Assembly (NCBI GenBank): GCA_004764695.1
Contig: SMSO01000014.1
Location: forward strand, 1,873,148-1,937,147
DNA: 64,000 nucleotides
Source of the DNA: Schizochytrium sp. TIO01
Lineage: Eukaryota > Sar > Bigyra > Thraustochytrida > Thraustochytriidae
Reading direction: 5' to 3'
Below the pieces are notes generated by a model that saw only the letters and a list, made by a program, of their open reading frames with translations, was not told the origin of the DNA and searched no databases. Positions 1-64,000 of this stretch are shown here, piece after piece. Position numbers and translations under genes: made by a program. Each line of letters opens with the position of its first letter. The stretch's first letter is position 1.

Positions 1-363
1 CTTTCCTCCTTCGTGACGCCGACTGACTGCTGCCTGACTGCCTGAGTGAGCGAGTTAGCGAGTTGAACCTCCACTGCGCCGCAGTGCTCATAAGCGCCTT
101 CGCCACTGCCTGCGATCTTCGGCCTGGCTTGAAGCAGGCCCACGGACGGAGATCTCTCTCTCTCTCTCTCTCTCTCACTCGTTCACTCACTCCTGATTTC
201 TTGTTCTTAGTCTCGCTGGCCAATCATCCCTCGAATTTGTAGTTTCAGGACGGCCACCAGAGTTGAGCTTGAGGTTGAAGGCTATTGATTGATCTGTTGA
301 TTGATTCATTCACTTGTGCCGCTGCGCAGAATGCTGCCTGCTGCTTGCCTGTAAGAGCCCACC

Positions 364-456
364 ATGAATGGATGCAATTGCCACGATTTCGAGAGCGAAG
401 ACTGCGATGACGGACGAGATGAAGAAGAAGAAGAAGAAGAAGTAGCAGAAGAAATG
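364..456 (+). CDS. Possible acidic first exon (31 codons) ending in GTAAGT
   Basis: ATG at 364 in a good context (cacc before ATG) opens 31 codons that start with Cys-rich residues and end in a run of seven Glu codons and a Met. The last codon is followed at once by a consensus donor GTAAGT at 457-462. Without splicing the frame stops at 480. Candidate acceptors (cctcag ending at 518 and ctcag ending at 585) lead to short frames only, so the partner exon is not identified. It could equally be a 5' leader ORF or chance. Confidence 0.2.
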
Positions 457-3087
457 GTAAGTAGGCCTGCTGAGCTGTGATTTCTTCGACTTTGTTGGGC
501 TTCTTTTGTTCGCCTCAGTCGAATAATTAATGTCCGAGGAATCTGAGGCTCTCTCGTTCTTGTGCAAACTGTCGTGGCTCCTCAGAACTCACTCACTCAC
601 TCACTCACTCACTCAGGCTCCTCGGAAGGCCGCTGAGAACGAACGGCCTTTGCAGAGGAGGAGCTCTGAAAGCAGGCGACCTAATTGCCGCGGGTTTAGC
701 GAGAATAACAGCGACAGCGCCACAACTTTAACGAAAGGTCTGTCTCATTCATGACCAGATCAATCGATCGGTCGATCGATCGATCGCTTGCTTGCTTGCT
801 TGCTTGCTTGCTAGCTTTGCCCTATTTATGTTATTTAACTTTATTATAAAATAAGTCAAATTGGAGTCTCCCTGAACAACTTGTTTCATAAAAACTATGA
901 AACAAGCAAAGCTCACCAGGCACCTTCAATTTGATGGTGCTGCAGGCAAATGAATAATTATAAACAAACAAATGGATGCGTAAAGGCGGCGCTGTTGCAA
1001 GAACCCCAGGCTCGCAGGCCTTTCCGCCGTGTGCCGTTTACATTTCTTCATTGATTCAATTCTTCACTTCATTCATTTATTTCTATATTTATTTATTTAT
1101 TCATCTGAAAGCGAGCTTTCTCATCGCTGTATTGCTTCCAAGTGTCGGTAGCAGCGATTAAGTAAGTGCTAAGAGGAACGGTGAGGGTTGAAAAGGAAGG
1201 AGGGCTCGCTCAATCAGGGCGGCACAACTTCAACTTTTCAAGCACCGCCACCCACAAACGCAGCGATCTTCGGCTTTGGAACGAAGGTCCCTGAAACCCG
1301 CAGCACTGATCGGAGTGGCGACTTTCTGATCCTCTTCCGCGCCAATGCCTTCTCGTTTCACAGCCTTTCGCTCGAGTTCGCTCGCTCCGCTAGAAAGTCA
1401 AACCTCATTTTCCGAATATAACCAAACAGTAATCGCCAAACAGAAATAGTAATAATAAGTTTTTTGTTTTGTTTTTAGTGTTTTTTTCATTAAAATTAGT
1501 TATAGTTAATAAACGTAGAATAAATAAAGGGCGAGCGGTTAGTTAAGAAGCTGCTGCTACCTAGCTGCCCCGGTAGGAGTCGCTAGGAACTCCTCCTTCC
1601 TGCTCTTTCGATCTTTGCTTTTCTGTTCTCAAAAAAGAGAACCATCTTGTTTGCGCCAGATTCTTCGGAGCTCGTGCAAGAGGCACGAGGAGAGATCGCG
1701 CCACACGCCCGCGCTAGCTAGACGCCGGTGATGAGCTTCTCGCGAGGCCACGATGCTGCCATCAGTTAAGCCTGTGTGGCTGGGCTCGAGCCATCTCCAC
1801 TCCCTTCCTGCCTGGAGGAATGAATTGCCAACCTGAGCGTCTGCCGCCCTTTGATTACCTTCCAAAGGTATCCCATTCCATTCATTCATTCGTTCATCAT
1901 TCATTGCCTATTGGGCGAGTGCGTTAGCGAGTGCGTTAGCTTGAAACAGGAAAGGCGCTCGAAGGGTGTCAGTGAGAGGCCTTCGTGAGTCACTCAAGCG
2001 ATTGATCGCAGGAAAGGACTTGGGCAATGGACAGAAATACGAATGAATGGATGGATACCTCGATCAATTTATACTTGAACCCATCGATCGATTGTCAACT
2101 GATTGATGGTCCGCCAATTGGTGAAAGCTGCTGATGAATCAATAATTGATTGATACTTCGATCAATTGGCCAATCAATCAATCAATCTTCAGCAGTGGTG
2201 GCCGACGCTCGAAACGCTGGCCTGGCAGATAAATGAGCATGATTTGATGATTGATGATTGATGCAAACAACCAAACAAGCAAGTTGGTTGGCAGGAGCTT
2301 TACAGATGGTGCTTCCTGGCGACCCACCAAAGATGCATTCGTAGCTGGGTGTGGATACCAGGCATGCTTTGATTCGACTTGATCGCGCCTTCGCGGTTAC
2401 GGCCTCTTTCTTGAAGGCGCAGAATTGTGCGCTGCTGCAACTTGAAGACCAATAATTCTTACTATAAATGAGCGATCGATGAGAGTGATGACTGCGAGAT
2501 CGCTCTTTTTTGTTCCCTCTTTGGTTAGTTTTTTTAAAAGTGATTTTCAAGGTAACAATCACTCCTCCAATTCTCTCTTACTTTATTATTTTACTCTGTA
2601 TGTTATTCAAGAACAAGAAATCATGATAATAACACGTATAATACGTCGAAACAAAGTAGTTTTGATGCATTTATTTATCTACCTGCTTATTTCTGTGGAG
2701 CGCTCCATCTTGCCTCGCGTATTTTTTTTCGCTGCAGCTCATCAGCGGCCGTGCAACTGTAAGGTAATCTCGCGCAGAGCCTGCCAAAGGCCCCGGCCCG
2801 GGAGGGATAGGGCACATACGGAATGTGACGAGGGGGGCGCCGCAGCGAAGCAACCAACCCGAGCGGCGCTTACCTATCGCGGTTTGTCTTTCCGTGGCTT
2901 TCTCGTGTGCAGGCAGCAAGCAGGAAAGGCCAATCAATACATTAAAATTAAAAAACATTTTTTTTTTTAAGGATTAAAAACTAAAAATTCACGATCATTC
3001 ATCGTTGTCGATTCGGGACCCCTTTTTTTTCTCCCGCCTTTCTCTCAACTTCCTTGCGTGATTCCACTTCCTCGAAGGAAAGGCCGT

Positions 3088-3088
<1 letters not shown>

Positions 3089-3147
<59 letters not shown>

Positions 3148-3149
3148 TT
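3089..3149. repeat. (CTTT)n microsatellite
   Basis: About fifteen tandem CTTT units without interruption, followed by a T-rich tail. The same motif family recurs near 57287-57339, and its complement near 61996-62068 and 63190-63244. Confidence 0.9.
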
Positions 3150-4166
3150 CCTGTTTTGTTTTTTTTCTTTCCTTTCACTTATTTATTATCTATCATCCAT
3201 CTATCTCTGGAGATGCAGAGCTAGCTAGCTGCCCACGTCCTCGATTGTGCTTCGGCAGAAGTAAGTTCCCCTTTTCGCGAACTTGACGCTGACCAGGTAG
3301 GTCGATAAGCACACAGGCAGGCAGGCGCCTTGTTGATACTATTTCTTCGGCGCCTGCTTATTGCTTGGCCCTATTCGTTTCCCCATCGTTGGCCTTTTTA
3401 TGTGAGGCTGAAAGAAAGAAAGAAAGAGAGAAAGAAAGAACGAGAAAGGGGAAAAAAAGCGAGGATCTGTAGGGCCTATGAGTAGTTAAATGACTGCTAG
3501 GCGGCTTCGCATAAAGAACGATGGATTCACTCCGCGCGTGCGCAAGGGGGTGCGCGGGCACCCCTGAGAGGTGTGCATGCGCTGTCCCTTTTCTCTTGCG
3601 GGGTTATTGTTCTCAAGGGAACACCTAAATCCCAGAAAGCCCAAACGGTCATCTGCGAAGGATCTCGTTAATAAGTGTATGAGTATTCTATAAGGTCTTG
3701 CTTGGGGCTTAACATCATCAAAAGTACTACGAACCATAGAAGGCTGCAAAACTCACAGCGAGGCTGGTTCAATTACGGAAAGCGCCGAGACATTGTCAGA
3801 GTCTCTTGCAGCGGAGCCTGCTTGAGTGCTCTGCTTGCTTGCCTGCGTCGCAAGCTCGCTGGCTGGCTGGTTGGCCAGCAGGCGAGTCAACGTAAACGAG
3901 GATTTTCGCCATTCTGGTGTTGAATGGACCTATAAATTAGCTGCGGTCAAGGCATTGCAATCGCAAATCTATATATATTTGTATATATATATATTTTTTA
4001 CAACTAGTAGGCCGCTCAAAGCGTCTTTCAATCAAACACTATTTGCGCACGAAAAGGCAATTGGCTTGTCTAGTGTAGTCTTGAGCAGAAGTCTTGGGTT
4101 GAATAGTACCCCAACTACGTGGCCAAGAATAGCCAACTACTTGCGGACTGCGTGCTGACTGGAGAA

Positions 4167-7100
4167 ATGCGAAAATTCCCTCTTCCTCCAGGGAGTAGTC
4201 CTCTCCCACCGGGGAGCAGTAATACGTCAAGTACAAAGGTATCAACAGCTAATATTATCGTCGAGTTTCAGGACAAGGGGCTTGTCCAACCTAGAAGCAT
4301 TCGGGTTTGTAAAGCCGGGGATGAATGTGATGTTGAACAAATTTCCACTATTGTCAAGCAACGATGCTCAACCAGTCGCGTTGTCCTTGAAACCTCTCAG
4401 CTAGAGCACAACTATGAATTGCGTACAAATGGAGAACTCTTCGAATATATCAACGACCAAGTGGAGCACGAGCATAAACGTTTTGATGAAGAAGAACACC
4501 AGCCTGTCACCATTGTTCTTAAAGCCAGGTCCCTATCTGGGCCTCATACAGGCCGAAAGACAGGCAGTCAGAATGGAGGGGGGAATAAATTGTCATCTTT
4601 TACCAGGAAGCCACTTTCTAGTTCGGCTACATCACCAGCTCGTATTAGCGCCGTCTCCACCGCAAGCGAAACTATTGGAAATGAGATTGAGGATGAGTTT
4701 CAGGATGAAGACGAACATGAAGATCTTAGCACACTTGGAAAGCTTAAGCAACTTTTTCCTCACGATCGATCAAATCTCACACTATCATATCTTGAGGATC
4801 AATTGAGTGCCTATCGCATTAGCTGGGGAAGCTGGAACGTAGAAAGCTCCAACAAAACTATTGAAGATCTTTTTGAAGAAATCCGTAACAATTCATGCGA
4901 TCTGTACACGGATGACTTGGGTGTTATTCGAATTGTCCGACTTGTCCGTGTCAAAATTGTTGAACCAGACTCAAAGCATATTCTTGTCAATATCATGAAG
5001 ATGATGGACCAGAAAAAACATCACAGTAAAGTTCACTCGTTACCGGCATATAAATGCAAACGCGGAGAATCTCCATATCATGCAGCCTTGCGCAATGTAC
5101 AACAAGAACTTGGTCATGGTCTTTGGGGGCCCGTTAACTCAATTGAGTCAATGTATACATCATCGAAAAGTGCAATGGCTGAAAGCATCACCAGCACTAT
5201 CTCGCGAGACCCACATGCTCGCAGGGCAAATGTTGTACTACAATCGACAATTCTCGACCACATCGAGCCAACAGGTTTTGAGCGCCCAACACATGAGTTT
5301 CGGGATAGCCGATCCTTCCCTGGCCTACGTACTGCATACTATATTCATACTCTAGCTTTGTACATGAAAAGCACAAGAGTGCCTCGGAGAGGATCTTTCA
5401 CCGTAATAGACCAACAACGACCAGGAGTCATTCGTCTGTGGCAATGGATGCCTCCTGATCATGTCAACAGGACCATTCTCGGCAACCAAACAACAACAGA
5501 AGTATCAACTAAACAAGAGAAGGCTACGAGTCCTACCGGTCCTGGTTCACCCCAACAGGCCTCTATGCACCAACTTTTTGATGATCCTAAAAACTCACCT
5601 CCAGCTGAGCCCGCGCTACCTTTTCAAGATTCGCTTCGTGGTAAACACTTACTTGAATACAGAGCTGCCCGTTACCGCCAACGTCTGGCAGCTATGGATG
5701 GGCCTCTAGCTTCTTCAATCTTCTCTAGAATTTCAGAGTTTTGGTACAAAGAAAACGTACAGCCTACCTTGAGTGAGCGACACCAGCAAGAGGCTGAGAG
5801 AAACCTCGCCTATCATTACACTCTCCCCGTCCCCAGTGAGCTCACCGACATTTCTCTTGGAAACTGGCTTCAATGCTACGGCGTAAATGTTTCACTCTGG
5901 GGCAAAGGTCAAGCGAAAAAGGTGCAACAACTCGTTGATGAGGTTATTAACGGTGAATCAAGCTTGCACCTTACAGAGGTCACTGAGCTTGCACAAAGGC
6001 CAAGCGCTGCTTCGCCTGTCTTTACGCAAGGGAAAGATCTCCCAGTTCGAGCTGCAGTGCAAAATAAAGCACTGCGAAAGCAGCATGCTGTAATGTCCTA
6101 TCATCAGCCACGTCTAAACTTGGCTAAAAAGCCGCTTCGAGTAATTCATGTTGCAAAGGTCGAGCTTGTTCACGAGAAGAACCCAAACTTAGTTCTTGTC
6201 GAGACGCATCAGAGACTGGAAGATAGTCGTCTTCGTGTCCGCTTCAAGTCTCTTGCTGAAAAGTTCAAACCCAATGAAACAGCACGTGACGCGACTTTTC
6301 GAGGCATATACGAGGAGCTTATTGCTCCAAGCATTTATCTTGTAGACCAAGATGGAAACAAACTTATCATCCAGCGACCATCTCATGAAGAATCTAAGCG
6401 GTCTATTCGCGTCCTATCAATACATGCTCCAAAAGTTGAAATTCTTCAGTCTCCTTCTTATCCTGGTCTGGAGACTCGCTATCACTTGCATGTCTTTCGT
6501 TGCGTCATGTCCTTTCTACCAGACGAACCATTTTGCACTGAGGAGCCACGACCTCATAATGACGGTGCAATTGTGCATTTCTGGCGATGGGAAACACGGC
6601 AAATAATCAATGCAATGACGAACTCCCTGATTAACCAAGTTCGTTTCTATTTTCATCTTGTCCCACCCGCAAAGCGAGATTTTAACGTTCTTAAGAACTG
6701 GTTCTTCGAAGCGGCGGAAACAGATCAAGTCGACGTTATCAAACTTTTGTGTGCTCCACAAAATGCGAATGGCAATCAAATAGAGGATCAGGATGATTTC
6801 ACTCGTCGTTTTGTTTCAGTAGACCACAATCCACCACATGAAGAAGAGGAAGAGCAAGATCAATGGGAAAAAGAAGGTTACGCTTCCCAGCCGAGAAGAA
6901 ATAGCTCACTTGCAAAGAAACGGCTTGGGATTTTGGATCCTTCCTCCCCTGACGTTAGAGATACACAGGGTCGCAGCGCTGTCCGCGTTGCCGCATTGCA
7001 CAAAGCATACAATGCTGTGGATGCTTTGATTCGAATCTGCCTTGAAAATGCGCAAATAAAAGCTGAAGAGACACCAAAGACACCTCGGAATGAAAAGCTA

Positions 7101-9503
7101 CAGCAACTCGATGCGGATGCTATCAATCAACCAGAGATTGTTTCTTTTGATAGTGAGGTTCCCTGTACACTGATTTATTATGCTGCAATTGCTAATAAGG
7201 TAGAATTAGTGAAGCATTTGCTAGGCTCCAATAGTGTTGCGGTCAACTCAGTTTGTTTACATTCGTGTGTTTCATGCGGATCTGTAGATGTACTGGAAGT
7301 ACTCCTTCCGCGTCTGAGATACGACCCTCTAGCAAGGTCAAGCACTGCACGCAGGTTACTATTCGGGGTTGAACTGCACACTGCTCTTAATCTTAATGAC
7401 CCGGAAGTAAGGAAAAATTACTCCGTAGATCTCCCGAGGGCAGATAACTTTCAGTACTTTGAGTCCCTATTGGTTCACATTGAATTGGAGCTCAGTGTAG
7501 CTGCCAAGGCTGGTAGCAAGTTGATCTGGAAGAGCGAATTGGAAAAGGACACCAGGGCAATACTGGCACCACCCTTGAAAGCCTTGGAGGTAGTTTTGCA
7601 GTACTGTAACCCTACAGCATCCTCATATCGAACCTTTCTACTTCTCTATCTTCATAAGGTCATTGAATTGGACGACCAGAGCGAAGAAACGCGGATTTTT
7701 CGTAGGTTTGTAGCCCGATCTCGATTCCCTCTACATATTGGACTTATGTGTGCTCATGTTCTTCGCAGTGTCTTTGGGTTGGAGAAGAGATTTTGGGATT
7801 CCTACCAAGCCCATGCAGATAGCTTTCAGGATCTTGTTTGCGAAATTCTAGACTGTTGCGAAGATCAAGACGAAGCCGAGGAGCTTCTAAGAGAGCGTGC
7901 TGATATTCCAGCTTGGCGGCGTGACAATGGGGAATTCAGCAGTCGCTCAATGGCGCATCGCCACAAAACAACATGTGCCTACCTGGCTGTCAAGTACCGT
8001 TTGAAACGAGTTGTTGCTCACAAGTTTTTTACGACACAAAACGATTCAATCTGGTTCAATGATGCCCACGATAGCCTTTACACACGTGGGCTTGGGAGCC
8101 TCGCCAAATTATCTGCAAGCGTGTTTCCATTGTTTAAGCAAGGAAACCATAACGAGACGCCAATAGGAAATTATATTCTTGCAAGAAGTTCACAACGCTT
8201 CGAGGTTGATCGAAAAACAAATCTTGAGGGGTTTGTTTCGTATATTTTACGTGTTCCCGGGTTTAAAACGGCCGTACAAGGCACCTATCGTGTGTGTGTT
8301 AGCATCGGGCTTTTGGTGTTCTTGGTACTTCTTACACCTGTATTATGGTTCTTGCCGTTTTCACCGTCTCTTCGAATTATCGTAGACATACCTCGTACAG
8401 AATTTGCTTGCTGCTATTTTAAATGGTCTGTATGGAGTATGTCTTATGTTACGTATTTGTTTGCATTCGCTTATCTTGCTATAGCGAATTCGAACGGCAA
8501 AGCTTCGACCATGTGGAACGCTGAATTGGTGCTTTTCATATTCTTTCTCGGCAACTTTGTTGGTATTATCGAGCAAATTGCAGAGATTGGGTTTGGCCCT
8601 TTCATGCAACACAGTGTAAATCTCGTTGATCTTATTTCTTGCTTAATGATCACTGCCGCTTTTTGCGTCGACAAATCTTCAAGCGCGTATGACATTCTTA
8701 TGTCGATTGGAGCTATTCTCTCGACTTTTCGATTGTTTCACCTCTTTAGTGCCAGTAAAGAACTAGGTCCATTATGGATTACTATGCAATATGTGGTGTG
8801 GGATGTAATCAGATTCCTAGCGTTCCTTGCTGTGGTTCTAATTGCTTTCATTTTGGCCTTTGTGTTCCTTCTTGGAGGAGCAGGAGTTCCTGGGTTTGAA
8901 ACAGCGGGGGAGACGTTTTCTTCTCTCATTTGGTCTGTGTTTGAAGCTTTTACTACATATGACCCAACTCAACCGTATCGTACTCAATTGTACCAAGTAT
9001 TTCTGTTTGGATTTTTGCTGATTGCTGCGGTCCTTCTTACAAATTTACTAATTGCAATGATGACACGTCGGTTTGAACAAGTTGCACAGACAGCACGAGT
9101 GCAATGGCTCTATGCACTTGCGCAACTCATTGAAAAGTATAGTTTGATGCCAATTGCCCCAAGTCCTTTTAATCTTCTGACGTGTGTCCCAAATCTGATT
9201 TTTCTGCTTCGCAATAGGAAACAATCTTTATATGATCCATCACACACAGGTAAAAAGCCAGATAAGAAAACTGCTGTTGTGCCTATGCCTAGTGAAGATC
9301 TTTGGACTGATGTTCTTAAACGAGAGATTGAGCAAGTCTTAAGCTTTCGATGTACGCGACGGGCTGTCGTGACAAGGTATATTCGCCAAGAAAAATTGCG
9401 TGTAGCAAGAAACCGTGCTACTGAACATTCGCTTGAGTATCTTACGAATGCCGTGAATCAGATACTCTGGTGGCAGCAAGATCCCGACTACGGGACGATC
9501 TGA
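4167..9503 (+). CDS. TRP-like cation channel with ankyrin repeats and duplicated N-terminal module
   Basis: Predicted 1,778-residue ion channel. The open frame reaches back to a GTG at 4119, but the first ATG is 4167. Residues about 258-431 and 658-811 are two copies of one module. Each has a Nudix-box-like helix (AA/R..EEL pattern), then an FPGL-x-T-x-Y-x-x-H type motif and a closing W-x-W. Ankyrin-like repeats occupy about 845-1050. The membrane part runs from about 1373 to 1633: five or six hydrophobic helices, a pore-loop-like segment (FSSLIWSVFEAF, about 1584) and a last helix ending NLLIAMM, as in TRP channels, followed by a TRP-box-like helix. This predicts a non-selective, perhaps Ca2+-permeable channel gated from the cytosol. 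No introns are needed. AATAAA occurs about 110 bp after the stop. Family assignment is firm at the TRP-like level; subtype and the role of the duplicated module are not known. Confidence 0.85.
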   Translation: MRKFPLPPGSSPLPPGSSNTSSTKVSTANIIVEFQDKGLVQPRSIRVCKAGDECDVEQISTIVKQRCSTSRVVLETSQLEHNYELRTNGELFEYINDQVEHEHKRFDEEEHQPVTIVLKARSLSGPHTGRKTGSQNGGGNKLSSFTRKPLSSSATSPARISAVSTASETIGNEIEDEFQDEDEHEDLSTLGKLKQLFPHDRSNLTLSYLEDQLSAYRISWGSWNVESSNKTIEDLFEEIRNNSCDLYTDDLGVIRIVRLVRVKIVEPDSKHILVNIMKMMDQKKHHSKVHSLPAYKCKRGESPYHAALRNVQQELGHGLWGPVNSIESMYTSSKSAMAESITSTISRDPHARRANVVLQSTILDHIEPTGFERPTHEFRDSRSFPGLRTAYYIHTLALYMKSTRVPRRGSFTVIDQQRPGVIRLWQWMPPDHVNRTILGNQTTTEVSTKQEKATSPTGPGSPQQASMHQLFDDPKNSPPAEPALPFQDSLRGKHLLEYRAARYRQRLAAMDGPLASSIFSRISEFWYKENVQPTLSERHQQEAERNLAYHYTLPVPSELTDISLGNWLQCYGVNVSLWGKGQAKKVQQLVDEVINGESSLHLTEVTELAQRPSAASPVFTQGKDLPVRAAVQNKALRKQHAVMSYHQPRLNLAKKPLRVIHVAKVELVHEKNPNLVLVETHQRLEDSRLRVRFKSLAEKFKPNETARDATFRGIYEELIAPSIYLVDQDGNKLIIQRPSHEESKRSIRVLSIHAPKVEILQSPSYPGLETRYHLHVFRCVMSFLPDEPFCTEEPRPHNDGAIVHFWRWETRQIINAMTNSLINQVRFYFHLVPPAKRDFNVLKNWFFEAAETDQVDVIKLLCAPQNANGNQIEDQDDFTRRFVSVDHNPPHEEEEEQDQWEKEGYASQPRRNSSLAKKRLGILDPSSPDVRDTQGRSAVRVAALHKAYNAVDALIRICLENAQIKAEETPKTPRNEKLQQLDADAINQPEIVSFDSEVPCTLIYYAAIANKVELVKHLLGSNSVAVNSVCLHSCVSCGSVDVLEVLLPRLRYDPLARSSTARRLLFGVELHTALNLNDPEVRKNYSVDLPRADNFQYFESLLVHIELELSVAAKAGSKLIWKSELEKDTRAILAPPLKALEVVLQYCNPTASSYRTFLLLYLHKVIELDDQSEETRIFRRFVARSRFPLHIGLMCAHVLRSVFGLEKRFWDSYQAHADSFQDLVCEILDCCEDQDEAEELLRERADIPAWRRDNGEFSSRSMAHRHKTTCAYLAVKYRLKRVVAHKFFTTQNDSIWFNDAHDSLYTRGLGSLAKLSASVFPLFKQGNHNETPIGNYILARSSQRFEVDRKTNLEGFVSYILRVPGFKTAVQGTYRVCVSIGLLVFLVLLTPVLWFLPFSPSLRIIVDIPRTEFACCYFKWSVWSMSYVTYLFAFAYLAIANSNGKASTMWNAELVLFIFFLGNFVGIIEQIAEIGFGPFMQHSVNLVDLISCLMITAAFCVDKSSSAYDILMSIGAILSTFRLFHLFSASKELGPLWITMQYVVWDVIRFLAFLAVVLIAFILAFVFLLGGAGVPGFETAGETFSSLIWSVFEAFTTYDPTQPYRTQLYQVFLFGFLLIAAVLLTNLLIAMMTRRFEQVAQTARVQWLYALAQLIEKYSLMPIAPSPFNLLTCVPNLIFLLRNRKQSLYDPSHTGKKPDKKTAVVPMPSEDLWTDVLKREIEQVLSFRCTRRAVVTRYIRQEKLRVARNRATEHSLEYLTNAVNQILWWQQDPDYGTI

Positions 9504-10463
9504 TTTTGAATTTGGCTTTTCTTTCTTTCGTCTTGAAGCCAGTCGGGAACATTGAATGAAGAAACTAATAGATAGAGTATTGCCATAAATCCAATATGTC
9601 CTACTCATATTAAAAAATAAATAGTCTAATTCAAAGTGTATTGAAATAAGAGACTGCCGTTGCAATTCTTGGCTTTTCTTTCTTGAGTTTGTTTCATTGG
9701 TAATATTCTTCCATGGACCCAAAAGCTAGTTCCATAATCAGGGGTTTAAATGTTTTGCTTTATTCGTTAGATTTTATGAATTGCTGCAAATGCTAAGCAA
9801 TGGGGAAAAGGTTAGACGAAGGATTAAGGAGTGAAGAAACTAGAAGCTTGGGAATTCTATGCGCATAATCTTTGACATGAGCGGATCTTGATTCTCTCAC
9901 TAGCCCTACTATTCCTATTGTATCGCAAATGCACAGGCAATCTTTTGTAGCAACGATTGAACGTGAGGAAGGACGAGTCCCAAGGAAATGATGCCACGCA
10001 TGGTAGAGATCTTTATTTTACTTGCCCTTCTGTCGCGTCCTTTTTAGAAGTTCTGGAACAGTGGTTATTGGAAAAGAGAAAATCTAAGTGCACAAGAAAG
10101 ATCGAGATCATTGGACAATGAATAGATGACGTGAGGAGCAAAAGCAAGACGAAACATATCAATTTCACTCTAGTTGGTAGGGAACAAATTCTTAAATTGG
10201 TGAGCTCGGGTTGAATGCAGAAAAAGGAAGAGAAGAGACAACGTCGAGGAGTTTCAAAAGTGGGACATATTGGACGTAGGGCATAGAAGTTTGTCTATGT
10301 CCTCATATGTTCTTATTTCTACCAAGACATGACAAACATGGTAACTTCTGGCCCTCAGATCACACTACATAACCCGCTATAGTTTGTATGGTTTCCAGTA
10401 TCGCATTTATGTGCCTTACGGGATTGCAAAACTTCAGAAGATACATCTATCTGAAATGCTGAT
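9504..10463. other. Intergenic, nothing supported
   Basis: This spacer lies between the channel stop and the stop of the converging three-exon gene. It holds probable 3' UTRs; AATAAA near 9616 would serve the channel. A minus-strand open frame overlapping the channel's end (9339-9722) is a shadow. Confidence 0.6.
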
Positions 10464-12112
10464 TTAGCCACTGAGGTGATACACCGGTGTACCATGAACT
10501 AAGGTCTTCAATCCAGCGGCACTTTGCAGGCGCGCCTTGATTTCAGTGTTGCCAATGGTACCAAACGACCAGGGCGGGGCTTGGCGAACGCAACGAAGGG
10601 CAACACTGCGGAAGTAATCCTTTCTCATAAACGCAAGGCGGCTCGAAATTGGTGCATTTGGCTCGTTGTAGATATTGTAACCCAAGAGGTGGATTGGACT
10701 CGTCACGAGTTGGACAGCAAGTGGCAGGAAGACTTGCGCATAGTAGTAGCCCTTATCTGTGTAGTCATTAAGCATGTTGCCCACGATGGGAGGAAGAGTA
10801 AAGAAGCAACTCATAGACACAGCATCGCGAGTGAGCCAAGCAGCATAGGCGGTCATAGGAACTCCAGTTGTAACCGAAGCGCCGAAGAGCTGTGCAAAGG
10901 CGCGATCTTTCATCATTGAGGCAACAGTGTTGATACCGGTAGTCGTGACAAGTTTTGGCATTGCAGGTTCAGACTGTTATGATGACGTTCCAATAAGATC
11001 CATTTTTGAGCCATGCATGCATATGTGGTACGCGCATAGATCATATGTAATTGAAGGTTGTGAGTGTATGCATTTCTGAGATCAGTGAGTTGACCGCAAC
11101 TCGATTTTATTATGACTTACCTTGCGAAGGCCGCAAATCGTATCCACTACATTGGCGGCACAATATGTGCCACCGTACACAGCCCACACATAAAAGAATT
11201 GGGGTCCTTTCAAGTAAGTAATTGGGCGTGTGGCGTACTCACGCAGGGCGCCAAAGAAGCTCGGCCAGAGGCTACGTTTACCGGAGGCGTTCTCTGCCAA
11301 CGCACGATCTACTGCGCTGATAATTGGAGTAACTGCAGCTCCTGCTATCGCGCTGTAGTCATTCAGAGATAAAGGGTAAAAAATGAATATTATCACAGTA
11401 TTGAATCACAACAGTCCATACGTTCAAGAAGACGTGATAAGACATTCGCCATTAGAAACCCATTTCCCCAAAGTTAACATGACATTCCATAGCCGTTTCG
11501 TTGGGTGTCACGCACAGTATTTATGGCAATCCGAGAAGACCCATCAAAATATACATGATTATTCAGAATACGAGCAACAATATTGTCGTTAGTAAGCCTA
11601 TCTTTAACCACTCCAAAATTCACTCCATAGACAAAAGTTTGCTGGTTGCATCCTCCCCTATGCTGCTGGGCTGCTGCTTTATGAGCAACACAGATCTCAT
11701 CGTCTAGGACATCAGATTTATTAATATATGTGAGTATCTATCTTGTACCTCACTGCTAATGGAAGCTGAGTCTCTTTGGACGGGGTCCACGCGCGTCGAC
11801 CGCAATTTTTGACTAGATTAGTGTCCGTGACCAAAGCTAGTCTAGCATATCTCCCTTACCCCCACGCATGGAAAGGCCCCATCCGGGAGGCCCAAGAATG
11901 ATATCTCGGTAAACATTCCATGCTTACCAGCTGGTAAGTAGTAGCAAGTGACGACGCAGTCGTCCACGACGAGATTGACAACCAGCAGGAGAGGCGATAA
12001 GAAGATGATCCCCGAGTAAAGACCAGCAAACCTTAGGCAAAGAGCCAACCTACCCAGCAGTAGCATCGCAGGCGAACCTGGTGAAGACCTCCTTGAATCC
12101 GACTTGGTCCAT
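10464..12112 (-). CDS. Three-exon multi-pass membrane protein, mitochondrial-carrier-like
   Basis: Exons read on the minus strand are 12112-12054, 11352-11121 and 10973-10464, giving 266 residues. Donors are GTAGGT and GTAAGT and acceptors are TACAG and AACAG; exon lengths 59, 232 and 510 keep one frame. The introns are 701 and 147 bp. The N-terminus reads MDQVGFKEVFTRFACDATAG and continues into a Gly/Ala-rich helix with TPIISAVDRA, resembling the first helix of a mitochondrial carrier repeat. A GPQFFYVWAVYGGTY segment and further hydrophobic helices follow, and the C-terminal half has conserved-looking Pro, Gly and aromatic positions (APPWSFG). I recall similar uncharacterised proteins in protists and fungi but cannot name the family with certainty. 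Transport activity is inference. Exon structure is well supported, function is not. Confidence 0.75.
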
Positions 12113-15046
12113 GGTGCTGCGCGTAGTCTGTGTCGAGTCTGTGCTGCTCGATCGGTTATTGAATGACCATCATCACCAAGTGAAGTGAATCATTCCACTA
12201 AGAAAAGAAAAACTATTAAAAATAACCTTAGTATGGCTTTCTTTTACTGTATGTATCTTCAAGGTGCCATATTGTTAAACAATCAAAAGAGTGTACCTCA
12301 AACTTATATCTCCATAACAGCCACTGCAAAAGCTCAGTGGAGCAAAGACCACATATCATTCGATCTCCTCCTACGTAGCACAGAATTATCCACCTTTTTA
12401 TATCAACACGGAAAACACCAACATTAGCTAACGATTAGGCACTACTACTGCAACAAAAAAATGGTTTCTAACGTTCCCTCCCAGTTTAAAAATAAAACAT
12501 ACCCCTACCGTTAACAGTAAATACCCAATAAGAGCCGAGGGGATTCAGGCATAGGAGTTAGATATGAGATCATAGTGGAGGCCAACTTACAGAAAGCAAG
12601 CAAGCAAGTGAAAGAGGCGAAGTCCTATCGCAGCCTATAGAATCAGATAGCAAAGCATTAGCACTTTCTCGAGAACAACTCTTTTTAAGCATGATAACTT
12701 TTATTTTAAAAAAAATGCGAAATAAAAGAATTACAAAAAACTTTGCAAAAAAAAAGGGAAAAAAAGCAGTTTTTAAAGGTTCTACTAAAAGCGGTAACAG
12801 TATATATACGCAGGTATAGCAAGATCTTTTAATCGAAAACTTGAGAGAGACCCTGATTGGTGTTACAAGACGTGGGGTGATACGTTTAGTAACAAGAAAG
12901 GGGAACAGCGATTTTAATACATCAAGTATAACTCAGATTTTGTGCATGGTTTGGATGATAATGATGATGATAACGATGATGATGATTGCAAATCAAAGAT
13001 ACAGGTTGGAGAGGGATTTCGTGGAGGCCCAAAGCATCTATAGCTGCGTCTCCAAAGGCAGCCAGTAAGATCTTTGTTTGGGGGAAGAAGGATTCGATTA
13101 TTATTTTTAATTTTTTACATTGGCGATAGGGGCTCGCTTTAGAGTTTCGCAAACTCCCATCCCATGAGAACGAGAAATTGAATGAAAATCGGTGCCCACG
13201 TTTCGATGCCGGCTGCCAAACTCTGTCATTCATGAATAAAGCTGTGATCGTTACTTGCTCCAATGGCGTGAGGAAACTGAAGATGGTCTATGATCTTACC
13301 CTCCAGCGAATGTGGAAGAAACTAGGACAACCTCAGTTCTCTGTCGTGCTCATTAAAGAATAGCACGAGAGCAGAGGATCTCTTAAAAAGACAGTTTGGG
13401 TGGTGGTACCAGGTCAAAGAAAGAAACAGCGCAAGGAGCTGAGTGGCTTGAACCCTTTCGAAAGAATCGGGGCAGGCTGGAGGCAATGCAGATTCCCTCT
13501 CAATTGCACGAATTTATGATCAAACACGCTGGCGGGATGCTATTTGCAGCTGCATCGCACAACGTGAAGCGATGACTACAGAAGATTATTGCTAAGTAAA
13601 ATGAGGTACCTATGGCCGCAATGATCCGCATGAATTTGCAGCAAATCTTTCTCTTCTGAAAATGTATCGATATGGAAATAGGCCGAGTGCGATCTTGTTT
13701 TGCTGCAATCCATAGCGACAGATGGAGAAGCGAAAGCTGAGCTGGTCAGAATTAATTTAGGGCCTTGGGCAAAATGAAAATCAAGCTCGCCACGCCACCG
13801 GCTCCTCCTCATTTGTAGCAGTACCTAGGTACCTACTTGCAGAAAATATTGCAGAAAACAACGAGCCAGTGATCAGCTCTTTCGCCACCTCAACTACGTT
13901 TGCCTTGCGATCCCTCAATTGGGGGTTGTCCAGAGGCTATTTGGTGAGACGGTGCAAACCATCTTCCGCTTGTTTTAGTCAAAGTCAAAGCGTCAAAGGC
14001 ATGCCTCGATCAAATCTACAGCATTCGGCACGTTTGTGGCACCGCAGAGCCTTCCCTATTAAAATGAAAACCAAGGCCATAACATAATCTCAGTCCTAAG
14101 GAGCAAGCATACCTGGCAGAAGCCGTGTTAGATAGGGTCCAAGTTTTCAGATTGAAAGAGTGAATCTCGACAACCAGCTTCATTTTGGAGATAATTTACT
14201 TTGCTGATCTATGATTATAATAAGCGATGAACCCGTGAGAATGATGACTCCGCGAGAATGATGACGACATCTGGCCGTCGAAGTTTGCTTCGGCCGTGAA
14301 TGAAAAGGCGATCTTCGAAGCCGAGTTCCTCATATTGGATCTGGAGACGGTGGTGGTGGTAAGAATAGCACTCGAAATTCATTCCTCTTGCCGGTGCACT
14401 TTTGGCCTCCAGACTGCAGGTCTACTTTGCTGCAGCAGCTGGAGCGCAACAATTTTGCACATGTTCACCTTCTTCACCTAAGCTATCTCCGATCGCCTTA
14501 GGATCTTGCGGTGTCTGCAGCAGCGGTTTCGCTGTGTCATATCCACCAATCAGTGACCTGCCGATAAAGAGCGTGGAGCGCCAAGATGGTTTCTGTAAAG
14601 TTCTAGTCCATGCGGTGCTTTTTGCCGATGCGAGTCTTCGATTTGACGGTGCTTAATGCCCTAACAAGCAAGGCTCCAAGCTTTGATGATCCCTGCTTTC
14701 GTGCATGCGCACGTATGTATTTGCATAAGCCCACGGGTAGCATCTGTTACTACTACTCTGCTTGCCGCGGCAGTGTCGAGCGGTCGAGATGTCGCTCCTT
14801 TCCATCACTTTCTTCTACATCTTCTCCAACAAAACACAAAGCTCACTCACACGTCACGGATTGAACAGATGCAAACAAATTGTGCCGGAGCTGTCGCTGC
14901 CACCAGCTTGGGGCTGTTCGTGAGCCGCTTCAATGCGAGTTACTTTCTCATGTGTAATTCATTGATTCCTTTCGCCCCCAGCGATTTCGATCCGCAGGTC
15001 GGCTCCGGCGCAGCGCAGTGTGAGTGTCTGTCACAAGCTCAAGTAG

Positions 15047-15211
15047 CTAGCTGAAAACCATCTTGTGGCAGCAGGAGAGAAAGTCGCAGCCGTTTCCGTT
15101 TCCGTCATCGAGCTCGCTTCCGACACCATACTTCGGTGCCTTCACGCCAGAAATCATGGAGACTTTGGCGTGGACTTGCTTGCATTCCTTAGGCGATTCG
15201 ATTGCTTGCAT
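15047..15211 (-). CDS. Small ORF (54 aa) behind a TATA box
   Basis: A minus-strand TATAAATA at 15248-15255 lies 37 bp before an ATG at 15211. The ORF encodes 54 residues with several Lys, Gly and Cys and no membrane segment. A GTG 21 bp upstream keeps the frame open. The promoter spacing leaves a very short leader. I recognise no family and it may be chance. Confidence 0.2.
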   Translation of the reverse strand: MQAIESPKECKQVHAKVSMISGVKAPKYGVGSELDDGNGNGCDFLSCCHKMVFS

Positions 15212-15247
15212 ATCGGTGAACACCGCCGCCACATGGGCTGAGTGAGC

Positions 15248-15255
15248 TATTTATA
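15248..15255 (-). promoter_or_regulatory. TATA-box-like element
   Basis: The minus strand reads TATAAATA here, about 37 bp upstream of the 54-codon ORF starting at 15211. It is the clearest TATA-like match beside a start that I noted, but no transcript evidence exists. Confidence 0.25.
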
Positions 15256-16149
15256 TCGTAGAGCTCTGGTCCCCGCCCTCGCGAAACTCGAAGTTGTGCT
15301 GCTGCAGCTTGCCATGGAAGCTGCTGGCCAGTGCACAAACCATCGATGGGCATCGATGAGCTTTCTTTAAACGTCGAACACAGCAGTGGCTAGAGTAGTA
15401 TCAGGTCCCACGGCTTGGATGATGACGATGGCGGTGACGCAAGTGGACTTTGCGACCTGTCAAAATTGCGATTCACAGATTCACACTCCCAAATTCATTA
15501 CACCTGGAGCGCAGGAACCTATTTCTCCACGATTTGGGGAGATGAACTCTGAGTCTCCATCGATAAAAGGAATTTATTAATTTATTAATTAGTTCTGCCA
15601 ACAACCACAAAACAAACAGTGAGTGGGTGGGTAGAAAGTGGAAAAGGGAGCTAGCGCATTAGATGGCGCCGGTTCTGAGGTTTTCGACCATTTTTGGCTT
15701 GCCATGTTGCTCACGCCAGGCCTGTCCAAAGTTGGGATTTGCAGCGGTCCAGTTTCCCAAGAAGAAGAGTTGAACGTGGGTTTGCATGCAGCCAGGACCT
15801 TAGGCGCCATTCAGTCTTGCCACCTTCCCTCTATTAAAAAAAATGAAAAAAAAGAAGTTAGAAAATATTAACTTTAAAAAATTGAAAAAAAATGTTGAAT
15901 ATCATACAGAAGAATGATCTTTAGTCTCGTCGAAAAGTATAACTCTAGGTCAACAAAAGAACCAAAAGAAGGTCGACTATTTAATTTGACACAAGACAGG
16001 TACTTACGTTGGCTTTTATAACTATCAAATCAGTTTTGCGGCCAAGCAAGATTAATTAATTGATCGCTGCCTTTGGTGAAGGTCGTGAACGCTGCATCCT
16101 GCCGCTTGGGGTTCTCCATGGTACCGGACTACGCGCAATAACTCTGTCC

Positions 16150-16175
16150 TTTTTTTTTTTTTTTTTTTTTTTTTT
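16150..16175. repeat. 26-base poly(T) run (poly(A) on the minus strand)
   Basis: An uninterrupted run of 26 T on the plus strand. On the minus strand it is poly(A) about 140 bp past the stop of the nine-exon candidate gene, so it could be a retrocopy tail or simple slippage. Confidence 0.9.
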
Positions 16176-16313
16176 ACCTTTTGTAACTTTTAAGTTATGA
16201 CGCACAAGGGGGGAAGAAAAGGGAGGAATCGTCCTATCATATCACGCTTCGACGTTTGACCTTCTCACAGCACTTCTTCGAGCACCATCAAGACTTGAGC
16301 ATGATCATTCATC

Positions 16314-17931
16314 CTATAGGTTATCATCATCGCTACACATCACCAAAACCATCTGCAAAAGATATACTCTAGCTGCATGGACCTAGCTTGTCACAAGGGC
16401 AGGTATTTAAGAGAACCTGCGAGTATAGATGCTAGGTTGCATTCAACATCAACGCCAAACCAGGACGATAAATGGTACATACAATTTCATCCATAACTTG
16501 GTGAGAAGTGGGGGAGGTCAGGCCCGTGAAGTTGGTCGTGTGATCAGAGCTGCCAAAGTCTCGGACGTTTGTCTGCAGTAGCCACAACCTTTTGCAGGAC
16601 AGTGCCTATAGCGTAGTTTTCAGGGTGTCTTGAGCTCGTAGCACCAATTGCGCCTTCAAGTCGATGGCAGCATACATTTTAATCAATAACTTAGAATTAC
16701 CTTGTCATTGCTGGTCAACGCTTCTTTGATTGAGGTCTCAAGAGCTTATGTAAAGGGCATTATAGTTTTCTTAGGCTTGCAGTTTGGTCGTAACCTAGGT
16801 TGGGCACGAGCGTTAGACTGCTGAATCAGTATCCAGTTGATGACTTGTAAGGCGGCGATACTGAGAATGTAGGAACCGATTAGACCCTCTGCACTGTGCA
16901 AGAATTTGCTCGGATATCCGGTTGTGTGTGTAATTGAAGGTACGAAAACAAGCCCAAGTATACTTTCCTGTCAAAGTGCGAGTCAAGCTTAACAAGCAAC
17001 GATTAGCCCTATCAGTACAACCGCACACACTGTCCGAAACTGCGGAAGAGTTACTACCTGAACGCCGCCCGATAGCAAGGTGGCGAGCAGCCTTGTGATA
17101 TTTTCGGCACTGTAAAAATAGAATATATGGTTTCTACATCAGGATGAGCTTTTATAGTTTGCACGTCACTGTAAATTGGAGCCCACTGCCTTCTTCACTG
17201 GGAAGGATTTTTCTCTCTGTATTCTCGGCAGCAAGTAAAAAGCGAAAAGTCATTCATAGGAGATTATCTCAGTTGGGAAAATCATACCTGTGTCAAACGG
17301 AGAGAGCAACGATAAAGAATAATAACATGCCTTCTGTTTTGCAGAAACCTTGGCATCAACAGTACACCCGCTCCCATGGTGATTACCGAAGAAAGAAAGA
17401 AGTTGCCTCGATTCTGATATCTGAAAATCATACAATAGAATATCACAATCAAAGTATCATCTTAAATTCAATAAATCATAGCCTGCGGGAGCCAGCCTCT
17501 TGTGAAATCCGGTTCTACAGCAATCGGCATGAACAAGGACAGAAATGCAAAATGAGCAAAAATGACTAATATTATAGAGATGCCAACAAGGACGGACACC
17601 TTGATAGCATTGCGACTAAAAAACATTGGCAAAATCTAGATTTGCTGCACGCAGAGTAGAAAGTAGGCATTTTTTAGAGAATATCTATCTCTTTCGCACA
17701 GCTTCCACGCTCCAGATAGGTAAGGGAAGAGAGAAATACAAATTGCACGCAAAATAGCGTTCTCCGTGTTTTGGTAGGAATAGCACCATAACCTTCGAGT
17801 ACAATCCTGAGGAAGAACATATCATCTTTAGTTTCAAGAAATCCTCGAAGTACCAAGGTTGACAAAGATGCCACGCGAAGGATGATTTTTACGAGGTCGT
17901 ACGTACAGACTCGCACAACATGGAAATCCAT
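16314..17931 (-). CDS. Nine-exon membrane protein candidate
   Basis: Exons on the minus strand: 17931-17893, 17806-17700, 17615-17519, 17413-17349, 17109-17058, 16967-16808, 16744-16701, 16572-16483 and 16352-16314. Together they make 693 bases (230 residues plus stop), and every junction keeps phase (0,2,0,2,0,1,0,0). Introns are 63-239 bp, all GT-AG. The best sites are donors GTATGT (16482), GTAGTA (17057) and GTAATT (16700), and acceptors TTTTTTAG and TTTTTACAG. The product has about five hydrophobic helices (for example residues within AIKVSVLVGISIILVIF and LIGSYILSIAALQVINW) and a hydrophilic Ser/Thr/Asp-rich C-terminal tail. The first exon and the donors of exons 3 and 4 are the weakest choices. 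I recognise no family. The evidence is that the hydrophobic reading survives eight splices. Confidence 0.5.
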
Positions 17932-18030
17932 ACTCTATATCTGAGCTAATATCTCCCTATCGGGTGAAGGTTCTATCCACCTTAAATAATCCCAATCCCA
18001 AAGATTGGAGGGAGTGACCCTTTGGGGAGT

Positions 18031-18870
18031 TTAGTCGAGATGAGCTCCGTATCCCAAAGAGCGTGGCTTCCTAGAGGAAGAGAACGTGCGACGGCACCAA
18101 AGAAGAGTGTTTGCAAGCATGCCAAGGATTAAGAACACTCCAGCAAGTGCTATACCCTTAGTGAAAGGCGAAAGTGCGATAAATCTAGAGGCCCCTAACT
18201 TCGCGCTCTTGACAATCCATCTCTGCCATGTTGCAAACGCTAAAAGTGCCCTTTCTTGGGCAGAAGTAGAAGCCGACGACGAAGACGAAGATCCACTTGC
18301 ATCTTCTCTGACACCAAAAGCACTAGGATCTACAGACCCATCGTAGCAAACATCCGGGCTGAGTGAAAGACCTGCATTTGCACATAACGCTTTTCCAGAG
18401 GGTACAAAATCTTCAAGTTTCGAGCACACAAGAGCATTGTCAAGACACGGGACGAGAGAAGCCGTTGAGCTCTTAGAAACTGGCATAGATGCGAAGAACT
18501 CCCCTTTGCAAGCCTCAAACCACGTCTCGCATGTGCTCGTGCAGATGGATCTCTTCTTACCTAAACCTACCTCAGGATCGCATGCCATGCACAACACAGT
18601 TTCGAACATAGCAGAACATTCAGGTTTAAAATTTGCACGTTGTGTAGCAGCCCATAAAGCATACAATGCGTCAGTGTCGGTCCTTGAGCAGCATGTTTTG
18701 CGCTCAAACCTTGAGCACAGGGGAAGGCCACGCCAGCGCCACTGTGGCGGAAGACCATTTGAGCACAACTCGGACGAGAACTGCTCAGCGGAAGCCTCTA
18801 GCGCTACAAGCGATAGAACCAAAGCTAGCAGCACTACCCTAGCAGCTGCCGAGGCTATCAGCGGAACCAT
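18031..18870 (-). CDS. Folate-receptor-like type I membrane protein
   Basis: A 279-residue protein with a cleavable signal peptide (residues 1 to about 29, ending near ASA). The Cys-rich ectodomain has C-x-x-F-x-x-x-T-C-C (about 52-61), then a C-x-x-C-x-P-x-x-G motif (94-102) and a C-x-x-x-C-x-x-W-F-x-A-C motif (110-121). This Cys pattern resembles the folate receptor family, members of which occur in algae and stramenopiles as well as animals. A Ser-rich linker leads to a C-terminal membrane helix at about 240-262 and a short basic tail. It probably sits in the plasma membrane or an endomembrane. Folate binding is not shown; the domain may bind another ligand. The ATG at 18870 is the only sensible start. 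Confidence 0.65.
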   Translation of the reverse strand: MVPLIASAAARVVLLALVLSLVALEASAEQFSSELCSNGLPPQWRWRGLPLCSRFERKTCCSRTDTDALYALWAATQRANFKPECSAMFETVLCMACDPEVGLGKKRSICTSTCETWFEACKGEFFASMPVSKSSTASLVPCLDNALVCSKLEDFVPSGKALCANAGLSLSPDVCYDGSVDPSAFGVREDASGSSSSSSASTSAQERALLAFATWQRWIVKSAKLGASRFIALSPFTKGIALAGVFLILGMLANTLLWCRRTFSSSRKPRSLGYGAHLD

Positions 18871-19746
18871 ATCTAAAAGGTCTGGCAGAATCTGTAGAGC
18901 GACTCCGTTTTGCCAAGCAACTCTTTGACGTCAATGATCATCTTCATGTTGATGTTATGGTAGTTTCCATTATATCTATTACTGGTTTAATATTGCCAAC
19001 TCACTTGGCACAATAGTCGTCTGCTCTACTTGTTTATTTTTATAACTCACTTTGTTGTCACTATACTTCACTTTTATGAATCGAGCACATTGTTTGAACA
19101 AATGAACTTATTTTACTATTCTATCAAAGCTCGAGCGAACCTCGGTTAGCATAGGAAACTTGGCTCCGGATAAATATCCAAAGAATCCCCGCTCATCGAC
19201 CTCAGTACCTATAATACTTTGAGATTTTCATAATACCATGGTGAGGTTTTCACCGATTTGGGTAGTAAAATATCCGATTTCATAATTAAATCACACTCCA
19301 ACCCCTTCTCACCATATTTCTCTAGTTTACTAGCAAGGAAGTCCTCACATTCGTGCTACTTGGGCTGCGCGGTAGACAACAATTTCGCTTTAATAAAACG
19401 TTTGCGTAGGGACATATGTCTAGCAGGCGAGACGAAGCGCTCTTCACCGCGGGGGTCATTGATTGCCACAATGCGTATAGTTAGTTATAAATAGATTTCC
19501 ACAATTCGTATAGACTCCCAATGTCTTGAACTGCCTAATCATGAAAAGAATATACCCTCACATAAAATGGTATTATACACTAGGATGTACATCAAGTTGA
19601 TATGGTGGCTCAAAGAATTTGGGGTGTATATAAAACCTTATTGCAAAATCGTGGCGAATGCAATGTGTGGCACTGTGAATTGCTAATGCGATGCCCGTGT
19701 GGCGTGAATTCTTTCGCGTCATCGAGGGCGTCTGAAGACTAAAAAT
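18871..19746. other. Divergent intergenic region
   Basis: The spacer lies between the starts of the folate-receptor-like gene (-) and the F-box/JmjC gene (+) and is likely to hold both promoters. It is AT-rich with no recognisable coding exon. Confidence 0.6.
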
Positions 19747-21156
19747 ATGGGCGGGGCAGAAGAACACCCTCTCGGCGTGAAGCCCGCGTCAAATGCGCTA
19801 ATTCTGAGCTCTGAGGAGGCCTCGAGAGTGCTCTTAGGACGGTTTGGACTTGGTCGGCTGGCTGGCGTGCCTGAGGACGTTTTGCTGAAGGTGCTTGGAC
19901 TTTTGGACGTAGCGGACTTGGCGAGGTTTTCGATATGCTCAAGACTTGCATATACATTCGCTTCAGCAGACTTTTTATGGAAAGATTTAGCTCTTGGCTC
20001 TTGGAACCCTGCAGAGGATTTTGACTTCAGAGGCTCCTGGCGACTTAGCGTTCTACACTCGGATGCAAAATACACCTCAGACCGAGGAGCAATCGTTCTC
20101 AGCGATGCACTGTTTAGACCATTCCATTACGGAAACCTTGACCCAGATTCTAATTGGCTCAAGCGTCAGGAAATTGAGGTTCGCGATGCTGATGAGGGTT
20201 TCTCTGTGGATGACTTCGTGCGAGACTTTGAGATCCCGAACCGTCCAGTTCTTATCAAAAATGCCCTGCGAAAGTCATGGAAGGCATATGAGGCGTGGGG
20301 TGACAAACCCTTGTGCTCCGGACGCAGACCAAGTCTTCGCGTGCTGGAGGGCGAGAGCAAACCCTTTCGCGTAGGCCCTGTTGATATGCGCTTATGCGAT
20401 TTCCTCCAATACTCCGAGCTCCAGAGCGAAGAAGATCCCCTTTACCTCTTTGATTGCAAGTTTGCTGATCGAGTCAACCGCCTCAGCACAGACTATGAGG
20501 TCCCTATTTACTTCAGAAACACCGAGACACACCCAGCAAGAGACATGTTTGAGGCCATGGGATCAGAGCGACGACCAGATTATCGCTGGCTCATTGCTGG
20601 AGCAGCTCGCAGTGGGAGTAAGTGGCACGTGGATCCTAATGGCACGCATGCCTGGAATGCCATTATCTCTGGCTCGAAGCGTTGGATCATGTACCCTCCG
20701 AACTCGCCGCCGCCAGGTGTAACGCCAAGTGATGATGGCGCTGATGTAACGCAACCAGTCTCGCTCATGGAGTGGTATGTACAATTCTACGATAAGCAGT
20801 GCGCCCCCGTGGAGTTCACAGCCGAAGCTGGGGACCTTGTGTTCGTACCTTCAAGATGGTGGCACTGCGTTCTTAATCTTGATGCCTGCGTCGCTATGAC
20901 ACAAAACTATATTTCAAGCTCTAACTTGCGTTCATCACTTCGTCTGATGCGGGATCGCCCTCACCAGGTTTCGGGATTAGCTCAAGGCCGCTCGCGCAAG
21001 GAGCTCTATGAAGAGTTTCGGAAGGCTCTGGAGAAGCATCATAGAGGTCTTTTGGAGGCGTTTGATGATGATGAAGCCGAGCTTGAGCGTCGTAAAAAGG
21101 CACGTACCGTCTCGCGGGCACCTGAAGACTTGGCCTTTTCCTTCTCGTTCTTCTAA
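19747..21156 (+). CDS. F-box and JmjC-domain oxygenase (JMJD6-like)
   Basis: A 469-residue, intronless protein. Residues about 38-82 form an F-box (VPEDVLLKVLGLLDVADLARF and the following helix), which would bind Skp1 in an SCF ubiquitin ligase. The JmjC domain spans about 160-390. The Fe(II) ligands are visible as His294 and Asp296 in KWHVDPNGT and His373 in WWHCVLNLD, and Lys311 in GSKRWIMYPP fits the 2-oxoglutarate-binding Lys. The order and motifs match the JMJD6/PTDSR branch, whose members hydroxylate lysines or, as proposed, demethylate arginine. The C-terminus is charged and helical. All catalytic residues are present, so activity is expected; the substrate is unknown. The F-box suggests a link between oxygen or 2-oxoglutarate sensing and protein turnover, which is inference. 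Confidence 0.88.
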   Translation: MGGAEEHPLGVKPASNALILSSEEASRVLLGRFGLGRLAGVPEDVLLKVLGLLDVADLARFSICSRLAYTFASADFLWKDLALGSWNPAEDFDFRGSWRLSVLHSDAKYTSDRGAIVLSDALFRPFHYGNLDPDSNWLKRQEIEVRDADEGFSVDDFVRDFEIPNRPVLIKNALRKSWKAYEAWGDKPLCSGRRPSLRVLEGESKPFRVGPVDMRLCDFLQYSELQSEEDPLYLFDCKFADRVNRLSTDYEVPIYFRNTETHPARDMFEAMGSERRPDYRWLIAGAARSGSKWHVDPNGTHAWNAIISGSKRWIMYPPNSPPPGVTPSDDGADVTQPVSLMEWYVQFYDKQCAPVEFTAEAGDLVFVPSRWWHCVLNLDACVAMTQNYISSSNLRSSLRLMRDRPHQVSGLAQGRSRKELYEEFRKALEKHHRGLLEAFDDDEAELERRKKARTVSRAPEDLAFSFSFF

Positions 21157-21687
21157 GACATCCAACGCAAGATTTTGTTACCTAGCTAGCTAGCAAGCTA
21201 ATTTGACTAAACGAGTACATTGTGGAGTACAATGTTCAGTTTGTGTTACTACGATCGCTTGTTAGTCTCCTCAAACATTTAGCCATTTGGGTTTGAGCGA
21301 CCTTGCACCTAGCAACATGATCTAATGAAAGAGACTTTGGACTAAACAATACATAACAACTAATAGACATACTTTTTCATGCGCTGTGCTATACCGATTT
21401 GTCTTCAATAAAAGAATGTACAGAGTCGATAAGTTGGTTAAATCAAACACAAAAAACTGCATGCTGCTAAGAAAGTTCAAGCAATCTTTACAACCCCCCT
21501 AAAAGGGATACTATATCATGTTTCCATACGCGTTATTAACCTGCATAGAACTTCAGTTCACTTGAGTAAAGGAATTTCAAGAAGCAGCAGAGATACAGGA
21601 TGACTCTCCATACATTGGGAATATCTCAGGAGAAAAACCTGGGTATGGGAAAAAAGATCACGATGAAGAAAAGAAAGAATAATTAAA
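21157..21687. other. Convergent 3' intergenic region
   Basis: This is a shared 3' flank between the JmjC gene and the NAD(P)-binding gene. AATAAA at about 21407 could serve the former. No ORF is supported. Confidence 0.6.
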
Positions 21688-22632
21688 TTAGCAATCAGAG
21701 ATGTCGGCGGCAGTGCGGTACAGCTTGGCCATATCATCCTTCGCAAAGGGCCGAAAGGGGTCGGAGCAAACAGCGAAGCGGACGTTGCGACCAGGAGCGC
21801 CAAGGTCAACTGCGCTTTTGATATAAGTAGCTATCGTGGTGCGAGAAACAACTGGCGCCAAGGGGATGTGCTTGAAGTTGTCGCAATGTCCCACCTGAGT
21901 ACCCAAATGCAAATTTTGATCCGTCAAACCGCACGGTTTGATGATGGTGAAGTAAAGCCCTGATTGCATAAGAACTGCTTCCGCATTGAGCTTGTAGAAT
22001 AGTGTATGTCCGTCACCAATCTTATCCAACATTCCATCAGGCACGGTGGTGCCCATGGAGGACACCAATACGATATGCTTGACGCCCTGGGCCTTCGCCT
22101 CGAGTATTTGGTTTACAGTACCACGCCAATCAATATCTTTGGGCGTGGCACCATCTGGGTAGTAGTAATGTCCCTTGCCATCTTGTAGAGGGAAAGATGC
22201 TGTGAGAATAACAAGCCCTGAAGCGCCCCGCAGGGCCTTAGAGAGAGTTTTCCTGGACGTCACATCTCCAATGAAGATACCGTCAGCCTCTGTGCAGTTT
22301 CCACAGTTTAACAGCGACTTAGCTTTTGTAGCATTCCGTACAAGAGCCCTTGTTTGCACATTCTGCACGCTCTCAAGTGCCTCAAACGCCAGCTGTCCTG
22401 TACGGCCTGTTGCGCCGCTTACAACCCAGATGCCGGCATCCCCGTTTTCTGGGTTGGCTTCGAAATCATTTGTCATATCCAAAGCATCGAAGGAAGCCTT
22501 AGACCCGAGGATCTCCAGCGCCTCATGTCCATGGTCCGATAGCTCGCCGCGAAGAACTTTGGCGCCGGAGCTCGAGGCAGGCAGTGACGCAACCGCCAGG
22601 AACAGCGCCAGAGACACTGATACGACCTTCAT
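21688..22632 (-). CDS. Secreted or organellar NAD(P)-binding Rossmann protein
   Basis: A 314-residue protein with an N-terminal signal peptide (about 1-22, VSVSLALFLAVASLPAS). The Rossmann domain starts near residue 68, with the nucleotide-binding loop GATGRTG at 73-79. An ALVRN strand follows the second beta strand, as in the NmrA/atypical short-chain dehydrogenase group (NAD(P)-binding domain like that of plant At5g02240-type proteins). A VLVSSMG strand and a later YKLNAEAVL helix fit the fold; the classical catalytic YxxxK is not clean. It may act as a redox sensor or reductase in the secretory pathway, or in a plastid- or ER-derived compartment. Both location and reaction are inference. 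The ATG at 22632 is the first Met of the frame and opens the signal peptide. Confidence 0.8.
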   Translation of the reverse strand: MKVVSVSLALFLAVASLPASSSGAKVLRGELSDHGHEALEILGSKASFDALDMTNDFEANPENGDAGIWVVSGATGRTGQLAFEALESVQNVQTRALVRNATKAKSLLNCGNCTEADGIFIGDVTSRKTLSKALRGASGLVILTASFPLQDGKGHYYYPDGATPKDIDWRGTVNQILEAKAQGVKHIVLVSSMGTTVPDGMLDKIGDGHTLFYKLNAEAVLMQSGLYFTIIKPCGLTDQNLHLGTQVGHCDNFKHIPLAPVVSRTTIATYIKSAVDLGAPGRNVRFAVCSDPFRPFAKDDMAKLYRTAADISDC

Positions 22633-23684
22633 CGGAGTCTTGCGGCGGATCTTGAGAGCGGAGTGTTTATGGTACTCGAGATTCAGGTTTGGATTCAGAT
22701 TGTTTAAGACCTGATTTTCTAAACACTCAAGTATTAATTAACAAACCTTAGCGAGTTTTACTATACCCCTGTCGGCAAAACATTAGAGTTTGATTGATTA
22801 TGCAGAGTATCTCCGCACTAAAGCGTGACGAGGGTAGTCTGACAAAATTGCCCAATGTTTCTCCTTTATCTGAGGATCGAGGTCAACACGGTACGAACGC
22901 GACAAAGCTTTGAGAAATATTCACGAAACCTGCGATGAAGCGAAGAGGTGAGAACATTTAAAAATAGAATGTTAGCAAGAACATCCATTGATTCCGGAAT
23001 CACCATCATTGACGATCTAAACCTGCTAGGTGGCATTTCAGTCCGCTGTAGACGTCAAAGCAGTTTAACTCTGAAGCGAAAGCTATGTGAATCTCCATGT
23101 TACGCAGACAGATAAGCTCTATCTGGAGCACAGCAGCGTCAAGCAATCATTAGCGTGTGCTGCCCACTATCTCTGTGAGATAATGGGCAGGGTGCGAATT
23201 GCTAGTAAGTCGCATTCAAGGTGCGCTCCTCCCATCTATAAACTAGATTTTAAATACGGGCTAGCGTATTTTTACCAAATTCGCAATGTTGAACTCTCAT
23301 ACAAAAAGATTTTATATGTTTAGAAGCATTGTTTCTTCTTTCCGAAAAAATTTAGGGAACTAGGTAGGTATCTTTGAGCCTTGCCTAATTTCATAGCCGA
23401 TAAATGGATCAACCTTTCAAGGAAATCGAAAATAACAAAATTGGAATTTACTCCTTACAAATAAAAATAAACTCAAGAGGACGTGTCTACAGATAAACTC
23501 TTGCGCTTTGTTCTAGAAGGATGAAGCACGTAAGACATTGCTATTTATCTCTGCACGAATGCCTATGCTCTGAACAGCAAATAGCAGTAAATAAATGGTG
23601 ATATAGGGAGGTAGTTGGATCTTAATACTATATGATAGAAACTGCCAAACTTTACCTTTTACAGGGTCAAACCCTCCACTAATT
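22633..23684. other. Intergenic, nothing supported
   Basis: About 1 kb between two minus-strand genes. It presumably holds the promoter of the NAD(P)-binding gene and the 3' UTR of the FAD oxidoreductase. Short AT-rich frames only. Confidence 0.6.
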
Positions 23685-24824
23685 TCATTTTTTAGTAAAA
23701 CGCAAGGGGTTAAAGGGAGTAAGATCAACATCTGTGGAGTTCTTCAACAGAATATCTGCAAGTACTTGACCTGTAATTGGACCCCAAAGAATGCCCCAGC
23801 AGTTATGGCCAGTGCCAATGAGAAGATCATTAGACTTTGGGTTTACGGGGCCAATCATTGGAACGGCATCGTCCGTGCAAGGGCGTAGGCAACACTGCAA
23901 TTGGGTTTTATTATCCTCTCCAGAAAGGCCTAGTGTAATGTGATCGAACGACTTCTTCACGAGCGGGATTCGTGACTCGTTAGGCTTGACGTCATCAGGG
24001 CCAATGGTCTGCAAAACATCCTTTGAAACATTTGGGCTTCCACCAAACCCACAAACATAAACAGTGTTGTCAGGGCGCGGGTACAGTTCCAAATGGCATC
24101 CTTGCGCATCTGAACCACAAAAGCATGCAGTTGGTTTAATTTCCTGGCCTTCAGCTGCATGAACAATCATGCTGCTACTGGCAATACCCACCATTGGCAC
24201 CCGCAGGCGGTTTTGGCCAACCCAGTCCTCAGCATCGACTGCCCAGGGACCCATGGCAAGAACTACCTTAGCACCACATATATCTTCGGCATCGCCTTCA
24301 AGACGAACCTTGAAGCCACCACTGTCAAGGCGTTCCAGCCCAGAAGCCTTTGCAATAACAAGTTTAGCCCCGGCCTCTTCAGCCTTACTCCACATTTTTG
24401 TGACAAGTTCGTGAGGAGTGACTTGCGCAGTGTTTTCATCCATCATTTTGCACTTTGTAGTGGCAGCATCGAGCAAAACCTCCTGCACGTTATACTTGAA
24501 GGGCGGCACGGACGATTTTGCAGCGTTATCTTTTACGCTGACCTCGACTGTTGGGAGTTTGCGGTATGAGCTGAGCATAAGATCGGTAGCGAGCTGTTCA
24601 TGAAGATCAAATCCTCGTTCATGAAGTTCTTGAGTCTGACCTGGTTGTCCCCAGTCGCGAGCAAGGAAGCCTCCAGCTTTACCCGAAGCAGCTGCAGCGA
24701 TTCGGGCGCGTTCCACGAGCACGACACCGTCTGCAAGACCGTTTTTGGCCAAAAAGTACGCGGTGGAGACGCCAATGATACCTCCACCGACAATAATTAC
24801 TTTGGCGTGTGCTTCTTCACTCAT
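23685..24824 (-). CDS. FAD-dependent oxidoreductase, DAO superfamily (Tda3-like)
   Basis: A 379-residue protein opening with a dinucleotide-binding fold: VIIVGGGIIG at about 9-18 and the acidic residue Glu38 at the end of the second strand. A SGKAGGFLARDW motif at about 46-58 is typical of the fungal Tda3/FAP1-like group of putative FAD oxidoreductases in the D-amino-acid-oxidase superfamily. The C-terminal LLIGTGHNCWGILWGPITGQ is the usual last FAD-contacting segment. It should bind FAD and oxidise an amine or amino-acid-like substrate. In yeast the family member is linked to endosome-to-Golgi traffic. It has no signal peptide and is probably cytosolic. Length and motifs are complete. Confidence 0.85.
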   Translation of the reverse strand: MSEEAHAKVIIVGGGIIGVSTAYFLAKNGLADGVVLVERARIAAAASGKAGGFLARDWGQPGQTQELHERGFDLHEQLATDLMLSSYRKLPTVEVSVKDNAAKSSVPPFKYNVQEVLLDAATTKCKMMDENTAQVTPHELVTKMWSKAEEAGAKLVIAKASGLERLDSGGFKVRLEGDAEDICGAKVVLAMGPWAVDAEDWVGQNRLRVPMVGIASSSMIVHAAEGQEIKPTACFCGSDAQGCHLELYPRPDNTVYVCGFGGSPNVSKDVLQTIGPDDVKPNESRIPLVKKSFDHITLGLSGEDNKTQLQCCLRPCTDDAVPMIGPVNPKSNDLLIGTGHNCWGILWGPITGQVLADILLKNSTDVDLTPFNPLRFTKK

Positions 24825-26145
24825 CGTTGGTACTTTTAAGCTTTGTTGTGTTGCACCAGAAACTATCCAAAACTTTCAGTTACCTTTGGAGATGCAAACA
24901 GACGTGAACTCAAGCTTAAAGATCTTAACCGGACTTATAGAAGCCCAGTTCTCCTTTGCACCTTGGGGTCGCGTGAGATCTGTCCTCAGACTTTCCCTTC
25001 TGGCTATGGCGCCTACAAGGTACCACTTCGTCCTTGGTCAAATCTAAGTCGTTTGGAACGTTTCCTGGTAACGCGGGCTTTCGTGAACTTTGGTTATAGC
25101 GTCTCTACTCCTGTATGGCGGATACTCTTCGCTCCGCCTCACGTCACCAAGTCCGTCTGGAGGATCACTTTGCGTTCTATATTTGATTGATCCATCTCTC
25201 AAATTCGTTATCCAAGCGTTGACTCTTCCTTTCTGGCATATTAAGTTGGACCTCTTTACCTCATTTTACTTACATGATAAAAAGCCAATCAATGAACTGC
25301 TTTACCGATAGACATACTATACAGTATAACTCTCTATAACCTACTTTCCAAGTCTATAACTCTCTGTATCTCCGCGCTGCTTTTCCTATTCCCTCTAAAC
25401 AAACCCTCTCATTTGTTATATCCTCGTTATTATTACTTTGCTCCTAGGATATAGCTTAGCAAGTGCCTACTGGCTGGCCAAAACATGTATGACTCAATAG
25501 GCACTATTATCACTACTACGAAGTCCTAAGAGAGTGTCTTTGTCACAGCCATACTGAAGAACCCGCTCTTGATACACACTCAATGGAGCAAGCCATCCTC
25601 CACGCACATCGATTCATAAAATACACGGGAGCAGCACTTGGACCCTACAAGCAACGCATTTTGGTGAAATAACCGTTGATCGCTATGGCTTGAGGTTCTG
25701 CCCAAGTTTAATCAAAAGATGGAGAGGATTTGCCTCTGGTTGATTGTAGGCCTAATGTGATGATAAATGCGAAGCTCCTTTTGCTAGTACCTCGTTAGGC
25801 AGGGCTAGTAGATAAGGGGAATAAGAGGAAGAGGGAAATAAATATGAATGACAAATCAGTTATATATAAATGAAGCAGTGTTTATTTAGTTGCCTACCCA
25901 ATTAACTATGTAATGGTAATGCGACTACAATTGATGAATGAATGAGAAGCTATGATAAAGAAGTGAGGTGATAATAAGATAAAATAAACAGATGAGCGAA
26001 TCGATGAATATAATTGAAGAAGAAGAAGAGGAAAATTGATGAATTGAGCGATTGAACTTCGTACGTCAAAAAAGTTCAATTCGTGATCGATCTTGCCGCT
26101 TGAGCCTCTGTTGTTCGCTCGCGGCTGGGTTGGGCGTGAGAGAGG
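24825..26145. other. Divergent intergenic region between FAD oxidoreductase and TAF2
   Basis: About 1.3 kb, probably holding both promoters. Frames at 24843-25190 and 24745-25047 look like shadows of the 5' flank. A GTAACT donor-like site on the minus strand about 65 bp before the FAD gene ATG could mark a leader intron. Nothing firm. Confidence 0.5.
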
Positions 26146-29100
26146 ATGGAGGTCGTCGAGCAGCGGCTCGCCGTCCGCGTGGACCTCGCCCGTGAGCGTC
26201 TTGAGGGATGCACTGAGTTGCTCGTGTGCCGGCGTCGCGATGGATTCCATGCAGCGCTCGCGACGGCTTCGATCTCAGCGCAGAATTTGCAGAAAACCGC
26301 TACAAAAGACAAAGTCCCATCTGCGGACTCTGCAAACGGGAAGCCCACAACTAATGCTGGCAATTCTTCTTCAGCGAGCGCGACGTCTACGCTGGGATCG
26401 TCAAAATTCCAGACAAGCCAAACTGATGATTGGGATTCAAGCAAGAAACTTGTCATGAACTGTAGGCAATGCTCAATCGAAAACATTTACGTGAATGGCG
26501 TTTCCGCTCGGTGGAAACTGCACGAGTTCATGAAGAAGATTGTGGTAGAAGGTAACGTTCGTGACCTCAAAACCTTTTATGCATTCATGACCGAAAATCT
26601 TCTTGCCAGCAAAGATGGAGAACTATCCATCGAGATTCCAGCTTCAGAAATCTCCAAAGATCGTCTTACTGTTCGGATTGAGTATCATCTAGAGAGACCC
26701 AAAGCCGGCCTTAGATTTTCAGGGTGCGGCCCACACAATGCGGAAGGAAAGTGGTCGTATGAGCGCGGAAGCAATGATAAAAAACACCATTCGTATGTTT
26801 ACTCGTACTCCTCGATGTGCTCAGCAGAAACGCTGGGAGCGGCCTGTGGAGCACGGTGTTGGTTCCCGTGTGTGGACACGTTGCAGGCAAAATATCCCTT
26901 TGAACTTGAGGTCACTGCTCCGCTAGGGCTCACAGTTATCGCGAGCGGCGAGCGTGTGGAAACAATTGTCAATGAGGCCAATAGCGAGCAGACCGTTCGG
27001 TTTGTACACAATGACCCTATTGCGCCATACAATATCGGCTTCTGTGTTGGCCCCTTTGTAGAGCGACCTGCGCCTAATGCCGAGTGGATTAGGATATACC
27101 ACTTTCCCGATGCTGCAAGCAAGACTGCGCTCCGCAAGGTCACTGCGAATCTTAAGGCGGCACTTGTGCACATGATTCGGTACTTTGGCGTGGATAAATT
27201 CCCATACCCGACATACTCACAAGTTTTTATCGCTCAAGAAGACGCATTTGCAGATGTCGTGCCCTTTGCTTCGATGGCATTTATTTCTGAAGGAATCTTG
27301 CGTACAGAAAGATCGCCCACTCCAGACTCTTCTGCAGGTGCAGGCCTCATGTTCGGCAAACATTTGCATTACGAACAAGCACGAGGTGCTGCCTATAGCT
27401 TTTTTGGAGGTCGTGTGGGTCCCAAGAGCGAAGGTGATGTTTGGCTTGTTGCTGGGCTTGCTGGTTTGCTCGCCTATAGATACGCCGAGGCAACCTGGAA
27501 GCAAGCCGAGTACACCCCTCCTCAACCAACGAAGCAAGGAAACAAGATGGTTAAGCCTCGTGTTCCACCAATGAACCCGCCCCTTGCCTCAAAAGCGCGT
27601 GAGGAACATGTTTTTGTTGGTAGTACTGATCCAAGAGAATTGCTTACTCAACCATTTACTCGAATGAAGCAAGCTAAACGTCGCCATGAAGCTGTGTTGC
27701 AGTGGCATGGACCTAGTGGAAATGTGTTGCAGCGGCCATTGCAGAGGCCCTCGCCTGTATCAGATCCGGTCAACAGCTGCCTCTGGGCTGCGCGTGGCAT
27801 TGATTTTGATTGTTTGCTTTCTCAACGCGCTACAACTACTATTCACATGCTTGATAAGGCAGCTAATATGGGTGGCCTTGAGGAAGACGACCTTGGTCGG
27901 GATGATCCATTTGCTGGTGTACTTCGCCATTATCTGACTACCGCACTTGAGGAAGATGCGCAGCATCGTGAATGGGTCAGACACGGCACCATACCTACCG
28001 TGGAGTATGCAAGACCTGTCACGAGCGAATTTGGTGATGTCGATCTTGGTGACGACCTTCAAAGACAACTGAATCGGGAGTATGGATCAACTGGCATTAC
28101 AGAATACGACTTTTTGCTTCATATGTGCCGAATTTCAGCTTTCAAGCCTGCCGATTTCCGAGCTGGTGACAAAGATAACTTTGCAGCATATTGGTTGCGA
28201 AGATGCACTTTTATAGAACTTCGTGCTGCTGTTGAGTACAAGTCGGGTACCAACGAACTTGAATTTATGTTTGCACAGCGTGGTGATGATCGTTTACAAG
28301 CCGTGAAGTTCCCCTTAGCTATTCGTGTTGTAGAGGAGGATGACACCTGGCAGTATGAAAAGCGGATTACCAAGGGCACTGCTCGTGACCCCCAAAAGGA
28401 AACTATTGCCATGCATACTTCCCGCCAGCGTCAAAGAGGTGGTCGTAAAGCACGAACTGAAAAGGAGCGTATTAACAAGTGGGAAAATCCAGCTACTCTT
28501 ACTACCAAGGAGCTTCTCACACTCATGGGCCTTGAAGGCGATGACCGTGTCTGGCATAATGAGAACCCTGTGAAGTATGTTGTTCTAGATCCTGAGTTCA
28601 TTTGGCCTCGTCAAATTGCTTGGAGGCAGTCTGAAATCATGAATCTTGAACTTCTCAGCGATTCTAGCCTCAGCAAAGATGTACTGGCTCAAACCCAAGC
28701 ACTTCGTGACCTCAGCTTGTCTCGCTCCGCGACAGATCATTTGGTATCACGCCCTGGCGGCCAGTCACAATCTGGTGGTGGCAGCGGCACAGCAGCGGGT
28801 ACTGCAAGTACAACTACCGGAGCGAGTGGAGGAGGGGAGAGCTCGTCCTCCATGTCTGCAGAGGCCGCCTTTGACCTACGTAATCTTTGCGCAATCTCAG
28901 CATGCATTCTTGATTATCAACGACCCGCACGGGTGCGTGCGGAGGCCATGCTATCGCTCGCGGAGTGGCAGTCACAGCATGCACCTAAGGTAGCCTATCA
29001 GCCTCAGTATGCCAACTTGCAACTTGAGCAACAACCAGGCTCGCACCCTTGGGTTGCTCTGAACCTCGCACTGCTTGCGATTCGTAAGATGTTTTTTCAT

Positions 29101-30363
29101 CCTAAAACGGGTAAACTTTTGCCTAATGACTTTGGCGTCCCTGGAGAGTATGCAATGAAGCGTGCAACAGTTCGTTCTTTAGCACGCATGCGTGCGTGTT
29201 CATTGAAACCCCCTGATGAAGTTTGCGACCTCATTCTTACATTTCTTCGAGACAATGACAATTCTATCAATAACTACGATGATGGTGACTACCTCAAGGA
29301 TCTCATGGTAGCAGCTGCCGAAGTTGTTGTAAATTTTGTCGCAGGAACTTACAACGAGGAAGAAAAAGCGGGCAGCGATGTCGCTGAAAATATTGGGTCT
29401 CGCCGCACCATTCGACAGGTTCTTGGCAAGTACTACGAGATTATTGACCACATTCATCGTTATCTGCACTATGATGCTATTGAACCCAGTACCCAACATG
29501 CTGTAACGGTTGGTTGTTTGCGTGCATTGAGCTTGCTGGAAGCTGAAGGTATTTTAGAAGCTAGCACTCCTTACTTTGCTTACGCTGTCTTTAAGGCGCC
29601 TGTAAGACCGGAAAACAAGGCTGCAGCTGTAGTTGCTGCTCATGATTGGGGCCCCAATGTTCGCGAAGAGGCTTTCAAGGCCATTGTAGTAGCATACGTG
29701 AATCAACGTGGACGCCCTTCCATCTTTAAAGCGTCGGCAGCTGTAGATTGTAATATCGAATGGCTGCATGTAGTGAAGTGGATCATTGACTCGGTGGTTG
29801 CGGATCCGTGCCCTCAGCTGCGTTGGAATGTTGTCAAATTTATGCTTAAGATGCATGCAGACACTATCATGCGCACGTACCCAGAACTTGCTGACCATAA
29901 TTCGCCATCTGGCCTATTTTATCCCTTATCCGATGCCCCAGGTGACATTGACCAACGCGCTCGTGTTCCAACCACTGATATTGTGGCATCCTTGTGGGTA
30001 ACCATAAACGAATCTACAGAATACGATGGTCGCATGAGGCTAGCATGGGCACAGCTTTGGCGCGCCATTTGGCGGTTAAAAACACCGCCAATTGTAGAAC
30101 ACTCTATGACAACTGTTTCGAATTTAGGAAACTTTCTTGAAGGTTGGAGTGATGATGTTGAATACTTCTTGCAAGGGGCCCGACAAAAGATCCACGGAAA
30201 TAAAATGCGCAATAACAAACGACCGGCAGGTATTGGCTTCAACGCATTTGGAGGTCTCCCACCACCGCAATTACGTAGTACAAACAACGGAAGTCAAAAG
30301 CGTACGACCATCAAGTTGAAGTTCCGTACTCAGGTGTTGCAAGCAGATCAATTGAAATATTGA
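26146..30363 (+). CDS. TAF2: TFIID subunit TAF2
   Basis: A 1,405-residue, intronless protein. From about residue 105 it follows the M1 aminopeptidase fold of TAF2: a beta-rich N-terminal domain, then the catalytic-like domain with IRYFGVDKFPYPTYSQVF (about 344-361), DAFADVVPFASMAFISE and a WLVAGLAGLLAYRYAEATW helix (about 432-450). The zinc-binding HExxH is absent, as in all TAF2 proteins, so it is not a protease. The last 450 residues are helical HEAT/ARM-like repeats. A Ser/Gly/Thr-rich linker near 865-905 is low complexity. TAF2 helps TFIID contact the initiator and downstream promoter DNA. The first 100 residues are Ser/Thr-rich and not conserved. The ATG at 26146 is the first in frame. 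Confidence 0.93.
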   Translation: MEVVEQRLAVRVDLARERLEGCTELLVCRRRDGFHAALATASISAQNLQKTATKDKVPSADSANGKPTTNAGNSSSASATSTLGSSKFQTSQTDDWDSSKKLVMNCRQCSIENIYVNGVSARWKLHEFMKKIVVEGNVRDLKTFYAFMTENLLASKDGELSIEIPASEISKDRLTVRIEYHLERPKAGLRFSGCGPHNAEGKWSYERGSNDKKHHSYVYSYSSMCSAETLGAACGARCWFPCVDTLQAKYPFELEVTAPLGLTVIASGERVETIVNEANSEQTVRFVHNDPIAPYNIGFCVGPFVERPAPNAEWIRIYHFPDAASKTALRKVTANLKAALVHMIRYFGVDKFPYPTYSQVFIAQEDAFADVVPFASMAFISEGILRTERSPTPDSSAGAGLMFGKHLHYEQARGAAYSFFGGRVGPKSEGDVWLVAGLAGLLAYRYAEATWKQAEYTPPQPTKQGNKMVKPRVPPMNPPLASKAREEHVFVGSTDPRELLTQPFTRMKQAKRRHEAVLQWHGPSGNVLQRPLQRPSPVSDPVNSCLWAARGIDFDCLLSQRATTTIHMLDKAANMGGLEEDDLGRDDPFAGVLRHYLTTALEEDAQHREWVRHGTIPTVEYARPVTSEFGDVDLGDDLQRQLNREYGSTGITEYDFLLHMCRISAFKPADFRAGDKDNFAAYWLRRCTFIELRAAVEYKSGTNELEFMFAQRGDDRLQAVKFPLAIRVVEEDDTWQYEKRITKGTARDPQKETIAMHTSRQRQRGGRKARTEKERINKWENPATLTTKELLTLMGLEGDDRVWHNENPVKYVVLDPEFIWPRQIAWRQSEIMNLELLSDSSLSKDVLAQTQALRDLSLSRSATDHLVSRPGGQSQSGGGSGTAAGTASTTTGASGGGESSSSMSAEAAFDLRNLCAISACILDYQRPARVRAEAMLSLAEWQSQHAPKVAYQPQYANLQLEQQPGSHPWVALNLALLAIRKMFFHPKTGKLLPNDFGVPGEYAMKRATVRSLARMRACSLKPPDEVCDLILTFLRDNDNSINNYDDGDYLKDLMVAAAEVVVNFVAGTYNEEEKAGSDVAENIGSRRTIRQVLGKYYEIIDHIHRYLHYDAIEPSTQHAVTVGCLRALSLLEAEGILEASTPYFAYAVFKAPVRPENKAAAVVAAHDWGPNVREEAFKAIVVAYVNQRGRPSIFKASAAVDCNIEWLHVVKWIIDSVVADPCPQLRWNVVKFMLKMHADTIMRTYPELADHNSPSGLFYPLSDAPGDIDQRARVPTTDIVASLWVTINESTEYDGRMRLAWAQLWRAIWRLKTPPIVEHSMTTVSNLGNFLEGWSDDVEYFLQGARQKIHGNKMRNNKRPAGIGFNAFGGLPPPQLRSTNNGSQKRTTIKLKFRTQVLQADQLKY

Positions 30364-30957
30364 CTCTAGCCTACTCTATATGGTCCAGCGAATGCTGCAC
30401 CCTTTTTAACTTATCTGTTTGCCCTTCAATATAAATCTTCTTCATAGAAGGTGGTTGGCTAGAAGCCCGTGGCTACTATATCCTCGGAAAAATAAAATAA
30501 AATAAAACGACATCATATTCAAACAATTTGGCAACTTGCAATGCTTGCAATAATCTCCTTCAAACTCATATAGATGCAATTAGACAGCTTTTGATACTCT
30601 CGGATTATGCGAAGAAATGACCCACGTATGTCGAAGAGAACGAATTCATAGTTAAAGAAGCAGTACTCAAAATATTTTGATTATTTTCTAAGAAAACCCC
30701 ATACCCTTTTTTCATCACGTTGAGAAGATTTTTGGAAAGAGGGTTGTGGGTGTTTACCATGTCTGGTTTGCGATTCATTCGAAATTTAACATGCATCAAC
30801 ACTACACAGAAGAATGAATATAAGTATATCTAACTCCATATATCTCTCTAGCTTGGGCACCCTTCCACGATAAAAAGAAGGAGCAAAACTCTCGTTTGAA
30901 GTTAACTTGGCAGAGCTTTACCAAGTAACTATCTCCAGTACAACAAAAGGCTTATTA
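30364..30957. other. Convergent 3' spacer between TAF2 and the nucleoporin
   Basis: Overlapping AATAAA motifs near 30485-30505 (aaaataaaataaaataaaa) could polyadenylate TAF2. No coding frame is supported; the small minus-strand frame at 30605-30802 is not conserved-looking. Confidence 0.6.
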
Positions 30958-33900
30958 TTAAGCGAGGTCGCGCATCCGACGCAGCATGAGGTGAATAAAC
31001 TGGCTGCTTGAGGAGTTAGATTTGACGACCTCTTCCAGCTGCTCAATCGGTGACTTTTCCTTAGCAGGATCAAAATAGTTTGCTAAAAGTTTGTCGTGCG
31101 CTAGCCAATTACGAACAGTACTAGGAGCTTGCGATCCAAAGGTTGCTGATGTAGATCCTTGACTCTCCTCCTCTGCGCTACTAATCTGCTTGAGGCGTGC
31201 AAAGAGAACAACCAGTGAACCTTCAAAGATAAATAAGAGCGTCGAGCAAGACCATTGTGCATATTGCGGGTACTGACTCCATGAGGCAATACTATTGGCC
31301 GAGTTTGCATCAACACTACGCTGAGGTTTACGATGTTCAGACAGAGCATCAGTGAAGCTGTTTGGTGAGCTGCGTGAAAGAGCAGCCAAGCAATGAGCGG
31401 TATAGTCAAGGCACAGAATGAGAGCATGTACGCGGGGATCATTACGACCCATGGACATATCCTCCTTCAGCTGAATCGCGTCCCTTCGAGCACGGGCATA
31501 CATAATAGCATGCTGCAGAAGTCTTCGCTGCTGAGAAAAGACATCAAGTTGGAAAAGAGAGACACTGTCAACACGCCGCATTAGGGAAAAATCGGGTGGT
31601 GCCGTAACAACTTCAGAGCGTTGTTTGGACTCAGGCCCTTTGCCAGGCTGAATAATATCTTTCCATTCTCCGCGTTGAGGTTGAGGGCTGCATATTTCGC
31701 GGATGAGGTCAAAGACAAGAGTATCAAATTCATCTGCAATAGAACCAAGTTCGCGAACTGTTGTATGGTTGTTATCACGCATGGCTTGTGCCAAAAGAGA
31801 AAGGATCAACGAAATCTCCTCGATGTCATTGATATAAATTGGAGAAAAGCCAACACTAGAAGCTACCATACGCTTTTGGACTCGAAAGAAGCACAGCACA
31901 TCCTTTTGTAACTGGGCTAAATCTGCAGTGCCAGTATTCCTACGGCTTGCTCGGAGAGTAGTGAACAGCGTCGTAAGGAAGCGAAGCAAAGGAAGCACCA
32001 AATCGTGACGACGCTCCTGGAGACTCTCGCCTGATGGAGTTGTGCCATCAGAATCAGAATTCATGTTCATCTCGCTATCATCGCTCATTGTATTAGCCCA
32101 GGCGTCAAGCGAGCGCTTATCGCATAATACCACAAGAGGTCTGTTGCTTAGGCGCTGCAAAAAGTCACTCTTGACAATTGCTTGGGCGCCGAGGGGAGAA
32201 CGTGCAGCAGTAGTAAGAACAGCCATAGAGAGCTCGTAGAACTTGTCGATTTGGGCATTGGCGATAAGTCGATCAGCACAGATGCGGTCTACAACACCAG
32301 AAAGCAACTGGCGCAAGACGCCGCGTTGGCGTAAGCGGGACAACCAAATTCCATCGTCAGAGTCACACTCAAGAAGAATCTTAAGAGTTGCCAAGCCAGT
32401 AACACGAGCCATTGGGGACTCAGACTCGAGGGCATCTGGTACAACAATCTCAAGTAAACTCAGGCGCTCACCCACATGCAAAGTGTCCAAAGTCGACCTG
32501 GCGCGCTTGCGAAGCTCTTGAAGTTCGTCGCTGCTCTCGAACTCTTCGGCGCTGGACAAGAACTCACGCTCGGAAATCCACTGCGGGAGCTGACTGAATT
32601 GATTTGCGAGGTTGATAGCGTAGTAGCGACGTTCTCCATTCACCAAAACACAAATTGCCGTGTACAAAGCAGCGCGAAGGTCAGGTGAAACGGATTCGGC
32701 ACTAGTGCCCATCCGTGCACGACTTCGCAAGGCCTCAATGATGCCCTCCAAGAGGCTGCGTTGCTCCTCGCGAGACAGGCGTGCTAAGCCGCGAACATCA
32801 CGAGAAGAATTCTTTAAGTGTTGCTGCTCACCACAGGAAAAGGAGGCGTTAAAGCTTCCTGTAGCCGCTGCTAGTGCCATTTCATTTGCTGACATTGGAC
32901 TCTGTGGGTCTTCATCACCATAACGCATCTGCGCAATCAATGAAGGTACCAGAGATGCCAACGGGTAGGCGAGGGCAACATGGGCGTCAGGGGTCCGCTT
33001 CAGCTTGGTAAGTAATGCCATGCAGAAGTTCACGAGGAGTTGATGATCTCCAGAGCCAAGGTTACAGGCACGGATCAGCTCCTCGCGGCAATCCACAAAC
33101 GAAAGCTTAACGATTGCGCGCCAAGCAGACACAATCTCCGCACGAGCGACGAGCAAATCGATGGCTCGGTTACGGCCTTCTGCCCATTCAAGAGCATTTT
33201 CCAGATCAAACCTCGTGCGTTTCTTATTCATATCATCAGCCTGTGAATTGATGAGATCCCTAGCCTGAGCACGAATTAGATCTTCGTTCACCTTATACAG
33301 CATCAGGCCGTGGTACTCCTGAAACGGAATCCAGAGAGGCCGGGCGTTCTGTTGCATAGAACGGCAAATATCTGGTACATGAGCAGATAAGGAAGCGTTC
33401 GAAGGGAAAGTTGTTGAAAGATTCATGAGTACCTCATGGATTCGGGCATCTGCTTCATCAACCTCGCCACGGCCTAGGTCACTAGAGAATAGTCCTTCGA
33501 GCATATCGTTGAGAGTCACAGAGGGAAGGGTTTTCAACCGAGCAATGCATAGATCAGAATAAACTCCGTTCATAACCCACGCAACACACTGCACAAAGTT
33601 TGCATCATCGCTCTTTGGGCCATCTGAGGCCAACAACTTGAAGTGGCGAAGCCAAAAATTATTGCGCTGTGTATTCAAACCAAAAGACATAGCAATCTCT
33701 GTAGGTTTGCTGCGGCACAATGAGAGGACCAGACGGTACATCAGTTCGGTAAGGCTGGTATCATTATCCGTGTCAAAATCGACTTCCTCAAGAACATCAA
33801 CTATGGCATTCAAGCAGCAGAGCCGGTTTGGGCGCAGGTCAATGGAATGATATGGCGAACTACGCGTGGCAATATCGTGTAAACCAAGCACAAGCTCAGA

Positions 33901-36900
33901 AACATTTCCCCGAGATAATGTAAGACCTTGAATCAACAGAATAATGATGCGTTTTCGCATCTTCATTCTTGCTACTTGATCTAAGTTAAGCACCTTATCT
34001 CCATCCGGGGCAGTCACAGTCTCATCTTCGATAGGTTCAAAGATGTTCGGGTTGAAGTTCATGTTTTCCGTGGCTTGGTTAGCCTCATCCCCGAATGAAT
34101 TTTTAAAGCACCTTGTGAGGTTTTCCACAAGCATATCTTGATTGCGATGTAATGCCTTGACGACTAACCCAGTGGGGGACTGTTCAGAAAGACGGAATAA
34201 CAGTTCGATAGAATTCATGCGCATTTCCGCAGAGTATGGGTATCCACAAAAGGCAGCAATTGTCGGCAAACGATCCTTCTGGTGGGTAAAGAGACGATGA
34301 AGACGCTCCAGACGGCTCTCAAGAGAGACATCCGAACGATGAATACCCTCAAAGAACCATTCTTCACGTTCTGAGACCTGCTTGAGAAGACGCAAAGCCA
34401 GACGCACGGCGTGTTCGCGCCAGCGACCTCCAAGATCGCCATCATCCCAGCCATACCATTTGCCCTCAACCTGCTCGTAGGATCTCACTTGAGAAGAAGT
34501 CTGATCACTTGCTAAGCGGAGTGCTGATGACCATCCAGCTGCATGAGGCTGAGAAAGCCATGAGGCGAATCTGCCACCATCGTAGAACTTCATAGGAGTA
34601 GAGCCGCTGGCCTCAGAACGCATGGCAGGAACACCATATTGCGCACCTGGTGCTTCACCTTGTGCTACGCTAGAGTTCCGAACATCTGAGTAGGCACGGT
34701 GTGAGGTCACAACAAACCATGGTTTTTTGCCCTGGCTACTTTGAGGCATAGAAAATGTTTGCTGGCCAAATTGGCCCATAGGCCCAGTGTACTGATTTGT
34801 TTCAGGCATGAAGGAATCGATTTCTGAAGCATATTGTTGAAGTTCAGCTGTAGATGTACTCTCCCGGCGTTCACGGATCCCTTCTTGGCCACCTGCCTCT
34901 TTAATGAGGTCAAGAAGCTGACGAAAGAATGCACTACCCTCGAGAAGTTTGGCCATAACCCAAAACCCAGTACTGTAGGTCTGGGAAGCATTGAAGTCAT
35001 TCTGAGCAGCTTGACTGTTGACAGTGTACTCACTCAGAATCTGCACAAAGATGCGCAAACAACCGGCTGCAAGACGCCACTTCTCACCAGAATCCCGAAA
35101 CTTGCGGTGATCAAGTTTCAAAAATACCTCAAAAAGAGTATACTCTAGGTATGGGAGCATTCCAGACCTCTGGTTTGGGACTTGCGATGGAGCAGCAGTA
35201 TTGTTGTAAGTACCATTACTATAGGGGATAAATGGCTGCGACATACCCCCAATCTGACCACTAGAATTCATATAATCCACACGGGACTGTTCGTTTGCTT
35301 CAGATCGGTGACCTTCGAGGTAACGATAGTTGTCATCCTTGACATCAGTGAGAAGCTTCCAGATAAGGTGAAGGTAACTGTTTGTCAGGGGATAGACATT
35401 ATTAACAGCCTCGCTGTGGTTCAAGTCGAGGCGAATGGCTTCTTGAATAGTTGGAATTCCAGTAAGAAAGCCCACTGCTCCATTCTGGATCCCGGTTACA
35501 GCTGGCTGCAACATAGAGCTGTTGACAGCCATTTGCATTCCAGGCTGACGAGCATTCATTCCCCAAGATCCATTGTTCGTGTTTACCTGTGCATCAGAAT
35601 CGAGCCAAGTCCAGAGGTTGCGATCGGCCGGTAGACTTTTTGCCACGAGCGATAGTGAGCGGATGATCTGGCCCTTGAGCGCTGGCTCCAGGCGACAACG
35701 AAGCATCGTTGTCACATAATTTACGAATTGGTTGAGCGGACACTCATGCAACACTTCAATGGCGGGAAGGTAAGTGAGGCAAGAATTAAGAGCTTCAAGC
35801 CAGCACGTCAGAACAAGCTGGTCTGCCAGAGGCATAAGCTCCTGCTGGTTCAAATGACTGACACCTGACTGTTGCTGTTGTTGCTGCTGTTCGGCGAGCT
35901 GATTAACAAAGGTTTCAAGAACAGAAAAGAGTTTGGAGAAGTCTAGAGGAGGGGCCGTGCTACCGCCGTGAGGATGAAGAAGAAATTTAGCATCCTCCTT
36001 GGACTGAGCAATGGTGCTGAGAAATCCCAGGTAAGCCACGTACAGCGATGTAGGATCATTGTCTTGTTCAACCTCCTGATTGACCTCGGTAAGAAAATTC
36101 CTCAGCAGCTCACTATCGTACCAAAGACAATAGGAACCATTCGATTCCAGCACACGAATTGCGCGAAGAAAGCCCAGGAGATCCTCCAAGGTATCTGCAA
36201 AGGCTTCCTTATCTTGGACAAATGGTCGCGAATTGGAATTGTGTGAAGTGAGCTGGCCATACTGGTTAGCAGGAGGGCGGCCGTATGCGCCAAGCATGGT
36301 ACTGGACGAAGGCGCATTGTTGGCAGAATAGTTGCTCCTTTCTTCCCGCAAGCGCAAGGCTTCGCGAGAGCGTGTTGAGTAAAGATCTTTGAGCATCTCC
36401 GAACCAAGAGCAGTTTCAACATTTGCAGTGACAAGCTTTCTTGCGAATGAGCAAAGAATACTAATGTAAGAGTTACGAAGATCATCCTGAATGAACTCGG
36501 CGCTGCGAAGGAGACCACGAAAGTAGGCAAGGCCACGGAGTTTATATCCTTGGTTCAGGGTATCGTTGCGATGAGTCTTGCTGGCAATATCTGAGCGTGG
36601 AAAATCCTCAACTCGAAGATCACCAATAAAAGCACCCCACAAGAGAATTGTCGCTCCATGAACACCTTGGTGCTTCCATTTAGCTGCCACGCCAGATCCG
36701 TTGCGTTGAGCATTTGCACCAGATGTGACAGTGGTGAGTGATGTTGCTTGGTGTCCACCCCACATCAAGGCTGGCGTGCCTTGCGGGGGCTTGGAGCCTA
36801 AACTAAGCGCAGAGGATGCGGCACCAGTTGCGTTAGTGTTTGCATCACGAAGCAAGTCAAGCTCGAGTTCGCAGCGCTCAATAAATTCTATGGATTCGCT

Positions 36901-38133
36901 CCGTACCGGCTTGGGCCCAACCTTCTGAGTAAATCGGTCGTACAGGTTGTCAAGGCGATCTAGTGCCGCTGCCAGGGCAAGCATGAGGACAAAGTGAGCT
37001 TCGTAGGAAGCCATTGTCTCCTGTTCATGTGAGCTTACTTGTTGGTCTTCCAGCCAGCGGACGGACATTTCGCGAACTAAGGAAATGAGACCAAGCGTTT
37101 CTTCGTTTGTTGCAATTACACCATTAAGCAATGCAAAGATGGTTTCAGCAATATGGCGTCGCTCTTTTTGAAGATACTGAATTTGCAGATTCAAGCTTGC
37201 CAGGTTGCGGCTCTGAGGGGCAAGAAGCACAGAGATTCGCGTGTTGTGCATGCTGATCCGCTTCAGCATAACCTCGCCAAGTTTGTGGTTGATGAGAAGT
37301 TCCCCTGTGATCTCACGAATTCGGGTTGAGCCAATTTGATCCTCGGAATTAGATGAGAAAAACGGAATGAGATTCTGAAGCAATGAGAGTTCAAGATTAC
37401 GCTTGTGATAGAAAAGGTGCACAGCAACTGAAAATGTGTTTGAAGAATCAAAACTAACCCCGACCTCATCAGGAAGTTCATTCTTTCTATACGCGCAGTC
37501 CCACAAGTTGAGGGCTTCAAGTTCTGCCAGTTCAAGTTCATCCGCAAGTCTAAGCACACTGATCACATCCACAGCTTCGCTGTCCATGTTACTAACCTTT
37601 TCCTTTTGTGCAGTATCTCTCTCGGGGTGTCGAAGTAAGTTGGCAATTTGAGGCACGAATCTATTCATGAGTGCGTCCTCAAAGCTGTCCAATTCCTCTT
37701 CATGCCCATCCATTTCATGGACATATGCGAGGCTCAAATTCCACGAAGTAAGCTCTTTAAGGACATCGCCAAACCTTTGCACGCCTTTCAAGGCCTCAGA
37801 AATTTTGCTACGCGCTGCCTGCGTTGTCGGATTCGCTGACCTAGATGCAGTAAAGCCACTCTGCTGATTCTGTGGAACGAGAGCTGTCTGAGTCTGATTT
37901 TGAGTTTGCTGTTGCGCAAAGCTGCCACCGAAGCCTCCGTTAGAGGAGCCCGGATTCTGGGCTCCAAAGCCACCTCCGAAGCTTCCATTGTTCGGGCCTC
38001 CGAAGAGGCTTCCTCCATTGCCGCTGGTTTGGCCTACGCCACTATTCTGGCCTCCAAAGAGGCCTCCATTGCTGCTCTGAGCATTGTTTTGACTGCCAAA
38101 AAGGCCTCCGTTGCTGCTCTGGCCACCAAACAT
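30958..38133 (-). CDS. NUP205: Nup205/Nup192-family nucleoporin with N-terminal FG repeats
   Basis: A 2,391-residue, intronless protein. The open frame begins at a GTG (38145) but the first ATG is 38133. Residues 1 to about 75 are Gly/Asn/Ser-rich with seven FG dipeptides (positions 2, 12, 26, 44, 52, 56 and 68, including GLFG). A Gln-rich stretch and then an alpha-solenoid follow to the end. The segment around 105-360 matches the Nup205/Nup192 N-terminal block: a KGVQRFGDVLKELTSWN helix, an LNLWDCAY motif, and LQYLQKERRHIAETIFALLN before an LI-rich helix. A short polyQ run lies near residue 755. The family forms the inner ring of the nuclear pore and binds Nup93/Nic96. FG repeats are not usual in this scaffold family, so the N-terminus is notable. 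Confidence 0.88.
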   Translation of the reverse strand: MFGGQSSNGGLFGSQNNAQSSNGGLFGGQNSGVGQTSGNGGSLFGGPNNGSFGGGFGAQNPGSSNGGFGGSFAQQQTQNQTQTALVPQNQQSGFTASRSANPTTQAARSKISEALKGVQRFGDVLKELTSWNLSLAYVHEMDGHEEELDSFEDALMNRFVPQIANLLRHPERDTAQKEKVSNMDSEAVDVISVLRLADELELAELEALNLWDCAYRKNELPDEVGVSFDSSNTFSVAVHLFYHKRNLELSLLQNLIPFFSSNSEDQIGSTRIREITGELLINHKLGEVMLKRISMHNTRISVLLAPQSRNLASLNLQIQYLQKERRHIAETIFALLNGVIATNEETLGLISLVREMSVRWLEDQQVSSHEQETMASYEAHFVLMLALAAALDRLDNLYDRFTQKVGPKPVRSESIEFIERCELELDLLRDANTNATGAASSALSLGSKPPQGTPALMWGGHQATSLTTVTSGANAQRNGSGVAAKWKHQGVHGATILLWGAFIGDLRVEDFPRSDIASKTHRNDTLNQGYKLRGLAYFRGLLRSAEFIQDDLRNSYISILCSFARKLVTANVETALGSEMLKDLYSTRSREALRLREERSNYSANNAPSSSTMLGAYGRPPANQYGQLTSHNSNSRPFVQDKEAFADTLEDLLGFLRAIRVLESNGSYCLWYDSELLRNFLTEVNQEVEQDNDPTSLYVAYLGFLSTIAQSKEDAKFLLHPHGGSTAPPLDFSKLFSVLETFVNQLAEQQQQQQQSGVSHLNQQELMPLADQLVLTCWLEALNSCLTYLPAIEVLHECPLNQFVNYVTTMLRCRLEPALKGQIIRSLSLVAKSLPADRNLWTWLDSDAQVNTNNGSWGMNARQPGMQMAVNSSMLQPAVTGIQNGAVGFLTGIPTIQEAIRLDLNHSEAVNNVYPLTNSYLHLIWKLLTDVKDDNYRYLEGHRSEANEQSRVDYMNSSGQIGGMSQPFIPYSNGTYNNTAAPSQVPNQRSGMLPYLEYTLFEVFLKLDHRKFRDSGEKWRLAAGCLRIFVQILSEYTVNSQAAQNDFNASQTYSTGFWVMAKLLEGSAFFRQLLDLIKEAGGQEGIRERRESTSTAELQQYASEIDSFMPETNQYTGPMGQFGQQTFSMPQSSQGKKPWFVVTSHRAYSDVRNSSVAQGEAPGAQYGVPAMRSEASGSTPMKFYDGGRFASWLSQPHAAGWSSALRLASDQTSSQVRSYEQVEGKWYGWDDGDLGGRWREHAVRLALRLLKQVSEREEWFFEGIHRSDVSLESRLERLHRLFTHQKDRLPTIAAFCGYPYSAEMRMNSIELLFRLSEQSPTGLVVKALHRNQDMLVENLTRCFKNSFGDEANQATENMNFNPNIFEPIEDETVTAPDGDKVLNLDQVARMKMRKRIIILLIQGLTLSRGNVSELVLGLHDIATRSSPYHSIDLRPNRLCCLNAIVDVLEEVDFDTDNDTSLTELMYRLVLSLCRSKPTEIAMSFGLNTQRNNFWLRHFKLLASDGPKSDDANFVQCVAWVMNGVYSDLCIARLKTLPSVTLNDMLEGLFSSDLGRGEVDEADARIHEVLMNLSTTFPSNASLSAHVPDICRSMQQNARPLWIPFQEYHGLMLYKVNEDLIRAQARDLINSQADDMNKKRTRFDLENALEWAEGRNRAIDLLVARAEIVSAWRAIVKLSFVDCREELIRACNLGSGDHQLLVNFCMALLTKLKRTPDAHVALAYPLASLVPSLIAQMRYGDEDPQSPMSANEMALAAATGSFNASFSCGEQQHLKNSSRDVRGLARLSREEQRSLLEGIIEALRSRARMGTSAESVSPDLRAALYTAICVLVNGERRYYAINLANQFSQLPQWISEREFLSSAEEFESSDELQELRKRARSTLDTLHVGERLSLLEIVVPDALESESPMARVTGLATLKILLECDSDDGIWLSRLRQRGVLRQLLSGVVDRICADRLIANAQIDKFYELSMAVLTTAARSPLGAQAIVKSDFLQRLSNRPLVVLCDKRSLDAWANTMSDDSEMNMNSDSDGTTPSGESLQERRHDLVLPLLRFLTTLFTTLRASRRNTGTADLAQLQKDVLCFFRVQKRMVASSVGFSPIYINDIEEISLILSLLAQAMRDNNHTTVRELGSIADEFDTLVFDLIREICSPQPQRGEWKDIIQPGKGPESKQRSEVVTAPPDFSLMRRVDSVSLFQLDVFSQQRRLLQHAIMYARARRDAIQLKEDMSMGRNDPRVHALILCLDYTAHCLAALSRSSPNSFTDALSEHRKPQRSVDANSANSIASWSQYPQYAQWSCSTLLFIFEGSLVVLFARLKQISSAEEESQGSTSATFGSQAPSTVRNWLAHDKLLANYFDPAKEKSPIEQLEEVVKSNSSSSQFIHLMLRRMRDLA

Positions 38134-39673
38134 GGCTCGATTCACTCCGATGACGTATCGACTCGCCGAACTTGCTTTGCAGAAACCTTGTCAAAGATTC
38201 CGGGGCAATGGAAACACGTTTTTCGTGGGTTGCTGCCGCTAATCGGTGTAGCTGTCAATCGATAGCGAAGCCGGGCCGCTACTCCGTGTCTATGACTTTG
38301 GTAGCAACGCCTACGATGCTGGATTTCGATGTTTCAAACTGCCGCAAAAGCTGGCTTGGCTGAAGACGCCGCCACGGTTTCCACAGCCGCAGGAGCCACA
38401 GGCCTCTGGTGTAGCTGTGTCTCAGTCCCGCTGCGAAATCGCGGGCTCCGCGATACCGCTGCGAGCGAGGTCGGCTGGGCGCCGGTCGTTTGAAGTCTGT
38501 TTCTCCTTTGTTTACTAACTACTATCAATTGCGATTCATTCATTCAACTAAAATATCATTTATTCAATCGAGACCTTCAATCCAATCAAAATCAAAATTT
38601 TATTCCCAACTTGAACACGTTCGTTTTTATCAAAACACCTACCGTCACTGCCTTGGGGTCAGAGAGCATCACTCTGCAAGCCAAAATTAGACACACTCGT
38701 CAGCTCCACGCTAATGCTCTTGGATGAGATGCATTCGCCACAGGTATTCATTATCTTTCTTCTGTGGCTTCGAAGTTGTAACCGCGCTTCATCTCCTCAT
38801 AGGCTCTCAAGAAGAGTATCTATCCTATCTATCTATCAATCTATTTGTTACCTATCTGTACTAATACTGCCTGCATATGTTTATATGGCAGATATTAGTG
38901 GCGAGCAGGATTCGCCAGTGGCCCTTCGAGGAGAACTTTGGCGCGGAGTGGCGCCGGAGTCAGGACTGAGCACTTGAGGCGCATGAGGGAAAGATGAGGT
39001 ATCAGAGGCTTCAAGTTGTGAATACAGCGGAAACTAACTGACTTTTCACGGTGCAATGTAGAAAGAGACAACGTTAAGATGTGATGTATGTATGTATCAT
39101 TGTATATCTGCTTATTGTGATTGCAAAGAGCACATGGGTTGTGGAATCATCCAGTTTGAGAACTGGAATTGATTGCAGGAGTGGAAATAATTTGTGAATG
39201 TTGCTTCCTTGGTTAGCTTCTGATTTAGATTCCACGCATAGCAGTGTTTATATAAAGTTTATTATTAGGTTTTGAACTGTGGATTGTATAAATTTAACCA
39301 TTAATTGGGTAGAGATAGGACTCTGCCAACCTTATCCAACCCTTCCTTCAAACCATTCGTTAAACCCCAATGTAACTCTTGACGTGCTTAGCCCCCCCCA
39401 AAAAAAATTCTATGCAATCATCATTTCCTTTCTCATCAATCCTCAGTGTTTGGCCCTGATTTGAGCAATCCCATCCAGTTATTCTACCATTTATTGTACA
39501 ACGGTTATTTCTCGAGCCCAGTGCTCTTAGTGTGTCTAACCTTTCCACTAACACTCGTAATTAGAACGATAGTACTATTAACTAATAAGTATGGTTAATT
39601 TGTCGTCTCATACGAAGTGAAGAAGAAATTAAGCAAGTTATTACCATACAACGAGGCTGGAGGCGCTCTCACG
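38134..39673. other. Divergent intergenic region
   Basis: About 1.5 kb between the starts of the nucleoporin (-) and the ARM-like gene (+). It contains short runs of ATTC and CTAT repeats and no supported coding frame. The open frame behind the ARM-like gene's ATG begins at a GTG at 39617 and is not used here. Confidence 0.55.
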
Positions 39674-41011
39674 ATGTCTGACTACGATTCAGACGGAGGG
39701 GACCCGGAGCGTGAGGCTAACCAATTCTCGTTGAAGCAAGATGGTGAGCTTTCAGCACCAGTCTCAAAAGACAGTACACACTCGAGGACTTCGACATCAG
39801 CTCTTTCACCTTCATTCTCGCCCACTACCCAGGGAGCTACTTTAATTGCTGTGGAGGATCAACCAATGCCTTTCGTGGATGCATTAAATGAAGATCTTCT
39901 TACTGTGGATAATGCAATTGAAGACGATTCCGCACCAGTGTCTTCAGTGAGAATAGCAGCCGAGCGAATTCATCGTTGGCTGGTGAAATCGCAAGCTGCC
40001 AGGCGCATGGAACTCAACAAATTAGTTCTCGCTAGCACAGCGCGATCTTGGATGGAGCAAGTCGAACGCATTTGGATTTCAATTCTCCGTGTAGGTCTTG
40101 TGGGGCGCCATATGCTTGACACGCCTTTGTTGAGATCAGTGACAAGAGCAATTACAGATCTTACAACAGTTTCTACCACGGAACAGATGAGTCGATTTGC
40201 CATGCGCCAAGATGATGGTGCAGCGGATTTCATCTGTTTCACATTGCAATCCTACCCTCAGGATCGTGTATTGCAGCGCGAGGGGCTGAGAGCTGCGACG
40301 AACTTGGCATGCCTTGAACCAGTGCGTACATTTATGGCAACAAAGGGATGTTATAGGTTCGCAGCACTGGCACTGCGCAACGAAGCACTCAACGACGACC
40401 GATTCCTCGTTGAGGCTGCGTTGGGGGCTGTTGCAAATCTTGCTCATGAGTTTGCAACCCAACCTGCTGCCAATCTTGACCCAAGCATGGAATGCTCTAG
40501 TCGACTTACAGAAGAGGAGTTCTGCATAGCGGTGGACGCCATTCTGGCCAACATGTACACATACGCATTGACAGCTTCAGTGCAAGCACGTGCGCTTAAT
40601 GCACTAGCAAACACAATGTTGGCATGCCCTGGGTGTGGTTGGGAGTATGAAATTTTCGTGAAACGGGTCTTAGGTTCTGTTCGTAACTTTTCGGAAACGT
40701 TAAATATCGTTCAATATGGCCTTATGTGTGTCGTTAATGGGATACGCGCAGAAGCACGTCGGCTTGTGGATCGGCAAGTTGAAAGTAAGCATCTATCTTC
40801 GAGCACTCTGCCGTATCCAGAAGGGGGGGGATATTCTAAGTCTTCCCTACCAGAGTTGCTATTGGTTCGGCTTTTTTATGAGAGTGGATGTTTGATCACT
40901 GTCAAGCAGGCTTCATGGACATTTGATGTAGATAGCACTGTAGAGATCTGGAGTCGCGAGGCGCAAAGCCTGCTTTCCTCAGAGGTTGCACAGTCTCATT
41001 GTAAACGGTGA
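39674..41011 (+). CDS. Helical ARM/HEAT-like protein, function unknown
   Basis: A 445-residue protein. The open frame starts at a GTG (39617) but ATG 39674 gives a plausible acidic N-terminus (MSDYDSDGG). Residues about 20-110 are Ser/Thr/Asp-rich and probably disordered. From about 115 onward the chain is a series of amphipathic helices with Leu/Ala-rich repeats such as GLRAATNLACLEPVR, LVEAALGAVANLAHEF and QARALNALANTMLA, which resemble armadillo repeats. I recognise no specific orthologue. The stop lies 114 bp from the stop of ureD on the other strand. A structural scaffold role is only inferred from the fold. Confidence 0.65.
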   Translation: MSDYDSDGGDPEREANQFSLKQDGELSAPVSKDSTHSRTSTSALSPSFSPTTQGATLIAVEDQPMPFVDALNEDLLTVDNAIEDDSAPVSSVRIAAERIHRWLVKSQAARRMELNKLVLASTARSWMEQVERIWISILRVGLVGRHMLDTPLLRSVTRAITDLTTVSTTEQMSRFAMRQDDGAADFICFTLQSYPQDRVLQREGLRAATNLACLEPVRTFMATKGCYRFAALALRNEALNDDRFLVEAALGAVANLAHEFATQPAANLDPSMECSSRLTEEEFCIAVDAILANMYTYALTASVQARALNALANTMLACPGCGWEYEIFVKRVLGSVRNFSETLNIVQYGLMCVVNGIRAEARRLVDRQVESKHLSSSTLPYPEGGGYSKSSLPELLLVRLFYESGCLITVKQASWTFDVDSTVEIWSREAQSLLSSEVAQSHCKR

Positions 41012-41125
41012 GGAGAAATATAGGAACTTTCCCTACGAAAGTCCTCTCTGCTTCAAATTATTGTCACAACAGGACTGAAAAGCATAATTCAGGGGCAGCC
41101 AAGAGACTACCATTATATGAGCTGA

Positions 41126-41932
41126 TTATTGCAATCGGTATGGGTTACCGCCGAGATCTCTGTCCAATGGCGTCAAAAGTTTGATAAGTATACGTGTGAC
41201 CTCTTCGACGCCAGTACCGGCGAGTCGAAGTACAAAACCATGTTTGTTAGGCAAATCAGCTGTAGAAACGAGAACTGCAGTGCTTTCCTCAATGTCTGCG
41301 GGCGCAGGGAGTGGCTTGATGGCAGCTGTTGCTCGAGGGCCAACGACGGCAACTGTAGCAAATACATTGACAGAGCCCATCTGTTTGGCCATGCCAGACT
41401 CGAATCGCATGTCTTCAATCAGTATTGGTTCGTTCCCGATAAAAATTTCTGTGCGGTTGCTGTAAAGGTCCATGTTCCAAAACTCTTCCTCGCGGCCACT
41501 GGTGACCCAATCAATAAATACGAGCGAACCTCCATCCTGTATATGGAATCGCTGGAGCTGCCTGAATCGGGAATCTCTGAAACATGCGACCGCTGCTGGA
41601 GCCAAGACCAAAAGTCCTCCGGGGGCGATGAAGTTCCTAGTTTCCTGATACGAAGTGGCGTTATCCGACTTCTTTTTGTATGACTTCGTCGACGCCTGTG
41701 TTGTCAAAACACATGTTGCATCTGGCCCTGTTCGCGTGGTGAATGCCACAGTATCTCCTGAAACAAAGCCTCCTCCATAAGTGATTGCGTAGACCCATGC
41801 TGCTCCAATTTTGCCTTGGCATGGCAAGAACATAAACCGCAGAGGGTATTTGGCATATCTTGAAGTCACCTCCGACACCGTGCCAACATATTGCACCTCC
41901 AAGTTGCCATCAAAGCTCACCTGTTCGCCCAT
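41126..41932 (-). CDS. ureD: Urease accessory protein UreD
   Basis: A 268-residue protein with the family's main signatures: YGGGFVSGD at 52-60, LTTQASTKSY at 76-85, and a Pro/Ala-rich strand then CFRDSRFRQLQ near 114-125. UreD (UreH) binds urease apoprotein and, with UreF and UreG, helps insert carbon dioxide and two nickel ions into the active site. It has no targeting peptide and is likely cytosolic. The length matches eukaryotic URED proteins. Start ATG 41932 gives a normal N-terminus. The gene lies on the same strand as ureF, 1.8 kb downstream of it. Neither UreG nor urease is visible in this window. Confidence 0.92.
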   Translation of the reverse strand: MGEQVSFDGNLEVQYVGTVSEVTSRYAKYPLRFMFLPCQGKIGAAWVYAITYGGGFVSGDTVAFTTRTGPDATCVLTTQASTKSYKKKSDNATSYQETRNFIAPGGLLVLAPAAVACFRDSRFRQLQRFHIQDGGSLVFIDWVTSGREEEFWNMDLYSNRTEIFIGNEPILIEDMRFESGMAKQMGSVNVFATVAVVGPRATAAIKPLPAPADIEESTAVLVSTADLPNKHGFVLRLAGTGVEEVTRILIKLLTPLDRDLGGNPYRLQ

Positions 41933-42098
41933 CGCGGCTCAATGCACAGCTTCCAGACCAAATCTTGTGAAGTCAGGTATCGAGAGTACGCGTATTGAGC
42001 TTTGCTCGCACTCGATCGAGTTGATTATCGATCTCCTAGGTATTTATTTATTCACTCTGATTTGCCAACTCTTCTCTTTTTTAAATTAAAAATTAAAA

Positions 42099-42146
42099 TG
42101 TTCTTATAACTAATTTTATTAAAGTTTAAAACTAGTTATAAGAACA
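42099..42146. repeat. Perfect 14-bp inverted repeat with 20-base loop
   Basis: TGTTCTTATAACTA at 42099-42112 pairs perfectly with its complement at 42133-42146. The loop is AT-rich. It lies about 165 bp upstream of the ureD ATG. It could be a hairpin, a regulatory dyad or the remnant of a small transposon. Confidence 0.85.
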
Positions 42147-43162
42147 CACTAGTAGTAGGCTATAGTGAAGTAAATCAAACTAAAAGCTCTTCGGACAGCA
42201 AGTCATCAACTAAATAACAGACACGGAGTACGGCCTTATGGTTGATTCCTGCGAGAGGGCGGAAAATTGAGCATCCCACTGGAGGGAACAAGATCATTCT
42301 GAGGCAGCGTCTTACAAGCCTTTTCGAAGGATATTTCTGGCTTACATTTCGTCAACATGCCCGAGGTTTCCTTAGCGTGCCATCGCTCTGTGGACAAATG
42401 TAGGTGGGTAGGTACCAATCACAAGGCAATTCCAGCTGTTCTCAGTCTGCTCTTTCGAGGGCTCTGCAGGGCCCTTTGTTTCCACACACTTTTATCACTA
42501 CTGCTGTAGCTCTCTGCTAATTATCTACTGCCATGGGGTGGAGTGTGTGCCATGTTGATTGGCGAATGTCTGAAAATAGTCCGGGCGTGTATCTATCTGA
42601 GCACCTGAAGAGTTGTGTGTGCAAAGCTGTCCAAGATATCTAGAAAGCGAAGCGTGTCTTCTGTCTTGGGCCGGCTCTGAAGAATGCAATGTGTATGAGT
42701 TTGTTTGACTGCAGATACGCGAGCGTCAGAAGAGAGGCGGCGTGGTCACGTGGCGGTGTCCTGGCGCCTCCCTTGTCTTCCCTTTTTGCCAAAGATCGGA
42801 TCTGACAAAGATTTTATTATGACTATGAGTACATAAGTATCACTTTTTGTTCTTCTTCTTTTTTGTTTTGTTTTTAATGATAAAAAAATCAAGCAATCAA
42901 TCGATAAAATAGTTGTAAAAAAGCTAATAAAACAAAAAGCGACAGCCAGATTCGTATGCATGATATGGTTGCTTCAGCTGGATACCTCCGTACGTACCAT
43001 CCTTGATTTAGGATTCGACTGCGACTTTTCCGATATCTTCTTAAGATATAAGAGGTTGTCTTGACGACATGCTTATTATTGCCCACTCGGTTATGTTGAG
43101 CGCGGGAGACACTCTGAGGGGCACACACACATACTCGTAGCTACTTTTTTCTCTTTTATTTC

Positions 43163-43184
43163 TCAAGTTGAAAGTTCAACTTGA
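43163..43184. repeat. Perfect 10-bp palindromic dyad
   Basis: TCAAGTTGAA at 43163-43172 and TTCAACTTGA at 43175-43184 are inverted copies separated by two bases. It lies between ureF and ureD, about 525 bp after the ureF stop. Confidence 0.8.
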
Positions 43185-43709
43185 AATGAGAAGAATGAGG
43201 AGTAAAGCCTCGAACATTTGGAAAATCGAACTCGAAAGCAGGTGAGCAACTAAAACGAGCATGAATAACCGGGTATACTTATGTGGCACCAGAAGTCTAA
43301 GCTGCCTACAGAAGTAGCTATCAACATATTCTGTCTTGTTGAAATGAAAGTTTTTAAAATAAAATAACTGTAGATGGTCGTACGTATTTCTTAATTAAAA
43401 AAGTAACTTGGAAAATAATGTCGTTCGTGTGGGCTCGCTACGAGCACATACGATTTTGGGGTTGCTGGAGTTGCCGTCGATGACGAGCACGGGGTTGCGG
43501 CCATTATTGTATTCCAAGCTGCTCGTATATGCGTAGTGGTAGTTAAATCTTCGCGGGCCTGGATGGCGGCGACGTTGAGGCGTCTGGTGGCAAAGATCAC
43601 CTCTCACGATAAATGATGACGGAGCTAGAATAAGATATATATTTATATTTGTATATGGTGATGTCTCCATTTCCACGGAGCTATCGAGACGATGATATAT
43701 GCAGGGGTT

Positions 43710-44504
43710 TCAGGACAAGAAGAGTCTTCGGAAGAGGTTATCATGCGTAGAATGCAAAATATCTCCCAGCACAAATGTCTGGTGTGCGTCCGATATACTG
43801 CGATCCTGATACTTTTGCACAAGGGTCTCTACCCGGGTGCTGAGGTACGCTTGCACGCGAACTGCAGCCATAGGTCCGATCAGCGCAAGACGCTTCGCCG
43901 CGGAGAGCATGTCTCTAAGAGCAATAAATAAGTACATCTTTTGTGCCTTGCGGCACTCTACGCCAAGCAGTGCCATGACCTTTCCAAAGATTGGCGCTAG
44001 TAGACCGCCAGCTTTTCCTGCTGTGACCGCATCCCGCATCGCCTCAACCTGACCATGCGCATTCGCACTCGCAGCCAATCCGGCAGCAGCTACGCGTAGA
44101 AACGCAGCGCCCTGAGCTTTGGAAGCCCTGAGAGCAATTGGATTTGATGCAAGTTGCACTTGGAGCATCTTATCAAGATAAAGCCAATCCTGAGATCCAC
44201 AATGCGCTTCATACACGAACGGCAATTCCAAAGCTGCAAGGGATGTGACCTGCGCGTCAACGAATGTAGGAAGGTCCATGGGCTCATCTCGCGTTGCTGC
44301 AATGTTTCCACGCTTGCCTGCAGCCCATGTTGCTGCTTCACAGTGGCCTCGAGCACCTCCAGGAGCTGCTCGTACGCCTTCTCCAGCTCTTCCCTGAACA
44401 TGACCAGAGGCCGCTGCCGCTTCGAGCCCGATAGAGTGAGCAAAGCCTCCCGTGGGCAGACCGCTGTCCACGATCTGCCACGCCATACACTCTGCATCAC
44501 CCAT
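43710..44504 (-). CDS. ureF: Urease accessory protein UreF
   Basis: A 264-residue protein with the UreF hallmark LPTGGFAHSIGLEAA at residues 16-30, preceded by the WQIVDS helix. An Ala/Gly/Arg-rich insert at about 30-70 replaces the usual second helix. The family pattern returns with LPTFVDAQVTSLAALELPFV (about 78-97), and the Ala-rich middle and C-terminal helices (RDMLSAAKRLALIGPMAA) are normal. UreF acts with UreD and UreG in a GTP-dependent urease activation complex in the cytosol. The odd insert is GC-rich and opens other frames too, so a splicing or frame problem there cannot be ruled out, but the frame stays open throughout. Start ATG 44504 is clear. Confidence 0.9.
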   Translation of the reverse strand: MGDAECMAWQIVDSGLPTGGFAHSIGLEAAAASGHVQGRAGEGVRAAPGGARGHCEAATWAAGKRGNIAATRDEPMDLPTFVDAQVTSLAALELPFVYEAHCGSQDWLYLDKMLQVQLASNPIALRASKAQGAAFLRVAAAGLAASANAHGQVEAMRDAVTAGKAGGLLAPIFGKVMALLGVECRKAQKMYLFIALRDMLSAAKRLALIGPMAAVRVQAYLSTRVETLVQKYQDRSISDAHQTFVLGDILHSTHDNLFRRLFLS

Positions 44505-45036
44505 GTTGGCTCTTGAAAGGTGCAGTTGCCAATGTGTTGAAGGTGCTCGCCCAATTCGTGATTTGATTTAGATGCCAATTCCCTCATCTCAAATCACCAT
44601 CATTTATAAAGTAATATGTTTTCCGCTCTTTTCATTTATCAGCGCTGTTTCTTTGCATAGAATGACTTTCAAGACTCCGAAGCAAAATATGGTTACTCTT
44701 ACTTTTTTGCAAGAATTAGTATAATTAAAACAATTTAAAAAATAAAATATCAATAGAAATGAATTATCTTATTGCGGAACATGATACTCAGGGGTCTATA
44801 AGCTCATATAAAAGCTTAAGTCAAGGCACCTATATAATAGTTCCTTTTCACGTTGTGACCGGGCTATTTGTAGGTCTGGTTTATATAGCCCAGAGCTTTT
44901 CAGGCGCAAGCAAATCAGTCAGAATCGAACAACTAACCTTCCTACCTACCTAAAATATTTTTCATTACCATCCGGATAATGCGGTGCTTATAGTGACAAG
45001 ACAAGGAGTGAGCAACCCTGCGCAACGCAATTTTAT
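44505..45036. other. AT-rich spacer
   Basis: Nothing coding. The minus strand has an AATAAA overlapping the stop of the candidate gene ending at 45037, and the AT-rich remainder probably includes the ureF promoter. Confidence 0.55.
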
Positions 45037-45300
45037 TTAATCCAAAGTCTTGGGTTTGAGAAATGTGAGCTTACATGCGCGGCACGGAAGACGAGATGGA
45101 GTAGGCAGGGTCTCGCAGTAGCAACCCACAAGAACAACACTGAGCATGGAATGGGTGGTCCTGAAGAGCACACGGTTGTTTAGCCTTATGTTGTATTGAA
45201 TGTTGTTGAAAAATGCCGAGGCCATCGCAACAAAAACGATACAACTTGCCATGAAGAAGTGTCCCTCTGTGGCTATCTGACAGGTGTTGCTTATAGACAC
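45037..45300 (-). CDS. Terminal exon of a possible small membrane protein
   Basis: The minus-strand frame from 45299 to the stop at 45037 gives about 87 residues with a hydrophobic helix (HFFMASCIVFVAMASAFF) and a Cys-rich C-terminus. The stop overlaps an AATAAA signal. An upstream exon-like segment ending at 45395 with donor GTGAGT encodes a hydrophobic stretch (ANLSLILNLVIL) and its phase fits an acceptor after CTCGAG at 45300. The acceptor is weak and no start exon was found. No family is recognised. Confidence 0.3.
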   Translation of the reverse strand: MSISNTCQIATEGHFFMASCIVFVAMASAFFNNIQYNIRLNNRVLFRTTHSMLSVVLVGCYCETLPTPSRLPCRACKLTFLKPKTLD

Positions 45301-46303
45301 TCGAGCACATAGACTAATATGTTAAAGGCCCATATTCAATTTAATAGGTTGTTATGAAGAAGCTTATTTTGCGTGAGCCATGAGGATCACTCACAGAGAA
45401 TCACTAAATTCAATATGAGTGAGAGGTTTGCACCAATGCTATGAAGAGCACAAATAGAAGTCTTTCATATCTCTATGTGGGTAAAACATCGTTCTTGGCG
45501 CGAGGCTAGAGTTTCAAATTTATAATCGAGACAATTCGCCTGCACTGTGTCGTTCCCCTCAGTCCAGCACCTTTTGGGGGCGTCCTTTACCTTCAAACTT
45601 ACTCAAAAGCATTTGTATATTTTCACAATGAATAATAGACGCTTGTAACCTCTATCTCTCGCTTTGGAACGACCAGGAAGAATAATTCGTATCTATCGAA
45701 TTTCCAAACTATGTCCCGAGTATTACTGAGTGGCGGAAATATATATAGAATAATTAGCTACTACTTTGTGCCCGTTCTGATTCTACGCATTCGTACAATT
45801 CCTGTACATGGCATGCCCACGCAGTTCCGCTTGATTTTATGTACACTTAAGCAAGTCTTTACATTAGCTCGCGACCCTTCAAATACTTATCAACTAATCC
45901 TTAGATAATCGCTTTCAGGCAAAAATAGAATATGATCACCAAAACGTAAACCATAATTTCTTCATGTCAAGCAACCGATCTACTGATTTTCAACAACCAT
46001 CCATTCGTGCGGCAGAAAAGGAGGTTCATCATACTCTAGACTTCTACCTCTCAGCAAAATGTGACCCTATATAATATCCTTTCTTTTCTTTCTTCATGTG
46101 TGCACAACTTGACCTCTTTTCTAATAACAAGCAGAGGTGAACCAGCACAACTTTTGCCAAGCAAGCACCATTCTCAGAAGACTTTTCGAGGCAGAATCAG
46201 TTCGCCTCTAGAGGGTTAAGGTGTATCGCAGTGCCAATCCGCGCACAAACCACTACAATCTCCATCCTCGGTTCGTTGGCTCAGCACTGTGACTAGAGGC
46301 GCC
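45301..46303. other. Intergenic stretch with one exon-like segment
   Basis: It holds the exon-like segment ending at 45395 (see the gene ending at 45037) and otherwise short AT-rich frames. The frame at 45711-45908 (+) has no support beyond its ATG. Confidence 0.5.
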
Positions 46304-47359
46304 ATGGACTCGGCAGATAAACCTAGTGTAGCATGGATGGTCTATGCGGTACTTGCGGTCGCAGGCACAGTCCTCTCACAGTACTGCCTTTACGCGTGGC
46401 TTGAGGAGGACAAAAAAGCCATAGCATCCGGGAGCCCATCCGATCTTTTGTCAGTCTTTACGAGATTTTTTAATGACACCGTGAGCAACTACATGGGTGT
46501 GGCCTTGTACTACAGTATCTTCACCTTTACATGCACAACTTTGTGGAGCTTTGTGACTGAGGCTAGTCGCCGCCGTGCAAATGTATCCACTCTCGTGCCA
46601 GCAGTTGTTCCTGCATTGTCTTTGGGTGTAGCTGCCTGCAGTGCAGTACCAGCATTTATGGCTTTAATTCAACGAGCAGAAGCTCGATTTGTTCCGCGTG
46701 GCATGCCGCAATATGAGCTTGGAGCCTCTCGCGCATTCAACATCCTTTTCTTTAATCTTATGTGGATTGTTGGATTTATCTTGGTCATGCCTGGCACTGC
46801 TTCAGCGTGGCCTGGAGGCCAGTTTGACTCTACTGTTTTCGCTGTTGTGGCGCTCGCTGCGATTGCTCCGCCTTTTGCGATGCCGTTTGACGGAACCCGT
46901 GGCGTTCAGAGGAGCGACGTGGAGGCCGGTACTCCAACTACTGCCACAAACGAAGACCGTCTTTCTGATCGAGAGTTTGCGCATTATCTGATTATGACAA
47001 ACTCAGGGTTGACAGCGCTCATTGGCCTCTTTGTGCATCTTTATGCTTGGGCATGCATTGTGCAATGCGGTTCACTGGCTGTATTATATGAAGAGCTCAC
47101 AGCGAATTGGGCAACGATTTTCCTTCTAGTGGACTACGTTATTCTTGTCTTGGCAGCATACTTTTGGCTGGAAGTGGAGGCTATGGGCCCGGTGCGCTCA
47201 GCGAGTTCTATCCGAAGTTCGTCTCGCGATGGCCCCCTGCAATGGCGTGATCTTTTGTCTGTGACCATTTTTGGCCCCATTTGCCATTTTTCGATTGCTT
47301 TTGCAAGTCGCGAGTATGGTTTGCTGAAGCTTGACGGTCTACAACTTAAGTCTAACTAA
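46304..47359 (+). CDS. Multi-pass membrane protein, seven to eight helices, unknown family
   Basis: A 351-residue, intronless protein. The open frame begins at a GTG at 46289; ATG 46304 (gccATGG) is the first. Hydrophobic helices lie at about 9-30, 56-78, 90-113, 138-158, 170-190, 226-250, 266-288 and perhaps 318-336. A short polar loop (about 195-222) separates two halves, and an Arg/Ser-rich loop lies near 300. There is no N-terminal cleavable signal. The last segment, WRDLLSVTIFGPICHFSIAF, looks conserved-like. No known transporter or receptor motif is visible. The gene converges with RPB7. Confidence 0.7.
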   Translation: MDSADKPSVAWMVYAVLAVAGTVLSQYCLYAWLEEDKKAIASGSPSDLLSVFTRFFNDTVSNYMGVALYYSIFTFTCTTLWSFVTEASRRRANVSTLVPAVVPALSLGVAACSAVPAFMALIQRAEARFVPRGMPQYELGASRAFNILFFNLMWIVGFILVMPGTASAWPGGQFDSTVFAVVALAAIAPPFAMPFDGTRGVQRSDVEAGTPTTATNEDRLSDREFAHYLIMTNSGLTALIGLFVHLYAWACIVQCGSLAVLYEELTANWATIFLLVDYVILVLAAYFWLEVEAMGPVRSASSIRSSSRDGPLQWRDLLSVTIFGPICHFSIAFASREYGLLKLDGLQLKSN

Positions 47360-47891
47360 CTCTGTTGAATTGTAGCAAGCATGTAAGAAACAAGTTTTTT
47401 TTGTGAAGGCCAGCAACATTTTTTTACATTTGAAACAAAACCTAACATGACGAACTATAGAACAATAATTCGTAGAACACTGCAAGGACATTCAAGAATA
47501 TTAAAAAAAAAAACTATGCATGATATATGTATGATAGTTGTATATCTGGTTGGTGTGTTTGTGTGTGAAATGATGGTCTATTCCTTAGCTTGGGCGAGAG
47601 CAGCTGGTTGAGAAAGACAAGGAAAAGGCCAAGTGGACTCCTTTTCAGTTTGCCTGCTTCCTTATGCAAAAGGGTTGGTCTTGCCATTGTGAAGTAGGTA
47701 TGGAGCGAGTGTTTTGTGTTCCAATTAACGTCTTGTGGGCCTAGGGCCCACGCCGACGGGGTGGGGTGGGGCGAGAGCGCAATGACGCCGTGCGATGGTT
47801 GAACATAATGGAGAAGAAAGAGAAGAAAATAGAACGCCAAGCATGAACGTATTCTATTGAAGAGAAATACTGAATAAAGAGACCCTTAACT
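47360..47891. other. Convergent 3' spacer before RPB7
   Basis: This holds the 3' flanks of the membrane protein gene and RPB7. A minus-strand frame at 47514-47840 begins at TTG and is not considered real. Confidence 0.6.
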
Positions 47892-48389
47892 TTACTCGTC
47901 AACGGAAACGAGACCGAGGTAATCATCCTTAATAGTTCCAACAGCAGAGACGCTGTTTTGGTCAAATTTAACGTTCATGAGCCGCAAGCGAACACCACTG
48001 CCAGCTCTAATTTCTACCTCTTTATCCTCAGATACCCAAGCACTTCGCTCGTGATCAAATCCCTCCTTCAAATCGTCCGGCATCATGTGGCGTGAGACAA
48101 AAATTTGCAAGGGACCAGCCTTGGCGAAAAAGCCATAGTTGAGTGCCGTTGTGACGACAGCATCAAGGACTTCAAGACGAAACGGGCGAAAGACAACTGC
48201 CTGGAATTTTACCTTGTATGTAACCTGTCCAGTACTATCTTCGATCTGACCCTTGCTGATATCCTCGTCGCGGATTTCGGTGACGTACACTACATAACCA
48301 ATGCGACCAAGTGCAGCACCTTCAACAGAGTTTCTCAGCCGTGTTTTAATCTTCTCGCGCAAATTGGGGCCAAGATCACTGGGGTTCAT
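47892..48389 (-). CDS. RPB7: RNA polymerase II subunit Rpb7 (N-terminus incomplete as written)
   Basis: From ATG 48389 the frame gives 165 residues. GPNL at 7-10, the VEG segment, VVFRPFRLEVLDAVVT (tip domain to OB-fold linker), GPLQIFVSRHMMP and the C-terminal DDYLGLVS are diagnostic of Rpb7, which with Rpb4 forms the stalk of RNA polymerase II. The family normally begins about 15 residues before GPNL with a short hydrophobic strand. Here the frame continues upstream in register (residues KSFEEELA before the Met) but meets TAG at 48416-48414; six codons earlier there is an ATG at 48431. A short upstream exon, a readthrough or a sequence error would restore the usual N-terminus; I cannot choose. 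The core assignment is firm. Confidence 0.9.
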   Translation of the reverse strand: MNPSDLGPNLREKIKTRLRNSVEGAALGRIGYVVYVTEIRDEDISKGQIEDSTGQVTYKVKFQAVVFRPFRLEVLDAVVTTALNYGFFAKAGPLQIFVSRHMMPDDLKEGFDHERSAWVSEDKEVEIRAGSGVRLRLMNVKFDQNSVSAVGTIKDDYLGLVSVDE

Positions 48390-49961
48390 GGCCAGCTCCT
48401 CCTCGAAGGATTTCTATCTCAACAGAATCATTTTAATGTCGTGCAAAGAAATTTACCGATAGAATGTTAGTTTTGGTGGTGTCAAGATTATTTCATGCTA
48501 TGGCTTTTTCCCTTCGCTTCCACCGACCTGCCTGTACTACACAATTCATATTCTTCAATACTACCGTGTCCACAATCACAAGAATTCGATTTCCCACGCT
48601 ACGGACCAATATTATCTTCCTGACGGCGCGGCGCAGCTCTTCACGAAGACATTTGCTTAGCCCTTCGTTCGTTCGTTCGTTCATTCATTCCAAGCCATCA
48701 GAGTGTTTTCATGAGACCTTTTCTGCACCTCGCTTTCAGAGGGCAGGCAGCTCAAGCTATACTTACGAGGAAGAACATAGTGCTAGGACGCTCCGAAGCG
48801 GCTTTTCCGCACCCTTCGCGAGAATGAGGGCTGCGTCGCAGGCGCTAGCTAAAGACGATCTGCCTACCTCAATTGATTGATCTCGTTGATTGATTTGCGG
48901 CCTAGTAGATACTAATAAGCTCTTTACTTAGCTGTTACTTACTTACTAGTCATTATTGGCGCTTCATTCAGTTATGTAGAATGACATTTTGATTTAATGA
49001 TGGGTACAAACGCGAACGAAGGTAACTCATGCCATGCAAGACAGCGGAGGATAGGAATTTGATACTTGAGCAGACCTGATGACTTGAGGGATGCGGGAAT
49101 GAGTGTCTAAGAGAGCTCTGGAAGGAGAAAATTTCTTTGATGAAATGCTACTCGTAAATTCTGATTTTGGTCTTTTCCGTGTAAATAAACTAAATCAGCA
49201 TGTAGACTTCAAGAGAGGAGGATATTTAATTACTCTATCATTGGGATTCATTTAGCAAGATTTATGCCCGAATTTTGCTCTCTATCGATGATATTTTTAA
49301 TGCATTCATAAGTTGTGGTCAAGAAAAGATCATACAGCTAAATACAACAATACAATTGTTTCAATGTTTCAAAGTAAAGCTTTACTTGATAACTAATTGT
49401 GTGGAAACTTAGCATTCAGTCTGCTGAAATGTGTGACTGTGCACTTGCTAGCGATCTCCATTACACAAAATAGCTTGTGGATTGTGTTGTGTTAAAAATC
49501 TCTTCTTCCTTTTGTATACTCTATAGATCTTAAGATCACGTCTCACTCCTTAGCTCTGAGCACTCTAACTAAGATTCATATTGCCTGCGCATAGTGTTCG
49601 ACTTGAGCTAAATTTATGAACTAACTATGATGCAGTCTGACTTCATGGCAAAATTAACTACACTACAAATACTTTGCATATTAGGTTCCTATAGGAAATT
49701 ATAGTATAGCCTAGAAAAACTCCACAACCCAAAATTGCACCTCGATAGAGTGATTAAAACCTTCAAAGTTTGAACTCCTCAATTGTTGGGAGACCACTTC
49801 GCGGCAGGGGCTCTACCAGAGAATCGTCTACGGTCTTCTGCGCTGCTTGCAGGAGCCGTTTGCTCAGTAGTTCCGCAGGGAAAGTTAAGAAATACTGTAC
49901 CTCAATATACTGTCGTTTGAATTAGTTGTCCGGTTAGACACCGTTGGGACCCGTTGCGTCA
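48390..49961. other. Divergent intergenic region
   Basis: The region between RPB7 (-) and the Sfi1-like gene (+) should contain the missing RPB7 start and both promoters. The plus frame at 48464-48880 is Ser/Phe-rich and not convincing. ATTC and GATT short repeats occur near 48670 and 48880. Confidence 0.5.
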
Positions 49962-52322
49962 ATGGAGACTCGACAGGAGCAGCGGTCGGGGGCCCTGCTT
50001 GTTTTACAACCAAAATTGGAGGGCGGAGATATGGAGAACGCCAAATGGACGAAATGCAGGACTTTACGAGCTTCAGAAGGAGCTTTGACTGGTGAAAATC
50101 AGTTTTCTCGCAGAAGTCGTCTGCAACAACGTGAAGATGGTAAATACGACAAGATCAAAGCAAATCCTACAAAAGAGTTTCTGGAGCAGCAAACCTCTGC
50201 AAAGAAACATACTCCAGCACCTTCATCACCTTCTAAGAATGTGGGCAAGGGCTTTGCAAAAGCACACGTAAAAAATGTGAAACGCCAAAGACCAAACATA
50301 GGCATTAGCTCAGGAAACGTAAGTCAGGAGGAGTCCAAGACTCACCGTGCAGAGGTTAAATCAGTGGATCAGTTGTTGGAAAGCTGGCGAGCAAGACGTG
50401 CGAGTCGAGCTACAGCTAAAGGCCAGGACCTGTCTGCCCTTGAAGAAAATTATTATCTTCAGGCCCAATCAGGAAATGCAGGTTCTCGAGGAATTAGATC
50501 CAACCTTCAACGAAGTTGTGTTCCTTTAAGTATGTACTATAATGACGCAGGCCTTCACAACGAAAGAAAAGTCAATGGCCTTCGAACTCGAATGGCATTT
50601 AAATCTCCTCTGTCTGCCTTTGCATTGGAGTCAGTCTCGACACATGATTCAAGTCCGTCGCAGCATCTTGAGAGTAAAATTAACAACTTGACCACCTCGG
50701 CTAGTGAATCATTGTATAGCAGTAGTGAAACATTCGCTGTCGTGGATGGACTACCCCGGCGATGGTCACGGGCTGCACGTTTATCGGAACTTCAACACGC
50801 TGTCGAGTTGATGGAAAATGACTTGGAAAATGTAAATATTGAGGAAGACCTTGACGAAAAGATAAGGTTTGGTATCGCGGTGGATCTTCGCTGGGCATTT
50901 GCGCGCTGGAGACATTTTCTCCGGGAAGTTCAATTTGAGGAAATTAAAGATCTTACAGCAGGGTTTCATTTTGATATCAACCTGAGTCAGCGATGCTTCA
51001 CGGCATGGAAGTTATTCGTCCTAGATCGGCAATGGCAACAGGCAGTAGACTTCGATGAGACAAGGATGTTAGCATTTAGTTGGGCACAGTGGTGTGATTA
51101 CACAATGGAGAGGCGTTCAATGCGTAAATGGCGCCAACAGGCCGGGTTCAAACGACTGAAAGCGAAACAAAGAGAGAGAATTTTGCGACAACACATTATC
51201 GCCTGGGTTAACTTCAGCAAGAAACGACAACAGACAAGAACTCGCGGCGAGCAGGTACATCGTGAGCTATGGGTTCGGAAATGGATTAAACACTGGAGGC
51301 GCATCTTAGATGTACAAAGGTGTCATAAAATGGCGCAGATATTCTTGCGTCACGGATGGAATAGACTATGTTGGCGTTGGAAAGTATGGAAGTCGTGGAA
51401 TGTTTTGGGCCCTAGTCTGGATAGTCTACGCCGTACAATGCTATATCGCAAGCTCATGTGCACCCATGCTCTCAGGTTATGGAGGGGGTTTGTACAAGGT
51501 CGCCGACTCGCCGCTTATTATGGAGATTTGCGTGGTGTTCTTCTCGAACTCCAGCACCAGCTTGTGTCTCGTCGTAAACGCCGTTGGTGGGAATTTTACC
51601 GACGTAATCGCGCACGCCGAGGTTTTCAGGGCTGGCGTGCTTGGATTTTATGGGATAAATACTTTAAGGAGATTGTTGCAGATGTGCGACAAAAGCACTT
51701 GGAGCAGCAGAAGATTACCATTTTTAAAATTTGGCAGGCAGCAACGAAGTCGCGTCGAGCGGTGCAGAGTTGGAGTAGCCTGGCTCAGGGTCTCTTGAAA
51801 AAGTCTGACGTTGAAAATCACCGTCTAAATCAAGTACGTGGCAAGTTATCTCGAGCTAAAACAGGTCGTCTGCTTATCGCATGGCGTCTTGTGGTGAAGG
51901 CGTCGAGGCACCATCGCCATTCCGTTGGAAAGCACATTTTTGAGGTTCTATTTTACGCATGTGCGCGGCGACGTCTACTACTACGTATGGCCGCTACTCA
52001 TGCTGCTCGTCGACAATTAGTGAATTGCTTCTCCCGTTGGATAGTGTATTCAGCTGATCAAATATGCTGGCGTCGAGCTGGAGCCTTACATCGATGTAAG
52101 CTTTTGGTCAACGTGTTTCGTGAATGGCGTCAATTCGTGGACGAGCGTGTGCTTGAGCGTGCTCATGATCGGAGTATGCGACGACAGCTTGAGTTGGGAT
52201 GGTTCGCACAAGTTCGTTTGGAGGCAGCCCGTACCTACCATCGTACAAAAAGTCAAACTCAAACGGAAGAGGCCCATGTCACCGCGCGAATATCCGCTAA
52301 CACATTACCAACGATATCTTGA
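49962..52322 (+). CDS. Sfi1-like centrin-binding repeat protein
   Basis: A 786-residue, very basic, intronless protein. The open frame begins at TTG 49944; ATG 49962 is the first Met. Residues 1 to about 300 are polar and probably disordered. From about 310 to 730 there is a long helix-forming region with Trp at regular spacing, for example FARWRHFLRE, CFTAWKLFV, HIIAWVNFSKK, ALRLWRGFV, GFQGWRAWIL, LLIAWRLVVK and VFREWRQFV. This resembles Sfi1 repeats, each of which binds one centrin and builds contractile filaments at spindle pole bodies and basal bodies. About a dozen repeats are visible by eye. A cell with centrins and flagellar basal bodies is suggested. The precise name is open because many Sfi1-like proteins exist in protists. 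Confidence 0.75.
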   Translation: METRQEQRSGALLVLQPKLEGGDMENAKWTKCRTLRASEGALTGENQFSRRSRLQQREDGKYDKIKANPTKEFLEQQTSAKKHTPAPSSPSKNVGKGFAKAHVKNVKRQRPNIGISSGNVSQEESKTHRAEVKSVDQLLESWRARRASRATAKGQDLSALEENYYLQAQSGNAGSRGIRSNLQRSCVPLSMYYNDAGLHNERKVNGLRTRMAFKSPLSAFALESVSTHDSSPSQHLESKINNLTTSASESLYSSSETFAVVDGLPRRWSRAARLSELQHAVELMENDLENVNIEEDLDEKIRFGIAVDLRWAFARWRHFLREVQFEEIKDLTAGFHFDINLSQRCFTAWKLFVLDRQWQQAVDFDETRMLAFSWAQWCDYTMERRSMRKWRQQAGFKRLKAKQRERILRQHIIAWVNFSKKRQQTRTRGEQVHRELWVRKWIKHWRRILDVQRCHKMAQIFLRHGWNRLCWRWKVWKSWNVLGPSLDSLRRTMLYRKLMCTHALRLWRGFVQGRRLAAYYGDLRGVLLELQHQLVSRRKRRWWEFYRRNRARRGFQGWRAWILWDKYFKEIVADVRQKHLEQQKITIFKIWQAATKSRRAVQSWSSLAQGLLKKSDVENHRLNQVRGKLSRAKTGRLLIAWRLVVKASRHHRHSVGKHIFEVLFYACARRRLLLRMAATHAARRQLVNCFSRWIVYSADQICWRRAGALHRCKLLVNVFREWRQFVDERVLERAHDRSMRRQLELGWFAQVRLEAARTYHRTKSQTQTEEAHVTARISANTLPTIS

Positions 52323-52776
52323 TCAGAATAACGTTCCCAACTATTGAAAATTATTCCTGTAAACATCTATGCATTTCCTCATTCGCTGATTTCACGAAGA
52401 TTTTTTTAAATGGGATTGTCAAAGAATAGAGACATTTCGAAACTGAGTGGTGTTGAAGTCTTAAAATGTTGAGAGCATATGAAATGAATATTCTTAACCT
52501 TTTTGTAAAATTTCTAGGCAAGAGATATTCAAGCATGCTTGTGACAATTAAGATACGAGTAACACAAGAGAGAAGCAAAGGGTGATATTTCGGTCTGCGG
52601 TGATTAGAAATATACACTTTGGATGTAAATAGAAACGACAAAAGAAAGAAATCAAACACATTGAACGACAATATTGGTCAAAGATTAATTCATATCAACA
52701 GTCAAAACAGCAGAAAGGTAGAATAGAGTAAAGTAATGTAGTAGTAGGGTAGACAGGAGGTTTGGAGGGGACTTTA
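52323..52776. other. Convergent 3' spacer
   Basis: It separates the stops of the Sfi1-like and SANT-like genes and is AT-rich; no gene supported. Confidence 0.6.
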
Positions 52777-54081
52777 TTACACAGAGGAGGAAGGGGTTTG
52801 CTTACGCAGGTGCTCGACACAAGCTGTGACAAGCATTTCCTTGCGTTGCTCTTTGTTGAGGCCCATGTATTTTGTTACAGCACGAGTGAGGTTTGAGTTG
52901 AGGTATCGCATAGCCTGGTCCCTTGCGGTGAATGTGAGGTGGCGAGTCTCGGTGCCTTCGTTGGCGAGACGGTAGTGTTGAAGGTAGAAAACAATTGCAG
53001 CACGAGCAAGGTCGCAATCTGCGGCCAAGTCAACCTTGATTCCAGTTGAGTTGAGCAGCTTGGTAATTTGCTTGAGGCAGCGGTAATAAAAGTCTCTGCA
53101 CTGAGATCGCGTCTTGCTCTGCATGGTGGAGCTAATGGCAACAAGATCTTGCCGCCGGCCACCGTGCCACTTGACGTCAGGGTTTTGCAGGACAATGCCG
53201 AGAAGGGCGCGAACGACCTCGTCGCGCTCTGAATCTCTCCATGATGCATAGGCTCGGCTCTTGTTGTTCATGGTTGAACCTGATCCGGTGCTGGAGGAGC
53301 TGTGTTTCTTGGGACCAAGAGTGGGTCGCTTGAGAGCAGCTCGCTTCTCGAGTTCTGCAAGGGCGGTACACGGATCCTGACTTGAGTACATGCTGAGGTT
53401 AGGGTGGGATCCGCCACGCGGCAAAGCACTGGAGGGTGAGTCAGGGGTGGCCAGAGGGGAGCTTACGGGCGTGGTGCCGAGAGAGGAGCTGCGTCCAAGG
53501 GAGTCTGGGCCGGACAACAGGGACAGGGCTGACATCAATGGTGCTTTTGCTGTGGCAGGAAAGTTTTGATGTGAGTTAAGAGAGTGTTCTGCGCCTAATT
53601 GAGGAGAAAGATTATATGATGCAAAGAGGTTGGGAGCCGAGGCAGAGCGGGACTCGGCTCGCATCAAGCTGTTCATGGATTGGTGGATGGGTGAGGATCC
53701 ATTTCCAAGAACATTGTTGCCGAGCATGAGGGCCACACGAAGTTCGTCATCTGTAATTTTGGTATTTTGGTCCTGGTGTTGCTGCTGATCTCTTGCCTGT
53801 TGTTGTTGTTGCTGCTGCTGCTGTTGCTGCATGAGCATGTACGGAATTGAGTTGAGTTGTTGGTCCTGCTTCAGCTTTTCTGGTGCATCATCTTCTTGTA
53901 ATCCGGGGAGACCAGCAAAGAGAGTCCAAGGTAATCTCTGGTTCGACTGCTGTTGCTGTTGCTGCTGTTGCTTTGCCTGCTGGTGCTCCTGCTGAGCACG
54001 GAGCAGAGCTTGGCGGCCTTGTTCCAAGGCGTAGAGCAGGGCATTGTTGTCCCGTGTCGGTTCGTTATCCAAAGACAGCAT
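52777..54081 (-). CDS. PolyQ protein with a SANT/Myb-like domain
   Basis: A 434-residue, intronless protein. PolyQ runs lie at 38-45 and 85-95 within a Gln-rich first 100 residues; 130-270 is Ser/Pro/Leu-rich. A SANT/Myb-like helix-turn-helix follows at about 280-340: an aromatic Trp in SWRDSERDEVVRAL, a second Trp in VKWHGGRRQDLVAI, then KTRSQCRDFYYRCLKQI, the pattern of Trp, IA/VAI and QCR.FY typical of SANT domains. A conserved-looking helical C-terminus (about 350-425) follows. A nuclear DNA- or histone-binding role in transcription is likely. I know no close orthologue. The Gln tracts suggest a co-activator-like regulator. Confidence 0.7.
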   Translation of the reverse strand: MLSLDNEPTRDNNALLYALEQGRQALLRAQQEHQQAKQQQQQQQQSNQRLPWTLFAGLPGLQEDDAPEKLKQDQQLNSIPYMLMQQQQQQQQQQQARDQQQHQDQNTKITDDELRVALMLGNNVLGNGSSPIHQSMNSLMRAESRSASAPNLFASYNLSPQLGAEHSLNSHQNFPATAKAPLMSALSLLSGPDSLGRSSSLGTTPVSSPLATPDSPSSALPRGGSHPNLSMYSSQDPCTALAELEKRAALKRPTLGPKKHSSSSTGSGSTMNNKSRAYASWRDSERDEVVRALLGIVLQNPDVKWHGGRRQDLVAISSTMQSKTRSQCRDFYYRCLKQITKLLNSTGIKVDLAADCDLARAAIVFYLQHYRLANEGTETRHLTFTARDQAMRYLNSNLTRAVTKYMGLNKEQRKEMLVTACVEHLRKQTPSSSV

Positions 54082-55526
54082 TATTCTAGAGGTTATGTGT
54101 GATGATTTATATTGCTCAGGTTGTGCTTGAAAACAGAGTCTGAGTGAAATACAGCGCGGCCAGGTTTATTCTTGAGCTCTTCCTTGGTGCGCTTCGTCCT
54201 CCAAGTCTATAGTTGAGAGCACAAGGCCGTCGTCACCTTCGCAGTCTTAGCGAACGCTTGTTTGACCACGATCGATCACCAAAGAAAGAACAAAAGACAC
54301 AAGGAAACAAAGAAAACACGGGGGGCGTCGCCTTCCTTTTCTTCTCTCCTCGCTCGTAAGCTACAGCAGCAGGCTGTCGCTTGATTTCTGGCGGGGGATG
54401 TGATATGTGGTGGGGTGTTGCCTCGTCGTGCGGTGCCTGACTTCGGTTGCTTGCTTGCTTGCTTGCTTGCTTTCGCTAGCTCGCTCGCTGCTTGTTTGCT
54501 TAGTTGTTGCACGGGCGACAGGACGAACAGGTTTTGCTTTTGCTTCTTCAGACGCTGCTCGCCGCTTTTGTTTTCTCTTCCTTTTTATTGATGGAATCAG
54601 CAGTTTTCAATACTTGCTTACTTACTTTGGCATTCCAAAAGAAAATAAAAATCCTTTAATTGTTCGCACTTATCTTCCTATTCTGATTCTCTCAACATTC
54701 TTTTACTTCCTTCAGATTATTTTCAATTTAATTTGGTTTTTAAGGTTCAAAGGTAAACACTTTTGTTTTTCTAGGACTCCTTTCTTCTTTCATTGATCAT
54801 CATTTAAATTCGGGTGGTGGTGTCGATGTGTTTTAATTGAAAAGGACCCGCCGAAGGTGTTGGCAATCTGAGAACAACCTCATCAATCCTATACGCATCA
54901 TCACAGCACCATCCTAAGCACAAAACTTTCTATGGTAGTGGCGATTCAAGTTTCGGACCCTGATGATGTTGAATTCGCTCCCTCTAAACAAACAAACAAT
55001 CAATCATACAAACAAACAAACAACAATTTGATTTTTTTTTACATTTAAACTTAAAATAAAATAAAATAAATGTTAAGATGAAAAACATTATCTCGTCTCT
55101 CCTCCTCTTTTGGAAGACCTGCGCGCTCTCCTCTCTCCACTCGTTGCCTTCTTCGTTCCATTAGATAAAATGATGAAATTATGTTCAACATACCTTCTTG
55201 TTTAAACAGCAGAAAGTACAAAATTAATTTTGAAACGCTACGTTTGTAAAAGTTTTAAATCTAAGGAAAGAAAGAATAAAGGGAGTGAGGCCTCTTCGCG
55301 AAAGAAGACCTACACTTTAAAGAAAACTGGGGTGGCACACTCTGCGTTTTGTTTATTCTAGGTACATTCATTCGTATTCCCATTCATGCATGCATTCCGT
55401 ATTTAACTAAACATCCGTGATAGAGAAGAATCGCGACACTCTCCTTTCATCAATTTCAAACCAACCCAAGATTTCGATTTTTCTCCCAAACACTTTCTTT
55501 TCCCTTTCTGACACATTCTTCATATC

Positions 55527-55622
55527 TCTATAAACAAACAAACAAACAAACAAACACACATACATACATAAATACATACATATATATACATACATACATA
55601 CATACATACATACATACATACA
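55527..55622. repeat. ACAA/CATA tetranucleotide array
   Basis: Tandem ACAA units pass into CATA units with a small TATA interruption. Similar CATA arrays lie near 57961-58026. Confidence 0.85.
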
Positions 55623-56776
55623 AACACAATACAGGCCAAGAAAATGAAAGTGAAACTTAACTAAAAAGGGGGTGGGGATGATGATGATGACTCACTGTCA
55701 TCGAAACCTTTGCAAAACACTACTACTACCTAAGTACCTACTTTCTACCTTATTGTAGGTATGTATACCTATCTACCTACCCACCTGCCCAATTCGGAAG
55801 AACAGCAAACAAAGAAACAAAGAAACAAAGAAACAAAAACAAACAAACAGACAAAACAAAACAAAACAAATTCAGGCAGCGAACGGGAAATCGCTGTGAC
55901 CCGGCGCGCAAAAGGGCGACAAGGAGAGCGCTTCGCATTCGAACGAATCCTTTACCTTTTCGAACAGTTCTTCTTCTTCGCATCTGGACTCAACAAATGA
56001 ATCATCGCACACTAGAATCAATGATCATCCAAGACTTTCAAGTTCTCACCTTCGAAAGGTGGTTGGTTTCCTCCTTTGAAACTAGCGATGATAGTTTTAT
56101 GGCGATGAATCGTCTTATTTTTGCAAACGCAGAAGTGTCGCCTCGTGCAGTTGTAGCACCCCTTATTAGATAAAAACACGGCAAGGGTGATCGCGGGCTG
56201 AAAAGAAGAAAGTATCGAGGTTAAAGAAGAACACATTATTAGTATTCTAAGTATTTGTTTTTATTGCAATTAAAAGTAAAGAAAAAGGTAGTCCGGCAGC
56301 TAACAAATACATAAACAAAAAGGGCCTCGAACTTTTCTATGCAAAGTGTGTCCTTTCTTCCCAATCGGATCTAGCTTTAGAAAAGATTGATTTCTTTTAG
56401 CTCTCAGAAAGTTTTCGAAAAGAGGGATAAAAGGCGAGCCGCGATGGATGATGAAAGGAATTACGAAGGAACTGGAAGCCATATCAAAGTCCTTTGGCAC
56501 ATCTTAGGGATAAAGCAGAGTGGCCGACAGTGGGCTCTTTCATAGGTATATTTAGAAAAAAACTATCGCAGAAGAAGAAGAAGACACTGGCGTCGTCGAA
56601 CGAGCGTTCTTCAACTTGAAAAGAGCAGAAGAGATGAGCCACAAACGAATCAGCGTCGCAAATCTTTCGCAGATCAGCACTCTCAGTACCTCGCTACCTC
56701 CTTCCCAAGGGTTTTGCATTCTTCAGCATCGTTCTTCTTTCACATTGTCGCTCTTTATTTCCAAACTATAATACCT

Positions 56777-56904
56777 AAACAAACATTCTGAGAAACAAAC
56801 GTTCTGAGAAACAAACATTCTGAGAAACAAACATTCTGAGAAACAAACATTCTGAGAAACAAACATTCTGAAAAACAAACATTCTGAAAAACAAACATTC
56901 TGAG
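56777..56904. repeat. 16-bp minisatellite, eight copies
   Basis: Eight head-to-tail copies of AAACAAACATTCTGAG. Copy 2 has G for A at base 9; copies 6 and 7 end in A instead of G. The unit is not a multiple of three, so the array opens all three frames on the minus strand and yields spurious Cys/Phe/Val-rich ORFs. Confidence 0.95.
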
Positions 56905-57286
56905 AAACAAACAAACAAACAAGCAAGCAAATAACCAAACAAATGAATTGAATACATATAAATTGAATATATGAATTGAGTATTGAGTATATAACCATAC
57001 AAATCGAATCAATGAATCGACAATTACAGACAGACAAACACCTTTGCTAAAAATCTCAAGAACAGGCTGACGATCATTTTCGGAGTTCCTCCACCTTTGT
57101 AGCGCCTCCTAATGCTCTCTAGCGAATGTCCTACCAAGCCGTGTTTTCTTACTTTCTTCTCTACAAACTAACCAACTTGAAGTTTCCTTTCCCCAAACGA
57201 GCACCGCCTCTGTCGGAGTCAGTCGCGCGTTCTTTCCTGTTATCTTACGTCTTTCTTTTTTAACTTCTTTCATTCTGCACTTTTCT

Positions 57287-57289
57287 AAT

Positions 57290-57336
<47 letters not shown>

Positions 57337-57339
57337 ATC
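57287..57339. repeat. (CTTT)n microsatellite
   Basis: About a dozen CTTT units, of the same kind as at 3089-3149. Confidence 0.85.
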
Positions 57340-58792
57340 CATTGAGACGGGTGAAGAGGAGGTGCTTCGAGTTGGAAACAGGGAGTGAAATGCATCCATG
57401 CCTCCTCATTCCTCTCCGTTCTTTGCGGCGGCATATCGTGCATCCACGCGGAGGAAGGAGTCCTATCGCCGCACCCACTTCCTTCATGAGTCCTTTCCCA
57501 ACCAACCTACTACGGGCTTAACGAAGCACCGACCGGCTCACTGTTGGGTCTCTCTTTCTCTCCTTCCCTTCGACAGCTCTTGATTCGCTGATTCACTCAT
57601 TCACAGACTCATGATACAAAAAAATAAAATCGCCATATATTTGCGTTCTTTCTTTCCTTCTTTGCTGTCTGTATCCATTCTTCTGTTTGCAGTGTTCTCA
57701 ACTGCGGAAACGGTCTGTGCGCCCAAGATCCTCTCCTCCTCCTTCTTCTTCGAGGGTGTCAGACTCGGTCGGTCAAGAGTCCAAGCCGCAATGCGATGTG
57801 TATGCAGGAGGTATTTGCAATCGCTCCTGGTCCGAGTCTTCTCAAGCTCTTCGAGTTCTTCTTCTCGTTTCCACTGTCACTTGTGCTCGTTCTGACAACC
57901 ATCGTGCCATCTCAGCAATCTCTGTATACTCTCTCTCTGTACTTCTTCTTTCCCAGACATTCATACATTCATACATTCATACATACATACAAACATACAT
58001 ACATACAAACATACATACATATACATACTTGGGACGCCTCCTCCTTTTTCCCGTGTGGCGGCTCTCGGCAACGACGTGAAAACCTCAATAAGTCAATAAA
58101 TAAAAATCACAATAATAATAATAATACTAATAAATATCGGCGTCTATCAAATTGAAAGACTGACTTGAATCATTGCACAATCAGGCATGTAGCAAATCAA
58201 CGAATATAAATAGACACAAGCTGAGAGCTTTCGATTGCCTCACCTCTTCCCTCTCTTTCACCTCTTTCACCTGATAAGCATCAGATCGCAAAGATACGTA
58301 CCAATGGCCGAGCCATTTACAGATAGACAGACAGACAGAGAGACAGACACGAGTAATTTGCTATGCTAATTGAGTGGCCGTAGTACTGCTTTAGGGGAAA
58401 CAGCCAAAACTTGGTCCGCTGTGGTGTTACATACTTCATACGCACATTGAGAAAGATAGGGAGGGAGCTACGCCTAATGGCTAACTCGCTCACTTTCTTT
58501 CATACCAGTCAGTGAGCGCGTCTGTTCTCTGCTGCCTTCTTCTTAATGGGAGTTCTTGCGAGCGGAGGTCACCTTCAGAGGTGTCGAAGGACGAATGTGA
58601 TCAGTCCTAAACTGAGGATTCTGAGCAAAGTGACTATTATTCAATCAAATAAATGAATAAATAAATTAAAAAAAAATTACTTTTGTATTAACTATAACTA
58701 ACCTATGTGTTGCTTGCTTGCTTGGTTGCTTGCTTCGTCTGTTCGTTTGTTTGTTTTTGTGTGTGTGTGTTTGTTTGGTTGTTTCTTTGTTT

Positions 58793-58824
58793 CTCAGAAC
58801 GTTTGTTTCTCAGAATGTTTGTTT
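58793..58824. repeat. Two inverted copies of the 16-bp minisatellite
   Basis: CTCAGAACGTTTGTTT and CTCAGAATGTTTGTTT in tandem. They are the reverse complement of copies 2 and 1 of the array at 56777, including the G variant. Confidence 0.9.
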
Positions 58825-60651
58825 GTTTTAGGCTCTGCTGTCTGAATGAAGAGACGCCGTGCTTTCTTCGGGTGAGCTGCACTCTTGGAACAGAAGGCAC
58901 ATCGCACCGGCTTGCCACCGCCAATTTTTCACGCAAGCGCATGTGTTTCCTTCTTTGTCTCAGAAAGAAACGATCGCGAGTTCCAAACTGTTGACGACTG
59001 ATGGATTGAGTGAAACAAACAAAGGACTTAATACCTGCCTACCCACTCACAAATCCTGACCTGAGTTATTTTTAACTTAATTAAAAAAACAAAAACTATG
59101 CAAAGTAATTGAAATCGAGGAACTTTCAATTCAACGCAAAACCTTCCCTTTCCTCTTTTAATTAAAATAATGAATATAATAAAAGTGTTTTGTTTTAAAG
59201 GTTTAATAGTCATGATTCTTGTAAAAACATGTTTCATTTTTAAAGTAAGAAAATATACTATTATCATGACCAAAACATCTAAGAAAAAACTATTATTATT
59301 GTTTTTTTTTTTGTTTTTTTTTTTACAGGGGAGGGGGGGGGGGGGCAAATCATGAAATGAGGGAGAGCAAGAGGAGGTTCTCTGGCTGTCTCTTTTCAAC
59401 TATCTTATTTCAATTTAATTTAATTAAAAAAGAAAGTAAAGTAAAGCCCTCGAGAAGGTTTTGTTCTCTTCGCATGTTCGATGTGAAGAGGGATGGATTC
59501 ATGGGGAGAAGGGAAACTCAGGCAGGAACGCAGCTTTGTTTGTTATTGTTTTCCTTTTCTGTCCACTTCTCGGACCCTCTCAGCCCAAGCAAAGTCGCAG
59601 TGGTCGCCGCAGATAATTCGCCATTTTTTCTTGTGTTTCAACCAAATTCATTTTGCATTTGCCGCGTGTGCTTTCTTAATTAACCCAACACTTTCTTCTC
59701 AAGACCAATAAAGTTTAAACTAAGGGACATTTGCTCATGCGATCCCATCCATCGATTGCAATTTAGTTCTTTCGAGTCCTCGAATAAGCCATCAAACATT
59801 GATGCTTTCGAAGAGTCGTGGGCGCCAAAACAACGGCGGTCGATTGCAAACGAAGATAGATTTGACGACGCCTCTTTCGTGCAGAGCCGTAGACATCGCT
59901 GCGCATGAATTATTGAAAAAGGCGCTTTCTTTCTCTCGCGTGGATTTTGTTGTTTACTGACATCGTCATCACCACCATCGTTCTCTCTCTTTACTACATA
60001 GCAATAAACAGCGAAACAAACAAACAGAGAAATATATATACACGAATATGCGAACACTTCATTCGTTCCGGTGGCTGATGATGAGGGAGGAACAAAATCC
60101 TTCTTCGAGCATTCTGAAGGAAATGGCCTCAAAGGATCGAAGAACTCGTAAGACTGAAGATGAGAGAGAGGGAGAAGGAGAGTGATCCTTGAGCCGTCGA
60201 GTTTTTTCCGCTTCGCCGCGCGGCTTTGGCGGCTTTGCTTTCGTGTTTCTTTCAATCCACTTTCACGCTACGATTACTCGCTCATTGGGGTTCGCAGCGC
60301 ATGCGTGGCCACCTCTAACTAACTGGCTACATCAAGATCTTCCCGCTCGCGTTCCTTACGCTGCGCCTAGCGAGGTCTAGGCACTCAGGATTTCATTCAT
60401 TCAAGTGACCGCATGTACTATGTGTGCGTAGTGTTCTTTTCTTTTCGGATTTGCAATACATCGATGGCTAATTCAATTCGATCTTTCGCTCATCGCTGCA
60501 TTGAAAGATCCATTCAGTGATGCATTCATTCATTTGTTGGTTTCTTTCCGCGATCGATCAACCTCGTTCATCATTCATGTTTGGCTATAGATTTGCGGGT
60601 ATATGGTATGCAATTTCCATCCATAAGCTCAGTTTCTGTCTGTATTTATTT

Positions 60652-60683
<32 letters not shown>

Positions 60684-60984
60684 TGTATGTTTGTTTGTTT
60701 GTTTGTAAACTCTTGAAGTTGGCACAGAAAACCTCTCACTTTTCATGTTGAAGAATAAGACAGCCACGCAATAGAACAGCTCCGGCGCGCGCTCTTCTTT
60801 TCCAAAGCTTTACTATCGCTTAGGTACCTTTACAAGCTTCGCAAATCCTCGAGTCGATGTTTCAAAGCTGCTTTTCGAAATGGTCTGCCGATTAACTTAA
60901 AGGCCCTTCGACGCCTAAATAAAAGCAGTATCCTCTTCTTCTTCTTTTTCTTCATCATCTTCTTTGTTGTTGTTGAAACCTGAG

Positions 60985-62009
60985 CGAAGAGATTGCAAGC
61001 GATGGTTTCCAATTGCGGTTTGTTTGGACTGCAGAGGGGATTACAGAGCATCATTGTGTAAGAAGCACAATCGATCTTTCCTTCTGCGAGCAACTTCGAT
61101 CCAAACTCATTCAGGGGCGGAAGACGCGCAAGGTAAAGAAAGAGAGAGAAAGCTGTCTCAGCAACCTCCCTCAAACTATCAGCGTAAAGGATCCGCGAGC
61201 GAACGAAGAAAGTAAGCGATTAAAAGCCCACGATCCGCAAACTCTCTATTTCTCTCTTTCACAGACCGATCAATTCGATTTTCCTGCGCATCTACTGACT
61301 ACTACATACACCATTTTACGAGGTTTTCCTCAAACCTGTGTATACTTTCAATTTATGCCAAGTTCTCTGGAGCTCTGTAGTTCGGTTTGCCGAGTCATTT
61401 CGAGTTCTTTCGTGGAGTCTCAAGCACGCGGCACCTCCATATCAACCGCCTACGTATGTACGGGCTTTTCCAAGGATTGCCGTCTCCAGAAAGAAATCAC
61501 GAAATCACGAAATCACGAAACTAAGAAATGGATGAAAACAGAAAGCAAAGAAAGAAAAGAAAAGAAAGGGAAAGAAAACGAAAGAACGGTACGCACTTCT
61601 ACCGCCCCCCTTAAGACTAGCGTCGAGCAGCCCATGCGAGCGGTCCACGTGTCCACCCCGGGCGCCTCCTGGGTCCGCACGAGGAGACACATATGCTCTG
61701 TCCTTCCTTTTTTTCCCCCGCTCTTTTCAGGATTCTCGAGGAGGATGATAGACAGCGCCGACCAATACATACATGTCTGTCAAGAGTAAGCCTGTAAGAT
61801 AATAAGCTCTGGGCTCGAGCCGATCATTGAGGGCCCGTATCATGATGGTCCATGGGCCGTCGTTAGGGTCGCGGAAGGATATAGATAGAAAGCTCTTTTG
61901 GTTCCAGCACGCAAATTCCCTCTGTGGTGTGCCCTTAAAAGAAAGTGAGAGAAAGAGTGAGAGAAAGAGAGTGAAAGAAAAAAAGAAAGAATGAAAGAGA
62001 AAGAGAGAG

Positions 62010-62068
<59 letters not shown>

Positions 62069-62413
62069 GACGAGGCTATTTATTCGACGGAACACGGGCC
62101 AAAAGTGCAAGCAATTGAGGTGGGCTGCTTCTTCAGCTTCTTCTTGTTCTTGTTCTCCTCCTTCTTCTCTTTCTCTTTCTCTCTCTACTCCTCTTTCTTT
62201 CCTCTCCTCTGTTCCTTTTTCGCTTTGCTCCTCCATCAACTCTTCTTAGTTAAAATTGGTCGATATTTCCCTTTAGTGGGAAACATTTATTTTATTTCAA
62301 CAAGTGTAGTACCCACCATGATAACAAATACCAATGCTGTGCTTGCTGTTATTCCTGATACTGAAAGTGGAAGCGCAAAACCGACTTTTGAAGAGCTTCA
62401 CTTCATGCCATGA
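60985..62413 (+). CDS. Possible last two exons of a spliced gene
   Basis: Candidate exon 60985-61132 follows a pyrimidine-rich tract (acceptor cctgag) and ends with donor GTAAAG in phase 1. It encodes a Cys- and basic-rich stretch (CLDCRGDYRASLCKKH). Candidate terminal exon 62250-62413 follows an unusually long pyrimidine tract ending TTCTTAG, begins in phase 1, and encodes about 54 residues with IGRYFPLVGNIYFISTSVV and an acidic end before TGA. The two join in frame across a 1,117-bp intron that contains an AAAG array. No family is recognised. Further exons between or upstream may exist. The minus strand of the first exon also reads open, which weakens it. Confidence 0.3.
61996..62068. repeat. 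(AAAG)n microsatellite
   Basis: GAAA units, irregular at first and then perfect, inside the possible intron of the gene ending at 62413. Confidence 0.85.
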
Positions 62414-62465
62414 AAAACCACTTGAGAGAGACATGGACTTTTAAAATTAAAAATGAATATAAATG

Positions 62466-62526
62466 AAAGAAACAAAGAAACAAAGAAACAAAGAAACAAA
62501 GAAACAAAGAAACAAAGAAACAAAGA
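62466..62526. repeat. 8-bp AAACAAAG tandem repeat
   Basis: About seven to eight consecutive units. A related AAAGAAAC run is found near 55801-55850. Confidence 0.85.
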
Positions 62527-63189
62527 GACCTGGAGCTGGCCGGCCAAGGAAGAGGGAACCATCTCCGCAGACAAGGGAGACAAAACTAAAGTAGTAGTAG
62601 TAGTAAGCACGCATCAGTCAGTGGTCTAATCCTTGATTTCCTTCCTACAGGCATGCCTGCTATTAAACGAGAAGCTGCTCGTAAATAAGTGAGGCTGTCG
62701 CGCCGCGAGCAACAAACGTCTTCTTTGAGCTCTTTGAGTTGTTTGTTCTGTCTGTCTCTCTCTCTCTTTCAGGGAGGGGCCGAAAGAGAGGCGGTTGCGG
62801 AGGCACACGCGAGCTCCGAGCGGACTGCCTCAATTACAGCTGTTATGGTTCTCGATCGAACAAAGCTTTTCTACCTTTTTACTTTTTGAGGCATATTTAC
62901 TTTAATTAAATCAATAAATAATAAATAATCAATAAATAGTTAAATAAAATAAAATGAATAAGTAAACACATGAATGAATGAATGAATGAATGCATAATTG
63001 CTGATGATGTTAATGGAAAGGGAGAAAGGAATGATGCTTTACTACACTTCTGTTTTACTCTTGAAACATGGAAGGAGGCAGAGAGAGAAAACATTCTCTT
63101 TTTAAAGCAGCTGAAGACTCAGCGAGCAAGGCCATCTGCGAAAAAAGGTGCGTGCACAGGCATAAAAAATAAAGCATTTGGTAATTTCG

Positions 63190-63191
63190 GA

Positions 63192-63243
<52 letters not shown>

Positions 63244-63244
63244 A
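63190..63244. repeat. (GAAA)n microsatellite
   Basis: About thirteen GAAA units just before the signal-peptide ORF at 63288. Confidence 0.85.
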
Positions 63245-63287
63245 ATGCGTTTTGGCAAACGTTTCTTTTCCTTCTCCGTCTTTTGGA

Positions 63288-63605
63288 ATGGCGCGATGTG
63301 CAATGCGATGTCGCCCTCCCTCTTCGAAGGTCTTCCCTCTGCTCCTCCTTCTGCTGCTTACGCTGACCTCCCTCTCGTCGCCCGATCGGACCTATGCGGC
63401 GGTCCCGCAACCAACAGCTGCAAGCAAGCGAACAGGCAGTAACGAGGCACAGTTATCCCAGCATTGCCTGACGAAGGCGCTCGAGCTCGAAGAAATGTAT
63501 TCATCCTTTAACTCCTTTCTTCTTCTTCTTCTTCTTCTTCTGGTTCTGCGACATTTGTTTTTGATTAAATATGACCATCTCGTCGAGAGGAACTTCTCTC
63601 TTTAA
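63288..63605 (+). CDS. Possible first exon of a secreted protein
   Basis: ATG 63288 opens a 105-codon frame. Residues 1-37 look like a signal peptide: a basic start, a run of Leu, then a polar segment ending TYAA. Residues 38-70 are polar and end near ALELEE. After that the frame runs into a CTT repeat (poly-Leu) and stops, so the true exon may end at a donor such as GTATTC near 63497, with the remainder lying beyond the repeat or the window. The base composition here is richer in G and C than the flanks. No family is recognised. Confidence 0.3.
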   Translation: MARCAMRCRPPSSKVFPLLLLLLLTLTSLSSPDRTYAAVPQPTAASKRTGSNEAQLSQHCLTKALELEEMYSSFNSFLLLLLLLLVLRHLFLIKYDHLVERNFSL

Positions 63606-64000
63606 GCTTTAAAAAAAAAAGTTTTGGTTTTAAATGCGCTTTTTTGTTTTGAATTTTAAAAGAAAGAAGGACTCAGGAATGAAGGATGGACGTTCGTTCC
63701 CATGAATGAATATGAATGACTTATTCATGGCTTGCTTGTTAGAACTGCCAGGAATAAGAAAGGAGGCGCGAAAGGGTCTTCGAATGGATGACTGACTGAT
63801 TGATTTCTCGACGAAGCCCTCAGGATGCTCGCCGGTTCTAATACCCCGTAGCAAGAGCGGAAACAGCCGAAGAATGAAACAGGTAAAATGCGACGCTCCA
63901 AGTTCACGGCTCTGAGGACACGAGAACACGGTTTGATTGCAATCCAATGCAGAACGTCGAAGCTAAGCTCCGACGGGTTTTGCGTGAACAAGGAAACCCT

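Follow-up and report, generated by a model that had tools for sequence, protein, structure and literature searches.

Among described nucleoporins, the one closest to the protein reported here is Nup308 of Tetrahymena thermophila (TTHERM_00091620), which was found in Nup93 pull-downs and identified as a Nup205 ortholog (PMC5450191, 2017). As described in that report by Iwamoto et al., GLFG repeats occupy residues 1-570 of Nup308, residues 571-2675 are rich in helices, and the protein groups with Nup205 orthologs with a bootstrap value of 72% (PMC5450191). The same report generally describes Nup205 and Nup188 as being without FG repeats, presents the GLFG-tailed Nup205 as unique to Tetrahymena as of 2017, and proposes that the Nup308 repeats compensate for an FG-poor Nup62 (PMC5450191). 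A first-pass annotation of the DNA analyzed here had stated that the Nup205 family of studied organisms has no FG repeats, which is contradicted by Nup308 as described there. A literature survey of titles and abstract openings, whose scope lay outside most subscription journals, returned no FG-tailed Nup205 besides that of Tetrahymena. The Plasmodium "Nup205" (PBANKA_1140100) was considered as a further precedent and rejected; according to the descriptions available, it was named by its predicted mass after an FG screen (PMC6062611, PMC9601220), shares only the name and the presence of FG repeats with our protein, and is not given there as a Nup205 ortholog.

The open reading frame

The window, a stretch of 64,000 nucleotides from Schizochytrium sp. 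TIO01, contains a long open reading frame (ORF) on its minus strand, the parts of which are collected in Table 1. The frame is open upstream of the ATG as far as an in-frame TGA, and the next in-frame methionine after the start is residue 141. Given the window's base composition, a stop-free run of 2410 codons would arise by chance with a probability of approximately 7e-59, and the ORF is therefore a coding frame. The FG dipeptides and the Nup205/Nup192 body had been annotated as lying in one uninterrupted frame, and this was borne out by the single ORF.

Table 1. Features of the Nup205-family gene, in window positions.
Feature	Position	Strand	Description
Nup205-family ORF	30958-38133	minus	ATG at 38133, stop ends at 30958; 2391 aa
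Nup205 5' flank	38134..38193	(-)	60 bases, from ATG to in-frame TGA; no further in-frame ATG
FG tail	37915..38133	(-)	residues 1-73; seven FG, two GLFG; G/S/N/Q-rich, uncharged
Linker	37804..37914	(-)	residues 74-110; Q/N/T-rich, without FG
Nup192/Nup205-family scaffold body	30958..37803	(-)	residues 111-2391 and stop; PF11894, human Nup205 match

Our favored explanation is that this ORF encodes the Nup205/Nup192 inner-ring scaffold of the organism with a short N-terminal FG tail, its parts following the same order as those of Nup308.

Identity of the scaffold body

A profile search of the genome contigs with PF11894 (Nup192) revealed two pieces at this locus, both of which exceeded the curated cut-off of 28.7 bits. 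The first piece scored 72.0 bits (model 481-833; window 34891-36060; residues 692-1081), and the second scored 66.6 bits (model 847-1615; window 31933-34416; residues 1240-2067). Within the 64-Mb genome, this profile search exceeded the cut-off at the Nup205 locus only, and a second, tail-less gene of the Nup205 family was rejected on the same grounds. Unlike the profile search of the contigs, hmmscan runs with the whole protein and with three pieces of it did not list PF11894, probably because the speed filters of hmmscan drop long, divergent matches.

When the whole protein was compared with the PDB using phmmer, human Nup205 (E 1.8e-6) and Xenopus Nup205 (E 2.1e-5) were matched, with the matching pieces in colinear order. 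The pieces of the human match were individually weak (the best being 0.051), and significance was reached only in their sum. Residues 692-2067 alone matched human Nup205 at 2.7e-7 and Xenopus Nup205 at 5.8e-7. The body thus shares with the two vertebrate proteins the PF11894 family and colinear phmmer matches, and differs from them in their described lack of FG repeats. The fungal Nup192 proteins belong to the same PF11894 family, and their chains were not matched; the four phmmer matches in the PDB at E values up to 10 included neither fungal or plant Nup192/Nup205 nor any Nup188 chain.

The annotation of the protein as a full-length Nup205/Nup192 could be upheld in part. Residues 692-1081 and 1240-2067 are supported by PF11894, whereas residues 90-700 by themselves matched no Nup205 chain of the PDB, and the sole PDB match of residues 101-330 was a designed protein (E 1.9). 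The assignment of the N-terminal solenoid is thus purely positional, and residues ~90-700 are placed in Nup205 by the uninterrupted frame, the overall length of the protein and their position.

Composition of the FG tail

The annotation had also placed seven FG dipeptides, GLFG among them, ahead of the scaffold, and we found all seven within the tail, at residues 2, 12, 26, 44, 52, 56 and 68. Three of them are LFG, of which two are GLFG, and the spacing between the motifs is irregular. Beyond the tail, one FG occurs at residue 121 and four more are spread over the last 2270 residues. The tail is completely devoid of D, E, K, R and H, and it displays the clustered FG dipeptides in a charge-poor chain by which FG nucleoporins are recognized.

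When residues 1-99 were shuffled with their own composition kept, the mean number of FG dipeptides was 2.45, and at least seven were obtained in 132 of 100,000 shuffles; with the composition of the whole protein, residues 1-99 never carried more than three (n=3000). A chance origin of the cluster was rejected on the basis of these shuffles. Every 99-residue stretch starting at residue 100 or later in the same ORF contains at most one FG, and of the 13 ATG-initiated ORFs in the window that are 250 aa or longer, the other 12 have no more than three per 99 aa.

Against the Pfam Nucleoporin_FG model (PF13634), residues 1-99 scored 23.1 bits (E 1.3e-4), which is below the curated cut-off of 32.2, and the model was absent from the hmmscan listing for the whole protein. 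Within the same genome, the Nup58/54-like protein passed this cut-off with 92.4 bits, while both Nup98 (27.9 bits) and Nup62 (26.1 bits) missed it. Since two of the organism's own FG nucleoporins also fall short, the Nucleoporin_FG test has no discriminating power here.

Translation of the tail

The best-matching units of the tail, QSSNGGLFGSQN (residues 5-16) and QSSNGGLFGGQN (residues 19-30), differ at one first, no second and six third codon positions; six codons are identical, five differ synonymously and one differs non-synonymously. Among all 108 single-base changes in a tail unit, 20 are synonymous. A simple calculation gives a probability of 0.007 that at least six of the seven differences fall at third positions if the positions are equal. 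This value belongs to a pair picked post hoc as the best-matching one, and non-synonymous changes are more frequent in pairs of lower similarity. This bias toward third positions is as expected if the tail evolved as a protein in this frame. Codon usage in the tail says little about its translation: the phenylalanine codons TTT and TTC occur six and three times in the tail and 58 and 29 times in the rest of the gene, the preferences for glycine and serine codons differ between the two parts, and leucine is represented by only four codons.

We also considered that the FG codons might lie outside the mature Nup205, either through a downstream translation start or through splicing. The linker contains one weak pyrimidine-rich AG (cds base 263) that could serve the latter. 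However, no methionine is available before residue 141, the differences between the best-matching units fall mostly at third codon positions as described above, and in the other pore genes considered, the matched stretches likewise lie in single long open frames. Exclusion of the FG codons is accordingly very unlikely, and the FG-tailed Nup205 is almost certainly made as one protein. Another gene overlapping the FG codons was rejected, given that the other five frames hold one to six stops in 37837-38133. We observed an antisense frame of 141 codons from stop to stop (window 37840-38265, plus strand) that is open across the FG-coding stretch; it is probably a by-product of the FG repeats.

The shortness of the tail and the irregular spacing of its FG motifs would also suit a nearly neutral low-complexity extension that resembles FG repeats by accident, as would its Pfam score under the cut-off, although that score is shared in kind by the organism's own Nup98 and Nup62. 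The excess of FG over the composition-matched expectation and the dominance of synonymous changes between the best-matching units speak against such an accident, which we regard as highly improbable.

Other pore proteins of the genome

The genome encodes further nucleoporins, and the matches for Nup98-96, Nup62, Nup93 and Nup155 each lie inside one long open frame. The Nup98-96 gene was recognized by the Nup98 autopeptidase domain (125.3 bits) and the Nup96 domain (E 2.4e-64), Nup62 by Nsp1_C (52.7 bits), Nup93 by Nic96 (E 6.7e-45) and PDB Nup93 chains (best E 1.6e-12), and Nup155 by a PF08801 match, Nucleoporin_C (E 1.7e-69) and human Nup155 (E 6e-75). A further FG protein with 23 FG and an FG-free central part is Nup58/54-like by layout only. 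The Nup98-96 gene (C30:487200-497100) consists of one open frame of 2037 codons and shows a weak GLEBS match. Its product contains 66 FG dipeptides, 62 of them in the N-terminal FG region; Nup62 contains 19 in 570 aa, Nup93 five that are scattered and Nup155 three, and neither Nup93 nor Nup155 of this genome has an FG tail. When four FG proteins are counted and equal copy numbers are assumed, the Nup205 tail accounts for 7 of 111 FG dipeptides (62 in the Nup98 FG region, 23, 19 and 7), and its true share genome-wide is probably lower.

Compared with Nup98-96, Nup62 and the Nup58/54-like protein in turn, the tail outscored all of 200 shuffled tails every time, and it showed no excess over shuffled tails against Nup93 and Nup155 in the same test. 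Since the protein scores beat the shuffles for all three of these FG proteins, the donor cannot be narrowed down to one of them. A recent DNA copy from the Nup98, Nup58/54-like or Nup62 gene was rejected, because blastn returned short matches only (best E 0.008). Residues 1-99 are uncharged in Nup98 and in the Nup58/54-like protein and contain six charged residues in Nup62. A search for relatives in viral_contigs and genome_contigs gave 600 and 593 pattern matches, respectively, none of which was a relative by tblastn.

Neither of the Nup188 models, Nup188_N and Nup188_C, matched the present protein. The PF10487 model had no match anywhere in the genome. The PF18378 model gave one piece of 18.4 bits on another contig, which was below the cut-off and contained an internal stop. 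This candidate (C30:4609596) was rejected because of the stop inside the piece and the lack of any ORF of at least 180 codons over it. Nup188 was thus undetected beside the FG-tailed Nup205 in a search run without a Nup188-positive control genome, so that its absence is uncontrolled. On contig C30, we also observed a long tandem array (L027:2160-2810, plus strand) that can be read as a Ser-Ile-Asn-Gln four-residue repeat in two overlapping plus frames.

Comparison with Tetrahymena Nup308 and Nup98

Going by the published description of Nup308 rather than by alignment, the two proteins have the same layout, in which an N-terminal FG/GLFG tail is followed by a large Nup205-type body in one protein. 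Tetrahymena is described as having a single Nup205 ortholog (PMC8421043), as is indicated here by the confinement of PF11894 to one locus. Nup188 is described as apparently absent in Tetrahymena (PMC5450191) and was undetected here under the uncontrolled search given above. The tails differ in length: that of Nup308 spans 570 GLFG-containing residues as reported, whereas ours spans 73 residues. The two organisms also differ in Nup62, which is described as FG-poor in Tetrahymena and carries 19 FG here. The idea of compensation put forward for Tetrahymena is therefore unfit for this organism, whose FG-rich Nup62 is a counter-example to it.

As an uncharged, G/S/N/Q-rich FG/GLFG chain, the tail is similar to Nup98 and other GLFG nucleoporins and is in the style of the Nup98 of its own genome. 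Unlike Nup98, the protein has no autopeptidase domain listed by hmmscan, and its anchor is the Nup205 body.

Possible roles of the tail

In the arrangement that we propose, the solenoid would anchor a disordered tail at the inner ring, from where the tail could reach towards the central channel. There, it would contribute a small number of uncharged, cohesive FG/GLFG motifs, which may interact with other FG chains as well as with transport receptors. The Nup205 scaffold would in this way form a small FG arm beside the main FG mass of Nup98, Nup62 and the Nup58/54-like protein. An addition to the FG barrier is probably the main use of the tail. According to a review, each pore contains sixteen inner-ring complexes centred on Nup192/NUP205 (PMC13242641); if this number is valid here, the tails would contribute approximately 112 FG dipeptides per pore. 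The suggestion of the first-pass annotation that such a tail alters models of pore permeability was left unsupported, as the tail is short and contains the small share of FG dipeptides given above; at this length, no large effect is to be expected.

Fungal Nup192 (MtNup192) was reported to bind FG repeats in pull-downs and to pass through pores in vitro (PMC3679522), and the tail could therefore also serve assembly or internal linking. As an assembly or targeting element, it would bring new Nup205 to Nup98-rich sites by FG-FG cohesion or by importin binding and would have little part in the finished barrier. The reported behavior of the fungal protein indicates that FG contacts matter to the Nup192 family, and a short tail of seven FG would suit a handle better than a brush. 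However, Nup205 of other species is described as lacking FG repeats (PMC5450191) and yet assembles, and we consider this role unlikely as the main one. Less probable still is that the tail links the inner ring internally, by binding the FG-binding solenoid of its own chain or of a neighboring copy. The pull-downs with MtNup192 and the position of the tail ahead of the solenoid in the same chain are both consistent with such a linker, which nevertheless seems improbable beside an addition to the FG barrier.

Evolution of the FG-tailed Nup205

The protein is a further, shorter FG-tailed Nup205 outside Tetrahymena and not the first of its kind; we regard the tail as a real but modest feature. Tetrahymena is a ciliate, while the FG-tailed Nup205 of Schizochytrium belongs to the stramenopile lineage, and with this second case, repeated gain of an FG arm can be tested against inheritance within a single lineage. 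It is a tentative and rather doubtful proposal that an FG-tailed Nup205 was ancestral to the stramenopile-alveolate lineage, was kept in ciliates and thraustochytrids and was overlooked elsewhere, with Nup188 having been lost. If this were true, part of the barrier would be provided by Nup205 itself, and the sharp division of nucleoporins into scaffold and FG types would not apply universally.

Other genes of the genome and the window

PUFA synthases have been described for thraustochytrids (PMC11951076). In this genome, we found a PfaA-like PUFA synthase with 925.7 bits in one frame, and a neighboring frame of 2172 codons with 1157.4 bits summed, which is above the cut-off of 1010.1. The first-pass annotation had taken the organism for a stramenopile, and the enzyme agrees with this, as it suggests a labyrinthulomycete.

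Within the window, a TAF2-like gene (26146-30363, plus strand; TPR_TAF2_C, E 8e-18) converges on the Nup205 gene. A 1778-aa protein encoded at 4167-9503 (plus strand) combines weak ankyrin repeats with a Nudix domain (residues 282-333, E 1.5e-4) and, at its C-terminus, an ion-transport domain (E 5.8e-10); a second Nudix-like stretch was seen by eye. Its parts are reminiscent of Nudix-linked channels of the TRPM type, but the Nudix domain is on the N-terminal side. Additionally, the urease accessory proteins UreD (41126-41932, E 1.7e-41) and UreF (43710-44504, E 3.3e-18) are encoded approximately 1.8 kb apart on the minus strand, and their closeness on one strand is reminiscent of bacterial urease clusters.
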